A DNA stretch of 64,000 bases from Magnetospirillum aberrantis SpK (GTDB lineage: Bacteria; Pseudomonadota; Alphaproteobacteria; Rhodospirillales; Magnetospirillaceae): assembly GCF_011022235.1 (NCBI RefSeq), contig NZ_JAAIYP010000045.1, forward strand, positions 62,001 to 126,000, written 5' to 3'. This document shows, in pieces, positions 1 to 64,000 of the stretch. The translations under genes and the position numbers were made by a program. The stretch's first letter is position 1. The number at the start of each line of letters is the position of its first letter. Below the pieces are notes generated by a model. It was not told where the DNA came from. It did no database searches and saw only the letters and a program-made list of their open reading frames with translations.

Positions 1-401
1 ACCTGCTGACAGGGCGCGCCGCCCACGACCTTGGGCTTCATGGCCAGCACGGTCTTCATCAGGGGCAGCATGTCCCAGGCGTCGCGCAGCGAGGCCGGCG
101 GCTCGGGCTGTTTCAGGAAGGCCAGGGTCTCGCCCACCTCGCGCAACTGATGCGGTTCGCGGTCCATGCCCCAGGCGACGCGCTCCACCGTGCCGAACAG
201 ATTGACCAGCATCGTCATGGGATATTTCGAACCATCGGCGCGCACCACGTTCTCGAACAGCACCGCCGGCCCGCCTTCGGCCAACAGCCGGGTCTGGATC
301 TCGGTCATCTCGAGCGCGGGCGAAACTGCTGCCGACACCCGCACCAGCCGGCCGGACGCTTCGAGTTTGTGGATGAAATCGCGCAAGGAATCGTAGGGCA
401 A
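1..401 (-). CDS. ubiD: UbiD-family 4-hydroxy-3-polyprenylbenzoate decarboxylase, N-terminal part (cut by window edge)
   Basis: The N-terminal ~133 residues are visible, reading MPYDSLRDFIHKLEASGRLV and continuing with the UbiD-typical stretch ALEMTEIQTRLLAEGGPAVL and FENV. UbiD enzymes use prenylated FMN to decarboxylate the aromatic ring intermediate of ubiquinone synthesis. I chose a TTG start at 401 because a GGAGG Shine-Dalgarno (407-411 on the + strand complement) lies 5 nt upstream and the UbiD N-terminus begins there. The C-terminus and catalytic residues lie left of the window, so activity cannot be judged. No upstream partner gene is visible; the next gene is divergent. Confidence 0.88.
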   Translation of the reverse strand, partial: MPYDSLRDFIHKLEASGRLVRVSAAVSPALEMTEIQTRLLAEGGPAVLFENVVRADGSKYPMTMLVNLFGTVERVAWGMDREPHQLREVGETLAFLKQPEPPASLRDAWDMLPLMKTVLAMKPKVVGGAPCQQ

Positions 402-594
402 AGGGGCCTCCGCAGAAACGGCGGCCAAGGGTGGCGCCAAGCGACGGCGGCCGTCAACCCCGGAGCGCGTCCACCGCATTTTCATCGCCAAGCAAGGTCT
501 ATACCCGGCTTGGCGGGTTTCGGGAATCCCTGTACTCTGTGACGTAGTGTGACGGGGGGTGGGACGCCGGGCCGGCGTCAAGGGAGTGAGGGAC

Positions 595-2367
595 ATGGCT
601 GCGGCTTCGCAGGAACAGCGCTATCGCACTCTGATCGAATTGGGCATCGCCCTTTCCGCCGAGCGTAACCACAACCGCCTGATGGAGAAGATCCTCCTCG
701 GCGCCAAGTCCATGACCAACGCCGATGGCGGCACGCTTTATCTGGTGAGCGAGGAAAAGGACGGTCTCAAGTTCGAGATCATGCTGAACGACACGCTGGA
801 CGTCGCCATGGGCGGCACCACCGGCAAGGCGATCCCCTTTCCGCCGCTCAGGCTGTACGACGACGAGGGCAAGCCCAACCATAAGAACGTCGCCTCGTAT
901 TGCGCCCTGTCGGGAACCACGGTGAACATCGCCGACGCCTATGACGTGGACAAGTTCGACTTTTCCGGCACCAAGGCCTTCGATTCCAAGACCGGTTACC
1001 GGTCGAAATCCTTCCTGACGGTGCCGCTCAAGAATTACGAGAACGAAGTCATCGGCGTTCTTCAGTTGATCAACGCCCGCGACCGCCGCAACAACGTCGT
1101 CGCCTTCGGTCCCGACATCACCCCGCTGATCGAGGCACTGTCGTCGCAAGCCGCGGTGGCGCTGGACAATTCCCGCCTGATCGAAGCCCAGAAACACCTG
1201 TTCAAGAGCTTCATCCAGGTCATCGCCGGCAGCATCGACGCCAAGTCGCCCTATACCGGCGGCCACTGCAACCGCGTTCCCACCATCACCTTCATGCTGG
1301 CCAAGGCGGCATGCGAAAGCACCGAAGGCCCGTTCAAGGACTTCATGCTGACCGAGGACGAGTGGTACGAGTTGGAAGTCGCCGCCGGCCTGCACGATTG
1401 CGGCAAGGTGACCACGCCGGAATACATCGTCGACAAGGCGACCAAGCTGGAGACCATCTATAACCGCATTCACGAAGTGCGCATGCGCTTCGAGGTCGCC
1501 AAGCGCGACACGGTGATCGACTATCTTCAGGGCGTGGTGGCCGGCGAACGGCCCGAGAGCGAGCTCAAGGCCGAGATGGAGCAACGTCTGGCGCAACTGG
1601 ACGACGACTTCGCCTTCATCGCCGAATGCAACGTCGGCGGCGAGTTCATGGCCCCCGAACGCATCGAACGCATGAACGCCATCGCCGAACAGACCTGGGT
1701 GCGCACCATCGACGACACCTTGGGCCTGTCCATCGACGAGATGAGGCGCCGGCATGGCGAGGAGCCGAAGCCGCCGGTGGTGGAAAAGATGCTGTCCAAC
1801 AAGGACTGGCACATCATCCCGCACGACGTCACCATCGACCTGGCGCAGTACGAAGCCGAAGGGTTCGCCATGCGGCCGTGCCAGAACAAGTACGACCTGG
1901 GCGAGCTTTACAACCTGGCCATCGGCCGCGGCACGCTGACCGCCGAGGACCGTTTCAAGATCAACGAGCACATCACCCAGACCATCCTGATGCTGAAGGC
2001 CCTGCCTTTCCCCAAGAATCTGGCGCGGGTGCCGGAATGGGCCGGCGGCCACCACGAAAAGATGGACGGCAGCGGCTATCCCAAGGGCCTGAAGCGCGAC
2101 GACATGTCCATTCCCGCCCGCATGATGGCCATCGCCGACATCTTCGAGGCGCTGACCGCCGCCGACCGTCCCTACAAGAAGCCCAAGACGCTGTCGGAAT
2201 CGCTGAAGATCATGTCCTTCATGGTCAAGGACCAGCACATCGACGCCGAATTGTGGCAATTGTTCCTGACGTCGGGGGTGTGGAAAATCTACGCCGAGCA
2301 ATACCTGCGGCCCGAGCAGATCGACGCGGTGGACATCGCCGCCTATTTGCCCAAGCCGGCGGCGTGA
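595..2367 (+). CDS. GAF domain plus HD-GYP cyclic-di-GMP phosphodiesterase
   Basis: The protein has 590 residues. Residues ~10-195 look like a GAF sensory domain (LMEKILLGAKSM, VPLKNYENEVIGVLQLINAR). An HD-type phosphohydrolase follows, with metal-binding HDCGK at 267-271 and the full signature HHEKMDGSGYP at 486-496, which matches the HHExxDGxGYP motif of c-di-GMP-hydrolysing HD-GYP proteins. Both motifs are intact, so I infer an active enzyme that lowers c-di-GMP in response to a ligand on the GAF domain. More than 200 residues separate the two motifs, longer than usual, suggesting an inserted segment. No signal peptide or membrane segment is seen, so it should be cytosolic. The ATG at 595 is preferred over a GTG at 559 because GGGAG/GAGGG precedes it. 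Confidence 0.88.
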   Translation: MAAASQEQRYRTLIELGIALSAERNHNRLMEKILLGAKSMTNADGGTLYLVSEEKDGLKFEIMLNDTLDVAMGGTTGKAIPFPPLRLYDDEGKPNHKNVASYCALSGTTVNIADAYDVDKFDFSGTKAFDSKTGYRSKSFLTVPLKNYENEVIGVLQLINARDRRNNVVAFGPDITPLIEALSSQAAVALDNSRLIEAQKHLFKSFIQVIAGSIDAKSPYTGGHCNRVPTITFMLAKAACESTEGPFKDFMLTEDEWYELEVAAGLHDCGKVTTPEYIVDKATKLETIYNRIHEVRMRFEVAKRDTVIDYLQGVVAGERPESELKAEMEQRLAQLDDDFAFIAECNVGGEFMAPERIERMNAIAEQTWVRTIDDTLGLSIDEMRRRHGEEPKPPVVEKMLSNKDWHIIPHDVTIDLAQYEAEGFAMRPCQNKYDLGELYNLAIGRGTLTAEDRFKINEHITQTILMLKALPFPKNLARVPEWAGGHHEKMDGSGYPKGLKRDDMSIPARMMAIADIFEALTAADRPYKKPKTLSESLKIMSFMVKDQHIDAELWQLFLTSGVWKIYAEQYLRPEQIDAVDIAAYLPKPAA

Positions 2368-2389
2368 CGGCGCCCATTCCCCCACGCGG

Positions 2390-2417
2390 TTGACTTTCCC
2401 GGCGAGTGGGCTATCTC
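2390..2417 (+). promoter_or_regulatory. Candidate sigma-70 promoter for the UPF0114 gene
   Basis: TTGACT (2390-2395) and TATCTC (2412-2417) are separated by 16 nt. The pair lies 31 nt before the ATG at 2449, in the only gap between the HD-GYP gene and the membrane protein gene. This is called from pattern alone. Confidence 0.45.
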
Positions 2418-2448
2418 TGCCCCCTGGATTGCAGGGGGGGAGAGTTTC

Positions 2449-2952
2449 ATGCTTGAACGCGCGCTCGAACGGTTCCTGTTCGCCGGCCGCTGGTTGCTGG
2501 TGCCGCTTTACATCGGCCTGACGCTGACCTTGGTGCTGTTCACCATCAAGTTCTTCCAGGAATTCCTGCACCTTTTGCCGATCCTGCCGGAACTGGCGGA
2601 AACCGACCTGATCCTGGCGGCACTGGCCATGGCCGATCTGGTGCTGGTGGCCAACCTGCTGGTGATGGTGGTGCTGTCGGGATACGAAAACTTCGTCTCG
2701 CGCATCGACCACGCCGAAGGGCAGTTGTCGTGGCTGGGCAAGGTGGACACCGGCACGCTGAAGATCAAGGTGGCGGCCAGCATCGTCGCCATTTCCTCGA
2801 TCCATCTGCTCAAGGCCTTCGTCAAGGCCGAGAGCATCGCCAACGACAAGCTGATGTGGCTGGTGATCATCCATCTGACCTTCGTGGTGTCGGCATTGTT
2901 GCTGGCCGTGGTCGACAAGATCGCCTTCGCCACCCACCGCGAGGAGCATTGA
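2449..2952 (+). CDS. UPF0114 (YqhA/TIGR00645) family inner-membrane protein
   Basis: This 167-residue protein has four hydrophobic segments (near residues 12-35, 45-80, 105-122 and 135-158). The signature GYENFVSRIDHAEGQLSWLG and the following K-VAASIVAISSIHLLKAF are characteristic of the UPF0114/YqhA family. Length matches the family (~160-180 aa). Its function is not established; members are predicted integral membrane proteins. The start is supported by GGGGGGAGAG just upstream of ATG 2449. The next gene starts 2 nt after this stop, so the two are very probably co-transcribed. Confidence 0.85.
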   Translation: MLERALERFLFAGRWLLVPLYIGLTLTLVLFTIKFFQEFLHLLPILPELAETDLILAALAMADLVLVANLLVMVVLSGYENFVSRIDHAEGQLSWLGKVDTGTLKIKVAASIVAISSIHLLKAFVKAESIANDKLMWLVIIHLTFVVSALLLAVVDKIAFATHREEH

Positions 2953-2954
2953 AC

Positions 2955-3212
2955 ATGGAAATGGTGAACGGCCTGTCGTTGCCGGTGGTTCTGTTGATGG
3001 GATTGGTCGGCGCCCCGGTCCTGTTGCGTCGCGCCGGCTATCCGATGGGCAAGACCATCCTCGGCACGTTGACCGGCGCGATGGTCCTGCTGGGATGCTG
3101 GGCCATCCTCTCCTCGATCCAGAACCGCCTGGGACTGACGTTCCTGCCGCTGGGCTGGCTGGTGCCGCTGGCCAGCGGTTTCGCCGTCTGGCGTTGGCGC
3201 GGCCAGCTTTAG
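2955..3212 (+). CDS. Small two-helix membrane protein of unknown function
   Basis: An 85-residue product begins MEMVNGLSLPVVLLMGLVGA. It has hydrophobic segments at about 7-22, 35-53 and 61-77 and ends in the basic WRWRGQL. ATG 2955 lies 2 nt after the stop of the UPF0114 gene, so translational coupling is likely. I recognise no family. A strong bidirectional terminator follows 12 nt after the stop. Confidence 0.65.
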   Translation: MEMVNGLSLPVVLLMGLVGAPVLLRRAGYPMGKTILGTLTGAMVLLGCWAILSSIQNRLGLTFLPLGWLVPLASGFAVWRWRGQL

Positions 3213-3224
3213 GCCAAACGAACA

Positions 3225-3258
3225 AAAGCGCCGCCGGAATCGCTTCCGGCGGCGCTTT
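3225..3258. terminator. Bidirectional rho-independent terminator between convergent genes
   Basis: A perfect 15-bp inverted repeat, AAAGCGCCGCCGGAA (3225-3239) and TTCCGGCGGCGCTTT (3244-3258), has a 4-nt TCGC loop. T-rich ends lie on both strands. It separates the small membrane gene (+) from the lipoprotein gene (-). Confidence 0.85.
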
Positions 3259-3273
3259 GCGTTGTCCCGGCGT

Positions 3274-3864
3274 CTACTGCACCCAGCGGTTCAGGTAGGT
3301 GCGGATCAATCCGTCCATCTGGGAATCGATGTCGCGGATCATGCTTTCGGAGATTTCATACAGCACGCGGTCGCGTTCGTTGAGCGAGGCCCCCTCGGCC
3401 ACCGTCTTGGTGCGGGTGGCACGCGCCACCACGTCGGCCACCGGCAGGTGGCGTTCGTCCAAGATCTGTACGGCCACGTCCAGGCTGCCGTCGAAGCGCG
3501 CGGCTTGCTGGTCCTTGAACATGCCGGAGAAGCCCTTGTCCACCTGCAACGGCACCTCGATCACCTTGGCGTCGCGGATGATGACGCGGGCATAGCCGGA
3601 ACGGCCGATGGGCCGCAAGCGGTCCTGGGCCCAGCGCACGGTGGCGGCCTCGGGGCTGACCGGCATCAGGTGCTCGATGTTGGGACGCTTGGCCGGGGAA
3701 ACGTATTCCGGCACGATCTCCAACTGGCCGACGTCAAGCCGGAACGGCGCCTTGTCGGCAAAGCTGATCTCGGGGAGCTTTTGCACCGGCGGCTTGTTTT
3801 CACAAGCGCCAAGGGCCAGGGCACAGGCCAGCGCCAGCACCACGTGGGAGCGACGGAGGAACAT
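3274..3864 (-). CDS. Putative outer-membrane lipoprotein, unknown function
   Basis: The product of 196 residues starts MFLRRSHVVLALACALALGA with the lipobox ALGAC, so lipidation on Cys21 is predicted. The mature part is soluble and charged (for example RLDVGQLEIVPEYVSPAKRP and AEGASLNERDRVLYEISESM). It has no catalytic motif I recognise. The frame extends upstream, but ATG 3864 is where the signal peptide begins, and an AAAGGGG stretch lies about 10 nt before it. It lies alone between a terminator and hslO, both on the minus strand, with 71 nt to hslO. Confidence 0.75.
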   Translation of the reverse strand: MFLRRSHVVLALACALALGACENKPPVQKLPEISFADKAPFRLDVGQLEIVPEYVSPAKRPNIEHLMPVSPEAATVRWAQDRLRPIGRSGYARVIIRDAKVIEVPLQVDKGFSGMFKDQQAARFDGSLDVAVQILDERHLPVADVVARATRTKTVAEGASLNERDRVLYEISESMIRDIDSQMDGLIRTYLNRWVQ

Positions 3865-3935
3865 GGGCGGGCATCCCCTTTCTGAAAGTTGGAACCGGAG
3901 CCATTGTGGCATGCGAACCCCGTCCGTCAAGCGGA

Positions 3936-4859
3936 TCAGGCGTTCATTTCGCGCTTGGTGGGCGGCATGTACACCCGTTCCAGGGCGGCGGCGTCGAATC
4001 CGTAGACGGTCCGGCAGAACTCGCAGGTGATGCTCACCTTGCCGCTCTCGTCCTTGAGCTCTTCGATCTCGGCACGCGGGATCGACCGCAACGCGCTGGC
4101 GATCTTGGCTTCCGAACAGCGGCATTGAGCGCGCAGCGGCTTGGCGTCCCAGGTCTGCAAGCCCTCGGCATGGAACAGACGGTGCGCCAGGTCGCCGGCG
4201 GCAAGCTGGGCATCAAGCAGTTCCTCGCGCGTCAGGCTGGCCAGCAAGATGGTGGCGGTGCGCCACGCCTCAAGCGATTCGTCGGCGGTCAGGATGGGGG
4301 CGCCCGGCTGGCTTCCCGGCATGCGCTGGATCATCACCGCGGCGGCCATGACCCGCGGCCCCAGGCTGACGCCCAGCATGACCTCGGTGTCGAGCTGTTC
4401 GGACTGAGTAAAGTATTGCCGTGCGCAATCGGCCAGGGCGTTGCCCGACAGTTCGACGATGCCCTGGTAACGCTCGGTCTTGGGGCCTTGGTCAACGGTG
4501 AAGGCCAGATAGCCGCTGCCCAGCAGCGCCGGCACCGTCGCCTCGCCCACCGCCGCCACCGCCTCGGCGTCGAAGCGGGCGTAGCCGCGAATGTCGCCGG
4601 CGCTGGTGACGTCGGCCACCAACAGGCCGATGGGGCCGTTGCCCTGGGCCTGAAGGGTGAAGACGCCGTCATATTTCAACGACCCCGCCAGGACGGCGGC
4701 CAGGGCCAAAGTCTCGGCCAGCATGCCGGCCACCAGGGGCGGATAGTCGTGCCCGGCCAGGATGGTCTCGACCGCCGCGCCCAGACGGACCACACGGCCG
4801 CGCACGGCGCCGCCGGCCACCTGGAACGGCAGGATCAGATCGGTGCCGGCACCACTCAC
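3936..4859 (-). CDS. hslO: Hsp33 redox-regulated holdase chaperone
   Basis: The 307-residue protein carries the C-terminal zinc-binding cysteines of Hsp33: AQCRCSEAK followed by [13 protein letters not shown] (CxC and CxxC). Hsp33 is inactive with reduced zinc-bound cysteines and becomes an ATP-independent holdase when they oxidise. The N-terminal domain ([40 protein letters not shown]) fits the family. The GTG start at 4859 overlaps the argF stop by 4 nt (GTGA), so it is translationally coupled to argD-argF, an arrangement known from alphaproteobacteria. Confidence 0.95.
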
Positions 4860-5787
4860 AGCAGGCACCAGCTCAGGATGCCCTTTTGCACGTGCAGACG
4901 GTTCTCCGCCTCGTCCCACACCACCGACTGGGGACCGTCCATCACCGCGTCGGTGACTTCCTCGTTGCGGTGCGCCGGCAGGCAATGCATGAACAGCGCC
5001 GACGGATCGGCCTTGGCCATCAGGGCTTCGTTGACCTGATAGGGGCTCAACAGGTGATGACGGTTGCCGTCGGCGCAGCCCATGGATACCCAGGTGTCGG
5101 TGATCACCAGATGGGCGCCGGCCACCGCCGCCGCCGGATCGGTGCCGATCTCGACCGAAGCGCCGCGCTCGCGCGCCCACGCCACCACGCCGGAATCCGG
5201 CGTCAGTTCGGGCGGACAGGCCAGACGGATGGCGCAGCCGAAATGGGCGGCGGCCTGAATCCAACTGGCGGCGACATTGTTGCCGTCGCCGACCCAGGCG
5301 ACGACCTTGCCGTCCAGACGACCGCGATGTTCCTCGAAGGTCATGATGTCGGCCATCACCTGACAGGGATGGGTGCGGTCGGTCAGGCCGTTGATCACCG
5401 GCACTGTGGCGTATTCCGACAGTTCCGCCAGCTTCCGGGGATCGTCGGTGCGGATCATGATGGCATCCACATAACGCGACAACACCCGCGCCGTGTCGGG
5501 AATGGTCTCGCCGCGGCCCAGTTGGGTGTCGCCCTTGGACAGCACCACGGCGTCGCCGCCCAGTTGCTTGACGCCGGTCTCGAACGAGACGCGGGTCCGG
5601 GTCGACGGCTTCTCGAAGATCATCGCCAACATGCGGCCCGACAACGGCTTGTGGGTGCCGAAGGGATGGTCGCCGCGCTTGTAGGCGGCACCAAGGTCGA
5701 GAATGCGGCGCAAGGTCTCGGTGTCGAAGCGGTCGAGATCCAGGAAATGCCGGATTTGGCCCGCCCGAGTGCGGCCGGGGTGGACGG

Positions 5788-5791
<4 letters not shown>
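4856..5791 (-). CDS. argF: Ornithine carbamoyltransferase
   Basis: The protein is 311 residues. It carries the carbamoyl-phosphate binding motif [13 protein letters not shown], the segment [18 protein letters not shown], and the ornithine-site residues in [15 protein letters not shown]. It makes citrulline from ornithine and carbamoyl phosphate in arginine synthesis. ATG 5791 overlaps the argD stop (ATGA), and the 3' end overlaps hslO by 4 nt, so argD-argF-hslO form one coupled operon. Confidence 0.96.
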
Positions 5792-6960
<1,169 letters not shown>

Positions 6961-7045
6961 TTCTCCACCTCCCCAACTGCAACGCCGGGAGCCTTACGTC
7001 CCCAACGGACGTTCTGGACCGGCCTGCATGAAAAGGAAAGGCGGG

Positions 7046-7074
7046 ACTATCCGCGCATCGGGAAGGAAAGTCAA
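7046..7074 (-). promoter_or_regulatory. Candidate sigma-70 promoter of argD-argF-hslO
   Basis: On the minus strand TTGACT (7074-7069) and GATAGT (7051-7046) are separated by 17 nt. This would start transcription about 80 nt before the argD start. It is the best -35/-10 pair in the gap between the ABC permease gene and argD. Confidence 0.5.
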
Positions 7075-7097
7075 CCTTTTGGCGGAAATTTCACGAA

Positions 7098-7910
7098 TCA
7101 AGCGCGCAATTTATAACCCGTGGACAACAAACGCCACGTCCACAGCGCCAGGACAAGGTCGCTCAGCCCCACCACCGCCATCCCCACCCACAGCGAGCCG
7201 TCGGCGTGGCCGATGAAGCCGTAGCGGAAGCCGTCGATCATGTAGAAGAACGGATTGGCCAGGGCGAAGGCATGGAATCCCTCGGGCAGGCGCTCGATGG
7301 AATAGAAGGTGCCCGACAGGAACGACAGCGGCGTCACCACGAAATTGGTCACCGCCGCCATGTGGTCGAACTTGTCCGCCCAGATGCCGCCCAGCATGCC
7401 CAGCAACGACAGCATCAGCACCCCGCCCACCGCATGGAAAAGGATGAAGCCCGGCGCGTGCACATGCACCCGCACGAACAGCGCCATGGCGACGGTCACC
7501 GCGACGCCGACCACCAGCCCGCGCACCACGCCCCCCAATGCCACCGCCAGCGTCTGTTCGGCCGCCGACAGCGGCGGCATCAGCATGTCGACGATGTTGC
7601 CCTGGACCTTGGCGATGATGATCGATGACGAGGTGTTGGCGAAGGCGTTCTGGACCATGGCCATCATCACCAGTCCGGGCACCAGGAACTCGACGAAGGG
7701 CACGCCGCCGACATTGGCCGCCACCTTGCCTAAGGCCAGGGCGAACACCGCCAGGAACAACAGCGTGGTCACCACCGGGGCCAGGATGGTCTGGAAGTAG
7801 ACCTTGAGGAAACGGCGGATTTCCTTGGTGAGAAGCGTCCAGAACCCCAGCCAGTTGACGGCTCCGTAAGTGCGGGGACGGGGCGGCAGGGCGGTCACGG
7901 GTTGGGGCAT
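7098..7910 (-). CDS. ABC-2 type transporter permease
   Basis: A 270-residue membrane protein has six hydrophobic segments and ABC-2 permease features: YFQTILAPVVTTLLFLAVFA, VPGLVMMAMVQNAFANTSSS, a glycine-rich LSLLGMLGGIWADKFDHMAA and the C-terminal FYSIERLPEG...NPFFYMIDGFRYGFIG. It resembles YadH/NodJ-type permeases that work with a separate ATPase. No ATPase gene adjoins it here, so the partner must be elsewhere. The substrate cannot be told from sequence. Its start lies 35 nt from the divergent recX start. Confidence 0.87.
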   Translation of the reverse strand: MPQPVTALPPRPRTYGAVNWLGFWTLLTKEIRRFLKVYFQTILAPVVTTLLFLAVFALALGKVAANVGGVPFVEFLVPGLVMMAMVQNAFANTSSSIIIAKVQGNIVDMLMPPLSAAEQTLAVALGGVVRGLVVGVAVTVAMALFVRVHVHAPGFILFHAVGGVLMLSLLGMLGGIWADKFDHMAAVTNFVVTPLSFLSGTFYSIERLPEGFHAFALANPFFYMIDGFRYGFIGHADGSLWVGMAVVGLSDLVLALWTWRLLSTGYKLRA

Positions 7911-7945
7911 GGCGTGCTCGGGCGGTTCGGGGTAGTGTCGGGAAC

Positions 7946-8488
7946 ATGGTCAAAGTCCCCGCCAAGATCACCCCATCGTATCTGGAAAATGCAGCGTTGC
8001 ATTACCTGGAACGCTTCGCCTCGTCCAGCGCCAACCTCAGACGGGTGCTGATGCGCAAGGTGGCACGCTCGGTCGCCCATTGGGGCGGCGACACGGCCGA
8101 GCACACCCCGCAGGTGGAGGAGGTGGTCGCCAAGCTGGCCCGGCTGGGATACGTGAACGACGCCGCCTATGCCGAGGCCAAGGTCCGCGCCCTGCATCGC
8201 GCCGGCAAGGGCAGCCGCACCATCCGCGCCACGCTGGCCGCCAAGGGCGTGGCCGCCGACCATGCCGCCGCCGCCTTCGACGCCCTGGCCGAGGACGTGG
8301 CGGAACCGGACTTGGCCGCCGCCATCCGGTTGGCGAGAAAGCGTCGGCTGGGTCCGTTCCGCCGCGACGGCCGCGCGGAAACGCGCAATAAGGACTTGGC
8401 CGCCCTGGCCCGCGCCGGTTTCGATTTCGACATCTGCCGCCGGATCATCGACGCCGAAAGCGCCGAAGCGTTGGAAGAGGTCGGCTGA
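7946..8488 (+). CDS. recX: RecX-family regulator of RecA
   Basis: The 180-residue protein shows the RecX three-helix repeat pattern: ALHYLERFASSSANLRRVL, then the diagnostic VVAKLARLGYVNDAAYAEAK and GKGSRTIRATLAAKGVAA. RecX proteins bind RecA filaments and usually inhibit them. Here recX is not beside recA, as in many alphaproteobacteria. Its 3' end is only 3 nt from the end of the convergent secreted-protein gene, and I see no terminator there. Confidence 0.85.
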   Translation: MVKVPAKITPSYLENAALHYLERFASSSANLRRVLMRKVARSVAHWGGDTAEHTPQVEEVVAKLARLGYVNDAAYAEAKVRALHRAGKGSRTIRATLAAKGVAADHAAAAFDALAEDVAEPDLAAAIRLARKRRLGPFRRDGRAETRNKDLAALARAGFDFDICRRIIDAESAEALEEVG

Positions 8489-8491
8489 TTT

Positions 8492-9058
8492 TCAGCATTT
8501 GGTCGTCCGGCTTTGGCCGAACATGCGGTACAGCATCTCGTAGGTCACCCCCAACGGCGCCAGCACCTCACGTTCGATACGGCCGATGAAGGCGTCGCGC
8601 AACGCGGCGACCCGGTCGCGATGCTTGATCTGGTTCTCAAGAGTGGCGAATTGCGAGAACTGTCCCGTCGCCATGAAAACCCCTTCCAATCCCTGTTGCG
8701 GCACCGCCACGCGATAGAATTCGGGATTTTCGAACGGCACCCGCTCGGCCACAACCACGCGGGAACCGACCGGAACGCTGAGTTCGGCGGCGTCACCCTG
8801 GCCGGGCAAGGCGGTCAACGCGATCATGGGTTTCTTCGCCACCACCTCGTCACGCACTTGCAGGCTGTCCTCGTAACCAATGCCCTGTTCGCGGTCGAGC
8901 GTTTGGTTGTAGGCGTAGATCAGTCCGATGGCGTAGCAGAACGCCTCCTCATGCGTCAGGGGTCGCCCCCCGCTCCCCGCCGTCGATGCCGCACCAGCGG
9001 ACGAAGCGCACAACAACACCCCAAGGACGACAGCGACAGAACGACGAAACGGCGACAT
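8492..9058 (-). CDS. Secreted/periplasmic protein of unknown function
   Basis: 188 residues start MSPFRRSVAVVLGVLLCASS and look like a signal peptide cleaved near AGA/AS (about residue 24). The mature part (LTHEEAFCYAIGLIYAYNQT, VPVGSRVVVAERVPFENPEF, ALRDAFIGRIEREVLAPLGV) is soluble and matches no family I can name. ATG 9058 is chosen because GAGGG lies 6 nt before it and the signal peptide begins there; the frame upstream is not signal-like. It lies in the same direction as and 56 nt downstream of the MscS gene. Confidence 0.65.
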   Translation of the reverse strand: MSPFRRSVAVVLGVLLCASSAGAASTAGSGGRPLTHEEAFCYAIGLIYAYNQTLDREQGIGYEDSLQVRDEVVAKKPMIALTALPGQGDAAELSVPVGSRVVVAERVPFENPEFYRVAVPQQGLEGVFMATGQFSQFATLENQIKHRDRVAALRDAFIGRIEREVLAPLGVTYEMLYRMFGQSRTTKC

Positions 9059-9114
9059 GGCTTTCCCTCGACGATTGGACGAGGGAGACCATCCCGCCGC
9101 CCCCCCCCTGGCTG

Positions 9115-11325
9115 TCAATCCATCCGCACGGCCGGGTCCGGCGCCCCCAGCGCCATCGCGGCGACACGGGCCGGCGGCGCCTTGCCCTGCTTGTCCTCGC
9201 CGAACCACAATGTGGTTTGCGGGAAGGGAATCTCGATCCCCAATTCGTCGAACCGCTTCTTCATGCGGCGATTGAATTCGCGCATCACCGACCATTGCTT
9301 GATGGGCAAGGTCTTGAAGCGGGCCTTGATCACCACCGAGGAAGCGTCGAAGCGGTCGACGCCGACGATCTCCAGCGGTTCCAGGATCAGCGGGCCATAT
9401 TCCGCGTCGGCCTGCAATTCCGCTCCCAATTCGCCGAGAACGGCGGTCACCGCGTCGGTATCCTCGCGATAGGCCACCCCCACCTCGAACACCGCGAACG
9501 AGAAGTCCTTGGTCATGTTGACCACGTCCGAGACGCCGCTGAACGGAATGGTGTGCACCGCGCCGGAAAAGTCGCGCAGGCGGATGGCCCGGATGCTCAT
9601 GGCTTCGACCACGCCGGAATGACCGCCCAACGACACCACGTCGCCCACCGCCATGGTGTCCTCGAACAAAATGAAGGCGCCGGTGATGACGTCCTGGACC
9701 AGCTTTTGCGAACCGAAGCCGATGGCCACGCCGACCACGCCGGCACCGGCCAGAAGCGGCGCGATGTTGACGCCCAGTTCCGACAGGACGATCAGCGACA
9801 CCATCACCACCAGCACCACGAACAGGGCGTTGCGCAACAGCGGCAGCAACGTGCGGACGCGGGCCGAACGCTGGACGAGGTTGCCGTCGCCGTCGATGGC
9901 GTCGAGATAGCGTTCGATCGCCCCCGAAGCCAGTTCCCAGACCACCAGCGCGCCGACCAGGACGGCGGCGATGCTGATGACCGCCGACACCACCCGGCGG
10001 CCACCGTCCGAGGTCAACATGCCCAAGGTGTCAAGCCCCCAGACCTGGGCCAGCGCCAGAAGCGTCAGCAAGATCACCGCGCCGCGCAACACAACGTGCA
10101 GCACCGGCAGGTAACGGTTGGCGCGGGCTTCCAACAGCGGAAACTCGCTGCGGGCGTCCTGGCTGATGGCGAAGCCGCGTTCGATCAGACGGGCCAGAGC
10201 GGCGGACACCATGCCGGCCACCACCAGAACCACCACCGACAACACGCTGGCGCGCATCATGAAGTCGAAGCCGCCCTGAACCTTGAGAGCCCACACGCCA
10301 TACCCCGCCGCCACGTAAAGGGCGGCCAGAATGTGCCAGATTTCCGCGAAACGACGGCGCAGCACGGACAGACGGCCACCGGTGTCGCCGCCGCGCAACG
10401 CACGGGCCACCGCATGGCGGTTTTGCATGATGAAGATCACCAGCATGGTGGCCATGGCCAACCCCAGCGTCTTGAAAAGCATGTCGGCGGCTCCGCGCGG
10501 CAACCCCAGAAGACGTGCGGATTCCACCGCCAAAGTGCCGAACACCCCGACCCCGGCCAGCCGGCGCGACCAGATCACCAGATATTCCGCCGTTTCGTCA
10601 TCCACCGGCAACAGCCTGAGCGACGGCGTGCGCGGCGCCACCACCAGCCGCGCCAACACCATCAGCAACCGTGCGGCAACATAAGCGGCAACCATCATGC
10701 CGCCCGCCACCCGCACGCTTCCAGACAGGGCCAGAACCGCCACCATCCCGTGGGCCGCCGCCGCCGCGCCGCCGATGGGCAAGGTCCGCAAGGCCGCCCG
10801 CACCAATCCCAGCGGCACCCGCTCAAGGACGCTGGCGTCGACGCGCGGAATGGTCAACCGCTCGACCCGCCGCAACGTTCTGGTCAAGAACTGATCGACC
10901 AACACCCCCACGGCCAGCAACGCCGTCAACCGCCAGGCGATTCCCAGCCAACGGGCGCGCAAATCGGGATCGGACAAGTGCCGGCTGATGGACGTTCCCA
11001 GGACCGGCAGGTTCCGCAGGGCGGCGACACCATCCAGGACGTCGTCGCCGAACGCCGCGAAGCGTTCGCCCACGGCACCAAACAAACTGGGTTCCTCGGC
11101 CATCCGTCCCTGACGCTGGGCGGCGACCAATCCTTTCAATTGCTGCACCAGACGCTGGCGTTCACCATCGTCCTCGAGCGTCGACACCAGCTTTTGCAGT
11201 TCCTCGGCGCGCATCTCGCTGCCCGTGGCAGCATCTTGCTGGGCCAGGGCCGGAACAGGGATGGAAAGGACGACGGAAAGCGCCAGCAACAGCGCGGCGC
11301 AGGTTTGCGCGAGCATGCGGTTCAT
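9115..11325 (-). CDS. MscS-family mechanosensitive channel (large, with N-terminal extension)
   Basis: The protein is 736 residues. It has a signal peptide (MNRMLAQTCAALLLALSVVL), a periplasmic helical region, about ten transmembrane segments, and the MscS pore and beta domains in the last third: LAGAGVVGVAIGFGSQKLVQ followed by GAFILFEDTMAVGDVVSLGG. The Gly/Ala-rich pore helix and the VGD turn are conserved in MscS. It resembles YbdG/YbiO-type large channels that release solutes on hypo-osmotic shock. An alternative ATG three codons in would make no difference to this assignment. Confidence 0.9.
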   Translation of the reverse strand: MNRMLAQTCAALLLALSVVLSIPVPALAQQDAATGSEMRAEELQKLVSTLEDDGERQRLVQQLKGLVAAQRQGRMAEEPSLFGAVGERFAAFGDDVLDGVAALRNLPVLGTSISRHLSDPDLRARWLGIAWRLTALLAVGVLVDQFLTRTLRRVERLTIPRVDASVLERVPLGLVRAALRTLPIGGAAAAAHGMVAVLALSGSVRVAGGMMVAAYVAARLLMVLARLVVAPRTPSLRLLPVDDETAEYLVIWSRRLAGVGVFGTLAVESARLLGLPRGAADMLFKTLGLAMATMLVIFIMQNRHAVARALRGGDTGGRLSVLRRRFAEIWHILAALYVAAGYGVWALKVQGGFDFMMRASVLSVVVLVVAGMVSAALARLIERGFAISQDARSEFPLLEARANRYLPVLHVVLRGAVILLTLLALAQVWGLDTLGMLTSDGGRRVVSAVISIAAVLVGALVVWELASGAIERYLDAIDGDGNLVQRSARVRTLLPLLRNALFVVLVVMVSLIVLSELGVNIAPLLAGAGVVGVAIGFGSQKLVQDVITGAFILFEDTMAVGDVVSLGGHSGVVEAMSIRAIRLRDFSGAVHTIPFSGVSDVVNMTKDFSFAVFEVGVAYREDTDAVTAVLGELGAELQADAEYGPLILEPLEIVGVDRFDASSVVIKARFKTLPIKQWSVMREFNRRMKKRFDELGIEIPFPQTTLWFGEDKQGKAPPARVAAMALGAPDPAVRMD

Positions 11326-11437
11326 GGATCGATCGTGCCTTTGATTGCGAAAAAGGGTCAGGGTGGAGACGGACTTTGACGAAAATGGGGCGGACGCCTA
11401 ACCTTGCAAGGCAAAACAACCCCACCGCAAGGCCCCC

Positions 11438-11785
11438 ATGTCGCAAATCACCATTTATCACAATCCCCGGTGCAGCAAGTCGCGCGAGACGCTGAAGCTG
11501 ATCGAGGACAAGGGCATCGTCCCCCATGTGGTCGAATATCTGAAGACCCCGCCCACCGCAGAGGAACTGAGCCGCATCCTGACGCTTCTGGGCAAGAATC
11601 CGGCGGAAATCCTGCGCAAGAAGGAAGCGGCCGAGGCCGGAATCGACCCGACAGCGCTGTCCGACGCCGAACTGGTCGCCGCCATGGTCGCCAACCCGGC
11701 GGTCATCGAGCGCCCCATCGTGGTGGCCGGCGCCAAGGCCGCGCTGGGCCGCCCGCCGGAAAACGTGCTGGCGATCCTGGACTGA
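11438..11785 (+). CDS. arsC: ArsC/YffB-family reductase (glutaredoxin-type arsenate reductase)
   Basis: The product of 115 residues begins MSQITIYHNPRCSKSRETLK. It contains the CxxS-R motif (Cys12) of the ArsC family and the conserved region IERPIVVAGAKAALGRPPEN. True plasmid ArsC has about 140 residues; the shorter length fits the YfgD/ArsC group. No ars operon neighbours (arsB, arsR) are present, so arsenate reduction is not certain. It is divergent from mscS with about 110 nt between. Confidence 0.82.
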   Translation: MSQITIYHNPRCSKSRETLKLIEDKGIVPHVVEYLKTPPTAEELSRILTLLGKNPAEILRKKEAAEAGIDPTALSDAELVAAMVANPAVIERPIVVAGAKAALGRPPENVLAILD

Positions 11786-11986
11786 GCGGCACGTCGGCTT
11801 AAACGGCGCGAACTCAACAGCCGCAGACCGGTCCCACGAGCGGAAATTCGCGGAACCGGTATTCTTCGCCCTGTGCACATCCCATCTTGTCGGAATAGGG
11901 ATCACCTATCCCGGATGCATGGTTGCGTCGCCGGACGGCAAAGGCGCAGCCTTGCAGCGGTCCCCACGCGATTGTGGAGAATGCCC

Positions 11987-12274
11987 ATGGGCAGGCAAGC
12001 CTATCAGGACGCCATGCGGCAAAGGTTGCGCGACCTGTCGCTTCAGGTCGCCAGCATCCGCAGCCGCCTTGCCGCCAGCCCGCACGACGGATTACGGCAG
12101 GAATTGGCGGAACAATTAAGCTGGCTGGAACACCGCCGCGACCTTGTGCGCGAAAAACTGGACGCACTGGGTGACGAACCGGACGGCACTTGGCTCGACC
12201 TCAAGGCCGAGATCGAGGACGCCTGGGACACCCTGGTCCAGGATTTCGAGGAACGGGTCTCCTCGCTGGCGTGA
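11987..12274 (+). CDS. Small coiled-coil protein, unknown function
   Basis: The 95-residue product (MGRQAYQDAMRQRLRDLSLQ onwards) is almost entirely charged helix, with heptads in RLRDLSLQVASIRSRL and EQLSWLEHRRDLVREKLDAL. It has no Cys or hydrophobic segment. The start at 11987 is preferred over ATG 11981 because GGAG at 11976-11979 is 7 nt from it. The ~200 nt upstream to arsC hold only a short inverted repeat, GGGAT-5nt-ATCCC, near 11897-11911. Confidence 0.55.
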   Translation: MGRQAYQDAMRQRLRDLSLQVASIRSRLAASPHDGLRQELAEQLSWLEHRRDLVREKLDALGDEPDGTWLDLKAEIEDAWDTLVQDFEERVSSLA

Positions 12275-12276
12275 CC

Positions 12277-12312
12277 GGGCTCCGGGGCGTGACTGGGCTC
12301 CAGCCGGAGCCC
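12277..12312. terminator. Possible hairpin terminator between convergent genes
   Basis: GGGCTCCGG (12277-12285) pairs perfectly with CCGGAGCCC (12304-12312). It lies between the stop of the coiled-coil gene and the stop of the convergent Ala/Glu-rich gene. There is no clear T-run, so the terminator role is tentative. Confidence 0.35.
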
Positions 12313-12318
12313 GCCACG

Positions 12319-13188
12319 TCACAACAGCAGATCAACCGGTTGGATGCCGCCCCCCAGGGCGGCGTCGATGTCGTCGCCGGCCTGGGCGACGTCCTTGGCC
12401 AATTGCTCCATGTCTTCGTCGTCGCGGCCTTCGGCGGCGGCACGACGACGCACCTGTTCCAGGATGTTCTTGAGCGTGTTGTAAAGACGCCGCACGTCCT
12501 CGGCGAACTTGGCGTCAGCCTCGGCTTCCTTGCCCTTGGCATTCATCTCGGCGGCGGCTTGCTGAAAGACTTCCCCAGGATTGCGGGCGTCCTCTTCCTT
12601 TGGCTCTCCGCTTTTCTTGGCTTCGTCCTCGGCTTGCTCGGCCTCGGACAAGGCGGCTTGGGCCGCCTGTTCCGCCGCCTGTTCGGTGCCTTGTTCCGCG
12701 TCCTGGCCGGCGGAATCCTCGCTTTGATTTTCCGCCTGTTCGGAAACCGCCGCCTCCGCCCCTGCCGCGCTTTGGGCGGCACCAGCGTCACCCACCGCAA
12801 CCGAACTCGATGACGCAGACGACGTCGCACCGTCGCTTCCGCCGGCAGCCGCGTATTCCTTGGCGGCGGCGGCCAACTCCCGGGCCAACTGCTTGACGCG
12901 CCGGGCCACCGCCTTGGGGTCGCCCACGCTGGCCATCAGACGCAATGCGTCCAATTCCTTTTTCAACCGGTCGATCTTGTCGCGTGCGGCGGCCTTGCGC
13001 TGCTCCTTGGCGGTGCGCTTGGCCTGTTCCATGGCGTCTAGCGCCTGGCGCGACTGCTTCACAGCCTCGGACAGGGGATCCGAGGCCTTGTCGTCCTCTT
13101 CCGTCGCCTTGGTCTTGGTGCGTTGACCAAGGATACGGGCCTGGAACTGCAAAAGGGCGTTGGCGCCCACGGCGTTCATTCTGAGCAT
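12319..13188 (-). CDS. Ala/Glu-rich helical protein, unknown function
   Basis: The 289-residue product is low-complexity. After a basic helical N-terminal third (KQSRQALDAMEQAKRTAKEQ, ARDKIDRLKKELDALRLMAS) comes a Ser/Ala stretch near 120-150, an acidic Ala/Gln/Glu repeat region (EQAAEQAAQAALSEAEQAED), and a more regular C-terminal helix (RLYNTLKNILEQVRRRAAAE). It has no signal peptide and no motif I recognise. GGAG lies 7 nt before ATG 13188. It stands alone downstream of a terminator for ecm. Confidence 0.6.
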   Translation of the reverse strand: MLRMNAVGANALLQFQARILGQRTKTKATEEDDKASDPLSEAVKQSRQALDAMEQAKRTAKEQRKAAARDKIDRLKKELDALRLMASVGDPKAVARRVKQLARELAAAAKEYAAAGGSDGATSSASSSSVAVGDAGAAQSAAGAEAAVSEQAENQSEDSAGQDAEQGTEQAAEQAAQAALSEAEQAEDEAKKSGEPKEEDARNPGEVFQQAAAEMNAKGKEAEADAKFAEDVRRLYNTLKNILEQVRRRAAAEGRDDEDMEQLAKDVAQAGDDIDAALGGGIQPVDLLL

Positions 13189-13257
13189 CGGCGATCTCCG
13201 TTCTGGATACGCCTGTGGATCATAGCACGGAAAAGATGAAAAGCCGGCTAACGTCGC

Positions 13258-13283
13258 AAAAAAAGGGCGGCTGACGCCGCCCT
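13258..13283 (-). terminator. Rho-independent terminator of ecm
   Basis: On the minus strand the stem AGGGCGGC-GTCA-GCCGCCCT (13283-13264) is followed by seven Ts (13264-13258). It lies 28 nt past the ecm stop and is a classical intrinsic terminator. Confidence 0.88.
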
Positions 13284-13311
13284 CGAAGTTGGTTCGCTGT
13301 CAGCGGCGGTC

Positions 13312-15291
13312 TTAAGCCGCCTTGGAACTCCCCTCCACCAAGGCGACGATGTCGCCCATGATGGCGGTGATGTCGTAATCCTTCGGCGTGTAGATGCGGG
13401 CACATCCCGCCGCCAACAGGGTCTTTTCGTCCTCGGCCGGAATGATGCCGCCGGCCACCACCGGCACGTCGCCCAGCCCCGCCGCGCGCATGCGCTCCAG
13501 CACCTCTGTCACCAGCGGCACGTGGCTGCCTGACAGGATCGATAGGCCGACCACGTGCACGCCTTCTTCCAGGGCGGCGTTGACGATCTGGGCGGGGGTC
13601 AGGCGGATGCCCTCGTACACCACCTCCATACCGGCGTCGCGCGCCCGCACGGCGATCTGTTCGGCGCCGTTGGAATGACCGTCCAGCCCCGGCTTGCCCA
13701 CCAGCATCTTGATGCGACGGCCCAGCTTGGCCGACACTTCCTCGACGCGGGCGCGCACGGCGACGATCTTTTCGCCCTGGGAATTGGCCGCAGCCCGCGA
13801 CACGCCGGTCGGTGCGCGGTATTCGCCGAACACCTCACGCAGGGTCTGCGACCACTCGCCGGTGGTGACCCCCGCATGGGCGGCGGCGATGCTGGGTTCC
13901 ATGACGTTGCGGCCTTCCTGGGCGGCGGACCGCAGCTCGGCCAGAGCCTTTTCCACCGCCGCGCCGTCGCGGGAAGCCTTGAACGCCTTCAGGCGCTCGA
14001 TCTGTTCCTGTTCGGCCTTGGGATCGACGGTCAGAATGGAACCGTCACCGCCGGTCAGCGGGCTGGGCTCGGTTTCCGTCCACTTGTTGACGCCGACCAC
14101 GATCTGCTCGCCCGATTCGATTCCGGCGATGCGCCGGGCGTTGGATTCCACCAGCTTCTGCTTCATGTAGCTGGATTCCACCGCCGCCACGGCGCCGCCC
14201 ATGCCGTCGATGCGGGCCAGTTCGTCGCGGGCGCCGGCCATCAGTTCGTCCACCTTGCGGGCGATCTCGACCGAGCCGTTGAAGATGTCGCCGTATTCCA
14301 GCAGGTCGGTTTCATAGGCCATGATCTGTTGCAGCCGCAACGACCATTGCTGGTCCCAAGGGCGCGGCAGGCCCAGCGCCTCGTTCCAGGCCGGCAACTG
14401 CACGGCGCGGGCGCGGGCGTCCTTGGACAGCACCACCGCCAGCATCTCCAGCAGGATGCGGTAAACGTTGTTTTCCGGCTGCGGCTCGGTCAGGCCCAGG
14501 GAATTGACCTGGACGCCATAGCGGAAACGGCGGGCCTTCTCGTCGGTGATGCCATAGCGTTCGCGGCAGATTTCGTCCCACAGATAGGTGAAGGACCGCA
14601 TCTTGCACAATTCGGTGACGAAGCGGATGCCGGCGTTGACGAAGAAGCTGATGCGGCTGACCACCACCGGGAAATCCTCGGCCGGCACCGTGGGACGCAC
14701 GGTGTCGAGCACGGCGATGGCGGTGGCCAGGGCAAAGGCCAGCTCCTGTTGGGGCGTCGCGCCGGCCTCTTGCAGGTGGTACGAGCAGACGTTCATGGGG
14801 TTCCACTTGGGAACCTCGCGATAGGTGAAGGCGATGACGTCGCTGGTCAGCCTGAGGCTTGGCTGCGGCCCGAAGATGTAGGTGCCGCGCGACAGGTATT
14901 CCTTGATGATGTCGTTCTGGGTGGTGCCGTTCAGGCTTTGGCGCGCAGCCCCCTGCTTTTCCGCCGTGGCGATGTAAAGCGACAACAACCACGCCGCCGG
15001 CGCGTTGATGGTCATGGAGGTGTTCATCTTTTCCAGCGGAATGTCCTGGAAAAGCGTCTGCATGTCGCCGATATGGCACACCGGCACGCCCACCTTGCCC
15101 ACTTCGCCACGGGCCAGCACATGGTCGGAATCGTAGCCGGTCTGGGTCGGCAGGTCGAAGGCGATGGACAGGCCGGTCTGACCCTTGCCCAGGTTGGTGC
15201 GGAACAGCTTGTTCGATTCCGCCGCCGAGCTGTGCCCGGAATAGGTGCGAAACAGCCAGGGCTTCTCGCGGGCGGGGGTCTTGTCCGTCAT
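13312..15291 (-). CDS. ecm: Ethylmalonyl-CoA mutase (coenzyme B12-dependent)
   Basis: The protein is 659 residues. The N-terminal catalytic part has the mutase stretches FRTYSGHSSAAESNKLFRTN, GLSIAFDLPTQTGYDSDHVL and NTSMTINAPAAWLLSLY. The C-terminal cobalamin domain (~530-655) has the DxHxxG motif in GKPGLDGHSNGAEQIAVRAR. It converts (2R)-ethylmalonyl-CoA to methylsuccinyl-CoA in the ethylmalonyl-CoA pathway. Assignment as Ecm rather than methylmalonyl-CoA mutase rests on the single-chain layout and the neighbouring ccr and mcd. I use ATG 15291 (MTDKTPAREKPW); an in-frame ATG at 15342 has no better site. It is transcribed divergently from ccr. Confidence 0.9.
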   Translation of the reverse strand: MTDKTPAREKPWLFRTYSGHSSAAESNKLFRTNLGKGQTGLSIAFDLPTQTGYDSDHVLARGEVGKVGVPVCHIGDMQTLFQDIPLEKMNTSMTINAPAAWLLSLYIATAEKQGAARQSLNGTTQNDIIKEYLSRGTYIFGPQPSLRLTSDVIAFTYREVPKWNPMNVCSYHLQEAGATPQQELAFALATAIAVLDTVRPTVPAEDFPVVVSRISFFVNAGIRFVTELCKMRSFTYLWDEICRERYGITDEKARRFRYGVQVNSLGLTEPQPENNVYRILLEMLAVVLSKDARARAVQLPAWNEALGLPRPWDQQWSLRLQQIMAYETDLLEYGDIFNGSVEIARKVDELMAGARDELARIDGMGGAVAAVESSYMKQKLVESNARRIAGIESGEQIVVGVNKWTETEPSPLTGGDGSILTVDPKAEQEQIERLKAFKASRDGAAVEKALAELRSAAQEGRNVMEPSIAAAHAGVTTGEWSQTLREVFGEYRAPTGVSRAAANSQGEKIVAVRARVEEVSAKLGRRIKMLVGKPGLDGHSNGAEQIAVRARDAGMEVVYEGIRLTPAQIVNAALEEGVHVVGLSILSGSHVPLVTEVLERMRAAGLGDVPVVAGGIIPAEDEKTLLAAGCARIYTPKDYDITAIMGDIVALVEGSSKAA

Positions 15292-15420
15292 TCCTTCGTC
15301 ACCTTCTCTGCTGGCCCCGAATGGCGGGCGCCGTATCATCATCCTAATGGATGCCCGGCTCGGGACGACGTAAAATTTCCCGATTTCCGAACTTCGCGAA
15401 ACAAACTATCATTTTGTGCA

Positions 15421-15438
15421 TTGCGAAGAAAGCCGCAA
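15421..15438. promoter_or_regulatory. Inverted repeat in the ecm/ccr divergent control region
   Basis: TTGCG (15421-15425) and CGCAA (15434-15438) are separated by 8 nt. They lie about midway in the 269-nt gap between the divergent ecm and ccr starts. An 8-bp palindrome, TTCGCGAA, lies about 30 nt to the left. Acyl-CoA-responsive regulators of this pathway are known to bind TTTGC-like half-sites, but the link here is inference. Confidence 0.35.
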
Positions 15439-15560
15439 AACGCTACAAACCGAAAGTCGCCTGAACGTCCCACTTGGGGCTGGCGGTGAAAAACCGGGAA
15501 TCGTCCCAGATTCCCCAAACGACAAGCGGAAGTGGTTTTCGGAGACGAGGAGTGACTCGG

Positions 15561-16850
15561 ATGAGTGAAGCGGCGATTGCGACCGACATCCGGCCCGGAC
15601 AGGCGATCAAGGATCTTTACGAACTTGGCGAGATCCCGCCGCTGGGCCATGTGCCGAAGCAGATGTATGCGTGGGCCATCCGGCGCGAGCGGCACGGCAA
15701 CCCCGACACGGCCATGCTGGTCGAAGTGGTCGACACCCCGGAAATCGATCCGCATGAAGTGCTGATCATGGTGATGGCCGCCGGCGTCAACTACAACGGC
15801 GTGTGGGCCGCGCTGGGCAAGCCGATCTCGCCCTTCGACTACCATGACATGCCCTACCACATCGCCGGCTCCGACGCCGCCGGCATCGTGTGGAAGGTCG
15901 GCTCCAAGGTGAAGCGCTGGAAGGTCGGCGACGAGGTCGTGGTTCATTGCAACCAGACCGACGGCGACGACGAGGAATGCAACGGCGGCGACCCCATGAA
16001 CTCGCCGACCCAGCGCATCTGGGGCTACGAGACCGGTGACGGCGCCTTTGCCCAGTTCACCCGCGTCCAGGCGCAGCAGGTGATGCACCGTCCCAAGCAT
16101 CTGACCTGGGAAGAATCGGCCTGTTACACCCTGACGCTCGCCACCGCCTACCGCATGCTGTTCGGTCACCGTCCGCATGTGCTGCGTCCCGGCCACAACG
16201 TTCTGGTGTGGGGCGCGGCCGGCGGCCTGGGCTCCATGGCCATCCAGTTGATCGCCGTGTCGGGCGCCAACGCCATCGGCGTGATCTCGGAAGAGGACAA
16301 GCGCGACTTCGTCATGGGGCTGGGCGCCAAGGGTGTCGTCAACCGCAAGGATTTCGACTGCTGGGGCCAGTTGCCCGACGTCGACGGCGACCCGGCGGTG
16401 TTCAAGAACTACATGAAGAAGGTGCGTGAGTTCGGCAAGGCCATCTGGGACATCACCGGCAAGGGCAACGACGTCGACTTCGTGTTCGAACATCCCGGCG
16501 AAGCCACCTTCCCGGTGTCGTGCAACGTGGTCAAGCGCGGTGGCATGGTGGTGTTCTGTGCCGGCACCAGCGGTTTCAACCTGACCTTCGACGCCCGCTT
16601 CGTGTGGATGCGCCAGAAGCGCATCCAGGGCAGCCACTTCGCCAACCTGCTCCAGGCGTCGCAGGCCAACCAACTGGTGATCGAGCGACGCATCGACCCG
16701 TGCATGTCGGAATGCTATTCCTGGGAGGACATCCCCAAGGCCCACATGCAGATGCTGCGCAACCAGCACAAGCCCGGCAACATGGCCGTGCTGGTGCAGG
16801 CCAAGAAGCCCGGCCGCTATACCCTCGAAGACGTCGCCGAGGGCGAGTAA
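15561..16850 (+). CDS. ccr: Crotonyl-CoA carboxylase/reductase
   Basis: The protein is 429 residues of the MDR alcohol dehydrogenase-like superfamily, with the nucleotide-binding GAAGGLGSMAIQL. It has the Ccr-type segments GVNYNGVWAALGKPISPFDY, DYHDMPYHIAGSDAAGIVWK, TQRIWGYETGDGAFAQFTRV and RFVWMRQKRIQGSHFANLLQ. The Asn, Glu and His of the CO2 pocket described for Ccr enzymes appear to be present, though I did not align them. It reduces and carboxylates crotonyl-CoA with NADPH and CO2 to ethylmalonyl-CoA. ATG 15561 follows GAGGAG by about 9 nt; the frame extends upstream without family similarity. Confidence 0.95.
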   Translation: MSEAAIATDIRPGQAIKDLYELGEIPPLGHVPKQMYAWAIRRERHGNPDTAMLVEVVDTPEIDPHEVLIMVMAAGVNYNGVWAALGKPISPFDYHDMPYHIAGSDAAGIVWKVGSKVKRWKVGDEVVVHCNQTDGDDEECNGGDPMNSPTQRIWGYETGDGAFAQFTRVQAQQVMHRPKHLTWEESACYTLTLATAYRMLFGHRPHVLRPGHNVLVWGAAGGLGSMAIQLIAVSGANAIGVISEEDKRDFVMGLGAKGVVNRKDFDCWGQLPDVDGDPAVFKNYMKKVREFGKAIWDITGKGNDVDFVFEHPGEATFPVSCNVVKRGGMVVFCAGTSGFNLTFDARFVWMRQKRIQGSHFANLLQASQANQLVIERRIDPCMSECYSWEDIPKAHMQMLRNQHKPGNMAVLVQAKKPGRYTLEDVAEGE

Positions 16851-16860
16851 GCTTGTGTCG

Positions 16861-16910
16861 CCCCCTCTCCCGCCCTGCCGATGGCGGGGACGGGAGAGGG
16901 GGTTGCTTTT
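16861..16910 (+). terminator. Strong hairpin between ccr and mcd (terminator or attenuator)
   Basis: CCCCCTCTCCCG (16861-16872) pairs perfectly with CGGGAGAGGGGG (16891-16902), with further pairing inside, followed by TTGCTTTT. It lies between the ccr stop and the mcd start. It may reduce read-through into mcd or protect the ccr 3' end. Confidence 0.7.
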
Positions 16911-16925
16911 GCCAAGAGGACGCCC

Positions 16926-18587
16926 ATGACCATCGTTGTGCTGCCTGATCTGATCCCCACTTGCGCCACCGCCCTTGAGTCCTTGCAGGCGCTTCGCGCC
17001 GCCGCCAAGGTTTCGGTCACCGCCATGGTGAGCAACGGCGCCAAGATCGATTCCGCCCTGTTCGAGGCCAACCAGGAAGCCGCCCACGGTTTCGCCTGGC
17101 TGACCACCTATGTGGCGGCACTGGAGCAGATGCTGGAATGGGCGCGCCGTCTGGAAGCCGCCGGCAAGTTCGGCGAGCTTGAGGCGCTGATGCTGCAATC
17201 GGCGTTCGGCGAATATGGGGCGCAGATTTTCGGCGGCATCCCCATGAGCCAAGGCGAATACGTCCGCCCCATCGACATGGGCCTGGATTCCGCCACCTGC
17301 CACAAGTTCCACTCCGACGCGCTGAGCCTGTTGCGCCGCCAGGGCAACGCGCCGGCGGTGCGCGTGCGCATCGCGCAACTGATCGAGGACGGCCACCATT
17401 TCGGCGATCTGGGGCTGGACGACGAAACACTGGAGATGATCCGCGATCAGTTCCGCAGGTTCGTCGAGGCCGAAGTGGCGCCCCATTGCCACGAATGGCA
17501 CCTGAAGGACGAGCTGATCCCGCTGGAAGTCCTTGAGCATGTGGCCGAGATGGGCGTGTTCGGCCTGACCCTGCCCGAGGAATACGGCGGCCTGGGCATG
17601 GGCAAGACCGCCATGTGCGTGGTCACCGAGGAATTGTCGCGCGGCTATATCGGCGTCGGTTCCTTGGGTACCCGCGCCGAGATCGCCGGCGAGTTGATCC
17701 GCCTGGGTGGCACCGAAGAACAGAAACAGGAATGGCTGCCCAAGATCGCGTCGGGCGAAATTCTGCCGACCGCCGTGTTCACCGAACCCAATACCGGGTC
17801 CGATCTGGGGTCCTTGCGCACCCGTGCGGTCAAGGACGGCGACGAATACGTGGTCACCGGCAACAAGACCTGGATCACCCACGCCTCGCGTTCCGACCTG
17901 ATGACCCTTCTGGTCCGCACCAATCCCGAGACCAAGGACTGGCGCGGCCTGTCCATGATGCTGGCGCCGAAACAGCGCGGCACCGAGACCGAGCCGTTCC
18001 CGACCCCCGGCATGACCGGCGGCGAGATCAAGGTGTTGGGCTATCGCGGCATGAAGGAATACGAACTGGGCTTCGACGGCTTCAAGGTGCCGGCCGCCAA
18101 CTTGCTGGGCGGGGTCGAGGGCCAGGGCTTCAAGCAGCTCATGGAAACCTTCGAATCCGCCCGCATCCAGACCGCCGCCCGCGCCGTCGGCGTCGCCCAG
18201 AACGCGCTCGAGGTCGGGCTGCAATACGCCAAGGACCGCGTGCAGTTCGGCAAGCCGCTCTTCAAGTTCCCGCGCGTCGCCTGCAAGGTGGCGTGGTCGG
18301 CGGTGGAAACCATGATCGCCCGCCAGCTTACCTATTTCTCGGCGCGCGAGAAGGACGGCGGCCACCGCTGCGACATCGAGGCCGGCATGGCCAAGCTGTT
18401 GGGCGCCCGTGTCGCGTGGTCCAACGCCGACAACGCCCTTCAGATCCATGGCGGCAACGGCTACGCCGAGGAATACCAGATCAGCCGCATCCTCTGTGAC
18501 GCCCGCATCCTCAACATTTTCGAGGGCGCGGCGGAAATCCAGGCCCAGGTTATCGCCCGTGGCCTGTTGTCGGGCGCGCGCGACTAA
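16926..18587 (+). CDS. mcd: Methylsuccinyl-CoA dehydrogenase (acyl-CoA dehydrogenase family)
   Basis: The protein is 553 residues, about 150 longer than ordinary acyl-CoA dehydrogenases. The extra N-terminal domain (MTIVVLPDLIPTCATALESL; ~1-140) is typical of methylsuccinyl-CoA dehydrogenase. The dehydrogenase core follows: TLPEEYGGLGMGKTAMCVVT, AVFTEPNTGSDLGSLRTRAV, TGNKTWITHASRSDLMTLLV and QIHGGNGYAEEYQISRILCD. It oxidises methylsuccinyl-CoA to mesaconyl-CoA with FAD. ATG 16926 is chosen from AAGAGGA upstream. Its position after ccr supports the specific assignment. Confidence 0.9.
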   Translation: MTIVVLPDLIPTCATALESLQALRAAAKVSVTAMVSNGAKIDSALFEANQEAAHGFAWLTTYVAALEQMLEWARRLEAAGKFGELEALMLQSAFGEYGAQIFGGIPMSQGEYVRPIDMGLDSATCHKFHSDALSLLRRQGNAPAVRVRIAQLIEDGHHFGDLGLDDETLEMIRDQFRRFVEAEVAPHCHEWHLKDELIPLEVLEHVAEMGVFGLTLPEEYGGLGMGKTAMCVVTEELSRGYIGVGSLGTRAEIAGELIRLGGTEEQKQEWLPKIASGEILPTAVFTEPNTGSDLGSLRTRAVKDGDEYVVTGNKTWITHASRSDLMTLLVRTNPETKDWRGLSMMLAPKQRGTETEPFPTPGMTGGEIKVLGYRGMKEYELGFDGFKVPAANLLGGVEGQGFKQLMETFESARIQTAARAVGVAQNALEVGLQYAKDRVQFGKPLFKFPRVACKVAWSAVETMIARQLTYFSAREKDGGHRCDIEAGMAKLLGARVAWSNADNALQIHGGNGYAEEYQISRILCDARILNIFEGAAEIQAQVIARGLLSGARD

Positions 18588-18615
18588 GCAAGAACCAGCG
18601 CGTCCTTTCCCTCGA

Positions 18616-18655
18616 CGGCGGCACCATCCCCCCCGGTGCCGCCGTTTCTTTTTTT
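18616..18655 (+). terminator. Rho-independent terminator after mcd
   Basis: CGGCGGCACC (18616-18625) and GGTGCCGCCG (18635-18644) form a 10-bp stem, followed by TTTCTTTTTTT. It lies about 30 nt past the mcd stop. Confidence 0.9.
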
Positions 18656-18718
18656 GCAATGCCATGCAGCCATGTCTGTTTGTGCGGTGGACGGACGCGG
18701 CAAAAGGGTTTATGTGCC

Positions 18719-18734
18719 AGGGGTAGCTACCCCT
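18719..18734. promoter_or_regulatory. 16-bp perfect palindrome upstream of the DUF6624 gene
   Basis: AGGGGTAGCTACCCCT lies 20 bp before the ATG at 18755 and could be an operator for a dimeric repressor. No regulator gene adjoins it. Confidence 0.4.
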
Positions 18735-18754
18735 ATGCGGACGTGTTTCTTTCG

Positions 18755-19336
18755 ATGCGCGACGTTCTGATCCGTCTGGCCGAAAACGACCGCCGCCTGC
18801 GCAGCCAACTGGCGCTGTCGGGGCATCTGTTCGATGGCTATCACCCGACCATGCGCACCCTGCACGAGGCCAACGCCCGCGAGTTGGAGTTGCTGGTGGA
18901 CGAGGACGGCTGGCCCAGCCAGTTCGAATCCGGCGCCGACGGGGTCGAGGCGGCGTTTCTGATCGCCGTGCATGCCATTTCCCGGCCCAATTTCCTGCGA
19001 CGCTGCCTGACCCTGATGAAAGGCGCGGCCAATCGCGGCGACATTCCCGCCTGGCATGCCGCGACGCTTGAGGACCGTATCCGCAGCCTTGAAGGCAAGC
19101 CCCAGATTTACGGCACCCAGTTGGATTGGGACGACGACAACGTCCTCAGCCCGCTTCCCATCGAAAACGAGGCGGAAGTGGATGCCCGCCGGGCCAAGGT
19201 CGGCCTGCCGCCGCTGTCCGAGGCGGTGGCCGAAGCCCAGGCCGCGGCCCAGGCCGCCGGCGAAATGCCGCCGGCCGAATGGCTGCATCTGCAACACGCG
19301 CTTGACGGTTTCGCGCGCGAAGTGGGTTGGCGCTGA
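18755..19336 (+). CDS. DUF6624-like protein, unknown function
   Basis: This is a 193-residue soluble protein. The pattern YGTQLDWDDDNVLSPLPIEN...VDARRAKVGLPPLSEAVAEA resembles DUF6624 proteins, which end in VD-RR--VGLPPL. An N-terminal part with ANARELELLVDEDGWPSQFE also fits that family. Biochemical role is unknown. The start at ATG 18755 excludes a low-similarity leader; a GTG at 18743 is the alternative. It lies behind the mcd terminator and a 16-bp palindrome, so it has its own promoter region. Confidence 0.7.
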   Translation: MRDVLIRLAENDRRLRSQLALSGHLFDGYHPTMRTLHEANARELELLVDEDGWPSQFESGADGVEAAFLIAVHAISRPNFLRRCLTLMKGAANRGDIPAWHAATLEDRIRSLEGKPQIYGTQLDWDDDNVLSPLPIENEAEVDARRAKVGLPPLSEAVAEAQAAAQAAGEMPPAEWLHLQHALDGFAREVGWR

Positions 19337-19374
19337 CGGAACGGGCGGCCCCATCCAAACAAGACGCGGCCTAA

Positions 19375-19571
19375 CAGGCTGCGGAAAAAATCCGTTCCGC
19401 CCTATCCGCGCCTTTCCCCGTCATGCCCGGACTTGATCCGGGCATCCATGCGCGTCAGCACAAGCCATTGTTTTTCATAATATTCCTGCGGCGCCGCGTG
19501 GATGGCCGTGTCAAGCACGGCCATGACAGCATCGAGTGAAAACGCCACGCGATGACTTTTTCCGCAGCCTG
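19375..19571. mobile_element. 197-bp MITE-like element with terminal inverted repeats
   Basis: CAGGCTGCGGAAAAA (19375-19389) is repeated exactly inverted as TTTTTCCGCAGCCTG (19557-19571). The ends are flanked by CTAA on both sides (19371-19374 and 19572-19575), a likely 4-bp target duplication. Inside are two imperfect palindromes: TGCCCGGACTTGATCCGGGC around 19424-19443, and GGCCGTGTCAAGCACGGCC around 19504-19522. The first matches a repeat type common in alphaproteobacterial genomes. It has no gene. The right CTAA includes the stop codon of the flagellar gene that follows, so the element may also end that transcript. Confidence 0.75.
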
Positions 19572-21287
19572 CTAAACCTCCAGACGGGTCGGGGCGGGTG
19601 GAGTTGGCGGAAAGTCCAGCCAGCGGCCGCCCGATTGGAACGACACCGTCCCCTTGGTTCCCACCAATTCGCTGGCATTGGTGAAGATGCCCAGGATGTC
19701 GCGGCGGGTTTCCGTATCCAGCGGTTCACCGGTGCGGATGATCAGGTCGAACAGTTTTTCCTCGCGCCGCACCAAACCATCCAACTGAACCCGGCCCAAG
19801 CGGCTGAGGTTCAGGTCGAGCACGAAACGATGGTCGTTGTTGCGGTCACCACGTCCGCCAGAGCCGGCCGCCGCTTCGTCGTCAGGCGTACGGCGCACGA
19901 ACAGGCGGACGGGTTCGATGGCGCCGCCGTTCAGGAACGGCATGGTGTGAACCCGCCATTCGCCGCCGGCCAAGGGTCGCCCCGTTTCCTGGCGCAGGCC
20001 TTCAAGGTCGCCGAGCAGGCGCGCAGCCAGATCCTTGCGTCCGGCCTTGTCCAATCCGCGTACCGCGCTGTCGGGCAAGGGCGAGCGCCCATCCGGGCCA
20101 CCGCGCAGGCCACCGGCGAATGCCGCCATGCTGGCGGCCAGCCGGGTGTCGGCCTGGGGGAGGGCGCGCAGCAATTGCTCGAGCGCCTGGGGCTGGTTGG
20201 ACTGGGCCAACACGTTCAGAGCTTCGCTCAGGACCGGCCAGCCTTGGGCGCCCAGGGCCGGCGACGAGGGAACGGGCGCGGTCGTGGCGGCGGGCGGCGG
20301 CGGCACCGGCTTGCCGATCACTTCCAGCGTCAGCCGGGTACCGCTGGCCAAATCCGCATAGGTCGGCACCGCCAAGGTGCCGATGGCTGTCTGGACCACC
20401 GCCTGGCCGCCGGGCGGGTGGGCGGTGACCACCGCCGGCAACAGGACGGTCTGGGGAGTGGATTGCGGCTGCGCAATCTGCGGACTGCCCTGCGACAACG
20501 GCGTCTGGGCGATAAGATTGGTCTGAGGGGCGGTGGCGGTCGGGGGGGCACCAGGAGATGGCGCCCCCCCTTGTTGTTGCGGGGGGATTTCCACGCCGGC
20601 GATGCGAACGGTCAAGCGGGTGCCGGACGGCAGATCGGGCGGCAAGGCAAGCGTCCCCGCGCCGACCGTTCCGGGAACAGTGGCCGGCATGGTGCCGGGT
20701 GGCAACGGGGATTGGGCCGGACGGATGACGGTGGCGGTCAATCCCGGCGGCGACGCGGGCGTTCCGGCGGGGGAGGTCACTGGCGCGCCGGTGTTGGACT
20801 GCGTGGCGTTTGGTGTGGCACCCGGCTGGCCGGAAAGCGTGTGCCCCGCCGTCGCCGGGGATGCTCCGGCATGCCCTGCCGCGCCGTGAGCCTGCGGCTG
20901 TTGCCCCCCCGCTTGCGGCAGGATGGTCATCAATCCGGGCAGCGGTTGCCCCATGGTCGCCATGGTCAACCCGACCAGAGGACGGCCGTTGACCGCGACC
21001 AGATACAATTGGCCGCCGGTGCCGCTTTGCAATGTCAGCTTGGAACCGGGCGCAAAGGCCGGTAGGGATTGGCCGGGCAGCGCCTTGAGCTGGAAGGTGC
21101 CCTCGCTGGTGGTGACCTCGACCACGCCCTTGCTGGCGCGGGCGTTGGCCACCGCTTCCATCAGCGCGCCTTCGGACAGTTTGAGCGCGGCACCCGAAAC
21201 CGACGATGCCGCCACCGCCACCGGCGCCGTCCCGCCCGAGGCGGTGACGGCCGTGCCGGCCAGAGTGGGCGGGATGGCGTCGGCCAT
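19572..21287 (-). CDS. FliK-like protein (second hook-length-control-type protein)
   Basis: The 571-residue product has a long Pro/Ala/Gly-rich middle (~110-390) between an N-terminal domain (ALMEAVANARASKGVVEVTT, FQLKALPGQSLPAFAPGSKL) and a C-terminal domain. The C-terminal part (FVLDLNLSRLGRVQLDGLVR, EKLFDLIIRTGEPLDTETRR) resembles the Flg_hook domain of FliK. A clearer FliK lies at 33444-35135, so this is a paralogue or a related export-apparatus protein. It is the last gene of the fliF-fleN operon, 10 nt past fleN. Its stop codon TAG lies in the CTAA flank of the inverted-repeat element. Confidence 0.6.
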   Translation of the reverse strand: MADAIPPTLAGTAVTASGGTAPVAVAASSVSGAALKLSEGALMEAVANARASKGVVEVTTSEGTFQLKALPGQSLPAFAPGSKLTLQSGTGGQLYLVAVNGRPLVGLTMATMGQPLPGLMTILPQAGGQQPQAHGAAGHAGASPATAGHTLSGQPGATPNATQSNTGAPVTSPAGTPASPPGLTATVIRPAQSPLPPGTMPATVPGTVGAGTLALPPDLPSGTRLTVRIAGVEIPPQQQGGAPSPGAPPTATAPQTNLIAQTPLSQGSPQIAQPQSTPQTVLLPAVVTAHPPGGQAVVQTAIGTLAVPTYADLASGTRLTLEVIGKPVPPPPAATTAPVPSSPALGAQGWPVLSEALNVLAQSNQPQALEQLLRALPQADTRLAASMAAFAGGLRGGPDGRSPLPDSAVRGLDKAGRKDLAARLLGDLEGLRQETGRPLAGGEWRVHTMPFLNGGAIEPVRLFVRRTPDDEAAAGSGGRGDRNNDHRFVLDLNLSRLGRVQLDGLVRREEKLFDLIIRTGEPLDTETRRDILGIFTNASELVGTKGTVSFQSGGRWLDFPPTPPAPTRLEV

Positions 21288-21296
21288 GGCCTGACC

Positions 21297-22088
21297 TCAG
21301 CTTCGCAGCAGACGCTCGACCAGCGCCTCGACATCGGTGGCCGCCTCGCAATTGGGCGAACGGATCAGGATCGGCGTCTGGTTGCGGATGGCCTCGCGCA
21401 CCTTGAGATCGCGGCGGATGACACCGGCCAAAGGCGGACTGATCTTGAGGAACCCCTCGCAGGCCTTGAGCAAGGTGTTGTAGATACGCTCGCCCTCGCG
21501 CGTGGAGTTGGCCATGTTGACCACCACCCGCATGTCGGTGCCGGGGCGCTCCATGTGGGTGACCTTGATGAAGGCATAGGCGTCGGTCAGCGAGGTAGGC
21601 TCGTCGGTGGTGACCACCAGGATGGTGCCGGCCTGTTGGGCGAAGTTGCGGGTGGTCTTTTCCACGCCGGCACCCAGATCGACCACCACCTTGTCATAGG
21701 AATTGGACAGCACCACCAGATCGTCGCCCAGCATCTGAAGCCGCGACAGCGGGATGTTGGCCAGGGTGCCGGACCCCGAACGGCCGGCGATGATGTCGAA
21801 GCCGCCTTCGGGATAACGGGTCATGGCTTGGTTGAGGGTCAACCGTCCGGCGACCACGCTGCCCAGGTCGGTCTTGGGCATCAGGCCAAGCTGGATGTCG
21901 ACGTTGGCCAGCCCCAGGTCGCCGTCGAACAGCAGCACGCGCTTGCCGGCGCGGGCCAGGGCGTGGCTCAGGGTGATCGAGAACCAGGTCTTGCCGACGC
22001 CGCCCTTGCCGGACGCCACGGCGACGACGTTGCGGCCTTTCGCCCGTTGGGGGGCGCGGGGCGCGAGCGTGGGGGCTTCGGTCGTCAT
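21297..22088 (-). CDS. fleN: MinD/ParA-like flagellar number regulator FleN (FlhG)
   Basis: The 263-residue ATPase has the deviant Walker A GKGGVGKTWFSITLSHALAR and LLFDGDLGLANVDIQLGL (Walker A'). DEPTSLTDAYAFIKV is typical of the FleN/FlhG subgroup. FleN limits the number and place of flagella together with FlhF and binds FleQ/FlbD-type activators in some species. ATG 22088 overlaps the flhF stop by 4 nt. A longer frame to 22112 is less likely. Confidence 0.92.
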   Translation of the reverse strand: MTTEAPTLAPRAPQRAKGRNVVAVASGKGGVGKTWFSITLSHALARAGKRVLLFDGDLGLANVDIQLGLMPKTDLGSVVAGRLTLNQAMTRYPEGGFDIIAGRSGSGTLANIPLSRLQMLGDDLVVLSNSYDKVVVDLGAGVEKTTRNFAQQAGTILVVTTDEPTSLTDAYAFIKVTHMERPGTDMRVVVNMANSTREGERIYNTLLKACEGFLKISPPLAGVIRRDLKVREAIRNQTPILIRSPNCEAATDVEALVERLLRS

Positions 22089-23089
22089 GATGCGTTTGCC
22101 TCGTCGGTCCAAAAGGTTTCATCGTGGGTGGGCGCCGGCTCGGGCGCCTGGGGAAGCAGCAGGCGGGCCAGCGACATGGCCGAAATGGGCGAAAGTCCGC
22201 TGGCCACATGGGGACTGGCGGAAACGTCGCACAGGGCAAGCTGACCGATCTCGGCCGCCGACAGCATGCCGCCCAGCCGCCGTGTGGTGTCCAGCCTGGT
22301 GGTGAACAGCCGCGTGGCGCCAATGGCGGCGAAGGATTCCGCCACCTCGCCCGATTCCACCGGATCGCCGCCGGCGGCCATCACCAGGATCGGTTCGACG
22401 TCGGCGGCCTCGACCAGTTCGCTCAGGTAATCCATGTCGGTCTGACGGAACGGGTTCAGGCCGGGACTGTCGATCAGCATCAGGTCATACATGCCGGCCG
22501 CCGCCTCCACCGCCCGGCGCAGACTGTCGGGACCGCGCGCCTTGACCAGCTCGATTTCCAGAATGCGGGTGAAGGCGGCCAATTGCTCGGTGGCTCCGGC
22601 CCGCAAGTTGTCGCAGGTGATCACCGACACCTGGCGTTGCTTGAGCACGCTGCGCGCCGCCAGCTTGGCCGCCGCGATGGACTTGCCCGAACCGGGCGGC
22701 CCCACCAGCATGAACGGGCGCGGCGCCGAATGATCGGGCAGACAGGCGAAGGTGAAGCCGGCCTCAAGCGCCGCGGCGCAGGCCAGCACCGGGTCGCTGA
22801 TTCCGGTGGTGCGGACGGCGTTGATCAGCCGTTCGGCCAGACGCGGCGGCAGTCCGTGGGCATCAAGGGCCGCCCTGACCGTTTCGGCCGACGAGGAGGG
22901 ATGGCTTTCCTCCAGCATCTCGGCCACCGCCAGATCGGCGTCGGCGGGTTCCAGCGCGGCGGTGATGCGAACCCCCTTGGTCCCCGAGGCGCGTTGGGTC
23001 GAGACGATGATGGCGTCGTCGCCCAATTCCAGGCGGACCATTTCCATGGCCTCGGCCATGGTGGCGGCAGTGAAGGATTTCAGCCTCAT
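22085..23089 (-). CDS. flhF: Flagellar SRP-like GTPase FlhF
   Basis: 334 residues, N-terminus MRLKSFTAATMAEAMEMVRL as in FlhF. The NG domain has the P-loop MLVGPPGSGKSIAAAKLAAR and SVITCDNLRAGATEQLAAFT, with DLMLIDSPGLNPFRQTDMDY as the G3 region. FlhF places the flagellum at the pole and recruits FliF. It sits 19 nt past flhA and overlaps fleN. Confidence 0.94.
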   Translation of the reverse strand: MRLKSFTAATMAEAMEMVRLELGDDAIIVSTQRASGTKGVRITAALEPADADLAVAEMLEESHPSSSAETVRAALDAHGLPPRLAERLINAVRTTGISDPVLACAAALEAGFTFACLPDHSAPRPFMLVGPPGSGKSIAAAKLAARSVLKQRQVSVITCDNLRAGATEQLAAFTRILEIELVKARGPDSLRRAVEAAAGMYDLMLIDSPGLNPFRQTDMDYLSELVEAADVEPILVMAAGGDPVESGEVAESFAAIGATRLFTTRLDTTRRLGGMLSAAEIGQLALCDVSASPHVASGLSPISAMSLARLLLPQAPEPAPTHDETFWTDEANAS

Positions 23090-23108
23090 TCAGCCGGCAC
23101 TCCGCGCG

Positions 23109-25223
23109 TCATATCTGCCCCAACGTCTTGATCCGTGCCTTGGGATGGATTTCCGCCTGACTGATGACAACGGTGATGGGGCGGAACCGTTCGATGATCG
23201 AGCGCACATAAGGCCGGACCATCGGGCTGGTCAGCAGCACCGGCGTCTCGCCTTGCATGGCGAAACGCTCGAAGGTCTGGCGGACCTTGGTGATGAAATC
23301 CTGAAGCTGCGACGGCGGCATGGACAGCTGTTTTTCCTCGCCTTGGCCCACCAGATTCTCGGCGAAGGCCTGTTCCCAGTCGGGCGACAGGGTGATGAGC
23401 GGAATGAAGCCGGCCGGGCCGCTGTTCTGGTCGGAGATTTGCCGGGCCAGCCGGGCGCGCACGTGTTCGGTGATCATGGTGACGTTGCGGGTGTGACCGC
23501 ACGCCTCGGCGATGCCTTCCAAGATGGTGGGCAGGTCGCGGATCGAGATGCGCTCGCCCAACAAATTCTGAAGAACCCGTTGCAGACCGCCGACGGTGAT
23601 CTGGCTGGGGATCAGTTCGCCCACCAGCTTCTGGTGTTCCTTGTCCAGCTCGTCCAACAGCTTCTGGGTTTCGGCGTGGGACAACAACTCGCTCATGTTG
23701 TCCTTGATCACCTCGGTCAGGTGGGTGGTGACCACGGTCGGCGGATCGACCACGGTATAGCCACGGAACAGCGCTTCCTCGCGGTTGCTGGGATCGATCC
23801 ACATGGCCGGAAGTCCGAAGGTCGGTTCCTTGGTCTTCTCGCCCGGCAACGTGATGTCGTCGCCCCTGGGGTCCATGATCAGCAACTGGTTGGGACGCAG
23901 GTCGCCCCGGCCGGATTCCACCTCCTTGATGAAGATGACATAGGTGTTGGCCGGCAATTGCATGTTGTCCTGGATACGCACGCTGGGCATGACGAAGCCC
24001 TGTTCCGAGGCCATGGCGCGGCGCAGGGACTTGATCTGATCGGTCAGCTTGACGCCCTTGGGGTTGTTGATCATCTGCAACAACCCGTATCCCAGTTCCA
24101 GGCGCACCATGTCGATCCTGAGCGCGGTGGAAATGGGTTCCTCGGGAATGGGGGCGGCCTGCTGCGCCTCCTGCTGCGCCTCGACCGCCTCGCGTTCGGC
24201 CTTGGCGCGCTGGCCCTTGTCCAGGAAGAAGGCGGCGGCTCCCATGCCCAGGCCCAGCATGGCGAAGGGCAGGAACGGCATGTTGGGCACCAGCGCCATC
24301 AGGAACATCAGGCCGCCGGCGGTGCCCACCGCGCGCGGATAGCCGGCCAACTGACCGTACAGGGCCTTGTCCACCGCCTCGTGCACGCCGGCCTTGGTCA
24401 CCAGCATGCCCGCCGCCACCGACACCAGCAGCGCCGGAACCTGGGTCACCAGACCGTCGCCCACCGTCAGCTTGGTGTAGAAGTCGGCGGCTTGGGCGAA
24501 AGGCAACCCGCCCTGCACCATGCCGATGATCATGCCGCCGATGCCGTTGATGAAGGTGATCATCAGGCCGGCGACGGCGTCGCCGCGCACGAATTTCGAG
24601 GCACCGTCCATGGAGCCGAAGAACTGGCTTTCCGCCTCAAGCTCCTTGCGGCGGGCCTTGGCGGTGGCTTCGTCGATCATGCCCGCCGACAGATCGGCAT
24701 CGATGGCCATCTGCTTGCCGGGCAAGCCGTCCAGGGTGAAACGCGCGGCCACCTCGGCGATACGGGTCGAACCCTTGGTGATGACCACGAAGTTGACGAT
24801 CACCAGGATGGCGAAGACGATGATGCCGATGACGAAATTGCCGCTCATGATGAAGCTGGCGAACGCGGCGATCACCTGCCCGGCGCCTTCCACGCCTTCG
24901 TGGCCGTGACTGAGGATCAGGCGGGTCGACGCCAGGTTGAGGGCGAGACGGATCAGCGTCGCCAACAGCAGCACCGTCGGAAACGACGAGAACTGCAACG
25001 GCTTCTCGATGAAGATGGAGACCATCAACACCAGCACCGAGAAGGTGAGCGACAGCGCCAGCCCCATGTCCAGCGCCCATGGCGGCAGCGGCAGGATCAG
25101 CGCGGTCAGGATGGCCAGCACGCCGATGGCCATGATGACGTCGCCACGCCTGAGCGCGGCGCTGAACCTGCTCCATGCGTCCTTGGCGGCACTGGCCGCG
25201 TTGGCGGCGTTTCCTTCGGCCAT
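23109..25223 (-). CDS. flhA: Flagellar type III export protein FlhA
   Basis: The protein is 704 residues. Eight transmembrane helices fill the N-terminal ~340 residues (FSSFPTVLLLATLIRLALNL, FVVITKGSTRIAEVAARFTL, the FHIPEP-equivalent loop LPGKQMAIDADLSAGMIDEA). The C-terminal cytosolic domain starts after a linker near 340. FlhA is the export-gate ring that receives chaperone-substrate complexes. Length matches the family. Confidence 0.97.
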   Translation of the reverse strand: MAEGNAANAASAAKDAWSRFSAALRRGDVIMAIGVLAILTALILPLPPWALDMGLALSLTFSVLVLMVSIFIEKPLQFSSFPTVLLLATLIRLALNLASTRLILSHGHEGVEGAGQVIAAFASFIMSGNFVIGIIVFAILVIVNFVVITKGSTRIAEVAARFTLDGLPGKQMAIDADLSAGMIDEATAKARRKELEAESQFFGSMDGASKFVRGDAVAGLMITFINGIGGMIIGMVQGGLPFAQAADFYTKLTVGDGLVTQVPALLVSVAAGMLVTKAGVHEAVDKALYGQLAGYPRAVGTAGGLMFLMALVPNMPFLPFAMLGLGMGAAAFFLDKGQRAKAEREAVEAQQEAQQAAPIPEEPISTALRIDMVRLELGYGLLQMINNPKGVKLTDQIKSLRRAMASEQGFVMPSVRIQDNMQLPANTYVIFIKEVESGRGDLRPNQLLIMDPRGDDITLPGEKTKEPTFGLPAMWIDPSNREEALFRGYTVVDPPTVVTTHLTEVIKDNMSELLSHAETQKLLDELDKEHQKLVGELIPSQITVGGLQRVLQNLLGERISIRDLPTILEGIAEACGHTRNVTMITEHVRARLARQISDQNSGPAGFIPLITLSPDWEQAFAENLVGQGEEKQLSMPPSQLQDFITKVRQTFERFAMQGETPVLLTSPMVRPYVRSIIERFRPITVVISQAEIHPKARIKTLGQI

Positions 25224-25250
25224 GCGTCAGAACTCCGATCCGGTCATGGC

Positions 25251-26609
25251 TCAGGCGGCTTCCCCGCCGGCCGGCGGCACCGGCACGCCTTCGTCGGAAT
25301 ATTGCTTCAGCTTGTTCCTCAACGTACGGATCGAGATGCCCAGGATGTTGGCGGCATGGGTCCGGTTGCCCAGGCAATGCGACAGCGTGTCGATGATCAG
25401 GTCGCGTTCGACCTCGGCCACCGTCTTGCCCACCAGACTTTTCGCGCCCGAGATCACCGATGCCGCCGCCGAGGCGGCCTGGGCCACCACCGGGTCCTGG
25501 ACACCGCCCAAGGGGCCGCCCGACAAGATGATGGCGTCGGGGCCGATCTCGGCACCGGTGGCCAACAAAACGGCGCGATGCATGGTGTTTTCCAACTCGC
25601 GCACGTTGCCGCGCCACGAATGCCGGGTCAACATCTGGCGGACCTCGGCCGACAGCGGCTTAAAGGCGATGCCGTTGCTTTCCGAATATTTCTTGTTGAA
25701 ATGGTCGGCCAGGATGGCGATGTCGAGCGGGCGTTCGCGCAACGCCGGCAACATCAGGTTGACCACGTTCAGGCGATAATAAAGATCCTCGCGGAAGGTC
25801 TTGGCCTGAACTTCCTCTTCGAGGTTGCGGTTCGAGGTGGCGATGATGCGCACGTCCACCTTGACCGGCTGGTTGCCGCCGACCCGGTCGATTTCCTTTT
25901 CCTGGATGGCGCGCAACAGCTTGGCCTGAAGCCGGATGTCCATTTCCGAGACTTCGTCGAGCAGCAGGGTGCCGCCGTTGGCTTCCTCGAACTTGCCGAT
26001 ACGGCGGGCCACGGCTCCGGTAAAGGCGCCCTTCTCATGGCCGAACAGCTCGGATTCCAACAGGTTCTCTGGAATGGCCGCGCAGTTCACGGCAACGAAG
26101 CGGGCCTTGGACCGCGGGGATTTGTTGTGGATGAAACGGGCCATCAATTCCTTGCCGGTGCCCGATTCGCCGGTCACCAGGATCGAGGCATGGCTGCCCG
26201 CCACCTGTTCGGCCAGCTTCATGGTCTGGGCCATGCGCGGGTCCTTGAACAGGATGGCATGGCTGTCCTCGGTGACGGCGGCCAGAACGGCGGCGATCAT
26301 CTCGGCATCGGGCGGCAGCGGCAGGTATTCCTTGGCGCCGGCCTTGATGGCGCGCACCGCGGCCGAGGCGTCGGAAGCGACGCCGCAGGCGATCACCGGC
26401 ACCGCGATGCGTTCGCTCTCCACCGCCTCCATCAGCTTCTGCACGTCGCGACGGACATCGATCATCACCAGATCGGCGCCCTGGGCGCGCAGGAAGTCCA
26501 GCCCCTGGTCCACGTCCTCGGCCAGGCTGACCTTGGCGCCACGCCCCATGGCAATCTGGCTGGCGGCGCCGATCTGGCCGTCCATGGCGCCGATGATCAG
26601 AAGTCGCAT
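25251..26609 (-). CDS. flbD: Sigma-54-dependent flagellar transcription activator, FlbD type
   Basis: This 452-residue protein has an N-terminal receiver-like domain (1-~120) lacking some usual acidic residues (MRLLIIGAMDGQIGAASQIA). A sigma-54 AAA+ domain follows, with Walker A GESGTGKELMARFIH and the sigma-54 contact loop GAFTGA in HEKGAFTGAVARRIGKFEEA. A C-terminal Fis-like HTH ends it (NRTHAANILGISIRTLRNKL). FlbD activates class III flagellar promoters in Caulobacter. The near-consensus sigma-54 promoter of fliK in this window is a plausible target. Confidence 0.92.
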   Translation of the reverse strand: MRLLIIGAMDGQIGAASQIAMGRGAKVSLAEDVDQGLDFLRAQGADLVMIDVRRDVQKLMEAVESERIAVPVIACGVASDASAAVRAIKAGAKEYLPLPPDAEMIAAVLAAVTEDSHAILFKDPRMAQTMKLAEQVAGSHASILVTGESGTGKELMARFIHNKSPRSKARFVAVNCAAIPENLLESELFGHEKGAFTGAVARRIGKFEEANGGTLLLDEVSEMDIRLQAKLLRAIQEKEIDRVGGNQPVKVDVRIIATSNRNLEEEVQAKTFREDLYYRLNVVNLMLPALRERPLDIAILADHFNKKYSESNGIAFKPLSAEVRQMLTRHSWRGNVRELENTMHRAVLLATGAEIGPDAIILSGGPLGGVQDPVVAQAASAAASVISGAKSLVGKTVAEVERDLIIDTLSHCLGNRTHAANILGISIRTLRNKLKQYSDEGVPVPPAGGEAA

Positions 26610-26631
26610 GACGTGTGCCCCCTGTTGCCGT

Positions 26632-26952
26632 CTAGCTGCGGTCGGTCTTGATGATTTCGGTCATGGTCACGCCCAGGCGATCTTCCACCACAACCACTTC
26701 ACCGCGCGCCACGAGGCGGTTGTTGACGTAGATGTCGATGGCCTCGCCGACCTTGCGGTCCAGTTCCACCACCGCACCGCGTCCCAGCTTCAGCAACTGG
26801 TTGACCTGCATGCTGGACTTTCCGAGAACGGCCGAGACCTGGACCGGAATATCGTAGACCGCCTCCAGGTCGCGTGCGGACCTGGGACCGTCCGGCACGT
26901 CCGCCGGGCGCTCGTCTTCGGTGTTGAAGTCGTTCAGGTCGAAATCGGCCAT
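26632..26952 (-). CDS. fliN: Flagellar motor switch protein FliN
   Basis: The 106-residue protein has the SpoA domain from about residue 28: AVYDIPVQVSAVLGKSSMQV and LLKLGRGAVVELDRKVGEAI, then DIYVNNRLVARGEVVVVEDR. FliN forms the C-ring with FliG and FliM and binds FliH. Length is in the family range. Located between fliH and flbD. Confidence 0.95.
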   Translation of the reverse strand: MADFDLNDFNTEDERPADVPDGPRSARDLEAVYDIPVQVSAVLGKSSMQVNQLLKLGRGAVVELDRKVGEAIDIYVNNRLVARGEVVVVEDRLGVTMTEIIKTDRS

Positions 26953-26976
26953 GGGTTTACCCTTTCACCAAAATCC

Positions 26977-27651
26977 TCAGCCTCCGGCCAAGTCGCCGGA
27001 TGCCAACGCACGGTCCACCGTGCTTTCTATTTCTGACCACAGGCGCGCCTGATCGCGTTCGGCGCCGCCATCGGCCCATTCCACACGGGCGTCGCCGACG
27101 CTCAGACGAGGGTCGGCCTGGACCACGACGCGGCCCTCGAAACCATGTGCCTGGACGGCGGCTTCCAGCTTCTCGCGCACACCCTCGACCAGCGGCTCCG
27201 CCACTTTGACGATGATGCGCGGCTCGTCCAGGATGTGGCCGACGATTTCCTCGACCACGCGGGTCACCTCGTCGAAGGCGTGGGTCTCGCAGGCGGCCGG
27301 CAGCATTTTCTTCAGCACCGCCTGGGCGACGCGCACGGCGGCACGGGCGTTGACGTCGGCGGCATCCTCGGCCTGACGAAAGACGGTCGCCATCTGGTCG
27401 GACAGCGCCGCCAGCGTCGCCTGGGTCTGGCGCTCGATCTGCTCGTTGGCTTCGGAAAAGCCGGTTTGCCGGCCCTCCTCGAAAGCCAGATCGCGGGCCA
27501 TCGCCAACTCTTCCTCGGTAAAGGTGGGCGGCGGCGGCGGTTCGGGCTCGGCCTCTTCCTCGGGCTCCTCGGTCTCCACCTGCATTTCCTGCGGATGCGG
27601 GCGGTGTTCGTCGAAGTCCAGGTCGAACATGTATTTGCGATAGCTGGCCAT
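26977..27651 (-). CDS. fliH: Flagellar assembly protein FliH
   Basis: 224 residues with an acidic/proline-rich N-terminus (EEPEEEAEPEPPPPP near 29-43), then helical stalk-like residues (ARDLAFEEGRQTGFSEANEQ) and a C-terminal globular domain (RIIVKVAEPLVEGVREKLEA, VVVQADPRLSVGDARVEWAD). FliH holds the FliI ATPase at the export gate. FliI is not in this window. It begins 3 nt past fliG's stop. Confidence 0.85.
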   Translation of the reverse strand: MASYRKYMFDLDFDEHRPHPQEMQVETEEPEEEAEPEPPPPPTFTEEELAMARDLAFEEGRQTGFSEANEQIERQTQATLAALSDQMATVFRQAEDAADVNARAAVRVAQAVLKKMLPAACETHAFDEVTRVVEEIVGHILDEPRIIVKVAEPLVEGVREKLEAAVQAHGFEGRVVVQADPRLSVGDARVEWADGGAERDQARLWSEIESTVDRALASGDLAGG

Positions 27652-27654
27652 GGC

Positions 27655-28674
27655 TTAGTAGACCAGCTCGTCTTCTTCCCGGCCTTCCGAGATGACGATC
27701 TGGCCCGACGCCGCCAGCTCCTTCGCCATGGCGACGATCAGCGACTGTGCCTGGTCCACGTCGCGCAGGCGAACCGGGCCCAGAGCTTCCATGTCTTCCT
27801 TGAGCATCTTGCCGGCGCGTTCCGACATGTTCTTGAAGAACAGGTCCTTGACCGCGTCCGAGCCGCCCTTGAGCGCCATGGCCAGCTTGTCCTTCTCGAC
27901 CTGACGCAACAGGGTCTGGATGCCCGAGGCGTCGATGCGCACCAGATCCTCGAAGGTGAACATGAGGGCCTTGATCTTTTCCGCGCTCTCGCGGTTGCGT
28001 TCTTCCAGGGCCGACATGAAGCGGTTCTCGGCGTTGCGGTCCAGGTTGTTGAAGATGTCGGCCATCATCTCGTGGGCGTCGCGGCGCTGGGTGCGGGCCA
28101 AATTGCTCATGAACTCGGTGCGCAACGTCTTTTCCACGCCGTCCAGCACTTCCTTCTGCACCGCCTCCATGCGCAGCATGCGCATGATCACTTCCATGGC
28201 GAAGTTTTCCGGCAACAGCGACAGCACGCGGGCGCCGTGGTCGGGCTTGATCTTGGCCAGCACCACCGCCACGGTCTGTGGGTATTCGTTCTTCAGGTAG
28301 TTGGCCAGCACCGCCTCGTTCACGTTGCCCAGCTTGTCCCACATGGTGCGGCCGGCGGGGCCGCGAATTTCTTCCATGATGGTGGCGACGCGATCCTTGG
28401 ACAGCGACTTCATCAGCAACCGCTCGGTGCTTTCCATCGAGCCGACCAGGGAACCGGTCGAGGAAAGCTGGTCGGCGAACTCGACGAACAGCCGCTCGAT
28501 CAGGTTGGCCGAGACCGTGCCCAGATTGGCCATGATCTGCGAGAGTTCCTTGATCTCCTCGTCGTCCATCATCGCGAAGAGTTTCGAGGAATGTTCCTCG
28601 CCCAGGCTCAGCATCAGCATGGCGGCCTTTTGCGGGCCGGTAAGCGAGCGGTAGTCCTCTTTCATGCGGGCCAT
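27655..28674 (-). CDS. fliG: Flagellar motor switch protein FliG
   Basis: 339 residues with the FliG domains: N-terminal [20 protein letters not shown], middle [20 protein letters not shown], and C-terminal motor domain with [20 protein letters not shown] and the charged torque helix [20 protein letters not shown]. FliG binds FliF below the MS-ring and interacts with MotA. Located directly after fliF. Confidence 0.97.
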
Positions 28675-28691
28675 GGGTGCGGACTCCTAGC

Positions 28692-30377
28692 TCAAGCTTC
28701 CTGGTACAGCCAATTGCGGATGATCGACAAAGCTTCCTCGGGATGCTTTTCGACGATCTCGCCGATCTTGCGGATCGAGGACGCCTTGACGCGGCCTTCC
28801 ACCTTGTCGATGTCGATCAGTTCGTCGGCGATCACCTCTTCCTCGCCTCCCAGCGCCGGAGCGGGGGTGGCCGGCGCGCCGGGGCCGGTCAGTTGCGGCA
28901 CCACCTGACCATCGGCGGTCAGCAGGCGGCGGCCATCGGGTCCGACCTGACCTTGCATGCTTTCGATGGCGCGGCCGATAAGCGGGCGCAGCACCAGCAG
29001 CAGGAACAGGATGGCGACGATGGACAGACCCAGGTTCGAGGCCACCTTCTCGACGAAGTCGCGGCGCATGCCGAAGATGAACTCGCCGGGTTCCTCGGCC
29101 TGATACTGTTCCTCGCCGCCGGCGAACTGCATCGAGATGACCTTGACCTGATCCTCGCGCGAGCGGTCGTAGCCGATGGCGTTGCGCACCAGATCCTCGA
29201 TCTTGGTGATTTCCTCGGGCGTGCGGTCGCGATAGGTCTTGGTCCCGTCGGCGGCCACGTCGTAGATGCCGTCGACCAGAACCGCCGCGGTCACGCGCTT
29301 GATCTCGCCGATCTCGCGCACGGTGTTCTTGGTCTTCTTGGAAATCTCGTAATTGACGGTTTCCTGGCTCTTGGCCGACTTCGAGGACGAGCGGTTGTTC
29401 GACGAATTGGCGGCGTTGGGATCGGGCAGGTTGTTGGTGACGGTGACGTTGGGCGGCTCGCCTTCCTGGTTGCTTTCGTCCTCGTTGACGGTGACCTGGC
29501 TGCGGACCACGCGGCTGTCGGGGTCGTAGACCTCCTCGGTGGTGACCGCCCGGCTCATGTCCATTTCGACCGCGACCTCGGCGCGGACGCGGCCCGGCCC
29601 CAAGGACCGTTCAAGGATACCCTCGACCGTACGGGCAAGACGGTTCTCGGTCTTGAGCTTCAACTCCTCGGCGGTCTGGGCTGCCAGTTCCTCTTCGTTC
29701 TCGAACCCCTTGGCCAGCAACGTGCCACGATCGTCGACGATGGAAATGCGGCTGGGCTTCATCTTGGGCACGGCCGCCGCGATCAGGTGCTGGATGGCCA
29801 CCACCTGGCCCCGCTCCAGTCGGGCCGTTCCCTGCATCTTGAGGATGACCGAGGCGCTGGGGTCGTTGGCTTCGCGGGCGAAGGCCTCGCGCTTGGGCAG
29901 CACCAGATGGACGCGGGCGCTCTTGACCCTGTCGATGGCCCGGATGGTGCGGGACAGTTCGCCTTCCAGGGCGCGGACATAGTTGATGTTCTGCTGGAAG
30001 CTGGTGGCGGACAGGGAATCTTGCTTGTCGAACAATTCGTAGCCGGCGACGCGGCCCATGGCCGGCATGGCCTGTTCGGCCATGCGCACGCGCAATTCGT
30101 TCTTGCGGTCCTTGGGCACCCAGATCTCGGCACCGTCCTTGCGAACCTCGAACGGCACCTTGTCGGTGCTCAGCTTCTCGACGATGGCCTTGGAATCGCT
30201 CATCTCGAGGTCGCCGTACAGCAACTCCATCTGCGGCGCCGCCACCCGGCTCATCAGATAGATGAAGAAGCCGAGGATGGAGACGCCGACACCGGCGATG
30301 GCGGCCAGCCGCATGGGGCCAAGGCCACGCATCATCTGAAGGAATGCATTCACGTCGATAGCACCCGGATTCGCCAA
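28692..30377 (-). CDS. fliF: Flagellar MS-ring protein FliF
   Basis: 561 residues. N-terminal transmembrane helix (AIAGVGVSILGFFIYLMSRV), YscJ-like ring-building motifs RMAEQAMPAMGRVAGYELFD and YVRALEGELSRTIRAIDRVK, the second helix near 450 (NLGLSIVAILFLLLVLRPLI) and a C-terminal FliG-binding tail ending EEALSIIRNWLYQEA. It is the first gene of the operon fliF-fliG-fliH-fliN-flbD-flhA-flhF-fleN-fliK-like. Confidence 0.97.
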   Translation of the reverse strand: MANPGAIDVNAFLQMMRGLGPMRLAAIAGVGVSILGFFIYLMSRVAAPQMELLYGDLEMSDSKAIVEKLSTDKVPFEVRKDGAEIWVPKDRKNELRVRMAEQAMPAMGRVAGYELFDKQDSLSATSFQQNINYVRALEGELSRTIRAIDRVKSARVHLVLPKREAFAREANDPSASVILKMQGTARLERGQVVAIQHLIAAAVPKMKPSRISIVDDRGTLLAKGFENEEELAAQTAEELKLKTENRLARTVEGILERSLGPGRVRAEVAVEMDMSRAVTTEEVYDPDSRVVRSQVTVNEDESNQEGEPPNVTVTNNLPDPNAANSSNNRSSSKSAKSQETVNYEISKKTKNTVREIGEIKRVTAAVLVDGIYDVAADGTKTYRDRTPEEITKIEDLVRNAIGYDRSREDQVKVISMQFAGGEEQYQAEEPGEFIFGMRRDFVEKVASNLGLSIVAILFLLLVLRPLIGRAIESMQGQVGPDGRRLLTADGQVVPQLTGPGAPATPAPALGGEEEVIADELIDIDKVEGRVKASSIRKIGEIVEKHPEEALSIIRNWLYQEA

Positions 30378-30489
30378 ACTGGGGACAAAGGCCCACCTCT
30401 AGGGCGAGCCTATGCCCCGCACCATTTAAGGAAGGTTAACGGTGGGCAGAAATTGCCGAGTACCTTCCTCCTGACCCACCCGTCGAGCG

Positions 30490-30523
30490 GACAAAAAAGA
30501 AGGGGCCGGTTGGAACCGGCCCC
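30490..30523 (-). terminator. Rho-independent terminator after flgE
   Basis: On the minus strand GGGGCCGGTT pairs with AACCGGCCCC (30523-30502, 2-nt spacer) and is followed by TTCTTTTTTGT. It lies about 34 nt past the flgE stop and ahead of the fliF operon on the same strand. Confidence 0.88.
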
Positions 30524-30556
30524 TCGAGTTTGCGCGGATAAAGGAGGTAAGGCGGA

Positions 30557-32644
30557 TCAGCGCTTGATCTGCACCAGCTCGTCCAGCATCTGGTCGGCGG
30601 TGGTGATGATCTTGGCCGCCGCCGAATAGGCGCGTTGGGTGACGATCATGGTGGTGAACTCGGTGCCGATGTCGACCGTCGAGGCCTCAAGCGCGGCGGA
30701 CTGCACCGAACCGGAGCCGGCCGAACCGGCACCGCGCAGCGTTGGCTCGCCCGAGGCGTCGGTGGCGATGTAGACGTTGCCGGTCAGGCTTTCCATGCCG
30801 TTGACGTTGACGAAGGTGGCCACCGGGATCTGGAACACCGGACGGGTCACGCCGTTGTCGAACAGCGCGGTGACGATGCCGTCCTCGCCGATCGACACGC
30901 CGGCGAAGTTGCCGAACTTGGCGCCGTTCTGGGTCCAGTAGTTCAACTGATAGTCGCCATTCAACTGGGTCATGCCGTCCTTGATGCCGGTGTTGCCCAG
31001 GAACAGGCCGATTTCGTCGGATCCGTTCATGTCGATCGAGCCGTTGGCCCAGTCGATGTTGATGTAGGACACGTTGATTTCGGCCGGGGTGCCGTCGCCG
31101 TTGAAGACGATGGCCGATTTGGTGGCGTTGGGGGCCATTTCCAGGGTGAAACCGTCGGTGTCGTTGTTAGTCGATGAGTCGGTTTCGTCCATGCCCTGCT
31201 GGGTGGCGCTGCTGCCGTCCGACAGGTCCAGGCTGTTGAGGCCGGTGACCACCAGATTGGAATTGGTGTCGCGCTGACGGAACACCAGGGAATTGGTGCC
31301 GGCCAGACGTTCGCAATAGGTGATGCCGTCGGTGGTCTTGGAGGTGGCGCTCCAGGTGCCCAACTGGAACTGGTTGGTAGACGCGGCGGTGTTTATCGTG
31401 AAGCTCATGGCTTCGTTGCTGTAGATGTGCAGGTCGGTGCCGTTGGCGAACGCCCGAAGGCCCAGGCCAGTGAAGTCGGCATTTTCGTTGAGCGTATCGG
31501 CGATGTCGGCGGCGGTGGTATCCAAGGCATCGGTGGTGAAAGGTTGAGGGACACCGTCGATCACGAAGGCGAGGGTGCTGCCACCAGCGTCGCCGCCGCT
31601 GAGATCCAGGCTGACGGAATTATATTCCAACTGGAACGCGGTGTTGACGTCGCTGGCCAGACTATCGACGAAGGCGCCGGTCGAGGTCGAGGTCACCGAG
31701 GTGTCGAAATTGTCGGCGGTGGCGCCGTCCGAACCGATGCCGGTGACGGTGTCGAAGGTGTAGGCGGTGCCGTTGATGTTCATGCCCAGCGTGCCGCCCG
31801 AGATCGGCAACCCCAGGAAGTCGAGACGGCCCATGGAATTGAACACCTGGCCCGAGTTGCCCGACGCCGAGGCGGTCTTCAGCGTCATCGAACGCGCGCC
31901 CTCCGGCGGATAGGCCTCAAGGCCCCAGTTGTTCTGGGACGTCTTCTTCCAGTTGAACTGGACGGTGGCGTCGCCGCCCAGGCTGTCGTAGATGGTCACC
32001 GGCTGGTTGTGGGAGGCGCCCACCAGATCGCCGTTGGGCAGGTTGGCGCCCATGCGCAGGTTGCGGGTCTGCGACGCGGTGCCGCCGATATTGTTCATGT
32101 TCAACGGCTGAAGGTGGGTCGACGACACGATGTTGTCGTTGATGTAGACCTGATTGCCGGTGTCGTCCTTGTAGCCCTTCATGTAGACGTTGTTGCCCAC
32201 CGTCACGGTCGAGGCCTGGAGCGAGTTGTCCCAGGACATCAGCGGCCAACCCTGCATGTACCAGCCCGAGACGTTCTGGAGGTAGCCTTCGTTGTCCACC
32301 TTGAACGAACCGGCGCGGGTATAGGCGAACATGTCGCCGTTGCCGGGATTGGCGGCCTCGTTGACCACGAACATGCCCTGGCCCGAGAGCGACACGTCGG
32401 TCGACGAGTTGGTGGCCTGAAGCAGACCCTGGACGTCGATGCCGGCGCGCGGCTTGGACTGAACGCCACCCGGCGAATAGTTGGTCAGGGACACCTGTTT
32501 GGTGACCAAGGTGTTGAAGTTCACCTTGGACCCCTTGTAGCCGGTGGTGTTGACGTTCGAGATGTTGTCCGAGATGGCGCCCATGGCCGAAGACTGGGCG
32601 GAAAGACCGGAAACACCAGAGTAGAGAGCGCCGTACAAGCTCAT
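30557..32644 (-). CDS. flgE: Flagellar hook protein FlgE
   Basis: The 695-residue protein starts MSLYGALYSGVSGLSAQSSA with the rod/hook N-terminal motif SDNISNVNTTGYKGSK. The C-terminal helix is typical (VQSAALEASTVDIGTEFTTM, IITTADQMLDELVQIKR). Common FlgE has ~400-500 residues, so the variable outer domain is enlarged here (long Ser/Thr/Asn-rich middle). FlgE builds the hook. It is the last gene of fliK-flgD-flgE, 28 nt past flgD. Confidence 0.94.
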   Translation of the reverse strand: MSLYGALYSGVSGLSAQSSAMGAISDNISNVNTTGYKGSKVNFNTLVTKQVSLTNYSPGGVQSKPRAGIDVQGLLQATNSSTDVSLSGQGMFVVNEAANPGNGDMFAYTRAGSFKVDNEGYLQNVSGWYMQGWPLMSWDNSLQASTVTVGNNVYMKGYKDDTGNQVYINDNIVSSTHLQPLNMNNIGGTASQTRNLRMGANLPNGDLVGASHNQPVTIYDSLGGDATVQFNWKKTSQNNWGLEAYPPEGARSMTLKTASASGNSGQVFNSMGRLDFLGLPISGGTLGMNINGTAYTFDTVTGIGSDGATADNFDTSVTSTSTGAFVDSLASDVNTAFQLEYNSVSLDLSGGDAGGSTLAFVIDGVPQPFTTDALDTTAADIADTLNENADFTGLGLRAFANGTDLHIYSNEAMSFTINTAASTNQFQLGTWSATSKTTDGITYCERLAGTNSLVFRQRDTNSNLVVTGLNSLDLSDGSSATQQGMDETDSSTNNDTDGFTLEMAPNATKSAIVFNGDGTPAEINVSYINIDWANGSIDMNGSDEIGLFLGNTGIKDGMTQLNGDYQLNYWTQNGAKFGNFAGVSIGEDGIVTALFDNGVTRPVFQIPVATFVNVNGMESLTGNVYIATDASGEPTLRGAGSAGSGSVQSAALEASTVDIGTEFTTMIVTQRAYSAAAKIITTADQMLDELVQIKR

Positions 32645-32672
32645 AAGAACCTCCTATCCGCTAGGCCAGTCG

Positions 32673-33428
32673 TCAGTTCGTCGTTTCGTCGGTGGTGTTG
32701 TCGGTCGAGTCGGTCGAATCGGCCGTATCGGTCGAATCTGTCGAGTCAGTGTCCGACTGGACGCTGGCGCTATCTCGAACGGTCAAGATCTTGTCGATGT
32801 TGACCACAACCTTACCCATGCCGATCAACGTGCCGGTGTCGTCGGACGCGACGTCGGTGACCTTGCCGTACACGGTGACGGCGCTTTCGATGGCCTCGCC
32901 CTCGGCGTCAAGGGCGCTGACGGTGATGGTGTAAAGGCCGTCGTCCAACTGGTTGCCGTCCTTGTCCTTGCCGTCCCAGGTGACTTCCTGGCGACCCGAA
33001 ATCTTTTGCAGGGTCTTGTTGGCGACGATGTCGCCGTCGGCGTTCTTGATGACCGCGACGACGGAAGCGGGTTCCGCGTCCAAGGTCACCGAGAAGCTGG
33101 CCGCACCGTCCTGGAGCGGCACCGCGCTGGTGTCCGCTTCGATGAAATGGCCGATGTAGTTGATGGCCTGGGACTTGGTGTTCAGGCTGGTGGCGCTGAT
33201 CAGCTTTTCCAGGTTGGAATTGGCGTTGATCTGCTGTTCGACGCCGGCGAATTGCACCAACTGGTTGGTGAATTCGGTGGAATCCATGGGCGACAGCGGG
33301 TCCTGATGCTTGAGCTGGGTGGTCAGCATGGTCAGGAAGGTGTCGAAGTTCTGGGCCAGCGACTTGCGGCTGGTTGCCGAAGTGGCGGCGGCGGCGGTGG
33401 ATGAATCGACCCCGGCGGTGGTGGTCAT
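32673..33428 (-). CDS. flgD: Flagellar hook cap (scaffolding) protein FlgD
   Basis: 251 residues. The conserved N-terminal FlgD region FDTFLTMLTTQLKHQDPLSP is followed by DSTEFTNQLVQFAGVEQQI and a FlgD Ig-like domain with EVTWDGKDKDGNQLDDGLYT. It caps the growing hook. The last ~30 residues are an unusual Asp/Ser/Thr repeat tail (TDSTDSTDTADSTDSTD) encoded by a near-perfect short tandem DNA repeat. Confidence 0.94.
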   Translation of the reverse strand: MTTTAGVDSSTAAAATSATSRKSLAQNFDTFLTMLTTQLKHQDPLSPMDSTEFTNQLVQFAGVEQQINANSNLEKLISATSLNTKSQAINYIGHFIEADTSAVPLQDGAASFSVTLDAEPASVVAVIKNADGDIVANKTLQKISGRQEVTWDGKDKDGNQLDDGLYTITVSALDAEGEAIESAVTVYGKVTDVASDDTGTLIGMGKVVVNIDKILTVRDSASVQSDTDSTDSTDTADSTDSTDNTTDETTN

Positions 33429-33443
33429 GGCCGTTTCTCCCCC

Positions 33444-35135
33444 TTAGACCTGGATGTCCACGCCGGCCTTGCTCATGCCCCAACGGACTTGAGCGGCGGC
33501 GGCGGCGGTGGCGTTGGCGGCGTCGGCGGCGGCAGCGGCTTCCAGACGGGCGCGGCGGCGGCCGACACGGCTTTCGTTGCCTTGCTGGTTGCTCTGCTGC
33601 TGATTGCCTTCACGCAGATTGAAGCTCATGGAACCGAGGTCGGATTTCAGCCCGGCGTCGTTCAGCGCCTTTTGCAGGCTGCTCTGGTCGCGTCGCAACA
33701 TGTCCAGGGTGTCCTTGTTGTCGGCGGTGACCACGGTGGTAACGGTGCCATCCTTGGCCACGTCCAGCTTGATCTCGATCGAGCCCATCTCGGTCGGCTT
33801 CAACTGCACCTTGATGGTATCGCCGCCGTTCTTGGCTTGCTTGGCGATCTGGACGCTGATCTGGTCCATGACCTGTTGCTGTTCCTGCGGCACCTGGGCC
33901 TGGCGCGGCGCCTGGGCGGCCTGTGGCGCCTGGGCCTTTTGCGCGGCGGTGGTGCCGGTGGCCCCGGTCAGTCCGGCAATCGGCTGGGTGCCGCCTTGGG
34001 TCTGTCCGGCGGAAGCGTCCGCCGGCTTGGCGGCGGTGGCCTCCGCCTGGGCGGCCATGATGGCTTCGAAGGGAGTGGCGGCCTGACCTGCGGCTTGGCC
34101 CTGGGCAGCGGGGTTGGCGTTGCCTTGGGTCGCGGCCAGACCGGAATTCTGGGCGTCGGCCGGATTGCGCCCGGCGGTGCCGGCGTTGGGCTGCGGCACC
34201 TGCGCCGCCGCTTCGTGCGGCAGCAACGGGTCGGCGGACGGATCGGCGACGGTATCGGTTTCGGCCGGCTTGGCGGCAGTGTCCACCTTGACCGCGACGC
34301 GCACCTGGGCGCCGGTGTCGTCCAGACGCTCGGCCAGATCGTCGGCCTGTTCCTGCACCTTGTCCTTGTCCTTGCCCTTGGCGGCCTGCTGGGCCTGGAC
34401 GGGAGTGGCGGTCTGAACGTCGTCGGCGGTCAGGGCGGGTTGTTCGCTCTCGGTCTCGGCATCGGCGGGGGAAGCGGTCTCGGGGCTGTCGTCATCCTCG
34501 GCGGCCTGCGGCAACGCGGCCAACTGCTCGGCCGGGGTATCGGCGGTTTCGACAGCGGCATCTTCGACGGCCACCGTGTCGGCGGCCTCGGCCACCTGGG
34601 GCTGGACGGCCTGTTCCACCGGGGCCTCGACGACCACGGCGACGGCTTCGGGCTGCACCGGCTGTTCGACGGCGACGGTTTCGGCCGGCGCGGTTTCGGG
34701 GGCGGTGACCGCGACGCCGTCACCATCCTGGCTCACTTGCTCGTCGGATTGCTCGGCCGGGGCCGCCTTGGTTCCATCCTTTGCATCCGCCCGTTCGGCG
34801 CGAGCGTCGTCACGGGCCGCCTTTTTCTCGGCGCGGGTGGCGGCGCGCTCTTCGCGCGCTTCCTGGCGGGACGAACGGGTGGTCTCGGTCCGCGAGGACG
34901 TGGTTTCGGCCTTGGGTTGCGCCGCCTGTTCTTCCTTGCGGTCGAAATGGCTGGCCAACGCCTTCTCGGCGGACGGAGAGGCGGTCGCACTTCCAGAGAA
35001 CAACGTCGACGCGGCCTTTTGCAGCGCGTTGACGAAGTCGGCGGCGGCGTCCTCGTCCGACTTACCGGAACTGGTCGCCGACGTGGTGGCGGCGGATTGT
35101 TCGAGAATCCGCTGGTTGATCGAATAAACCGTCAT
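33444..35135 (-). CDS. fliK: Flagellar hook-length control protein FliK
   Basis: The 563-residue protein is low-complexity (Ala/Gln/Glu/Pro) for most of its length. The C-terminal Flg_hook domain is clear (VQLKPTEMGSIEIKLDVAKD, DMLRRDQSSLQKALNDAGLK, LGSMSFNLREG). FliK is secreted as a ruler and switches export specificity. ATG 35135 (MTVYSINQRILEQSA) follows GGAAG by 5 nt. The upstream frame to 35219 overlaps the sigma-54 promoter, so it is not coding. First gene of fliK-flgD-flgE. Confidence 0.88.
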   Translation of the reverse strand: MTVYSINQRILEQSAATTSATSSGKSDEDAAADFVNALQKAASTLFSGSATASPSAEKALASHFDRKEEQAAQPKAETTSSRTETTRSSRQEAREERAATRAEKKAARDDARAERADAKDGTKAAPAEQSDEQVSQDGDGVAVTAPETAPAETVAVEQPVQPEAVAVVVEAPVEQAVQPQVAEAADTVAVEDAAVETADTPAEQLAALPQAAEDDDSPETASPADAETESEQPALTADDVQTATPVQAQQAAKGKDKDKVQEQADDLAERLDDTGAQVRVAVKVDTAAKPAETDTVADPSADPLLPHEAAAQVPQPNAGTAGRNPADAQNSGLAATQGNANPAAQGQAAGQAATPFEAIMAAQAEATAAKPADASAGQTQGGTQPIAGLTGATGTTAAQKAQAPQAAQAPRQAQVPQEQQQVMDQISVQIAKQAKNGGDTIKVQLKPTEMGSIEIKLDVAKDGTVTTVVTADNKDTLDMLRRDQSSLQKALNDAGLKSDLGSMSFNLREGNQQQSNQQGNESRVGRRRARLEAAAAADAANATAAAAAQVRWGMSKAGVDIQV

Positions 35136-35174
35136 GTCCGCTTCCCCGTGATGGAGCTTTTGGCCCAACTGTCG

Positions 35175-35191
35175 ATGCAGATGTCGTGCCA
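35175..35191 (-). promoter_or_regulatory. Sigma-54 promoter of the fliK-flgD-flgE operon
   Basis: On the minus strand TGGCACGACATCTGCAT (35191-35175) has the -24 GG and -12 GC dinucleotides exactly 10 nt apart. It matches TGGCACG-N4-YTGCA at nearly every position. Transcription should start near 35165, about 30 nt before the fliK ATG. An FlbD-type sigma-54 activator is encoded in the neighbouring flagellar operon. Confidence 0.85.
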
Positions 35192-35335
35192 AAATTTCGG
35201 GAAAGCGGATATCGTTCAATTACAATGCGTTAGATGAGTTTTCCGCACCCCATACGGGCAGCGGGGGATTTTCGGGCGGGAAAAAACTGCCGGTTACCGG
35301 GAAAGGGATTCCGGGTAGCGCCTTGCGGACCGGTT

Positions 35336-35596
35336 TTAGCGATGTTCGCTTTCGTCGTCGCTGGCCAAGCTCATGATGCCGACGCCCATGCCGACGCTGC
35401 CGAACGTCACGCTCAGACCAAAGAAGAACAGCACGGTGACGATCACCGGATGGTTCGAGTTGACGATCAGGGTCCACAGATTGCCCAGGTTGATCCCCAG
35501 AACCGCCGCGCCAAAGGTGAACGCCGCCGCCAGTCCATAGACCAGATGCACGCCAAGGAAGCGCAGGGCTTCACGTTCCTTGCAGTTCAAGGGCAC
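35336..35596 (-). CDS. Small two-helix membrane protein of unknown function
   Basis: The 86-residue product (MPLNCKEREALRFLGVHLVY) has hydrophobic segments at about residues 15-36 and 49-75 and ends with acidic DDESEHR. The start is a GTG at 35596 with GGAGG 6 nt upstream; a TTG codon two triplets earlier lies too close to that motif. A 15-bp palindrome lies immediately upstream. I recognise no family. Confidence 0.65.
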   Translation of the reverse strand: MPLNCKEREALRFLGVHLVYGLAAAFTFGAAVLGINLGNLWTLIVNSNHPVIVTVLFFFGLSVTFGSVGMGVGIMSLASDDESEHR

Positions 35597-35609
35597 CGCC
35601 AACCTCCGT

Positions 35610-35624
35610 GTCACCTGAGGTGAC
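35610..35624. promoter_or_regulatory. 15-bp palindrome before a small membrane protein gene
   Basis: GTCACCTGAGGTGAC is a perfect 7+1+7 inverted repeat, 14 nt upstream of the GTG start at 35596 and just past the end of the GNAT-NUDIX gene (35643). It could be an operator on the minus-strand transcript. Confidence 0.4.
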
Positions 35625-35642
35625 GGGTGTAAGCGATGGCGA

Positions 35643-36632
35643 TTATAACCAATCGCGCAACAATGCCACCAGAGGAATATCCGCAGGTGGCATGGGGATG
35701 TCGCCCATGCGCGTGGGACGCACCCACTTGAGCCCCTGGCCTTCACGCGCGACGGGATCGCCGTGCCATTGGCGCACGGCGTAAAGCGGCATCAACAGAT
35801 GGAAGGTGTCGTAATCGTGCGAGGCGAAGGCAAGCGGCGCCAGACAGCTTTGCCGCACATCGATTCCCAATTCCTCGTCCAGTTCCCGGACCAGCGCCGC
35901 CTCGGGCGTTTCGCCGGCATGGACCTTGCCGCCAGGGAATTCCCACAGCCCCGACATCATCTTGCCCGGCGGCCGGGTGGCCATCAGCACGCGGCCATCG
36001 ACATCGATCAACGCCGCCGCAGCCACCAGAAGCGTCGGCCGGGCGGCGTGGGCCCTGCCCCAATCCTCGGCATCCAGGGTGTAGACCGGCATCACCACCG
36101 ACTGGCCGCGCGCCGGCTGGCCGATGCGCTGATGCTTGGCCAGAACCATGCCCAGCTTGTCCATCACCGCGCGCGAGGCGGAATTGTCGGGATGGGCGGC
36201 GGCCCAGGCCGAAGGATAGCCCAAATCGTCGAACAGGTGGCGTACCAGCCGCCGCGCCGCCTCGGTGGCGTAGCCCTGACCCCAGTATTCACGGCCGACC
36301 CACCAGCCCAATTCCGGGGTGCCGTCGGTTTCCAGGCCAAAGCCGATGACACCGATGACCACGCCATCCAGGCTGCGTTCCATGGCCAGCGCCATGCCCT
36401 TGCGGATCTGACGCTTGACCTCCATGGCGGCGACGAAGGTTTCGCCGTCGGCCAAGGTATAAGGATGAGGGATGGCGGCGGTGTGCTTCACCACCTCCCA
36501 ATCATCCAGCAATTCGGCCAGTCGCGGCGCGTCGTCCGCCCGCAAGGGGCGCAGCTTGAGGCGTGCGCTCAGCAACGGCTGGCCGCGCCATACCGATCCC
36601 GCCGACCAACAGCCCTGTTCTTCGTCGGACAT
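35643..36632 (-). CDS. GNAT acetyltransferase - NUDIX (MutT-like) fusion protein
   Basis: The protein is 329 residues. Residues ~20-175 are a RimJ/RimL-type GNAT domain (LKLRPLRADDAPRLAELLDD, ELGWWVGREYWGQGYATEAA with the acetyl-CoA loop). Residues ~195-329 are a NUDIX hydrolase with box GKVHAGETPEAALVRELDEE and MatT-like start VAAAALIDVDGRVLMATRPP, resembling 8-oxo-dGTP pyrophosphatases. Such fusions are reported near argJ in alphaproteobacteria. It starts 7 nt past argJ's stop. The joint function is unknown; I infer nucleotide-pool cleaning plus an N-acetyltransferase activity. Confidence 0.85.
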   Translation of the reverse strand: MSDEEQGCWSAGSVWRGQPLLSARLKLRPLRADDAPRLAELLDDWEVVKHTAAIPHPYTLADGETFVAAMEVKRQIRKGMALAMERSLDGVVIGVIGFGLETDGTPELGWWVGREYWGQGYATEAARRLVRHLFDDLGYPSAWAAAHPDNSASRAVMDKLGMVLAKHQRIGQPARGQSVVMPVYTLDAEDWGRAHAARPTLLVAAAALIDVDGRVLMATRPPGKMMSGLWEFPGGKVHAGETPEAALVRELDEELGIDVRQSCLAPLAFASHDYDTFHLLMPLYAVRQWHGDPVAREGQGLKWVRPTRMGDIPMPPADIPLVALLRDWL

Positions 36633-36639
36633 GGCCGGA

Positions 36640-37869
36640 TCAGGTACGGTACGAGCCGTTGATGTCGATATAGGCGTGGGTCAGGTCGCAGGTCCACACC
36701 GTGGCCTTGCCCTTGCCGATGCCGACATCGGTTTCGATGACGATGTTCTGGCCCTTCATGTGGGCGGTCACCGGGGTCTCGTCGTAGCCTTCGACCACCT
36801 GACCGTTCCTGGCCACCTCGACCCCGCCGATCTTGATGCACAGCCTGTCACGGTCGGCCTTTTCGCCGGCCTTGCCGACGGCCATGACCACGCGGCCCCA
36901 ATTGGCGTCCTCGCCGGCGATGGCGGTCTTGACCAGGGGCGAGTTGGCGATGGCCAGGGCGATGGTCTTGGCCGCCTTGTTGCCGGCGGCGCCGGTGACG
37001 GTGATCTCGACGAACTTGCTCGCCCCCTCGCCGTCCTTGACCACCTGATGGGCCAGGTCCAGAAGCACCTCGAACAGCTTCTTCCTGAAATCGGCCAGAC
37101 GCTTGTCCTTGGCGTCGGTCACCCTGGCGTTGCCGGCCTTGCCGGTGGCGAACAGCAACAGCGTGTCGGAGGTCGAGGTGTCGCTGTCCACGGTGATGGC
37201 GTTGAACGAGCGGTCGGTACCCTTCTTCAAGAGCTCCTGAAGCACGTCGTGCGGCAAGTCGGCGTCGGTGAAGACGAAGGACAGCATGGTCGCCATGTCG
37301 GGCGCGATCATGCCCGCGCCCTTGGCGATGCCGTTGATGGTGACGGTGACGCCGTCGATCGTCGCGGTGCGGGTGCTGCCCTTGGGGAAGGTGTCGGTGG
37401 TCATGATGGCGGCGGCGGCGTCGGCCCAGGAATCGGCCGACAGCTTGGCCCGCGCGTCGGCCAGGGCGGCGGTGATCTTTTCATCGGGCAGCGGCACGCC
37501 GATGGTGCCGGTCGAGGCGATGTAGACCTCGGTCTTCTTGCAATCGAACAATTCGGCGGTCTTGGCCGCCGTGCGCTCGACCGAGGCGACGCCCAGGGCG
37601 CCGGTGAAGGCGTTGGCGTTGCCCGAGTTGACCACCAGAACCCGGCCCTTGCCCTTGGCGCTGGCCGTCTTGCACCAATCGACCGGGGCCGAACAGGTCA
37701 AGGATTTGGTGTAGACCCCGGCGACACTGGTCCCGGCGTCAACCTCGACCAACAACAGGTCGGTCCGTCCCTGATAGCGGATGCCGCAGGCGTGGCTGGC
37801 CAGACGGACACCGGCCAAAGGCGGCATGGTCGGAAAAGCAGCGGGAGCGAGCGGCGAAAGCGCGGTCAT
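36640..37869 (-). CDS. argJ: Bifunctional ornithine acetyltransferase / N-acetylglutamate synthase
   Basis: 409 residues with the autocatalytic cleavage region KGAGMIAPDMATMLSFVFTD (scission before the Thr of ATML) and other ArgJ motifs (LVVNSGNANAFTGALGVASV, TGTIGVPLPDEKI). It recycles the acetyl group from acetylornithine to glutamate, completing a cyclic arginine pathway together with argD and argF in this window. It is followed 7 nt later by the GNAT-NUDIX gene. Confidence 0.96.
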   Translation of the reverse strand: MTALSPLAPAAFPTMPPLAGVRLASHACGIRYQGRTDLLLVEVDAGTSVAGVYTKSLTCSAPVDWCKTASAKGKGRVLVVNSGNANAFTGALGVASVERTAAKTAELFDCKKTEVYIASTGTIGVPLPDEKITAALADARAKLSADSWADAAAAIMTTDTFPKGSTRTATIDGVTVTINGIAKGAGMIAPDMATMLSFVFTDADLPHDVLQELLKKGTDRSFNAITVDSDTSTSDTLLLFATGKAGNARVTDAKDKRLADFRKKLFEVLLDLAHQVVKDGEGASKFVEITVTGAAGNKAAKTIALAIANSPLVKTAIAGEDANWGRVVMAVGKAGEKADRDRLCIKIGGVEVARNGQVVEGYDETPVTAHMKGQNIVIETDVGIGKGKATVWTCDLTHAYIDINGSYRT

Positions 37870-37970
37870 GGGAGCGGCGTCCTTGAGACAATGACACGAA
37901 TGACGGATGGATTAGCACGGATGGCGGCGCGGCGCGCCGTCCATCCATGCTTTCCCGGATAAAAGTTCTG

Positions 37971-38807
37971 TTACTTGGCGTCGGGCAGCGGCTTGCCCTC
38001 GGGGTCGAAGCGCTTGACCTTGGCCTTGGCCCGCATGTCCGAGATCAGCGCCTCGGCGGTGTCCTCGGCCAGCTTCTCGCGCAGCACCGGCTGGGCCTGT
38101 TCGAAGCTGGGCGGGCTGCTCATGCGGCGGTCCTCGACCTTGATCACATGCCAGCCGAACTGGCTTTTCACCGGGGTCGTGGACAATTCGCCGTTCTTCA
38201 TGGCGAAGGCGGCTTCCGAGAACTGGGGCACCATTTCGTCCTTGGTGAAGTAACCCAGGTCGCCGCCATTCTGACGGGCCGACGGGTCCTTGGACTTGGC
38301 CTTGGCGGTCTCGGTGAAGTCGGCACCCTTTTGCAGGTCGCTGATCACCACCTTGGCCGCTTCTTCGCTCTCGGTCAGGATGTGGCGGGCGCGCACTTCC
38401 TCGGCCGGCTTGAACTCGGCCAGGAACTTGTCATAGCCCTGCTTGACCGCCTCGTCGGTGACCGCGGCCTTGAGCTTCTTGCCCATCCACGCCTTCACCA
38501 CCAGCTGCTGCTCGATGTCCTTGAGCGCCTGCTTGACCTCGGGGTCCTTGTCGATACCTTCCTTCTTGCCCTGGTCGAAGGCCAGACGGTTGTTGATCAT
38601 GCTGTCGAGAAGCGCTTCGTACGGCACTTGCGCGGCCATCTGCGGCGGCAGGGTCCGGCGGTAGGAGGCGAGCGCCGAGGCATGGATCTCGCTGCCGTTG
38701 ACCACGGCGACCACCGGGTCCTTGTCCGCGGCCCAAGCGGACGGAGCAGCCAAAAGGACGCCAAAACCGGCGGCGAGGAAGGCGCAGCGGGCGGAAAGGA
38801 TCTTCAT
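37971..38807 (-). CDS. Periplasmic parvulin-type peptidyl-prolyl isomerase
   Basis: 278 residues. The signal peptide (MKILSARCAFLAAGFGVLLA, cleavage after AWA) is followed by a SurA-like N-terminal part and a rotamase domain (~120-230) with EEVRARHILTESEEAAKVVI, NGGDLGYFTKDEMVPQFSEA and VKSQFGWHVIKVEDRR. It is expected to help fold outer-membrane proteins. ATG 38807 has AAGGA 10 nt upstream. It is divergent from the histidine kinase that follows. Confidence 0.9.
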   Translation of the reverse strand: MKILSARCAFLAAGFGVLLAAPSAWAADKDPVVAVVNGSEIHASALASYRRTLPPQMAAQVPYEALLDSMINNRLAFDQGKKEGIDKDPEVKQALKDIEQQLVVKAWMGKKLKAAVTDEAVKQGYDKFLAEFKPAEEVRARHILTESEEAAKVVISDLQKGADFTETAKAKSKDPSARQNGGDLGYFTKDEMVPQFSEAAFAMKNGELSTTPVKSQFGWHVIKVEDRRMSSPPSFEQAQPVLREKLAEDTAEALISDMRAKAKVKRFDPEGKPLPDAK

Positions 38808-38993
38808 CGGTCGAATGTTCCTTGCAAGAAAGAGGACGGTCGCCGGAGCGCAGGCTTCCACACCTCGATACGGCGGTTGAAGCACAACCCGAGGACCAGC
38901 ACAAGAGCGGCCTCGGCTGTCCCCCTTAAGGCGGGGTGCCATCATTCCCACAAACGATGCTAAACTGAAGCGCCTTTCGTCGGGAGGGAGGGG

Positions 38994-40280
38994 ATGGGCG
39001 CCATAATTTCAACCAGAAGTGCGTATTTCGCCCTGGCATTGGCGGCAATCTACGCCATTTTCGGGACGATCTGGATCGCGGTGTCCGATCTGGTGGTGGC
39101 GATGCTGGTCCATGACCCGATCACCCTGACGACCGTCCAGACCTGGAAGGGCTGGTTCTTCGTCGGGATCAGCGCGCTTTTGATCTATGGCGTGGGCGTC
39201 CAATTGCTGCGGGCCATCGAGCATTCCGAGAACCGCTACCGCATGCTGTTCGCCGACAGTCCCGAGGCGCTGGCGCTTTATGATCCCGAAAGCCTGTGTC
39301 TGGTCGAGATCAACGACGCCGCCGGACGACTGTTCGGTTATGACCCGGCCGAGGCCCGCGGGCTTTCCTTCACCGACCTCATGCCCCAAGAGACGCGGGT
39401 GACCTTCGAGGCCAGCCTGCCGCGTCTGATCGACGGCGAGCGCGGCGGAGTGTGGCGCATGCGCTGCAAGGACGGGCGTCCGCTGGACGTCGCCACCTAT
39501 GGCCGGATGGTTCTGGTGGGAGGGCGCTATCTGCGGCTGGTGCAGATCGTCGACGTCACCGCCAAACTGAAGGCCGAGCGCGAGCTGATGCGCAGCCTCG
39601 AGGAAGTGGCGGCGGCCAACGAGCGCATGCGCGAACTCAGTCACGCCCTGTCCCATGACCTTCAGGAGCCGTTGCGTCAGGTCGGCAGTTTCGTGCAATT
39701 GCTGGCCAAACGTTATGACAGCCAACTGGATGCCGAGGGGCGGCAGTTCATCGCCTACACGGTCGAAGGCATCGCCCGCCTCAAGGCCTTGATCGGCGAC
39801 GCCGAACGCTTCGCCCTGACCTCGGGATTCGTGCCCATGCGGGTGTCGCTGGGCCGTCTGGTGGCCGACACGGTCGAGGGATTGCGAACGGTCATCGAAT
39901 CCTGCGACGCCGAAATCGTCGCGCGGGACCTGCCGTGGCTCGACGCCGATCCCGGCAAGCTGGCGGTGGTGTTGCACGCGCTTTTGGGCAACGCCTTGAA
40001 ATTCCGCCGGCCCGGCGTGCCGCCCAAGATCACGGTCGAGGCGCGGCAGATCGACAAGGGATGGCAAGTACGGGTGGTGGACAACGGCATCGGCATCGAA
40101 GCGGAATTCCGCGAAGCGGTTTTTTCGTTGTTTTCCCGCCTTCACACCCGCGACCGCATCCCCGGCAACGGCACCGGCCTGGCGCTGGCCCGCAAGCTGG
40201 TCGAAGCCCATGGCGGCCGTATCTGGATCGAGGACGGCAACGACGGCGGCGTCGCGGTGTGCTTCACCCTGCCGGCCTGA
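38994..40280 (+). CDS. Membrane PAS-domain sensor histidine kinase
   Basis: 428 residues. Two transmembrane helices near 10-32 and 50-70 precede a PAS domain (~80-195, ending EINDAAGRLFGYDPAEARGL...). The HisKA segment SHALSHDLQEPLRQVGSFVQ carries the phospho-acceptor His. An HATPase domain has NALKFRR, VVDNGIGIE and GNGTGLALARKLVEAHGG. SHDLQEPLR is typical of a phytochrome-like subgroup. No response regulator is adjacent, so it may be orphan. Confidence 0.88.
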   Translation: MGAIISTRSAYFALALAAIYAIFGTIWIAVSDLVVAMLVHDPITLTTVQTWKGWFFVGISALLIYGVGVQLLRAIEHSENRYRMLFADSPEALALYDPESLCLVEINDAAGRLFGYDPAEARGLSFTDLMPQETRVTFEASLPRLIDGERGGVWRMRCKDGRPLDVATYGRMVLVGGRYLRLVQIVDVTAKLKAERELMRSLEEVAAANERMRELSHALSHDLQEPLRQVGSFVQLLAKRYDSQLDAEGRQFIAYTVEGIARLKALIGDAERFALTSGFVPMRVSLGRLVADTVEGLRTVIESCDAEIVARDLPWLDADPGKLAVVLHALLGNALKFRRPGVPPKITVEARQIDKGWQVRVVDNGIGIEAEFREAVFSLFSRLHTRDRIPGNGTGLALARKLVEAHGGRIWIEDGNDGGVAVCFTLPA

Positions 40281-40314
40281 GGCGGGGGGATAAGGCAAAG
40301 TTGGCCGCCCGTCA

Positions 40315-40343
40315 TTGACAGAACCCCCCATGGGCTCTATCTG
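40315..40343 (+). promoter_or_regulatory. Candidate sigma-70 promoter of secA
   Basis: TTGACA (40315-40320) and TATCTG (40338-40343) are separated by 17 nt, about 64 nt before the secA ATG (40407). A perfect -35 hexamer makes it one of the better promoters in the window. Confidence 0.55.
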
Positions 40344-40406
40344 TTGCCGGTCGAAAAAGGCCCCCGCGCCCCGCGGCCAACCACAGAATTCCCGAGGTCT
40401 CAACGC

Positions 40407-43103
<2,697 letters not shown>

Positions 43104-43133
43104 GCGACGGCCTGGACAGGCTTTGTTTAACGC

Positions 43134-43165
43134 CGGGCGGCCCCCATGGGCCGCCCGTTTCGTTT
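43134..43165 (+). terminator. Rho-independent terminator after secA
   Basis: CGGGCGGCCC (43134-43143) and GGGCCGCCCG (43148-43157) form a 10-bp stem with a CCAT loop, followed by TTTCGTTT. It lies about 31 nt past the secA stop. Confidence 0.88.
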
Positions 43166-43263
43166 GCATCGCGTGTTGTCCGTTTGTGACGGTTGCAAGA
43201 AGTTACATTTCGACGGAAGAAAAACCCCATCTTCAATGATAAGCATTTGCATGGGGGAGGGCA

Positions 43264-44367
43264 GTGTCACGTCTTGGGGTAGACGCAGTGACAACACGCA
43301 GCCCGTTCGAGCAGAATTCACCGAAACCCACGCAACAGATCGCCGACGCCCTGAAGGGTGAGTTGGTGAGCGTGTTCCAGGCCGAGATCGAGCCTTTGCG
43401 CGGGGTGACGACCGAGGTGGCCTACGAGGCCGCCATGAACGATCCCACCATTTTGCACGATTGCTTCCGCCTGTTCCGTTCCCGGCCCGAACTGTTCTCT
43501 GGCCATGTGGTCGATGCGTCCCGTCAACCGGTGGTGCGCGACGACGCGACACTGTCATGCGGCCGTACCTTGGGCGAGGCGGTGACGCTGATCGTCCAGG
43601 CGTCGGCGCGACGTTATTTCCGCCGCAAGCTGGGCGCGACCAAACGGGTCAAGCTGGTGCCCAAGCACCGCCCCGGACTGTTGGCCCGCATGTCCCGCGC
43701 CTTGGGTCTCAGCGCGCCGCCGCCGCCGACCTTTCGCAAGGTGGTGGGGGCTGGCGACCGGCTGTTCGGGATGATCCGCGAACATCTGCGGTTCGATTGG
43801 CAAGCCGGTCTTATCCCCCATTACGCCCCTCTGGCGCCCGAGATGGTGGCACAACTGGGCCCTCGTCTTCTCGACATCCGCGAACCCAGCGAACTCAGGG
43901 CGCTGGCCAGCCGCGAGGAACGGGCCGGTCTGGCCGAGGGGCGCCCCCCCTTGTTGTTGGACAAAGCGCAGAGGCTGATCAAGCCCAGCGGCGACACGCT
44001 GGATTCGGACCTGTTGTACAAGGTGTGCAGCCAGATGGATCTGGCGCGGCTGTTCCCGGATCGCGACGCCGGCAAGCTGCGCCGTGCCATCGCCCAAGTG
44101 GCCGGCACCGCGCCCGAGGCGTTGGCTCATATCATGCCGGTGCTGGGGGGCGACTTGCGGCTGTTCGTCAGCTTCTTCTTCGTCGCCTACGTCACCTTGG
44201 GCGAAGACGAATACCGTTCGGTGTTCGGGATTGGCGGAGCCACTCAATGGATGGTCAAGCGTTATGCCGACCGTCTTGCGCAATTGGGCGGTCTGCCGCC
44301 GCCGGCATTCGAGGACATTCGCGCCGTGTTCGGCGAGATCCTGGCTCCGAAAACGAACAACACCTGA
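43264..44367 (+). CDS. Protein of unknown function, 367 aa
   Basis: A 367-residue soluble protein starts at a GTG (43264) with GGGGAGG just upstream (MSRLGVDAVTTRSPF). It has no signal peptide. Segments include VSVFQAEIEPLRGVTTEVAY, SARRYFRRKLGATKRVKLVP and MDLARLFPDRDAGKLRRAIA. I recognise no family or motif. Placed between secA (with terminator) and the GMC gene in the same direction, with ~70 nt before the latter. Confidence 0.6.
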   Translation: MSRLGVDAVTTRSPFEQNSPKPTQQIADALKGELVSVFQAEIEPLRGVTTEVAYEAAMNDPTILHDCFRLFRSRPELFSGHVVDASRQPVVRDDATLSCGRTLGEAVTLIVQASARRYFRRKLGATKRVKLVPKHRPGLLARMSRALGLSAPPPPTFRKVVGAGDRLFGMIREHLRFDWQAGLIPHYAPLAPEMVAQLGPRLLDIREPSELRALASREERAGLAEGRPPLLLDKAQRLIKPSGDTLDSDLLYKVCSQMDLARLFPDRDAGKLRRAIAQVAGTAPEALAHIMPVLGGDLRLFVSFFFVAYVTLGEDEYRSVFGIGGATQWMVKRYADRLAQLGGLPPPAFEDIRAVFGEILAPKTNNT

Positions 44368-44408
44368 AGATGAATATTTTGTGGCAACGCAACATGCGAG
44401 TGGTACAC

Positions 44409-44424
44409 TTCACAAACCTGTGAA
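44409..44424. promoter_or_regulatory. Inverted repeat upstream of the GMC oxidoreductase gene
   Basis: TTCACA-AACC-TGTGAA (44409-44424) is a perfect 6-bp inverted repeat 16 nt before the ATG at 44440. The surrounding 70 nt are AT-richer than the flanking genes. It could be an operator. Confidence 0.4.
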
Positions 44425-44439
44425 CTTGACCATTTTGCG

Positions 44440-46038
44440 ATGCTTGCCGACCTTCGTTCCCTTGATTCGAACCAGACCTTTGACACGCCCATTTGCATCA
44501 TCGGTGCCGGAATTGCCGGCCTGACCCTGGCCCGGAGATTGCTGGCGCTGGGCTGGTCGGTCCTTTTGGTGGAAAGCGGCGGCACGGATTTCGAAACGCG
44601 GGTTCAGAACCTGTCGGCGGGCGGGGAAATCGGGCATCCCTATTACGACCTCGATTCCGTCAGCCTGCGCATGCTGGGGGGCACCACCGCCATCTGGGGC
44701 GGCCGCTGCGCTGAACTGGACCCGGTCGATTTCGAGACGCGGGCCTGGGTGCCGCACAGCGGATGGCCGTTCGGTCTTGCGGAATTGCGTCCCTATTACG
44801 ATCAGGCGCTGAAGATTTTCCAGGTCCCCGCCCCCGCGGCCGACCGCCGGTCGATGGCGGATTGCTTGCCGTTGTTGCAGTCCCTGGACCGGGATGATCT
44901 GGCGGTCGGGTTCTGGAGCTTCGACGACGTGGCCGACCGCTTCGCCGCCCCCAGGATCGGCGACGTGTTGGACCATCCCCGCTGCCGTGTCCTGACTCAC
45001 GCCACGGTGACCGCCCTGCATCTTGATCCCGGAGCAAGCTTCGTTTCCTCGGCCACGATCCGCGACGTATCGGGAAAATGCGCCACGGTGACCGCACGCC
45101 ATTTCGTGCTGGCCTTGGGCGGCATCGAAAACCCGCGCCTGTTGCTGGCGTCGTGCGACGTCGCGGCGGCGGGTATCGGCAATGATCGCGATCTGGTGGG
45201 CCGGTTCTTCATGGAACACCCCCACGCGCGCGGCGGCCGGGTCAGCGGACCGGGCATCTGGGAATTGTTGCGCACGTTCGGCCGCCGCCACCGGACCGGA
45301 ACCGCGTCGCATGCCGCCCTGTTGCGCCTGTCCGAGACGGCACAGGAACGTACCCGATCCCTCAACAGCGCCATCACCCTGGGCTTGCGTCAGCCCGAGG
45401 CTGCGCGCCAGGCGTTGATCGCGCGCTCTTACGCCGCGCTCAAGCACAATCTCGACGCCACCTCGACCAACCGCCGGCTTTGGCGGATGACCAAGCGCGG
45501 CCTGCGGTGGCTGAACGAGGCGACCCATCCCTTGCGCCCGTGGCTGGCGATCAAAAGCGGACAGGCGGAAGTGGCGGTCATCGTCCGCGCCGAACAGGCA
45601 CCCAATCCCGACAGCCGGGTGACGTTGGCCGACGAACGCGACGCGTTGGGGATGCCCCGCACCCTGCTCGACTGGAACTTCACCGCGCTCGACAAGCACA
45701 GCGTCCGTTCCCTGGTCGAAGCCTTGGGCACCGCGTTGACGCGCGACAATCTTGGCGAACTCGGCCCGGCCGATTGGCTGGACGAGAACGGGCCTCTGTG
45801 GCACACCGACCCCAAGATCAGCGCCCACCCCATCGGCGGCTACCACCACATGGGAACCACCCGCATGGCCGACGATCCCGCCCATGGCGTGGTGGACCGG
45901 CACGGCCGGGTACACGGGGTCGCCAATCTGCACATCGCCGGCAGTTCGGTGTTTCCCACCGGCGGCTGGGCCAACCCCACCTTGACCATCGCCGCCCTGG
46001 CCCTGCGCCTGGGCGACCGCTTCGGCCCCTTCGCCTAA
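44440..46038 (+). CDS. GMC-family FAD-dependent oxidoreductase
   Basis: 532 residues. The N-terminal FAD motif is IIGAGIAGLTLARRLLALGW (GAGIAG at 22-27). It has the GMC pattern LRMLGGTTAIWGGRCAELDP and the C-terminal substrate domain with SAHPIGGYHHMGTTRM and GVANLHIAGSSVFPTGGWAN (active-site His/Asn region). It may oxidise an alcohol or sugar; the substrate is not evident. No clear Shine-Dalgarno precedes ATG 44440, so translation may be weak. It ends overlapping the convergent kinase gene by 4 nt. Confidence 0.85.
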   Translation: MLADLRSLDSNQTFDTPICIIGAGIAGLTLARRLLALGWSVLLVESGGTDFETRVQNLSAGGEIGHPYYDLDSVSLRMLGGTTAIWGGRCAELDPVDFETRAWVPHSGWPFGLAELRPYYDQALKIFQVPAPAADRRSMADCLPLLQSLDRDDLAVGFWSFDDVADRFAAPRIGDVLDHPRCRVLTHATVTALHLDPGASFVSSATIRDVSGKCATVTARHFVLALGGIENPRLLLASCDVAAAGIGNDRDLVGRFFMEHPHARGGRVSGPGIWELLRTFGRRHRTGTASHAALLRLSETAQERTRSLNSAITLGLRQPEAARQALIARSYAALKHNLDATSTNRRLWRMTKRGLRWLNEATHPLRPWLAIKSGQAEVAVIVRAEQAPNPDSRVTLADERDALGMPRTLLDWNFTALDKHSVRSLVEALGTALTRDNLGELGPADWLDENGPLWHTDPKISAHPIGGYHHMGTTRMADDPAHGVVDRHGRVHGVANLHIAGSSVFPTGGWANPTLTIAALALRLGDRFGPFA

Positions 46039-47486
46039 TCCACCAGCGGCAAGGTCACGGTGAAGGTGCTGCCTTGGTCGAGGGCGGATTCCACGCCGAC
46101 CATGCCGCCGTGGTTTTCCGCCACCTTTTTGACGATGGCCAGACCGATGCCGGTCCCCTCGTACTTGCCGCCGCCGTGCAGGCGCTGAAAAATGCGGAAA
46201 ATCCGGTCATGGTAGCAAGGGTCGATGCCGATACCGTTGTCGATCACCGCGACGGCGACCGTGCCGCCCTCTTGGCGTTCCGCCCGCACCCTGACCCGTG
46301 CTGGACGCTCCGGGGAACGGTATTTCAGGGCGTTGCCGATCAGGTTCTGGAACATCCGGGCCAGTTGGCCGAAATCGCCATGGATGACGAAACCATCATC
46401 CACCGCCACTTCGACGCTGTCTTCGGGAGCGAGGTTCAAGACTTCCAAACCGGCGGCGACAGCACGGGCCAAGACCACGTCGCTCATCTCGACCTCGTGG
46501 CGGGTGACGCGGGAAAACGCCAGCAGGTCGAGAATCAACGAATCCATCCGCCGGGCGCCGTTGCTCACATAGGCCATGAACTCGCGTCCGTCGTCGTCGA
46601 ACAATTCCGCGCACCGGCGTTCCAACAGGCCGATATAGCTGGAGATCTGACGCAACGGTTCGCGCAGGTCGTGTGACGCGACATAGGCGAATTGCTCCAG
46701 TTCCTCGTTGGAACGACGGATGGTCGCCAGATGCGCTTCGATCCGGGCCTTGGTTTCCACGTCCTCGGTGATGTCGCGGGAAAACACCGCCAGCCACGGC
46801 GTCCCGTCCGGGTTGGGAACGGGTGTTATGGTGTTGAGCAGGTGACGTTGACCACGGATGTCGCGCAACACGATGGTTTCGCCGCTTCTTGCCGCCTGCG
46901 CGCAGGCGATGCGACGGCGGGCGGCCACCTCTGGCGGAAACAGGGCGAACAGGTCGTGGCCGATCAACTGCTCCACCGTATGGCCGAGGCGCTCGGCGAA
47001 CACCTGGTTGCAGGCCAGCAAGGCGCCGTCGCCATCGATCAGCATGGTGGCGTCGCTGGTGGCGTTCAGCAGCGATTGCACCACTTCGCGGCGGTGCCGG
47101 GCCTCGGCCTCGGCGCGGCGACGGTCGGAAACGTCATGCACGGTGCCTTCGGTGCCGCCGCCTTCGCGTTCACTCAAACGGCGGGCGCTGACCGAAACCC
47201 ACACGACGGCGCCGTCGCGCCGTCGAAGGGCCAGGTCGTGCCCCAGGATTCGGCCCCCCTGGCTATCCAGATGTTCCAGAAGCAAGAGGCGCTGATCGGA
47301 ATCCACGTAGAAGTCGCGGACGTCGCGACCCAGCACCTCTTCGCGGGACCATCCCAACAAATCCTCGACCGACCGCGACACCAGGGTAATCCGTCCCTGG
47401 GCATCGGTGCGATAGAACACGTCGGTCATGTTGTCGAGGATTGACCGCAACTCGTCTTGCGGCTGGCGGTGATCGGGTGAACTCAT
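46035..47486 (-). CDS. Cytosolic sensor histidine kinase with two PAS domains
   Basis: 483 residues without a membrane segment. PAS domains lie at about 12-135 (LRSILDNMTDVFYRTDAQGR) and 140-255 (LLNATSDATMLIDGDGALLA). The HisKA segment is FAYVASHDLREPLRQISSYI. The HATPase has NLIGNALKYRS, VIDNGIGID and GTGIGLAIVKKVAENHGG. SHDLREPLR matches the phytochrome/bacteriophytochrome-like kinase group. ATG 47486 follows GGAAAG. Its stop overlaps the end of the GMC gene. No cognate regulator is adjacent. Confidence 0.85.
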   Translation of the reverse strand: MSSPDHRQPQDELRSILDNMTDVFYRTDAQGRITLVSRSVEDLLGWSREEVLGRDVRDFYVDSDQRLLLLEHLDSQGGRILGHDLALRRRDGAVVWVSVSARRLSEREGGGTEGTVHDVSDRRRAEAEARHRREVVQSLLNATSDATMLIDGDGALLACNQVFAERLGHTVEQLIGHDLFALFPPEVAARRRIACAQAARSGETIVLRDIRGQRHLLNTITPVPNPDGTPWLAVFSRDITEDVETKARIEAHLATIRRSNEELEQFAYVASHDLREPLRQISSYIGLLERRCAELFDDDGREFMAYVSNGARRMDSLILDLLAFSRVTRHEVEMSDVVLARAVAAGLEVLNLAPEDSVEVAVDDGFVIHGDFGQLARMFQNLIGNALKYRSPERPARVRVRAERQEGGTVAVAVIDNGIGIDPCYHDRIFRIFQRLHGGGKYEGTGIGLAIVKKVAENHGGMVGVESALDQGSTFTVTLPLVD

Positions 47487-47553
47487 GCGGCTTTCCTTGC
47501 CACGCTCTTCCGACAACACTACCAATTTTCCCGACCGCTGGCGATTGGCCGCG

Positions 47554-48048
47554 TCAGCCGCCGAAAGAGCGGGCGATAGGCAGGAACTCGGCCACCACCT
47601 GTTCGTAAAGCGCCCGTTTGAACGGCACGATGGTCGCGGGAACATCCTCAAGCCGCATCCACCGCCATTCGGCGAATTCCGGGTGTTCGGTGGCGATGTT
47701 TATGTCGGAATCGTCGCCCAGGAAGCGCAAGGCGAACCATTTCTGTTTTTGGCCGCGCCAGCGGCCCTGGTGCCAACGGTCGGCCACTTCGGGCGGCAGA
47801 TCGTAGGAGAACCAGCTTTGGCTTTCGCCGATCACCTCGGCCTTGGCGGTGCCGATTTCCTCTTCCATCTCGCGCAAGGCGGCGGTGGTCGGGTCCTCGC
47901 CGTCGTCGATGCCGCCTTGGGGGAACTGCCAGGCGTCCTGGTTGGTGTCGATCCGTCGCGCGGTGAACACCAGACCGTGGGCGTTGAACAGCACCAGGCC
48001 GACATTGGGGCGGTAAGGGCGGTCGTGATAGGGGACGAGCTTGCTCAT
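47554..48048 (-). CDS. rppH: RNA pyrophosphohydrolase RppH (NUDIX)
   Basis: 164 residues with NUDIX box GGIDDGEDPTTAALREMEEE and RppH-typical YRPNVGLVLFNAHGLVFTAR and DAWQFPQGG. It removes pyrophosphate from 5' triphosphate RNA to start decay. ATG 48048 overlaps the deacetylase stop by 4 nt (ATGA); the last gene of the gpmI operon. Confidence 0.92.
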   Translation of the reverse strand: MSKLVPYHDRPYRPNVGLVLFNAHGLVFTARRIDTNQDAWQFPQGGIDDGEDPTTAALREMEEEIGTAKAEVIGESQSWFSYDLPPEVADRWHQGRWRGQKQKWFALRFLGDDSDINIATEHPEFAEWRWMRLEDVPATIVPFKRALYEQVVAEFLPIARSFGG

Positions 48049-49391
48049 GACTTTCCGTTCAAGGTGACGACAGCCGAGGCCGGGGCCAGCACCAAACCCT
48101 GTTCGCCCATGCGCCCGAACCATCCCAACAGACGGTCGAAGGCCACCGGGCGAGGGGTGACCACCAGCAACCCCCGCCCGTTCTTGCGGGCGATGTCGGC
48201 GGCGGCGTTCAGACGACTCTCGATGGCGTCGCGGAACAGGTCGTGGTCGATGGTGGCGATGACTTCGGCACGCGGCAAGTCCACGTCGAGCTTGGCTCCC
48301 TCTCCGGCGAAGGCCAGTCCACGTTCGCGCAACGCGGCCAGCACCGGCGCCAGCTTGGGCGAGCGAACGAAGGCCCCGCCGGGCGCCAGCGCGCCGAAGG
48401 CGCCGGGCACACGGGCCAACACCTGTTCCAGCCGGGTAATGTTCTCTTCGGCCGGGTTGCCCACCAACAACCCCCAGGGACCGGGGTCGCGAGAGGGAAA
48501 GCCTTCGGATTCGGCAGGCACCATGACCATGACCTCGTGCCCGGCGTCACGCGCCCGCTTGACCCATTTGTCCAAGGCCCCGGCATAGGGACTGAAAGCC
48601 AGGGTGACCTCGGGCGGCAGCTTGTCGATGGCGGCTTCGGTCGCGTCCTTGTCCAGGCCCAGTCCGGCCACCACCACGGCCATGCGGATTTTTCCGGGCT
48701 TCATCTCGAACGGTCGGGCATAGGCCTGGAACGCGGTCTGGCCGCCGCGCGACACCACCGGCAACGGTCCATAGGCGCTGCGGCGCAACAGCTCCTCGAT
48801 CGGGGCCGGCGGCAACGGCTGCGCCTTGGTGGCGGGGTCCGGCAACGAAGCGTAGCTTGGGGCCTGATAGCCGGCGGCGGGCAACGGTTGCGTGGCGGCA
48901 ACCGGGGCGGCCGGCACCACCGGCGGCGACGTGGTCGCCACCGGACCGGATGGAACCGGCGGCGCGATCACGGGAGGGGGAGGCGTTTCGACCGGGGCGG
49001 CCGGTTGCGGCGGGCTTTCGTGGCCTTCGCCCTCGGTGTGGCCGGTCTGCGGCGGCACCAGGGCGGGGGTGTCGTTTTCGCCCGGCGCGCCGGGAGGCGT
49101 GAGCAATGGCCCCGCCCCCGAGACCACCGGCGGCGTGCTGTCGCCACGGTTGTTGCGCCCCGGCATTTCCAGCGACAGGCGGGGCCGGTCGCCGATGTCG
49201 AGCAGGGCGATCAGATCGCGCGTGTCCATGGTGGAAGCCAGATAGGCCCCGGCTCCCAAGCCGCCGCCAAGCACCAGAACCAACAGGCCGGTCAACAGCG
49301 GGCGCAGGTTGACGCGCCGGCGCGGTTCGGGTTCCACCGATCCGAGCAGCCGTTCCGCAATCAGATCCTCGTCGTCGTCCAACGAGAGCAT
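48045..49391 (-). CDS. Divergent polysaccharide deacetylase family protein (YibQ-like)
   Basis: 448 residues. One N-terminal transmembrane anchor (LRPLLTGLLVLVLGGGLGAG at about 31-50) is followed by a long Pro-rich linker (~80-210) and a C-terminal domain of the divergent polysaccharide deacetylase family (MAVVVAGLGLDKDATEAAID, VMVMVPAESEGFPSRDPGPW, DLPRAEVIATIDHDLF). Likely periplasmic, acting on cell-wall sugars. I use ATG 49391, 5 nt after AGGG; a GTG two codons upstream is the other choice. Confidence 0.83.
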   Translation of the reverse strand: MLSLDDDEDLIAERLLGSVEPEPRRRVNLRPLLTGLLVLVLGGGLGAGAYLASTMDTRDLIALLDIGDRPRLSLEMPGRNNRGDSTPPVVSGAGPLLTPPGAPGENDTPALVPPQTGHTEGEGHESPPQPAAPVETPPPPVIAPPVPSGPVATTSPPVVPAAPVAATQPLPAAGYQAPSYASLPDPATKAQPLPPAPIEELLRRSAYGPLPVVSRGGQTAFQAYARPFEMKPGKIRMAVVVAGLGLDKDATEAAIDKLPPEVTLAFSPYAGALDKWVKRARDAGHEVMVMVPAESEGFPSRDPGPWGLLVGNPAEENITRLEQVLARVPGAFGALAPGGAFVRSPKLAPVLAALRERGLAFAGEGAKLDVDLPRAEVIATIDHDLFRDAIESRLNAAADIARKNGRGLLVVTPRPVAFDRLLGWFGRMGEQGLVLAPASAVVTLNGKS

Positions 49392-49477
49392 TGCCACCCT
49401 TATGCGCGCCGTGTCCGTCCCATGATGCCAAGACCATGCGGACGGCCCGGTTAAGAATTCAATAAGTCCTTACGGAA

Positions 49478-49509
49478 ACGCCGCCCGGGGCCAACGCACC
49501 GGGCGGCGT
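49478..49509 (-). terminator. Hairpin (possible terminator) between ctpA and the deacetylase gene
   Basis: ACGCCGCCCGG (49478-49488) pairs with CCGGGCGGCGT (49499-49509), an 11-bp perfect stem with a 10-nt loop. On the minus strand only TTTCCG follows, so termination is uncertain. Confidence 0.45.
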
Positions 49510-49529
49510 CCGACAATTGCGTGCCGTGC

Positions 49530-49661
49530 CTAGTGCTCCGACGCATTCATATGCGTCAGAGCACTAGGCTTGCCTTTGGCGGCTGCGGCTGCGGCGCAAG
49601 CCAAGCTCAAGTGCCGCTCGGGCTTGGTGCATTGAACCATCTGAATGTTTCAATGCACTAG
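49530..49661. repeat. Hairpin repeat block with CTAGTGC...GCACTAG ends
   Basis: The 132-bp block starts with a 38-bp near-perfect palindrome (49530-49567): CTAGTGCTC, then GACGCAT, TCAT loop, ATGCGTC and GAGCACTAG, one mismatch. It ends with a second stem GTGCATTGAA (49627-49636) / TTCAATGCAC (49649-49658). The outer ends CTAGTGC and GCACTAG are mutual inverted repeats, so the whole block has the form of a small palindromic insertion element. The ctpA stop codon TAG lies in the right CACTAG end. No gene is inside. Confidence 0.6.
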
Positions 49662-51004
49662 TTGGCGGGCGCGCGGTACAGCGACAGGCCGCGGATCAGG
49701 TCCAGCGCGCGGGCCATCTGGTAATCCTGGGTCGGGTCGCCCAGCTTGATCACCACGGGAGCCGGCTTGCCGTCGGCATCCTCGGGCTCGGGCTCGGGAG
49801 TCGCCTTGCCCTGGGGCGCCGCCTTCTTGTCTTCCTTGCCGTTCGGGGCGTCTGGATTGGCCAGCGCACCGCGCAAATGCGCCTCGGCCCGGCGTTCCCG
49901 CTCGGGAACAGCGATCGGCTCGACCTTGGCTTGCAGCACCTTGATGTCGGGCTCGATGCCGACCGCCTGGATCGACCGGCCCGAAGGCGTGTAGTAACGC
50001 GCCGTGGTCAGGCGCATGGAGCCATGTCCCGGCAACTGGATCAGGGTCTGCACCGAGCCCTTGCCGAACGACCGGCTGCCCAGCAGCAGGGCGCGGCGAT
50101 GATCCTGAAGCGCGCCGGCGACGATTTCCGAGGCCGAGGCCGAACCATCGTTGATCAGCACCACCAGCGGCAGGCCGTCGGCGATGTCCCCAGCGCGGGC
50201 GTTGAAGCGCTGGGTGTCCTCGGCCTTGCGCGAACGGGTCGAGACGATTTCCCCCTTGTCCAGGAAGTCGTCGGACACGGCGATGGCCTGATCCAGCAAT
50301 CCGCCGGGATTGTTGCGCAGGTCGATGACGAAGCCGGCGATGTCCTTGCCGATGGACTTCTTCAACTCGGCCATGTGCTTGACCAGATCGCCGTGGGTGC
50401 TTTGGCTGAATTGGGTGATGCGGATATAGCCGATATTGCCTTCGGCGTGCGAGCGCACCGTCTGGATACGGATGACGGCGCGCGTCAGCTTGACGTCGAA
50501 GGGTTCGGCCCCAACGCGACGCACGGTCAGCTTGATGTCGGTATTGACCGGGCCGCGCATGCGGTCCACCGCCTCGGACAGGGTCAGCCCCTGGACCGGC
50601 TCGCCGTCGAGGTGGGTGATGAAGTCACCCGGCTGCATGCCCGCGCGGAAGGCCGGGGTGTCGTCGATGGGCGACACCACCTTGACCCAGCCCTGTTCCA
50701 TGGTCACCTCGATGCCAAGGCCGCCGAACTCGCCCTTGGTGTTGATGTCCATGTCCCGCGAATTCTTGGGATTGAGGTAGCTGGAATGGGGATCGAGCGA
50801 GGTCAGCATGCCGTTCAGCGCCGCCTCGATCAGTTCCTCGTCGTTCACCGGCTCGACGTAGTCCGAGCGGACCTTCTCGAACACCTCGGCGAACAGTTCC
50901 ATCAGCTTATAGGTTTCCTTGCGCTCGGCCGCGTGGGCGGGAACAAGCGACGTGCCAGCCAGCAGGGCAAGCGCACCCGCAGCAATCAAAGTCTTGCGAA
51001 TCAT
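49658..51004 (-). CDS. ctpA: C-terminal processing peptidase CtpA (S41 family)
   Basis: 448 residues. Signal peptide MIRKTLIAAGALALLAGTSL, PDZ domain (~85-165, EFGGLGIEVTMEQGWVKVVS) and S41 protease domain with catalytic Ser in INDGSASASEIVAGALQDHR and Lys in GSRSFGKGSVQTLIQLPGHG. A tail after ~370 is rich in Lys/Glu/Pro. Periplasmic, cleaves C-termini of envelope proteins. ATG overlaps the envC stop by 4 nt (ATGA). Its stop codon lies inside the hairpin block. Confidence 0.95.
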   Translation of the reverse strand: MIRKTLIAAGALALLAGTSLVPAHAAERKETYKLMELFAEVFEKVRSDYVEPVNDEELIEAALNGMLTSLDPHSSYLNPKNSRDMDINTKGEFGGLGIEVTMEQGWVKVVSPIDDTPAFRAGMQPGDFITHLDGEPVQGLTLSEAVDRMRGPVNTDIKLTVRRVGAEPFDVKLTRAVIRIQTVRSHAEGNIGYIRITQFSQSTHGDLVKHMAELKKSIGKDIAGFVIDLRNNPGGLLDQAIAVSDDFLDKGEIVSTRSRKAEDTQRFNARAGDIADGLPLVVLINDGSASASEIVAGALQDHRRALLLGSRSFGKGSVQTLIQLPGHGSMRLTTARYYTPSGRSIQAVGIEPDIKVLQAKVEPIAVPERERRAEAHLRGALANPDAPNGKEDKKAAPQGKATPEPEPEDADGKPAPVVIKLGDPTQDYQMARALDLIRGLSLYRAPAN

Positions 51005-52452
51005 CCACTAACCTTACGTTTCTGAGCGGTGAGCCAAGGCAAGGGGTTCACGGGCTGGCCGTTGCGGCGCAGTTCCACATACAACATGGGCTTGGCTTCG
51101 TCCTGAGCCATGATCCCGACGGGTTCGCCCGAAGTGAGGCGTTGTCCGACCGTGGCGTCAATCCGGGCCATGCCCGCAAGGAGCGTATGATAGCCTTCGC
51201 TGTGTTCGATGATCAAGAGCAGGCCATAGCCGCGAAACGGCCCGGCGAAAGCGACCTGGCCGTCGAAGGGGGCGATGACCTGGGCCCCCTTGCGGGTGGC
51301 GATCTCAAGCCCCTTGTTGACCACGCCGACATCGTTGGTCTGCCCGTACCGGGTGATGATGCGGCCGCGGGCCGGAAACGGCATCTGGCCTTGGCCCTGG
51401 CTGAACGAGCGGCCGGTCGAGGCGGTGCGCGAGGCGGCAACCTCGCGCGCCGCCTTTTCCACGTCGCGGGCGGCTTTCTGGGCCATGATTTCCGCTTCCT
51501 TGGCGGTTTTTTGCGCGGCCAGTTCGGCTTCGCGGGCCGTCTGGGCGGCGGCCATCTCGCGGACCTTGCGTTCCTTTTCCGCCCGTTGCGCGGCCAATTC
51601 GGCCTCGCGCGCCGCCTTTTGCGCGGCCAATTCGGCCTCGCGCGCCGCTTTTTGGGCCTTGATCTCGGCCTCGCGGGCGGCCTTTTCGGCGGCGACCTTG
51701 GCGGCGGCCTCGGCTTCGCGGCGTTTGCGTTCCTCTTCCAGCCGCGTCAACAGGTCGCGTAAATCCTCGGCTTCGCTCGCCAGGTTTCGCAGGCGTTGTT
51801 CGGCGGCATCCGACTCGGCCAAGGTGGCGGTCTGAAGGCTGGACTTGCGCAGCCACAAATCCTTGAGACGGTTGTGCTCGCCCTCAAGCCGGGCGGCGGT
51901 GGTGGCGATTCGTTTCTTTTGCTGGACGATATCGGCCCGCACGCGGGCCATCATGTCGATCTCGCCCTTGAGATCCTGGGCCGAGCGTTCGATCTGCGGC
52001 ACGGCGGCGCGCAGCAGGATGGCCGAACGCACGGTGTCCGCCGGGGTCTGTGGCTGGGCCAGCAAGGCCTCGGTCGGCCGCCACGCCAGACGCTGCAAGG
52101 CGGTCAGCACGCCGGTCATCTGTTGCGACCGCCGCCGTAGCGTTTCGCCCTTGTCGCCTTCCAGCGACTTCAAATCCTCAAGCTGGGTTTCCAACTCGCT
52201 CAGGATTTCCTCGCTTTCCTGGGCGGCGCGGGCGGCGTTGACCATGTCGGTGCGAATCTGGCCCAGTTCGTCGGTGATGGCACGGGCCTTGCGTTTGATT
52301 TCCTCGTGCTCGGCACGCGACCGTTTCAATTGGTCCTCAAGCTCGTGCAGACGGCGGTCGGCGGTGGCCGGGTCCGGCGCTTGCGCCAAAACCGGACCCG
52401 CCGCCAGAACCGCCGCCAGCATCAGCGGCAAAAGGCCGTCATTCCGCCGCAC
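51001..52452 (-). CDS. envC: EnvC-like murein hydrolase activator (degenerate LytM)
   Basis: 483 residues. Signal peptide, then a long coiled coil (~30-345). It includes tandem KAAREAELAAQ repeats near 260-330. The C-terminal LytM domain (~355-475: RGRIITRYGQTNDVGVVNKG, GPFRGYGLLLIIEHSEGYHT) lacks the first zinc-binding His-x3-Asp of true M23 peptidases, as in EnvC. I infer an amidase activator in cell separation. GTG start overlaps the gpmI end by 14 nt. Confidence 0.85.
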   Translation of the reverse strand: MRRNDGLLPLMLAAVLAAGPVLAQAPDPATADRRLHELEDQLKRSRAEHEEIKRKARAITDELGQIRTDMVNAARAAQESEEILSELETQLEDLKSLEGDKGETLRRRSQQMTGVLTALQRLAWRPTEALLAQPQTPADTVRSAILLRAAVPQIERSAQDLKGEIDMMARVRADIVQQKKRIATTAARLEGEHNRLKDLWLRKSSLQTATLAESDAAEQRLRNLASEAEDLRDLLTRLEEERKRREAEAAAKVAAEKAAREAEIKAQKAAREAELAAQKAAREAELAAQRAEKERKVREMAAAQTAREAELAAQKTAKEAEIMAQKAARDVEKAAREVAASRTASTGRSFSQGQGQMPFPARGRIITRYGQTNDVGVVNKGLEIATRKGAQVIAPFDGQVAFAGPFRGYGLLLIIEHSEGYHTLLAGMARIDATVGQRLTSGEPVGIMAQDEAKPMLYVELRRNGQPVNPLPWLTAQKRKVSG

Positions 52453-53995
52453 GGCGCCCCGACAACAAGGGCTGGCCGCTCATTTCCGCCGGCTGCGGCA
52501 GACCAAGCAAAGCCAGAAGGGTCGGCGCCACGTCGGCCAGCTTGCCGTCGGCCAAGGCATCCGCGCCGGCTGGACCGTTCACCAGAAGCACGTCCACCGG
52601 ACCGGTGGTATGCGCGGTATAGGGTTCGTGAGTGTCGGGATCGGTCATCATCTCGGCGTTGCCATGATCGGCGGTCACCAGCATGACGCCGCCCGCCGCC
52701 TTCACCGCCGCTTCCAGCCGCGCCAGGCAACCGTCCACGGTGTGGGCGGCCTTCATGGCCGCCTCCAGGATGCCGGTATGGCCGACCATGTCGCCATTGG
52801 CGTAGTTGGCGACGATCAGGTCGTACTTGCCCGAGCCGATGGCCTCGACCAGCTTGTCGGTGACCTCAAGCGCCGACATCTCGGGCTGAAGGTCGTAGGT
52901 GGCGACCTTGGGGCTGGGCACCAGGATGCGGTCTTCGCCGTCATAGACCTGTTCACGGCCGCCGTTGAAGAAAAAGGTGACGTGAGCGTATTTCTCGGTC
53001 TCGGCGATGCGCAGTTGGGTCTTGCCGGCGGCGCTCACCACCTCGCCCAACAGGTTCGAAAGGCTTTCGGCCGGGAACAAGGTGTCCAGAAAGGCGCACA
53101 AATCCTTGGAATACTCGGTCAGGCCCAGCCGCGCCGAGAAGTGCGGCACGCGGGCCCGGACAAAGCCGTCGAATGCGGGGTCAACCAAGGTGTGCAGGAT
53201 CTCGCGGGCCCGGTCGGCGCGGAAGTTGCCCATCAACAGGCCGTCGCCGTCCTTGATGCCGGCATAGTCGCCGATCACCACCGGCAACACGAATTCGTCG
53301 GTCTTGCCGGCGGCATAGGACGCGTCGATGGCCGAAAGGGCGTCGGCGGCCCGCGGCCCGCTTCCCAGCGCGATGGCGTCGAAGGCCAGTTGCACGCGGT
53401 CCCAACGCTTGTCGCGATCCATGGCGTAATAACGGCCCGACACGGTGGCGATGGCCGCCTTGGTGTCCTTGATGTCCGCCTGGAACTTGGCGACGAAGTC
53501 GCGCGCCGAGCTGGGCGGCGTGTCGCGGCCGTCCAGATAGGCATGCACGGCGACGGGGACATCGGCCGCGTCGGCGATGCGAGCCAGCGCCGCCAGATGG
53601 TCCTGGTGCGAATGGACGCCGCCGGGGCTCATCAGTCCCATGATGTGCAGCGTGCCGCCCGCCGCCCTGACCTTGGCGAAGGCTTCGGCCAACAGGGGAT
53701 TGCCGGCCAGTGAACCGTCGGCCACCGCCTGGTCGATGCGCGGCAGGTCCTGCATGACCACGCGGCCGGCGCCCAGATTCATGTGCCCCACCTCGGAATT
53801 GCCCATCTGGCCGTCGGGCAGCCCCACCGCCAGACCCGACGTCTTGAGCAGGGCATGCGGGACGCTGGCCATCAGCCGGTCCCAGGTGGGGGTGTCGGCC
53901 AGGGCGATGGCGTTGTCGGCGGGATCGTCGCGATGTCCCCAGCCGTCAAGGATGCACAGGACGACGGGACGCGGGGTGTGGGCTTGCTTGGTCAT
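52439..53995 (-). CDS. gpmI: 2,3-bisphosphoglycerate-independent phosphoglycerate mutase
   Basis: 518 residues. Metal site VVLCILDGWGHRDDPADNAI, the catalytic phospho-Ser in QMGNSEVGHMNLGAGRVVMQ and the C-terminal MLVTADHGNAEMMTDPDTHE are intact. It interconverts 3- and 2-phosphoglycerate and uses manganese. First gene of gpmI-envC-ctpA-deacetylase-rppH, a typical alphaproteobacterial order. Confidence 0.97.
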   Translation of the reverse strand: MTKQAHTPRPVVLCILDGWGHRDDPADNAIALADTPTWDRLMASVPHALLKTSGLAVGLPDGQMGNSEVGHMNLGAGRVVMQDLPRIDQAVADGSLAGNPLLAEAFAKVRAAGGTLHIMGLMSPGGVHSHQDHLAALARIADAADVPVAVHAYLDGRDTPPSSARDFVAKFQADIKDTKAAIATVSGRYYAMDRDKRWDRVQLAFDAIALGSGPRAADALSAIDASYAAGKTDEFVLPVVIGDYAGIKDGDGLLMGNFRADRAREILHTLVDPAFDGFVRARVPHFSARLGLTEYSKDLCAFLDTLFPAESLSNLLGEVVSAAGKTQLRIAETEKYAHVTFFFNGGREQVYDGEDRILVPSPKVATYDLQPEMSALEVTDKLVEAIGSGKYDLIVANYANGDMVGHTGILEAAMKAAHTVDGCLARLEAAVKAAGGVMLVTADHGNAEMMTDPDTHEPYTAHTTGPVDVLLVNGPAGADALADGKLADVAPTLLALLGLPQPAEMSGQPLLSGRRAAE

Positions 53996-54319
53996 GTCGG
54001 GCGCTGGTCTTGAGCTTTCTTGTTGATCTGGTCCGCAGGCGCGGGCGGTGCAAGCCTATACCTTTTCCCGGTTGGGGGCCATGCGGTTGCGGGCATCGAC
54101 ATTGACAGCGTCGGGCGCTGGCGGAAGAATGGCGCCCCATGCCACGCGGGGACGTGGAGAAATTGGTAAACTCTGGCGACTTAAAAAAGATTGCGCCTAC
54201 GTGTTTTTGCCACTTACCGCATTGATTTAGCTGGAAATTCTTGCCGTTGACGCGCGTGCACAGTCCATGCACAGTATTCGCGCGCACGCTGCTGCGTGCC
54301 CATGGACTTGGAGCGCGGT
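53996..54319. other. Intergenic region at the chromosome/element junction
   Basis: These 324 nt hold no gene. They contain the gpmI control region, the left att repeat (54142-54186) and a stretch up to the first integrase. In the last part, TGCACAGT occurs twice (54257-54264 and 54268-54275), 11 bp apart or one helical turn, a spacing seen for arm-type or repressor sites. A GGAG at 54310-54313 serves the first integrase. Confidence 0.5.
54142..54186 (+). repeat. Left attachment site with 5' half of tRNA-Leu(UAA)
   Basis: This 45-bp sequence recurs exactly at 55547-55591. From 54148 it reads as the first 39 nt of a tRNA-Leu: acceptor GGGGACG, TG, D-stem GAG, D-loop AAATTGGTAAA, CTC, then the anticodon region GGCGA-CTTAAAA with anticodon UAA. 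The pairing 3' half is absent here; AAAAGATT follows. I infer the host half of the attachment site, with the crossover at the anticodon loop. Confidence 0.75.
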
Positions 54320-55546
54320 ATGGCAACAGAAATTACCGTCACTGAAGATATCAGGCTTTATATCCGCGACGGAACCAAAAATTACTCGGCGCGCATTCGC
54401 TTGCCTGATGGCAAATGGAAGCGGATTTCAACTGGCACTTCCGACGAAAACAAGGCGCGGGAACAGGCGCTGCACCATTACGCGGAAATGAAGTTCCGCG
54501 TCAGCAATAACCTTGTTCCGGATTCCCGCACGGTTCGTCACGTCTGCGAACAAGCCAAGATGGAGATGCAGGAGGCCCTCGACGCCGGTTCGGGCAAGGT
54601 CATCTGGAACCACTACATGTTCACCATCGACAAGTGGATCATCCCCTTCTTCGGCAATCGTCCCATTGATGGCCTGACCTACAAGGACATGAAGGAGTGG
54701 CAGGACTGGAAACAGGCGCAATGGGGGCGGCGCATGGGCTACAGCACGCTGCGCAATCACAACTCGGCCATGTCGCAGGTGTTCAAATGCGCGCTGCTGC
54801 ACAGCTGGATGAAGGACTTCCAGGTTCCCCAGCAATACAACGGCGGCAAGGCCCCGGAGGCACGTAACGCCTTCCTGGATGACGACTACACCGCCATCAT
54901 GCAGGCGCTGAGCGACGCGGCGGGCACGGGCCGGAAGGCGCGCAGCCGCGTCAAGCGCGAGATCCTTGAGTGCTATGTGGGCGTGCTGTGCACCAGCGGC
55001 CTGCGTCCCGGTATCGAGATGAACACCCTGCGCTGGTGCGATTACGATCCGGAATGGGAAGCTCCCGACGGCTCGACGCATCCGGAACTTCGTGTCCAGG
55101 CCGGTAAGCGCGGCGGACGCGGTGTCATCGTTCGCGCTGCCTGCCGTAAATGGCTGACCCGCATGCGCGAGATTTCGCCGCCCAGCAAGGACACCGACCT
55201 GATCTTCCGCTATCCCGATGGCGAGGCTGTTGGCGACATGAACCGCACCTTCCAGGTGGTGCTGAAGAATGCCGGGTTGCTGATCGACCACAAGGGCAGG
55301 AAGCGGACCCTCTACTGCTGCCGCCACTTCTATGGAACCAACATCCTGGTGTTCCAGCCGGACATCGATCCCATATTCCTGGCGGGTGCGATGGGAACCA
55401 GCGTCGCCATGCTGGAAAGGTACTATGCCGACGCCGATCCAAAGCGAAAGGCTTCGGCTTTCTCGGGCATAACACGCAAGCCCGCAAGTTTGCCCGGCAT
55501 CAACATTGACAGCGTTGTCCGCAAACGAAAGAATATCGACTTCTGA
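54320..55546 (+). CDS. Tyrosine recombinase/integrase 1 (with atypical active site)
   Basis: 408 residues. The arm-binding and core-binding N-terminal parts are followed by a catalytic domain with Arg229 (SGLRPGIEM), Arg335 in YCCRHFYGT, and Tyr368/369 (MLERYYADAD). The usual first His of the HxxR box is Tyr332, and no H/W is seen at the third box (GAMGTS), so activity should be treated with care. ATG 54320 has GGAG 6 nt upstream. Its stop abuts the second direct repeat. No other gene lies between the two repeat copies. Confidence 0.82.
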   Translation: MATEITVTEDIRLYIRDGTKNYSARIRLPDGKWKRISTGTSDENKAREQALHHYAEMKFRVSNNLVPDSRTVRHVCEQAKMEMQEALDAGSGKVIWNHYMFTIDKWIIPFFGNRPIDGLTYKDMKEWQDWKQAQWGRRMGYSTLRNHNSAMSQVFKCALLHSWMKDFQVPQQYNGGKAPEARNAFLDDDYTAIMQALSDAAGTGRKARSRVKREILECYVGVLCTSGLRPGIEMNTLRWCDYDPEWEAPDGSTHPELRVQAGKRGGRGVIVRAACRKWLTRMREISPPSKDTDLIFRYPDGEAVGDMNRTFQVVLKNAGLLIDHKGRKRTLYCCRHFYGTNILVFQPDIDPIFLAGAMGTSVAMLERYYADADPKRKASAFSGITRKPASLPGINIDSVVRKRKNIDF

Positions 55547-55591
55547 CCACGCGGGGACGTGGAGAAATTGGTAAACTCTGGCGACTTAAAA
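55547..55591 (+). repeat. Second copy of the att repeat (tRNA-Leu half)
   Basis: Identical to 54142-54186 over 45 bp and starting 1 nt after the stop of integrase 1. The bases after the identity differ (TCTTATGG here, AAGATTGC at the first copy). This suggests a hybrid site left by a second insertion, or the att site of the integrase-2 element. Confidence 0.75.
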
Positions 55592-55673
55592 TCTTATGGT
55601 AGTGTAGGTTTTCCAAGGGTTTTAGCAGCTATGCGCGTAAAAGCGCGTAATTCCCTAGGAAGGAGCCTACACC

Positions 55674-56783
55674 ATGGGATCTATCGTCGAAGAGAAGCGG
55701 GTCGGTAAGGACGGCAAGGCCGTTACGACCTACCGGGCGCACATTCGGCGCAAGGGCTTCAAGAGCCAGTCCAAGACGTTCCGCACCAAGACCGATGCGA
55801 AAGAGTGGCTGCGCAACAACGAAGCCTCCGTCTTGCTTGACAAGAAAGCCAAGGGCGCGGGCACCACGTTCAAGAAGCTCGCCGATCTGTTCGCCGTAGC
55901 GCCCCCGATGAAGGGCACCCGGTATTGGGATTCCTGCCACCTCGATTTCTGGATTGAACAGTTTGGGGCGCTGCACCTCGATGAGGTGAACCATGCCGAA
56001 ATCAACGCGGCGGTAGCGGTGCTACAGACCCGCCCGGCTATGCGGATCACCGCCCGCGGGCCGAAGCCGACCGGCAAGCCGTTGGCGCCCTCAACGGTCA
56101 ATCGCTATCTCGCCACCTTGTCGGCGGTTATGAACTTCGCGCTCAAGCGGGGAATGATTGACGCCCATCCCATGAAGACCGGAAAGGTGGGGAAGCTGAC
56201 CGAGGGCAACGGACGGCGGCGCATCCTTACCGAAGCTGAGGTCACGCGCCTGCTGGACGCTTCCGAAGCGTGCCGGTGGTCGATGATGCCCCTGTTCCTT
56301 CGCATGCTGCTGACGACGGCCGCGCGGAAATCCGAAGTGCTGAACCTGAAATGGCAGGATGTGCACCTGACGGAATCGGTGGCGATCCTGAACGAAACCA
56401 AGAACGGCCGGGCCAGGGCGTTGCCCCTGGTTTCCGACGTGCGGGCCACGCTGGAACAGGCCAGCAAGGTGCGCCCGATCAATTCCGATTACGTGTTCTT
56501 CGATCCCCGGCACCCAGAACGACCGAAAAACGTGGATACCATTTGGCGGTTCGTCCGCAAGCGCGCCGGGTTGCTGAAGGACAGGGACGATCCCCTCGAC
56601 CAAGTGGTGCTGCACACCACCCGTCATTCCGCCATCACCAAGATGCTGAAAGGCGGCGCCAACCTGACGCAGGCTGCGGTGGTTTCCGGCCACCAGACCC
56701 TTGCCATGCTCAAGCGGTACGAGCATTTGGCCGCGCAGGACGCCGTTGAACTCGCCGAGCGCCTGCTTGGCAAGAAGGGGTGA
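55674..56783 (+). CDS. Tyrosine recombinase/integrase 2 (complete active site)
   Basis: 369 residues with a full catalytic set: Arg218 (TTAARKSEVLNL), His314 and Arg317 (VLHTTRHSAITKM), His340 (VVSGHQTLAM) and Tyr349 (LKRYEHL). The N-terminal part (~1-60) has the AP2-like/arm-binding pattern YRAHIRRKGFKSQSKTFRTK. AGGAAGGAG lies 8 nt before ATG 55674. It is about 80 nt past the second att repeat, the usual place for the integrase of the inserted element. Confidence 0.92.
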   Translation: MGSIVEEKRVGKDGKAVTTYRAHIRRKGFKSQSKTFRTKTDAKEWLRNNEASVLLDKKAKGAGTTFKKLADLFAVAPPMKGTRYWDSCHLDFWIEQFGALHLDEVNHAEINAAVAVLQTRPAMRITARGPKPTGKPLAPSTVNRYLATLSAVMNFALKRGMIDAHPMKTGKVGKLTEGNGRRRILTEAEVTRLLDASEACRWSMMPLFLRMLLTTAARKSEVLNLKWQDVHLTESVAILNETKNGRARALPLVSDVRATLEQASKVRPINSDYVFFDPRHPERPKNVDTIWRFVRKRAGLLKDRDDPLDQVVLHTTRHSAITKMLKGGANLTQAAVVSGHQTLAMLKRYEHLAAQDAVELAERLLGKKG

Positions 56784-56800
56784 GCACCCCGGACCCCGCC

Positions 56801-56856
56801 GCCTGACGGCTTCAGGCAGAGCGGATCGGCACGGTGTTCCCGCACTGTGCCGATCC
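56801..56856. promoter_or_regulatory. Two inverted repeats after integrase 2
   Basis: GCCTGA (56801-56806) / TCAGGC (56812-56817) and GGATCGGCAC (56823-56832) / GTGCCGATCC (56847-56856) are perfect stems. No T-run follows. They lie in the 103-nt gap before the 78-residue gene and may regulate it. Confidence 0.45.
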
Positions 56857-56886
56857 TGACCAAGACGCAACGTTGGAGGTTGCATC

Positions 56887-57123
56887 ATGATTGAACAGCA
56901 CAATACCAGCATTCCGACCGGCAGTGAACTCCGCGCCGACGCGCTAGCCCGCTTGGCCCAGGCCCGCACCGTCCTGAATGTTCTTCTGTATGACGGTGAG
57001 TATGTCGATAAATTTGAGCGTCTCGCCCACGAAGAAGTCGTAAACCTCATATGGACAGCAGTCACCTTGCTGGAACAGTCCGAAGACTTCCTCGGAAAGA
57101 TCAAATATGCGTCTGCGCATTAA
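56887..57123 (+). CDS. Small hypothetical phage protein
   Basis: 78 residues, MIEQHNTSIPTGSELRADAL, all-helical and acidic, no cysteines. GGAGG precedes ATG 56887. I recognise no family. It has its own terminator 18 nt downstream, so it forms a short unit with integrase 2 or its own promoter. Confidence 0.6.
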   Translation: MIEQHNTSIPTGSELRADALARLAQARTVLNVLLYDGEYVDKFERLAHEEVVNLIWTAVTLLEQSEDFLGKIKYASAH

Positions 57124-57140
57124 CATAGCGAACTGACCTC

Positions 57141-57170
57141 GTGGGGGCCGCTTCAGCGGCCTCCACTTTT
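57141..57170 (+). terminator. Terminator after the small phage gene
   Basis: GTGGGGGCCGCT and AGCGGCCTCCAC form a 12-bp stem with one G/T pair and a 2-nt loop, followed by TTTT (57167-57170). It ends the transcript 18-50 nt past the stop at 57123. Confidence 0.8.
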
Positions 57171-57210
57171 ATGCTGTCGTACCTACGCAAAATTCACACT
57201 CGGAAACTGC

Positions 57211-57239
57211 TTGACATTTCGAGTATGCAGCGGGAATCT
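57211..57239 (+). promoter_or_regulatory. Promoter of the candidate structured RNA
   Basis: A perfect -35 TTGACA (57211-57216) is followed after 17 nt by GAATCT (57234-57239), a weak -10. It lies between the terminator at 57141 and the structured segment that begins at about 57240. Confidence 0.4.
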
Positions 57240-57449
57240 ACTGACAGTATCTCGAAGCTGAACATTAGCGATGCCAGACCGCGACGACTGGTGAGTACGA
57301 GGCAACACCCCCGAGCGTAAGCTAAAGGTGGTGGTGGCAGACCCCAAGGAACGCACCGCCCTTGGAACTGTCATCCCCTAGTCGAAAGGCTGGGACGGGC
57401 TGTGAGAGATATAGACCGGAGCACTACGATGCTGCCGGTCTTTAATTTA
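57240..57449 (+). ncRNA. Candidate structured noncoding RNA, about 200 nt
   Basis: The segment has no coding frame but dense complementarity. UGACAGU (57242-57248) pairs with ACUGUCA (57367-57373) to close a domain that encloses CCAG/CUGG (57274-57277/57288-57291), CACC/GGUG with an inner AGC-GUAA-GCU hairpin (57306-57330), and CCAAGG/CCUUGG (57344-57349/57360-57365). Next, CCUAGUC-GAAA-GGCUGGG forms a GNRA-capped hairpin (57377-57394). A terminator hairpin AGACCGGAGCA (57413-57423) / UGCU-CCGGUCU (57430-57441) then precedes UUAAUUU. Own promoter and terminators on both sides argue for an independent transcript. It matches no RNA family I know; a pairing by chance cannot be excluded. Confidence 0.5.
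57413..57449 (+). terminator. Terminator of the candidate structured RNA
   Basis: AGACCGGAGCA (57413-57423) pairs with TGCT and CCGGTCT (57430-57441), 11 bp with one bulged G, followed by TTAATTTAT. It lies 41 nt before the next gene and separates it from the RNA. Confidence 0.65.
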
Positions 57450-57489
57450 TGCGGAACGACCGGTGGCGACTCACAGGAAGAGTTGCCCC

Positions 57490-57735
57490 ATGCAAACTTC
57501 TCAGAACCGGCCCGACGCCATCCCTTTGGATGACCTGTACGAGCCGTCCGAACTGGTCGCCATGTTCCCCAAGGTGCTGAGCATCAACACCTTGAAATGG
57601 CATCTATTCAACCGCCACAAGAACGGCCTCGACACCGCGTGCGTGAAAGGCTTCCGCCGCAAAATTCTGATTTCCAAGTCGCGATTTGAACAGTGGTTGG
57701 CAACGCAGACTGACGCCGCGAGGGCCGCATCATGA
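57490..57735 (+). CDS. Small HTH/excisionase-like DNA-binding protein
   Basis: 81 residues: MQTSQNRPDAIPLDDLYEPS then ELVAMFPKVLSINTLKWHLF and FRRKILISKSRFEQWLATQ. The pattern fits an AlpA/Xis-like helix-turn-helix that recognises DNA with a wing (the last strand-turn-helix with a Trp). ATG 57490 follows AGGAAGAG by 8 nt. It lies directly downstream of the RNA unit and overlaps the next gene by 4 nt. Confidence 0.65.
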   Translation: MQTSQNRPDAIPLDDLYEPSELVAMFPKVLSINTLKWHLFNRHKNGLDTACVKGFRRKILISKSRFEQWLATQTDAARAAS

Positions 57736-58046
57736 GCAAAACAGCACATGGGCCAACGCCACTATCCAACTTCGACTTTGGCGAACGCGGCATGTCCGCT
57801 GCGCTGAACATGACCGATGACGAATTCCTTGTCGCCTACATGAATAAGGAAATTGCGCCCCCCGATAGCGTGCGCTCGGGCGAGTCCCGGTGGTCAATCT
57901 GGGCCTTGGCACGGGAAATCACGAAGCGGACCCCGGCTGGTCTGGCAGGATTGGAAATCCTCGTCTACCACATCAACGCGTTGGTACGTGCCGAACAGGC
58001 GGAAGAAGGGCATGACGATGCCCCGCCCCCTCTGAACGTCCAGTGA
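57732..58046 (+). CDS. Hypothetical phage protein
   Basis: 104 residues, starting MSKTAHGPTPLSNFDFGERG, with a helical C-terminal part (GLAGLEILVYHINALVRAEQ). No domain recognised. The ATG overlaps the previous stop (ATGA), so they are one unit; the next gene starts at or near its stop. Confidence 0.6.
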   Translation: MSKTAHGPTPLSNFDFGERGMSAALNMTDDEFLVAYMNKEIAPPDSVRSGESRWSIWALAREITKRTPAGLAGLEILVYHINALVRAEQAEEGHDDAPPPLNVQ

Positions 58047-58060
58047 CGGGGGGGGCATGC

Positions 58061-60094
58061 ATGAACCGGATCGCATCCGAAAAGGCGAAAGCCCCGGTGG
58101 GCACCGGGGCTTTCAATTTGGGTCATGAGTTTGGTTTACCGAGGGTCGAAACGGAATGTAGCTCACATTGTGGTGAGCTACGCGCACCCTCCGCACTTCG
58201 GGATTTGTCTGCCTGGCTGATCTGGCGTTACGAACCCGGCGACAAAAAACCGCGCAAGGTGCCGTACTACGTGACCGGCGGCCGTCGCAAGGGAACCCAG
58301 GGTGGCGCCGAGGATCGCGCCCACCTTGTCACCTTCGACGCGGCCACCGACGCCGCGAAGCGTCGTCAATTTGACGGCGTGGGATTTGCCACCCTGCCCG
58401 AATTCAACGTGGTCGCCCTCGATTTCGACCGCTGCGTCGTCGACGGCACCGTGCATCAGGACGTGGAAAAGCTGGTCGCCGGCACCTACGCCGAATATTC
58501 GCCGTCCGGCAACGGAGTCCGGGCCTTCATGCGGGGCAACTTGGGCAATGGCAAGGACACCAAGGGGGAATTCGGTTTCGAGGTGTTCAGCGATTCCGGG
58601 TTCGTCACGTTCACCGGCAAAACGCTTCCCGTCACCGAAATGTTGGGGACGGCGGACACCATCGCGGACGTGACAACCGAAGTTCAGGCGTTGGCCGCAA
58701 AGCGGTTCAACCGCGTACCGTCCAGCGCCAGCACCGCCGATCCCCTGTTGACCTATGAACCGTGCCTTGGCCTCACCCCGGACCAGATCAAAGCGGCCCT
58801 GGCCGTGCTCGATCCCGACATGGGCTATGGCGACTGGCTGAATGTTGGCATGGCCCTGCACCATGAAACCGACGGCGAAGGCTTCGACTTTTGGAACGAC
58901 TGGTCGGCCGGTGGAAGCAAATACCCAGGGGCCGACCCTCTTCAACAAAAGTGGGGTTCCTTCGGTGGCCAGGGGGGCAGGCCGGTCACGGCCCGATACT
59001 TGGTCAAGCTCGCCAAAGAGCATGGCGTTGGCCTGAACGTCTTTTCCCTCGACGAATTCACACCGCCGACGATGGACGCGCGGAACGACGGCGGGCGTTT
59101 TCATGTGGTCCCAGCGGGGGAGTTCTCCCGCGGGCGGGCGCCCGACTGGATCATCAAGGGCGTGGTTCCCCGTGCCGAACTTGTCGTGCTGTTCGGGGAA
59201 TCTGGTTCGGGAAAATCTTTCCTGGCCTTGGACATGGCCGCAGCCATCGCGCGCGGGGCTGACTGGTGGGGCAATCGCACCAAGCCGGGCCGCGTGGTCT
59301 ACATCGCAGCGGAAGGTGGCGGCGGCTTCCGAAATCGCTTGCGCGCCTACGAACAGGCCCGAGGCGTCAGCCTGGATAGCCTGCCGCTGGGCATCATCCA
59401 CGCGGCCCCCAATTTCCTGCAAAAGGACGACGCGCTGGACGTGGCGCGGGCCATCGGCTCCGCCGACGTGGTGTTCGTGGACACCTTTGCCCAGGTCACA
59501 CCCGGCGCCAACGAGAACGCGGCGGAAGACATCGGCAAGGCCCTCACGCACTGCCGGGGCATCCACCGGGCCACGGGCGCGGTCGTCGTCCTGATCCACC
59601 ACGCAGGCAAAGATCCAACCAGGGGGGCGCGCGGCTGGTCCGGCCTCAAGGCGGCGGCCGATGCCGAGATTGAAGTCCTGCGCCTACCGAACGGACGCAT
59701 CGCCCGGATTTCCAAGCAGAAGGACGGGGAGGACGGCCTCGAATGGGGCTTCGATTTGGTGAAGGTGCCTATCGGCATGGATGACGACGGCGACGTGGTT
59801 GATTCCTGCGTCGTGGAACGTGCCGACACCGTTCCCGCCGCCTGCGGCCGACAGCGACCGCTGGGCATATGGCAGCGATTGGCTCTCGAAATCCTGAACG
59901 AGTTCGCTATCGGTCAGACCGAGGGCATCGAGCCTTCCGCAGTGGTCGCCGAAATGCTGGTCCGCGGCCCCGTCGCGGAAGAAGGCAAGCGCGATGCCCG
60001 AAAGCAGCGTGCGGATCGCGCCTTGCGCGCGGTCTGCGAAGGCGATGACGCGCCGTACCGTTTGGACGGCGATTACATCAAGGTGGCGGAATGA
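58061..60094 (+). CDS. Primase-helicase with PrimPol-like, PriCT-2 and AAA (RepA-like) domains
   Basis: 677 residues. N-terminal primase/polymerase-like region (LSAWLIWRYEPGDKKPRKVP, acidic LDFDR at 120-124, EYSPSGNGVRAFMRG), PriCT-2 region (~238-330, MGYGDWLNVGMALHHETDGE), and a helicase with Walker A GESGSGKS (379-386) followed by YIAAEGGGGFRNRLRA and VFVDTFAQ as Walker B. I infer a replication initiator/primase-helicase of a phage or satellite. The GTG at 58043 overlaps the previous stop; ATG 58061 has a G-rich Shine-Dalgarno. The first ~40 codons contain two perfect hairpins and are poorly protein-like, so the true start could lie further downstream. Confidence 0.85.
   Translation: MNRIASEKAKAPVGTGAFNLGHEFGLPRVETECSSHCGELRAPSALRDLSAWLIWRYEPGDKKPRKVPYYVTGGRRKGTQGGAEDRAHLVTFDAATDAAKRRQFDGVGFATLPEFNVVALDFDRCVVDGTVHQDVEKLVAGTYAEYSPSGNGVRAFMRGNLGNGKDTKGEFGFEVFSDSGFVTFTGKTLPVTEMLGTADTIADVTTEVQALAAKRFNRVPSSASTADPLLTYEPCLGLTPDQIKAALAVLDPDMGYGDWLNVGMALHHETDGEGFDFWNDWSAGGSKYPGADPLQQKWGSFGGQGGRPVTARYLVKLAKEHGVGLNVFSLDEFTPPTMDARNDGGRFHVVPAGEFSRGRAPDWIIKGVVPRAELVVLFGESGSGKSFLALDMAAAIARGADWWGNRTKPGRVVYIAAEGGGGFRNRLRAYEQARGVSLDSLPLGIIHAAPNFLQKDDALDVARAIGSADVVFVDTFAQVTPGANENAAEDIGKALTHCRGIHRATGAVVVLIHHAGKDPTRGARGWSGLKAAADAEIEVLRLPNGRIARISKQKDGEDGLEWGFDLVKVPIGMDDDGDVVDSCVVERADTVPAACGRQRPLGIWQRLALEILNEFAIGQTEGIEPSAVVAEMLVRGPVAEEGKRDARKQRADRALRAVCEGDDAPYRLDGDYIKVAE
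58086..58113. promoter_or_regulatory. 13-bp perfect hairpin at the 5' end of the primase gene
   Basis: GAAAGCCCCGGTG (58086-58098) and CACCGGGGCTTTC (58101-58113) are perfectly complementary, with a 2-nt gap. The shape is like an intrinsic terminator but only CAATTTGG follows. It may be an attenuator or a protein-binding site. Confidence 0.5.
58157..58180. promoter_or_regulatory. 9-bp perfect inverted repeat in the primase leader
   Basis: GTAGCTCAC (58157-58165) and GTGAGCTAC (58172-58180) have a 6-nt ATTGTG loop. It lies 44 nt after the first hairpin, inside the predicted coding frame, and is a possible operator or RNA hairpin. Confidence 0.45.
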
Positions 60095-60111
60095 ACGTGC
60101 AGAAAATTACA

Positions 60112-60239
60112 TGCACCTTGCACCATCTTTTGCACCTTGGTGCACCAAGGTGCGGCGCGCGATCCGCCCATCTGCACCGCACCGCACCACCACCCTATAG
60201 GGGTGGTGCAGTGGTGCAGTGGCGCGGGGTGAAGGTGCA
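60112..60239. repeat. Iteron cluster, candidate replication origin
   Basis: TGCACC occurs at 60112, 60119, 60131, 60141 and 60173, and its complement GGTGCA at 60139, 60205, 60213 and 60234, so forward copies are grouped left and reverse copies right. A perfect 22-bp palindrome centred at 60142.5 spans 60132-60153. A second inverted repeat is GCACCAC (60184-60190) / GTGGTGC (60203-60209) around CCCTATAGGG. The block lies immediately after the primase-helicase gene, the usual location of a phage/satellite origin. Confidence 0.6.
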
Positions 60240-60440
60240 AAATTTTACAAAGACCCCTGGCCGAAATTCCGGCTCCCCGGTGCGACGCGGCGGGGGTGCC
60301 ACACGGTGCCGTCAAACGGCACGCATCGCACACGCGGGCGCGCGATATAGAAAACAGGGCGCTGCCCGGGTGCGATCCGCACATCCGCACACCTAAAAAA
60401 CGCGCGAGCGGATCGTGCAGGACAGAAGGAGGGCGCATTG
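60240..60440. other. Noncoding region after the iterons
   Basis: About 200 nt of GC-rich DNA continue to the next gene. The only structure I see is the hairpin GTGCCGT (60306-60312) / ACGGCAC (60316-60322) with a 3-nt loop. I find no promoter-like pair. GGAGGG just before 60441 serves the next gene. Confidence 0.5.
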
Positions 60441-60677
60441 ATGTTCAGGGTGGTCGCAGTTAACGAAGCCGGTCTGCGCTGCGGCGAAGACCATCCGGGG
60501 GCGAAGCTGACGGATAGCGAAGTCGAGTTGATCCGCCAATTGCGTGAAAGCGGCATGAGCTACGGCGTCCTGGCCGATAAATTCGATGTGTCGAAAAGCT
60601 GCATCGCGGACATCTGCAAGTACAGGCGGCGCGGTCAGTTCGTACTACACGAAAAGAAAGTGCGCGTTCAGGAATAG
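60441..60677 (+). CDS. Small HTH protein of phage type
   Basis: 78 residues: EDHPGAKLTDSEVELIRQLR, then GMSYGVLADKFDVSKSCIAD and ICKYRRR. This is a resolvase-type helix-turn-helix found in many phage-borne small proteins (HPGAKLTDxEV motif). ATG 60441 has GGAGGG 8 nt upstream. Likely a regulator of late genes, by inference from place. Confidence 0.7.
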   Translation: MFRVVAVNEAGLRCGEDHPGAKLTDSEVELIRQLRESGMSYGVLADKFDVSKSCIADICKYRRRGQFVLHEKKVRVQE

Positions 60678-60702
60678 CCCACCGGATATGAAGGGTTTTG
60701 TC

Positions 60703-61026
60703 ATGGAAATGTCTATCGGGAAATTTAAGGGCCAGCCTATCGAAGCGATGCCCACTGCGTACATCGCGTGGTGTCTCTCGCAGGACCACTTCCGTTTCAA
60801 GAATTGGCCTCTGGTCGAGGAAATGTTGAAGGTGCTCCGCTCCCGGCTTGCAGACGCCGACAGCCTGCACGCGGAACTGCGGGTGGAAACCATGCCAAAG
60901 AAGCGGCGGCGGCCAGAACCACGTTGGGCAGCCAGGAAGCGGGAACGTATGGAGAAGCGGCTGCACAAGATGACGGCCCTCCTTCGCCGACAGGTCAATC
61001 CCGACGATGTGAGCGACCTGATTTGA
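60703..61026 (+). CDS. DUF3820 family protein
   Basis: 107 residues. The N-terminal part MEMSIGKFKGQPIEAMPTAY and IAWCLSQDHFRFKNWPLVEE matches DUF3820 (GKFKGxxxxxxPxxYLxW pattern). The C-terminal part is strongly basic (KKRRRPEPRWAARKRERMEK), probably nucleic-acid binding. ATG 60703 with AAGGG 8 nt upstream; the longer frame from 60688 lacks a Shine-Dalgarno. Confidence 0.75.
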   Translation: MEMSIGKFKGQPIEAMPTAYIAWCLSQDHFRFKNWPLVEEMLKVLRSRLADADSLHAELRVETMPKKRRRPEPRWAARKRERMEKRLHKMTALLRRQVNPDDVSDLI

Positions 61027-61116
61027 CCCTCAACAGATATGTAGACTTTCAAAACCCAAGGAAATCCGCGCCATTCCGGCGCTTCGCGTAATTTGGCGTG
61101 TAAGAAGGGCCTCGAA

Positions 61117-61635
61117 ATGGACGACAAAGACATCCCTGCGGCCCTGCGCCGCCTAATCATGACCTTGCAGCAGTACCCGGCGGATAGTCCGGTCGGCCAA
61201 GTGCTCGCCAACCGTTTGCCCCCGGACGACGCCCGCGCCACGCTCGCCTGGCTGGACCGTCAGGCGCGGCGGGAAGCCCTGCCGCTCATCTTTTCCTTTG
61301 AGGTGCCCGGCTATGTGCTGCTCGGTTCGGAAGACGATGCCCGCGCGGTACCCAATCCGGGCTTGGTCGGTCTGAAAGCGGCCTGGGACATCTTTCTGGA
61401 AGGCCCCAGCGCCCCCCTGGTCTACTTCGCCGCCGACAAGGGCATGACATCAAACGGGCTGCGCAACGCCTTGGCGCGCGCCGCGGAGTGGGTTGACCGG
61501 CGATACCCGCCCCTGGCGGTGGCTATTCGGGGCATCAAGGTCCAACAGGACGGATCGGCGTGCTTTGATATGTCGTTGAGGCTGCGCCTAGCTGGCGTGT
61601 TTTCTGCGTGTGCGAAGCCCGCAAGCATCTGGTGA
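61117..61635 (+). CDS. Hypothetical phage protein, 172 aa
   Basis: 172 residues, MDDKDIPAALRRLIMTLQQY onward, soluble. Contains VPGYVLLGSEDDARAVPNPG and SNGLRNALARAAEWVDRRYP. I recognise no family; a role in replication or packaging cannot be claimed. ATG 61117 follows AAGGG by ~7 nt. The next gene starts 50 nt after the stop. Confidence 0.6.
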   Translation: MDDKDIPAALRRLIMTLQQYPADSPVGQVLANRLPPDDARATLAWLDRQARREALPLIFSFEVPGYVLLGSEDDARAVPNPGLVGLKAAWDIFLEGPSAPLVYFAADKGMTSNGLRNALARAAEWVDRRYPPLAVAIRGIKVQQDGSACFDMSLRLRLAGVFSACAKPASIW

Positions 61636-61684
61636 CATGGCATTCTCGGGTTGTTTCGCCAACCAGAGAAAGGGCCGCACCAGG

Positions 61685-62341
61685 ATGCCACTCAATCCCA
61701 AAATTCAGGCGGCGACCGAGGAAAAGGTCCGCCTTGAAAAAAGCCTCGATACCTTGCGGATCGCCCTCGACGATGCCGCGGATGCCAACAAGCCCAACGA
61801 CGTGAAGCGATTGCAGGCGGAAATCGCCGCCACGCGGGAAATGATCGCGTCTTATGGGCGCCGTATCGAAAAGCTGCATGCGCAGGATTCCGAGGTTGAA
61901 CGACAGGCCCGGCGCAAAGCCAACGATGAGGCCCTTGCGCAGTTCAAGCGGCTTTCCAGCAAGCTGCCGGGCCGCGCCGTCGAAATCCGGCATGCCGTGG
62001 CCGCCCTGGCCGCCCAGATCGCCGCTTTCCAAACCATCGCCGATCAGTGCGGTGATCTGGCCTATTCCCTGACGCAGCAGATTGACGAACGCCGTTTCTA
62101 TTCCTCGGTGTTCTTGCACCTTCCCATATACGTCCGCTTCACGGATGGCGTGTTGGGCCACTGCGTCGCCGATGAACTCCGCAAGGCTCGTATTTTCCGT
62201 GAATTTGCGGTCAACCCCCACGTCGATTTGCCCCGTCTGGATCTGTCTCCCATCGAGGAATGCATCGAAGCTCGGGTCGAAAAGCTGACGGTGTACATGA
62301 CCGACGCTTGCAAATATGCCAACGAAGGAATCCAGCCATGA
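61685..62341 (+). CDS. Coiled-coil phage protein, 218 aa
   Basis: 218 residues. A long coiled coil fills residues ~8-90 (KIQAATEEKVRLEKSLDTLR, AEIAATREMIASYGRRIEKL), then a compact helical part (LPIYVRFTDGVLGHCVADEL). No known family. Its end overlaps the Bbp16-like gene by 4 nt (ATGA), so it is the first gene of the late operon and could be a scaffold or connector-like protein, by inference. Confidence 0.6.
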   Translation: MPLNPKIQAATEEKVRLEKSLDTLRIALDDAADANKPNDVKRLQAEIAATREMIASYGRRIEKLHAQDSEVERQARRKANDEALAQFKRLSSKLPGRAVEIRHAVAALAAQIAAFQTIADQCGDLAYSLTQQIDERRFYSSVFLHLPIYVRFTDGVLGHCVADELRKARIFREFAVNPHVDLPRLDLSPIEECIEARVEKLTVYMTDACKYANEGIQP

Positions 62342-62739
62342 TTATCGACGGCGACCTCATGTTTTCCGACAAGCAGGACGTGAGCGCGACGGGCTATTCG
62401 TCCAACACGGTGGAAATTCACCCCAACCTCAGCCCCGCCGGCCTCGACATGGCCGTGCAGATCGTCGTTCGCAGCGCGTCGAGCGAAGCCGCGACACTGA
62501 CCGTGGAACTGGAAACGTCCAGCGACAACACGGCCTGGGCGAAGGTGGCGGGCGTGGCGAAGCCCTCCGGCGAGGCCGTTTTCAGCCTTTCGCTGAACAA
62601 CGTCGCCGGCCTCCGCAAGTACCTGCGGCTGCGCTACGTGGTGAGCGGGGCGTTCAACATCATGTCCATGCTGGTAGCGGGCAGCGGCTTTTCGAGCGCC
62701 GCCCGCGTCGGCAACCTTCCGGCCCGCGGTCAGGAATAG
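62338..62739 (+). CDS. Bbp16-family capsid cement (decoration) protein
   Basis: 133 residues beginning MIIDGDLMFSDKQDVSATGY, then SSNTVEIHPNLSPAGLDMAV and a beta-rich part (TLTVELETSSDNTAWAKVAG). This N-terminal motif is the hallmark of the Bbp16 capsid cement family described in Bordetella phage BPP-1. It would stabilise an icosahedral head. It overlaps the previous gene (ATGA). Confidence 0.82.
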   Translation: MIIDGDLMFSDKQDVSATGYSSNTVEIHPNLSPAGLDMAVQIVVRSASSEAATLTVELETSSDNTAWAKVAGVAKPSGEAVFSLSLNNVAGLRKYLRLRYVVSGAFNIMSMLVAGSGFSSAARVGNLPARGQE

Positions 62740-62753
62740 AGGGAGGGGGCGTC

Positions 62754-62906
62754 ATGAGTACCGAGGAAAAACGAACCTTCGTCCGCGACTATCTGAACGG
62801 CCATGCCGACGTGTGTTTCCGGCAGGCCGTCTATGCGTTGCAGTTGCTCTACAACCCCGCGCATTTGGACCTGCTGTTCGGCATGGCCTTGCGCCGGGCA
62901 TACTGA
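62754..62906 (+). CDS. Small phage protein, 50 aa
   Basis: 50 residues, MSTEEKRTFVRDYLNGHADV then CFRQAVYALQLLYNPAHLDL and ending LRRAY. GGGAGGGGG 4-10 nt upstream of ATG 62754. It lies in the virion-protein operon. No recognised family. Confidence 0.65.
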   Translation: MSTEEKRTFVRDYLNGHADVCFRQAVYALQLLYNPAHLDLLFGMALRRAY

Positions 62907-62918
62907 GGGAGGGCCGAA

Positions 62919-63230
62919 ATGTCCGGTGCCATCACCGCCGTTGCCATTGCATCCGTCGCTTCCGCGGCCTATGGCATCTACTCGGGCGAACGGGCGGCCG
63001 ACGCGCAAAAATCGGCCCAGGCCCAAGCGCGAGAAATCGCCGACAAGCAAGCCAACGCCGCCCAGCAGGCTTTGAACCAGGCCAACCAGAAGAAGCCCGA
63101 CACGTCGGCCATCCTGTCGGCGGCTCAGCAGACCGGAAGGGGCGGTCAGTCCGGCACCATGTTGACCGGGCCGCAGGGCGTTGACCCGACTTCCTTGACC
63201 CTGGGCAAGAACACGCTGTTGGGGTCGTAG
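62919..63230 (+). CDS. Small phage virion-associated protein with hydrophobic N-terminus
   Basis: 103 residues. The N-terminus MSGAITAVAIASVASAAYGI is a hydrophobic helix, followed by Ala/Gln-rich coiled coil (QKSAQAQAREIADKQANAAQ). GAGGGAGGG precedes the ATG. Typical in shape for small internal virion or spanin-like proteins of podoviruses. Assignment is tentative. Confidence 0.6.
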   Translation: MSGAITAVAIASVASAAYGIYSGERAADAQKSAQAQAREIADKQANAAQQALNQANQKKPDTSAILSAAQQTGRGGQSGTMLTGPQGVDPTSLTLGKNTLLGS

Positions 63231-63232
63231 TC

Positions 63233-63781
63233 ATGGGCCTCTCATCCGAACAGACGGCGATGATAGCGGCGGTGTCGAATACTGGCGGTGCAGTGAACAG
63301 CGCCATCGGCAGCTATTACAGCGCAAAAAGCCAGGCATCGAGCCTCAAGTTTCAGGCCGACATCGCCGATATCAACGCCCGTGTCGCCGAACTCGGGGCA
63401 CAGTCCGAGCTTGCGGCCGGGGAAAGGCAAGTTGCCGCCCAGACCTTGCGTGCGGGCCAGATCAAAGGCGCACAGCGCGCCGCGATGGCGGCCAACGGTA
63501 TTGACCTGGGTGAAGGGAATGCCGCCGAGGTGCTGGCGTCCACCGATATCGTGAAGGAAATCGACAAAAACACGATCACCACCAACGCGCTGCAATCCGC
63601 GTGGGGCTACCGGCTTCAGGGAACGAACGCCCAGGTCGACGCCCTGATAAAGCGGGGTACCGCCGCCGGTATCAGCCCGTTCGGTTCGCTCACAACGTCC
63701 CTGTTGGGCAGTGCCGGCAGGGTGGCGTCCAGTTGGTACGACTACACCAAGATCATTGAGAACAAGGGGGGCAAGCCCTGA
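63233..63781 (+). CDS. Internal virion protein (T7 gp14-like)
   Basis: 182 residues: an N-terminal hydrophobic stretch (MIAAVSNTGGAVNSAIGSYY), then a long Ala-rich helix (RQVAAQTLRAGQIKGAQRAA, MAANGIDLGEGNAAEVLAST). Length and the hydrophobic-start/Ala-helix layout resemble internal core protein gp14 of T7-like and Bbp-type phages that form the ejected channel. Starts 2 nt past the previous stop. Confidence 0.65.
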   Translation: MGLSSEQTAMIAAVSNTGGAVNSAIGSYYSAKSQASSLKFQADIADINARVAELGAQSELAAGERQVAAQTLRAGQIKGAQRAAMAANGIDLGEGNAAEVLASTDIVKEIDKNTITTNALQSAWGYRLQGTNAQVDALIKRGTAAGISPFGSLTTSLLGSAGRVASSWYDYTKIIENKGGKP

Positions 63782-64000
63782 TGGCCCGCGTTCCGGTCTA
63801 CAACACGCCCCAGGTGGCGCCCAATTCGCTACCCGCTCGCGGTTTCTCCGCTCCGGCCATGCCCCCCGTGGCCGGACAGCAGGCCCAAGAAATGGGCATG
63901 GCGATGCAGAATTTCGGCGGGCATGTCGGCTATATCGCGCAGGACATGGCGGTGCAGGCCAATCGTGCACGCATCGCGGACGGCATGAACCAGCTTGTGA
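63781..64000 (+). CDS. Phage internal virion/tail protein, N-terminal part (cut by window edge)
   Basis: ATG 63781 overlaps the previous TGA by one base. The visible 73 residues begin MARVPVYNTPQVAPNSLPAR and continue APAMPPVAGQQAQEMGMAMQ then NFGGHVGYIAQDMAVQANRA. An unstructured Pro-rich start followed by helix is usual for large core proteins (gp15/gp16-like). Too short to name; the rest lies beyond the window. Confidence 0.6.
   Translation, partial: MARVPVYNTPQVAPNSLPARGFSAPAMPPVAGQQAQEMGMAMQNFGGHVGYIAQDMAVQANRARIADGMNQLV

Follow-up and report, generated by a model that had tools for sequence, protein, structure and literature searches.

A predicted structured RNA between integrase and excisionase-like genes in an apparent prophage of Magnetospirillum aberrantis SpK, and its possible role as a regulated operon leader

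To our knowledge, lysogeny switches built on RNA have seldom been described in detail other than in enterobacterial prophages and satellites. In Proteobacteria, the int-alpA RNA motif is a candidate RNA located between integrase and alpA genes. One paper's table lists this motif in two of five E. coli strains. In PMC4825925, IsrK of the Gifsy-1 prophage is described as a short RNA with a leaky terminator and a masked ribosome binding site (RBS) downstream, which is opened in trans, and the CI RNA of P4 is described as acting on seqA and seqC. Here we analyze a predicted structured RNA for which, by analogy, IsrK would be the closest known system in mechanism, while the int-alpA motif is the closest in position.

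The window (the whole stretch of 64,000 nucleotides that was analyzed) contains two integrases and a primase locus near the left end of an apparent prophage. The features of the locus are collected in Table 1. The RNA occupies a slot flanked by a tyrosine integrase and an excisionase-type gene, in that order, and the 81-aa gene, the 104-aa ORF and the primase/helicase gene that come after it form an overlapping series on the plus strand. The predicted fold of the 81-aa protein appears to resemble those of solved excisionases. Searches of Pfam, PHROG and NCBIfam returned no family for either the 78-aa or the 104-aa ORF. Because the product of 62919-63230 has a weak match to T7 gp14 (E 0.0012, below the curated cut-off), we read the element as a phage rather than as a small satellite.

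Table 1. Features of the locus in window coordinates. Pair probabilities are from the ensemble of 57225-57449 unless other ends are given.
Feature	Position	Strand	Evidence
First tandem integrase	54296-55546		PHROG 5.8e-29; Pfam below its cut-off
Second tandem tyrosine integrase	55674..56783	+	Pfam Phage_integrase 1.6e-26; PHROG 1 integrase 5.8e-52
78-aa ORF 5' of the RNA, family not assigned	56887..57123	+	ORF listing
Intrinsic terminator	57141..57170	+	11-bp stem; hairpin 57141-57166, then TTTTATG
TTGACA, possible -35	57211..57216	+	exact; 9 copies in the 64 kb, both strands counted
Predicted structured leader RNA body	57238..57412	+	pair probabilities; z -2.35 and -2.66
Possible closing helix	57244-57248/57399-57403	+	probability 0.00 to 0.94, depending on the ends chosen
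Stem enclosing the GUAA hairpin	57306-57309/57330-57333	+	pair probability 0.81
GUAA-loop hairpin	57314-57316/57321-57323	+	pair probability 0.98
Local stem, capped by 57344-57349/57360-57365	57333-57340/57368-57375	+	pair probability 0.87
Capping stem	57344-57349/57360-57365	+	pair probability 0.99
GAAA-loop hairpin	57377-57383/57388-57394	+	pair probability 0.97
Terminator-like hairpin with T-rich tail, end of the RNA	57413..57450	+	pair probability 0.95-0.98
RBS hairpin, arms GGCGACUC/GAGUUGCC, loop ACAGGAA	57465..57487	+	8 bp, -15.9 kcal/mol
Excisionase-like small protein, putative winged helix, 81 aa	57490..57735	+	
104-aa ORF, overlaps both neighbours	57732..58046	+	ORF listing
Primase/helicase, PriCT_2 and AAA_25 domains	58043..60094	+	Pfam 2.9e-17 and 2e-39

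Several repeats were observed around the slot. A perfect 45-bp direct repeat (54142-54186 and 55547-55591) has one copy before each integrase gene, and by eye it resembles the first (5') half of a gene for tRNA-Leu(UAA). A search of the genome with 54080-54290 returned only the two repeat sites at E 0.001, and a complete tRNA-Leu(taa) gene is present elsewhere (locus L118, 6842-6926, minus strand). The two copies suggest that integration took place in tandem or that an integrase remnant is present. A 14-nt inverted repeat (56823-56856; 93% complementary, 6-nt loop) is located between the second integrase gene and the 78-aa ORF, and the fold of 56701-56912 gives z scores of -4.3 on the plus strand and -4.8 on the minus strand. 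Downstream, 9 of the 44 TGCACC/GGTGCA hexamers of the window are clustered in 60112-60240 together with many inverted repeats, and 60001-60212 has the lowest plus-strand fold z of the 426 windows tested (-7.1, with -5.9 on the minus strand). The position of this cluster, 3' of the primase-helicase gene, suggests a replication origin.

The preliminary description, made from the sequence, presented the RNA as an independent unit with its own promoter, a terminator on either side and no open frame. The upstream terminator (57141-57170) was found by a consensus terminator scan and the downstream one (57413-57449) in the predicted fold. The upstream one would close the preceding transcription unit and shield the region from upstream transcription. 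The downstream one consists of helices 57413-57419/57435-57441 (0.98) and 57420-57423/57430-57433 (0.95) followed by TTAATTTAT, and it forms at a probability of 0.95-0.99 in all nine start/end combinations that include it; its absence from the output of the same consensus scan is perhaps due to its bulge. The TTGACA of the promoter is exact but lacks a good -10, since no more than three of six positions match at spacings of 15-18 and four of six only at spacing 20. If this hexamer is a -35, transcription would start near 57246, inside the 5' arm of the long-range helix discussed below; such a start cuts the arm, so that the two elements of the preliminary description are incompatible with each other. 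The candidate promoter of the leader is weak. A consensus promoter scan of 55600-58300 found none, with 0.8 expected in shuffles, and a looser scan of 57171-57490 by hand gave TTGACA at 57211 (2-3 of 6 matches at -10), CTGACA/CATTAG at 57241 (5+3 matches) and GTGAGA/TACGAT at 57402/57425 (4/6 each), the latter being the sole pair near the second terminator, with its -10 inside that terminator.

The start codon at 57490 follows the terminator tail, which ends at about 57450, at a distance of about 40 nt. Because this gap is short and holds no convincing or consensus promoter, the operon is probably read through 57171-57489, and the excisionase-like gene and its partners are most simply transcribed through the unit, although an alternative-sigma-factor or phage-specific promoter may be located between the terminator and this gene. 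With a gene directly 3' for which no convincing promoter of its own was found, the description of the unit as independent is not supported. Nor is it free of open frames: a plus-strand ORF spans 57141-57320 (59 aa from GTG, 31 aa from ATG 57225) and a minus-strand ORF of 63 aa spans 57183-57374. Such ORFs mean little, however, because we counted 109 ORFs of 50 aa or longer overlapping 48000-64000.

Fold strength was calculated as a z score of the folding energy against shuffles. For 57220-57450 the plus strand folds at -81.5 kcal/mol (z -2.61), with 3 of 200 dinucleotide shuffles as good, whereas 60 of 200 shuffles are as good as the minus strand (z -0.59). For 57238-57449 two runs gave z -3.72 and -3.51 on the plus strand, and the minus strand gave -0.77. 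With the terminator removed (57238-57412), the scores were those of Table 1 on the plus strand and +1.04 on the minus strand, while the terminator hairpin alone (57410-57449) has -16.7 kcal/mol and z -4.9. Much of the fold excess is the terminator, and the body alone is moderately unusual. In windows of 120 nt with starts in 57165-57285, z stays within -0.5 to +0.6, which places the excess in the 3' half. Across both strands of the 64 kb, z reaches -2.5 or lower in 4.7% and -3 or lower in 3.5% of 426 windows (212 nt each). The excess of 57238-57449 is real but modest. The region was proposed to be a structured RNA, and this proposal agrees with a fold better than shuffled on the plus strand only and with a terminator of its own.

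The ensemble of 57225-57449 gives high pair probabilities to the local stems and to both GNRA loops (GUAA and GAAA) noted earlier. The long-range helix UGACAGU/ACUGUCA (57242-57248 with 57367-57373), proposed to close the RNA, has exact complementarity but is not the favoured fold. A perfect 7-mer pair at least 100 nt apart is present in 31% of mononucleotide shuffles. Over 24 combinations of start and end, the helix leads in one (0.72 in 57238-57400), stands at 0.43 against 0.49 for the local stem in 57238-57489, and has a probability of at most 0.08 in the other 22, where it should be considered that eight of the 24 combinations begin at 57246 and cut its 5' arm. When forced in 57238-57449, it costs 6.4 kcal/mol (-72.3 versus -78.7). 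The 3' arm is common to the long-range helix and the local stem 57333-57340/57368-57375, as ACUGUCA can pair with either 57242-57248 or 57333-57340, and a two-state switch between the two is conceivable.

Homologues of the RNA were searched for at several levels. A blastn search with 57100-57500 found no match in phages and plasmids and only the window's own genome among 317 genomes of the order (1/317); blastn and nhmmer in 92 loci returned copies of the region itself and one blastn piece at E 0.56, and two exact patterns had no occurrence in viral contigs. We also used a covariance model built from one sequence (R1), which has low sensitivity to distant relatives. In genome sets that have at least the genome of the window in common, the model matched 4 of 385 genomes of the class (self and three weak matches, including one antisense to a long ORF, L121, and one inside a long ORF, L122), 1 of 13 of the genus (self), and 2 of 185 at the phylum level (self and a 47-nt match inside overlapping ORFs). 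It was also run on 100 loci, from which some, mainly the weaker primase matches, had been left out. The three best non-self matches there (E 0.014-0.025; L029, L036 and L037) fall inside the primase match, and seven weaker ones have E 0.39-3.2, including two in the window at 806-856 and 21227-21287. Two matches were obtained in 32 sources (E 0.12 and 0.76). Altogether, the model found no homologue of the RNA in 100, 32 and 3 sources. Literature searches, run without a host or element name, listed no paper on this element.

At gathering scores, no Rfam family was matched in the 64-kb window. The relaxed search gave one sub-threshold match in 56900-57700 and three in 57171-57480 (up to E 10); the matches to HIV-1_SD (E 0.11 and 0.04, below gathering) were taken as a 15-nt chance match. 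The earlier label of an unrecognised RNA therefore holds as far as tested, all Rfam matches being below gathering, but a new RNA class is unproven. The C4 antisense RNA (RF01695) and isrK (RF01394) had no gathering match in the window and none to E 10 in 57171-57480. Because the same gathering search of P4 finds C4 at 74.9 bits and isrK at 60.8 bits, an immunity RNA closely akin to that of P4 would probably have been detected. The suggestion of a P4-like trans-acting RNA is not supported. Rfam searches of 14 further loci and the next 36 kb of the contig returned only tRNAs. Other candidates were rejected: a group I intron (the 3'-terminal string AGAUAUAGACC is reminiscent of the S element, yet no P7 partner was seen by eye and Rfam gave no match), a type III antitoxin of the tandem-repeat kind (there are no tandem repeats), and an attachment site within the unit (the att-like repeat is instead the 45-bp pair at the integrase genes).

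For the primase gene product, 353 relatives were found in viral contigs, of which 80 were kept, together with 25 in genome contigs and 1147 phage records, among which Caulobacter phages gave the best match (48% identity across 78% of the query). In 12 viral primase loci, the plus-strand ORFs within 3 kb upstream had no matching layout by eye. The integrase matched 428 phage records, all less than 60% identical (25 matches listed at 27-28%), and 5 plasmid records at no more than 36%. At E<=1e-20 it was found in 45 of 317 genomes of the order, with non-self identity of no more than 38% among the matches listed, and at 1e-60 only in its own genome among 385 of the class. No relative was found for the 78-aa ORF in phages or plasmids, or for the 104-aa ORF in phages or viral contigs. 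For the excisionase-like protein, none was found in phages or plasmids, and weak matches were found in 9 of 385 class genomes, self included; tblastn in 117 loci returned only the window's own loci and L004-L012. Single-sequence patterns found no relative of this protein in viral contigs, and a search with a pair alignment returned only one contig, L125 (IMGVR_UViG_2914902374_000002). The same contig is the only close integrase relative in viral contigs, with another one (L159) at 26% identity.

In L125, the integrase is 57% identical and the excisionase-like protein 41-42% identical to those of the window, and the slot between the two genes holds an ORF of about 200 aa. With filters off, the covariance model gave no convincing match to the leader RNA in this contig: the best of 54 matches (8.0 bits, 2965-2996) is located downstream of the slot and the best within the slot (1726-1757) has 3.3 bits. 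In contrast, the DNA directly 5' of the excisionase-like start codon can be aligned between L125 and the window. In the window, the Shine-Dalgarno sequence AGGAAGAG (57475-57482) is located in the loop and stem of the RBS hairpin. In L125, a hairpin at about 1767-1797 before the ATG has six pairs in common with the hairpin of the window, one with both sides changed. The RBS hairpin has z -3.9 against mononucleotide shuffles, while 46-nt windows placed on it give only -1.9 (this window) and -1.8; one of 11 other start sites of the window comes close (-1.6). Among the start regions of eight weaker homologues, L012 has z below -2 and the others -1.1 or higher. The RBS hairpin looks like part of a module shared with L125, as judged from two sequences and one compensatory pair, and the leader RNA, again from two sequences, appears to be a variable element inserted in the slot. 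At about 1927-1973, a run of about 47 C with a repeated stretch on its flanks breaks the excisionase-like gene of L125, which is probably an assembly artefact.

We tentatively consider 57171-57489 to be a structured, regulated 5' leader of the operon of the excisionase-like gene, the 104-aa ORF and the primase-helicase gene, which is the most likely reading, with a probability of about 0.42. Transcription would begin before or at the start of the structured region, and the majority of transcripts would stop at the hairpin 57413-57450 and yield a stable RNA of some 200 nt (205 nt with a start at 57246). Any transcript that passes this stop, by read-through or antitermination, would extend into the excisionase-like gene with its RBS held in the hairpin 57465-57487, so that early termination and the RBS hairpin together would silence excision and replication in the lysogen and permit a switch. 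We infer the transcription of the leader, its partial termination and the trigger of the switch. The fold excess on the coding strand only speaks for this reading, and the Gifsy-1 IsrK provides a prophage precedent, in which an sRNA whose terminator is leaky precedes an mRNA masked from translation (PMC4825925). Against it, no homologue that could show covarying pairs turned up in the searches run, and L125 keeps the excisionase-like gene without the leader RNA.

That nearest relative does without the RNA is also consistent with a rather unlikely reading, in which the region is an ordinary spacer made up of a terminator that belongs to the 78-aa gene, another hairpin ahead of the operon, and lightly folding filler without a function of its own. 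The chance-level long-range helix, the near-zero z of the 120-nt windows, the 4.7% of 426 windows here that reach z of -2.5 or lower, and the lack of any relative of the RNA in the searches run fit such a spacer as well; z scores of -3.5 to -3.7 with a clear strand asymmetry do not, and the terminator facing the operon would serve no evident purpose unless a transcript runs into it. That transcript could itself be the product, a stand-alone trans-acting sRNA of about 200 nt that has a promoter and a terminator of its own and targets elsewhere in the phage or host. Terminators on both sides, TTGACA 57211, GNRA-capped stems and a strand-specific fold point to this reading, but it is unlikely given the lack of a good -10 and of homologues; it would also leave the excisionase-like gene without an evident promoter, and complementarity to the start region of this gene is not in excess (longest 7 nt).

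A very unlikely variant is an antisense immunity RNA of the P4/P1 type (C4/CI class), which pairs with its own complements in the leader and enforces termination. The placement of the leader before an excisionase-like gene and the primase-helicase of a mobile element is as expected for this class, and two segments further 5' are able to pair with ACUGUCA (57367-57373); however, these complementary segments are short and at chance level, and C4 and isrK are unmatched in the window though both are found in P4. It is hardly credible that the region acts as DNA, e.g., as integrase arm sites or an origin. It is located between integrase and excisionase-like genes in a mobile element with its own primase, but only one strand shows the fold excess, 56780-57495 has only two two-copy direct-repeat families, neither of them iteron-like, and the denser cluster of short repeats is elsewhere, at 60112-60240. 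We also regard as doubtful a reading in which a lineage-specific RNA of an undescribed class in an exchangeable integrase/excisionase slot would act in cis by early termination of the excision/replication operon, with the released RNA setting lysogenic immunity or copy number in trans by opening or closing the RBS hairpin.

Compared to the known systems, the regulated leader proposed here is most like the IsrK-orf45-anrP region of Gifsy-1, as both have a terminator-ended prophage RNA before a phage control gene with a masked RBS, in our case by sequence and prediction. Unlike that system, the approximately 40 nt from terminator to start codon hold no small coupled ORF, the gene that follows is excisionase-like whereas that of Gifsy-1 is an anti-repressor, and the RNA has no significant complementarity to the masked RBS. 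Three complements of 6-7 nt to the RBS hairpin were found (the longest 57400-57406/57470-57476), 28% of shuffles are as good, and the duplex energy of the RNA with the excisionase-like start region equals the shuffle mean; the step in which the RNA would open the RBS hairpin in trans is only a lead. The locus shares with the P4 immunity leader a (here predicted) structured leader RNA before the replication gene of a mobile element, where termination would decide expression. In contrast to P4, the leader has no Rfam score (RF01695, RF01394) and no long repeats like seqA and seqC, and the excisionase gene is downstream of the RNA, whereas in P4 (8764-9030, minus strand) it is upstream of both RNAs. 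With the int-alpA motif the locus has in common the same kind of integrase/excisionase-type slot, without any significant Rfam match. If our account of the leader is true, the combination of termination with a masked excisionase RBS would be a solution unrelated to the RNA-based ones of P4 and Gifsy-1.
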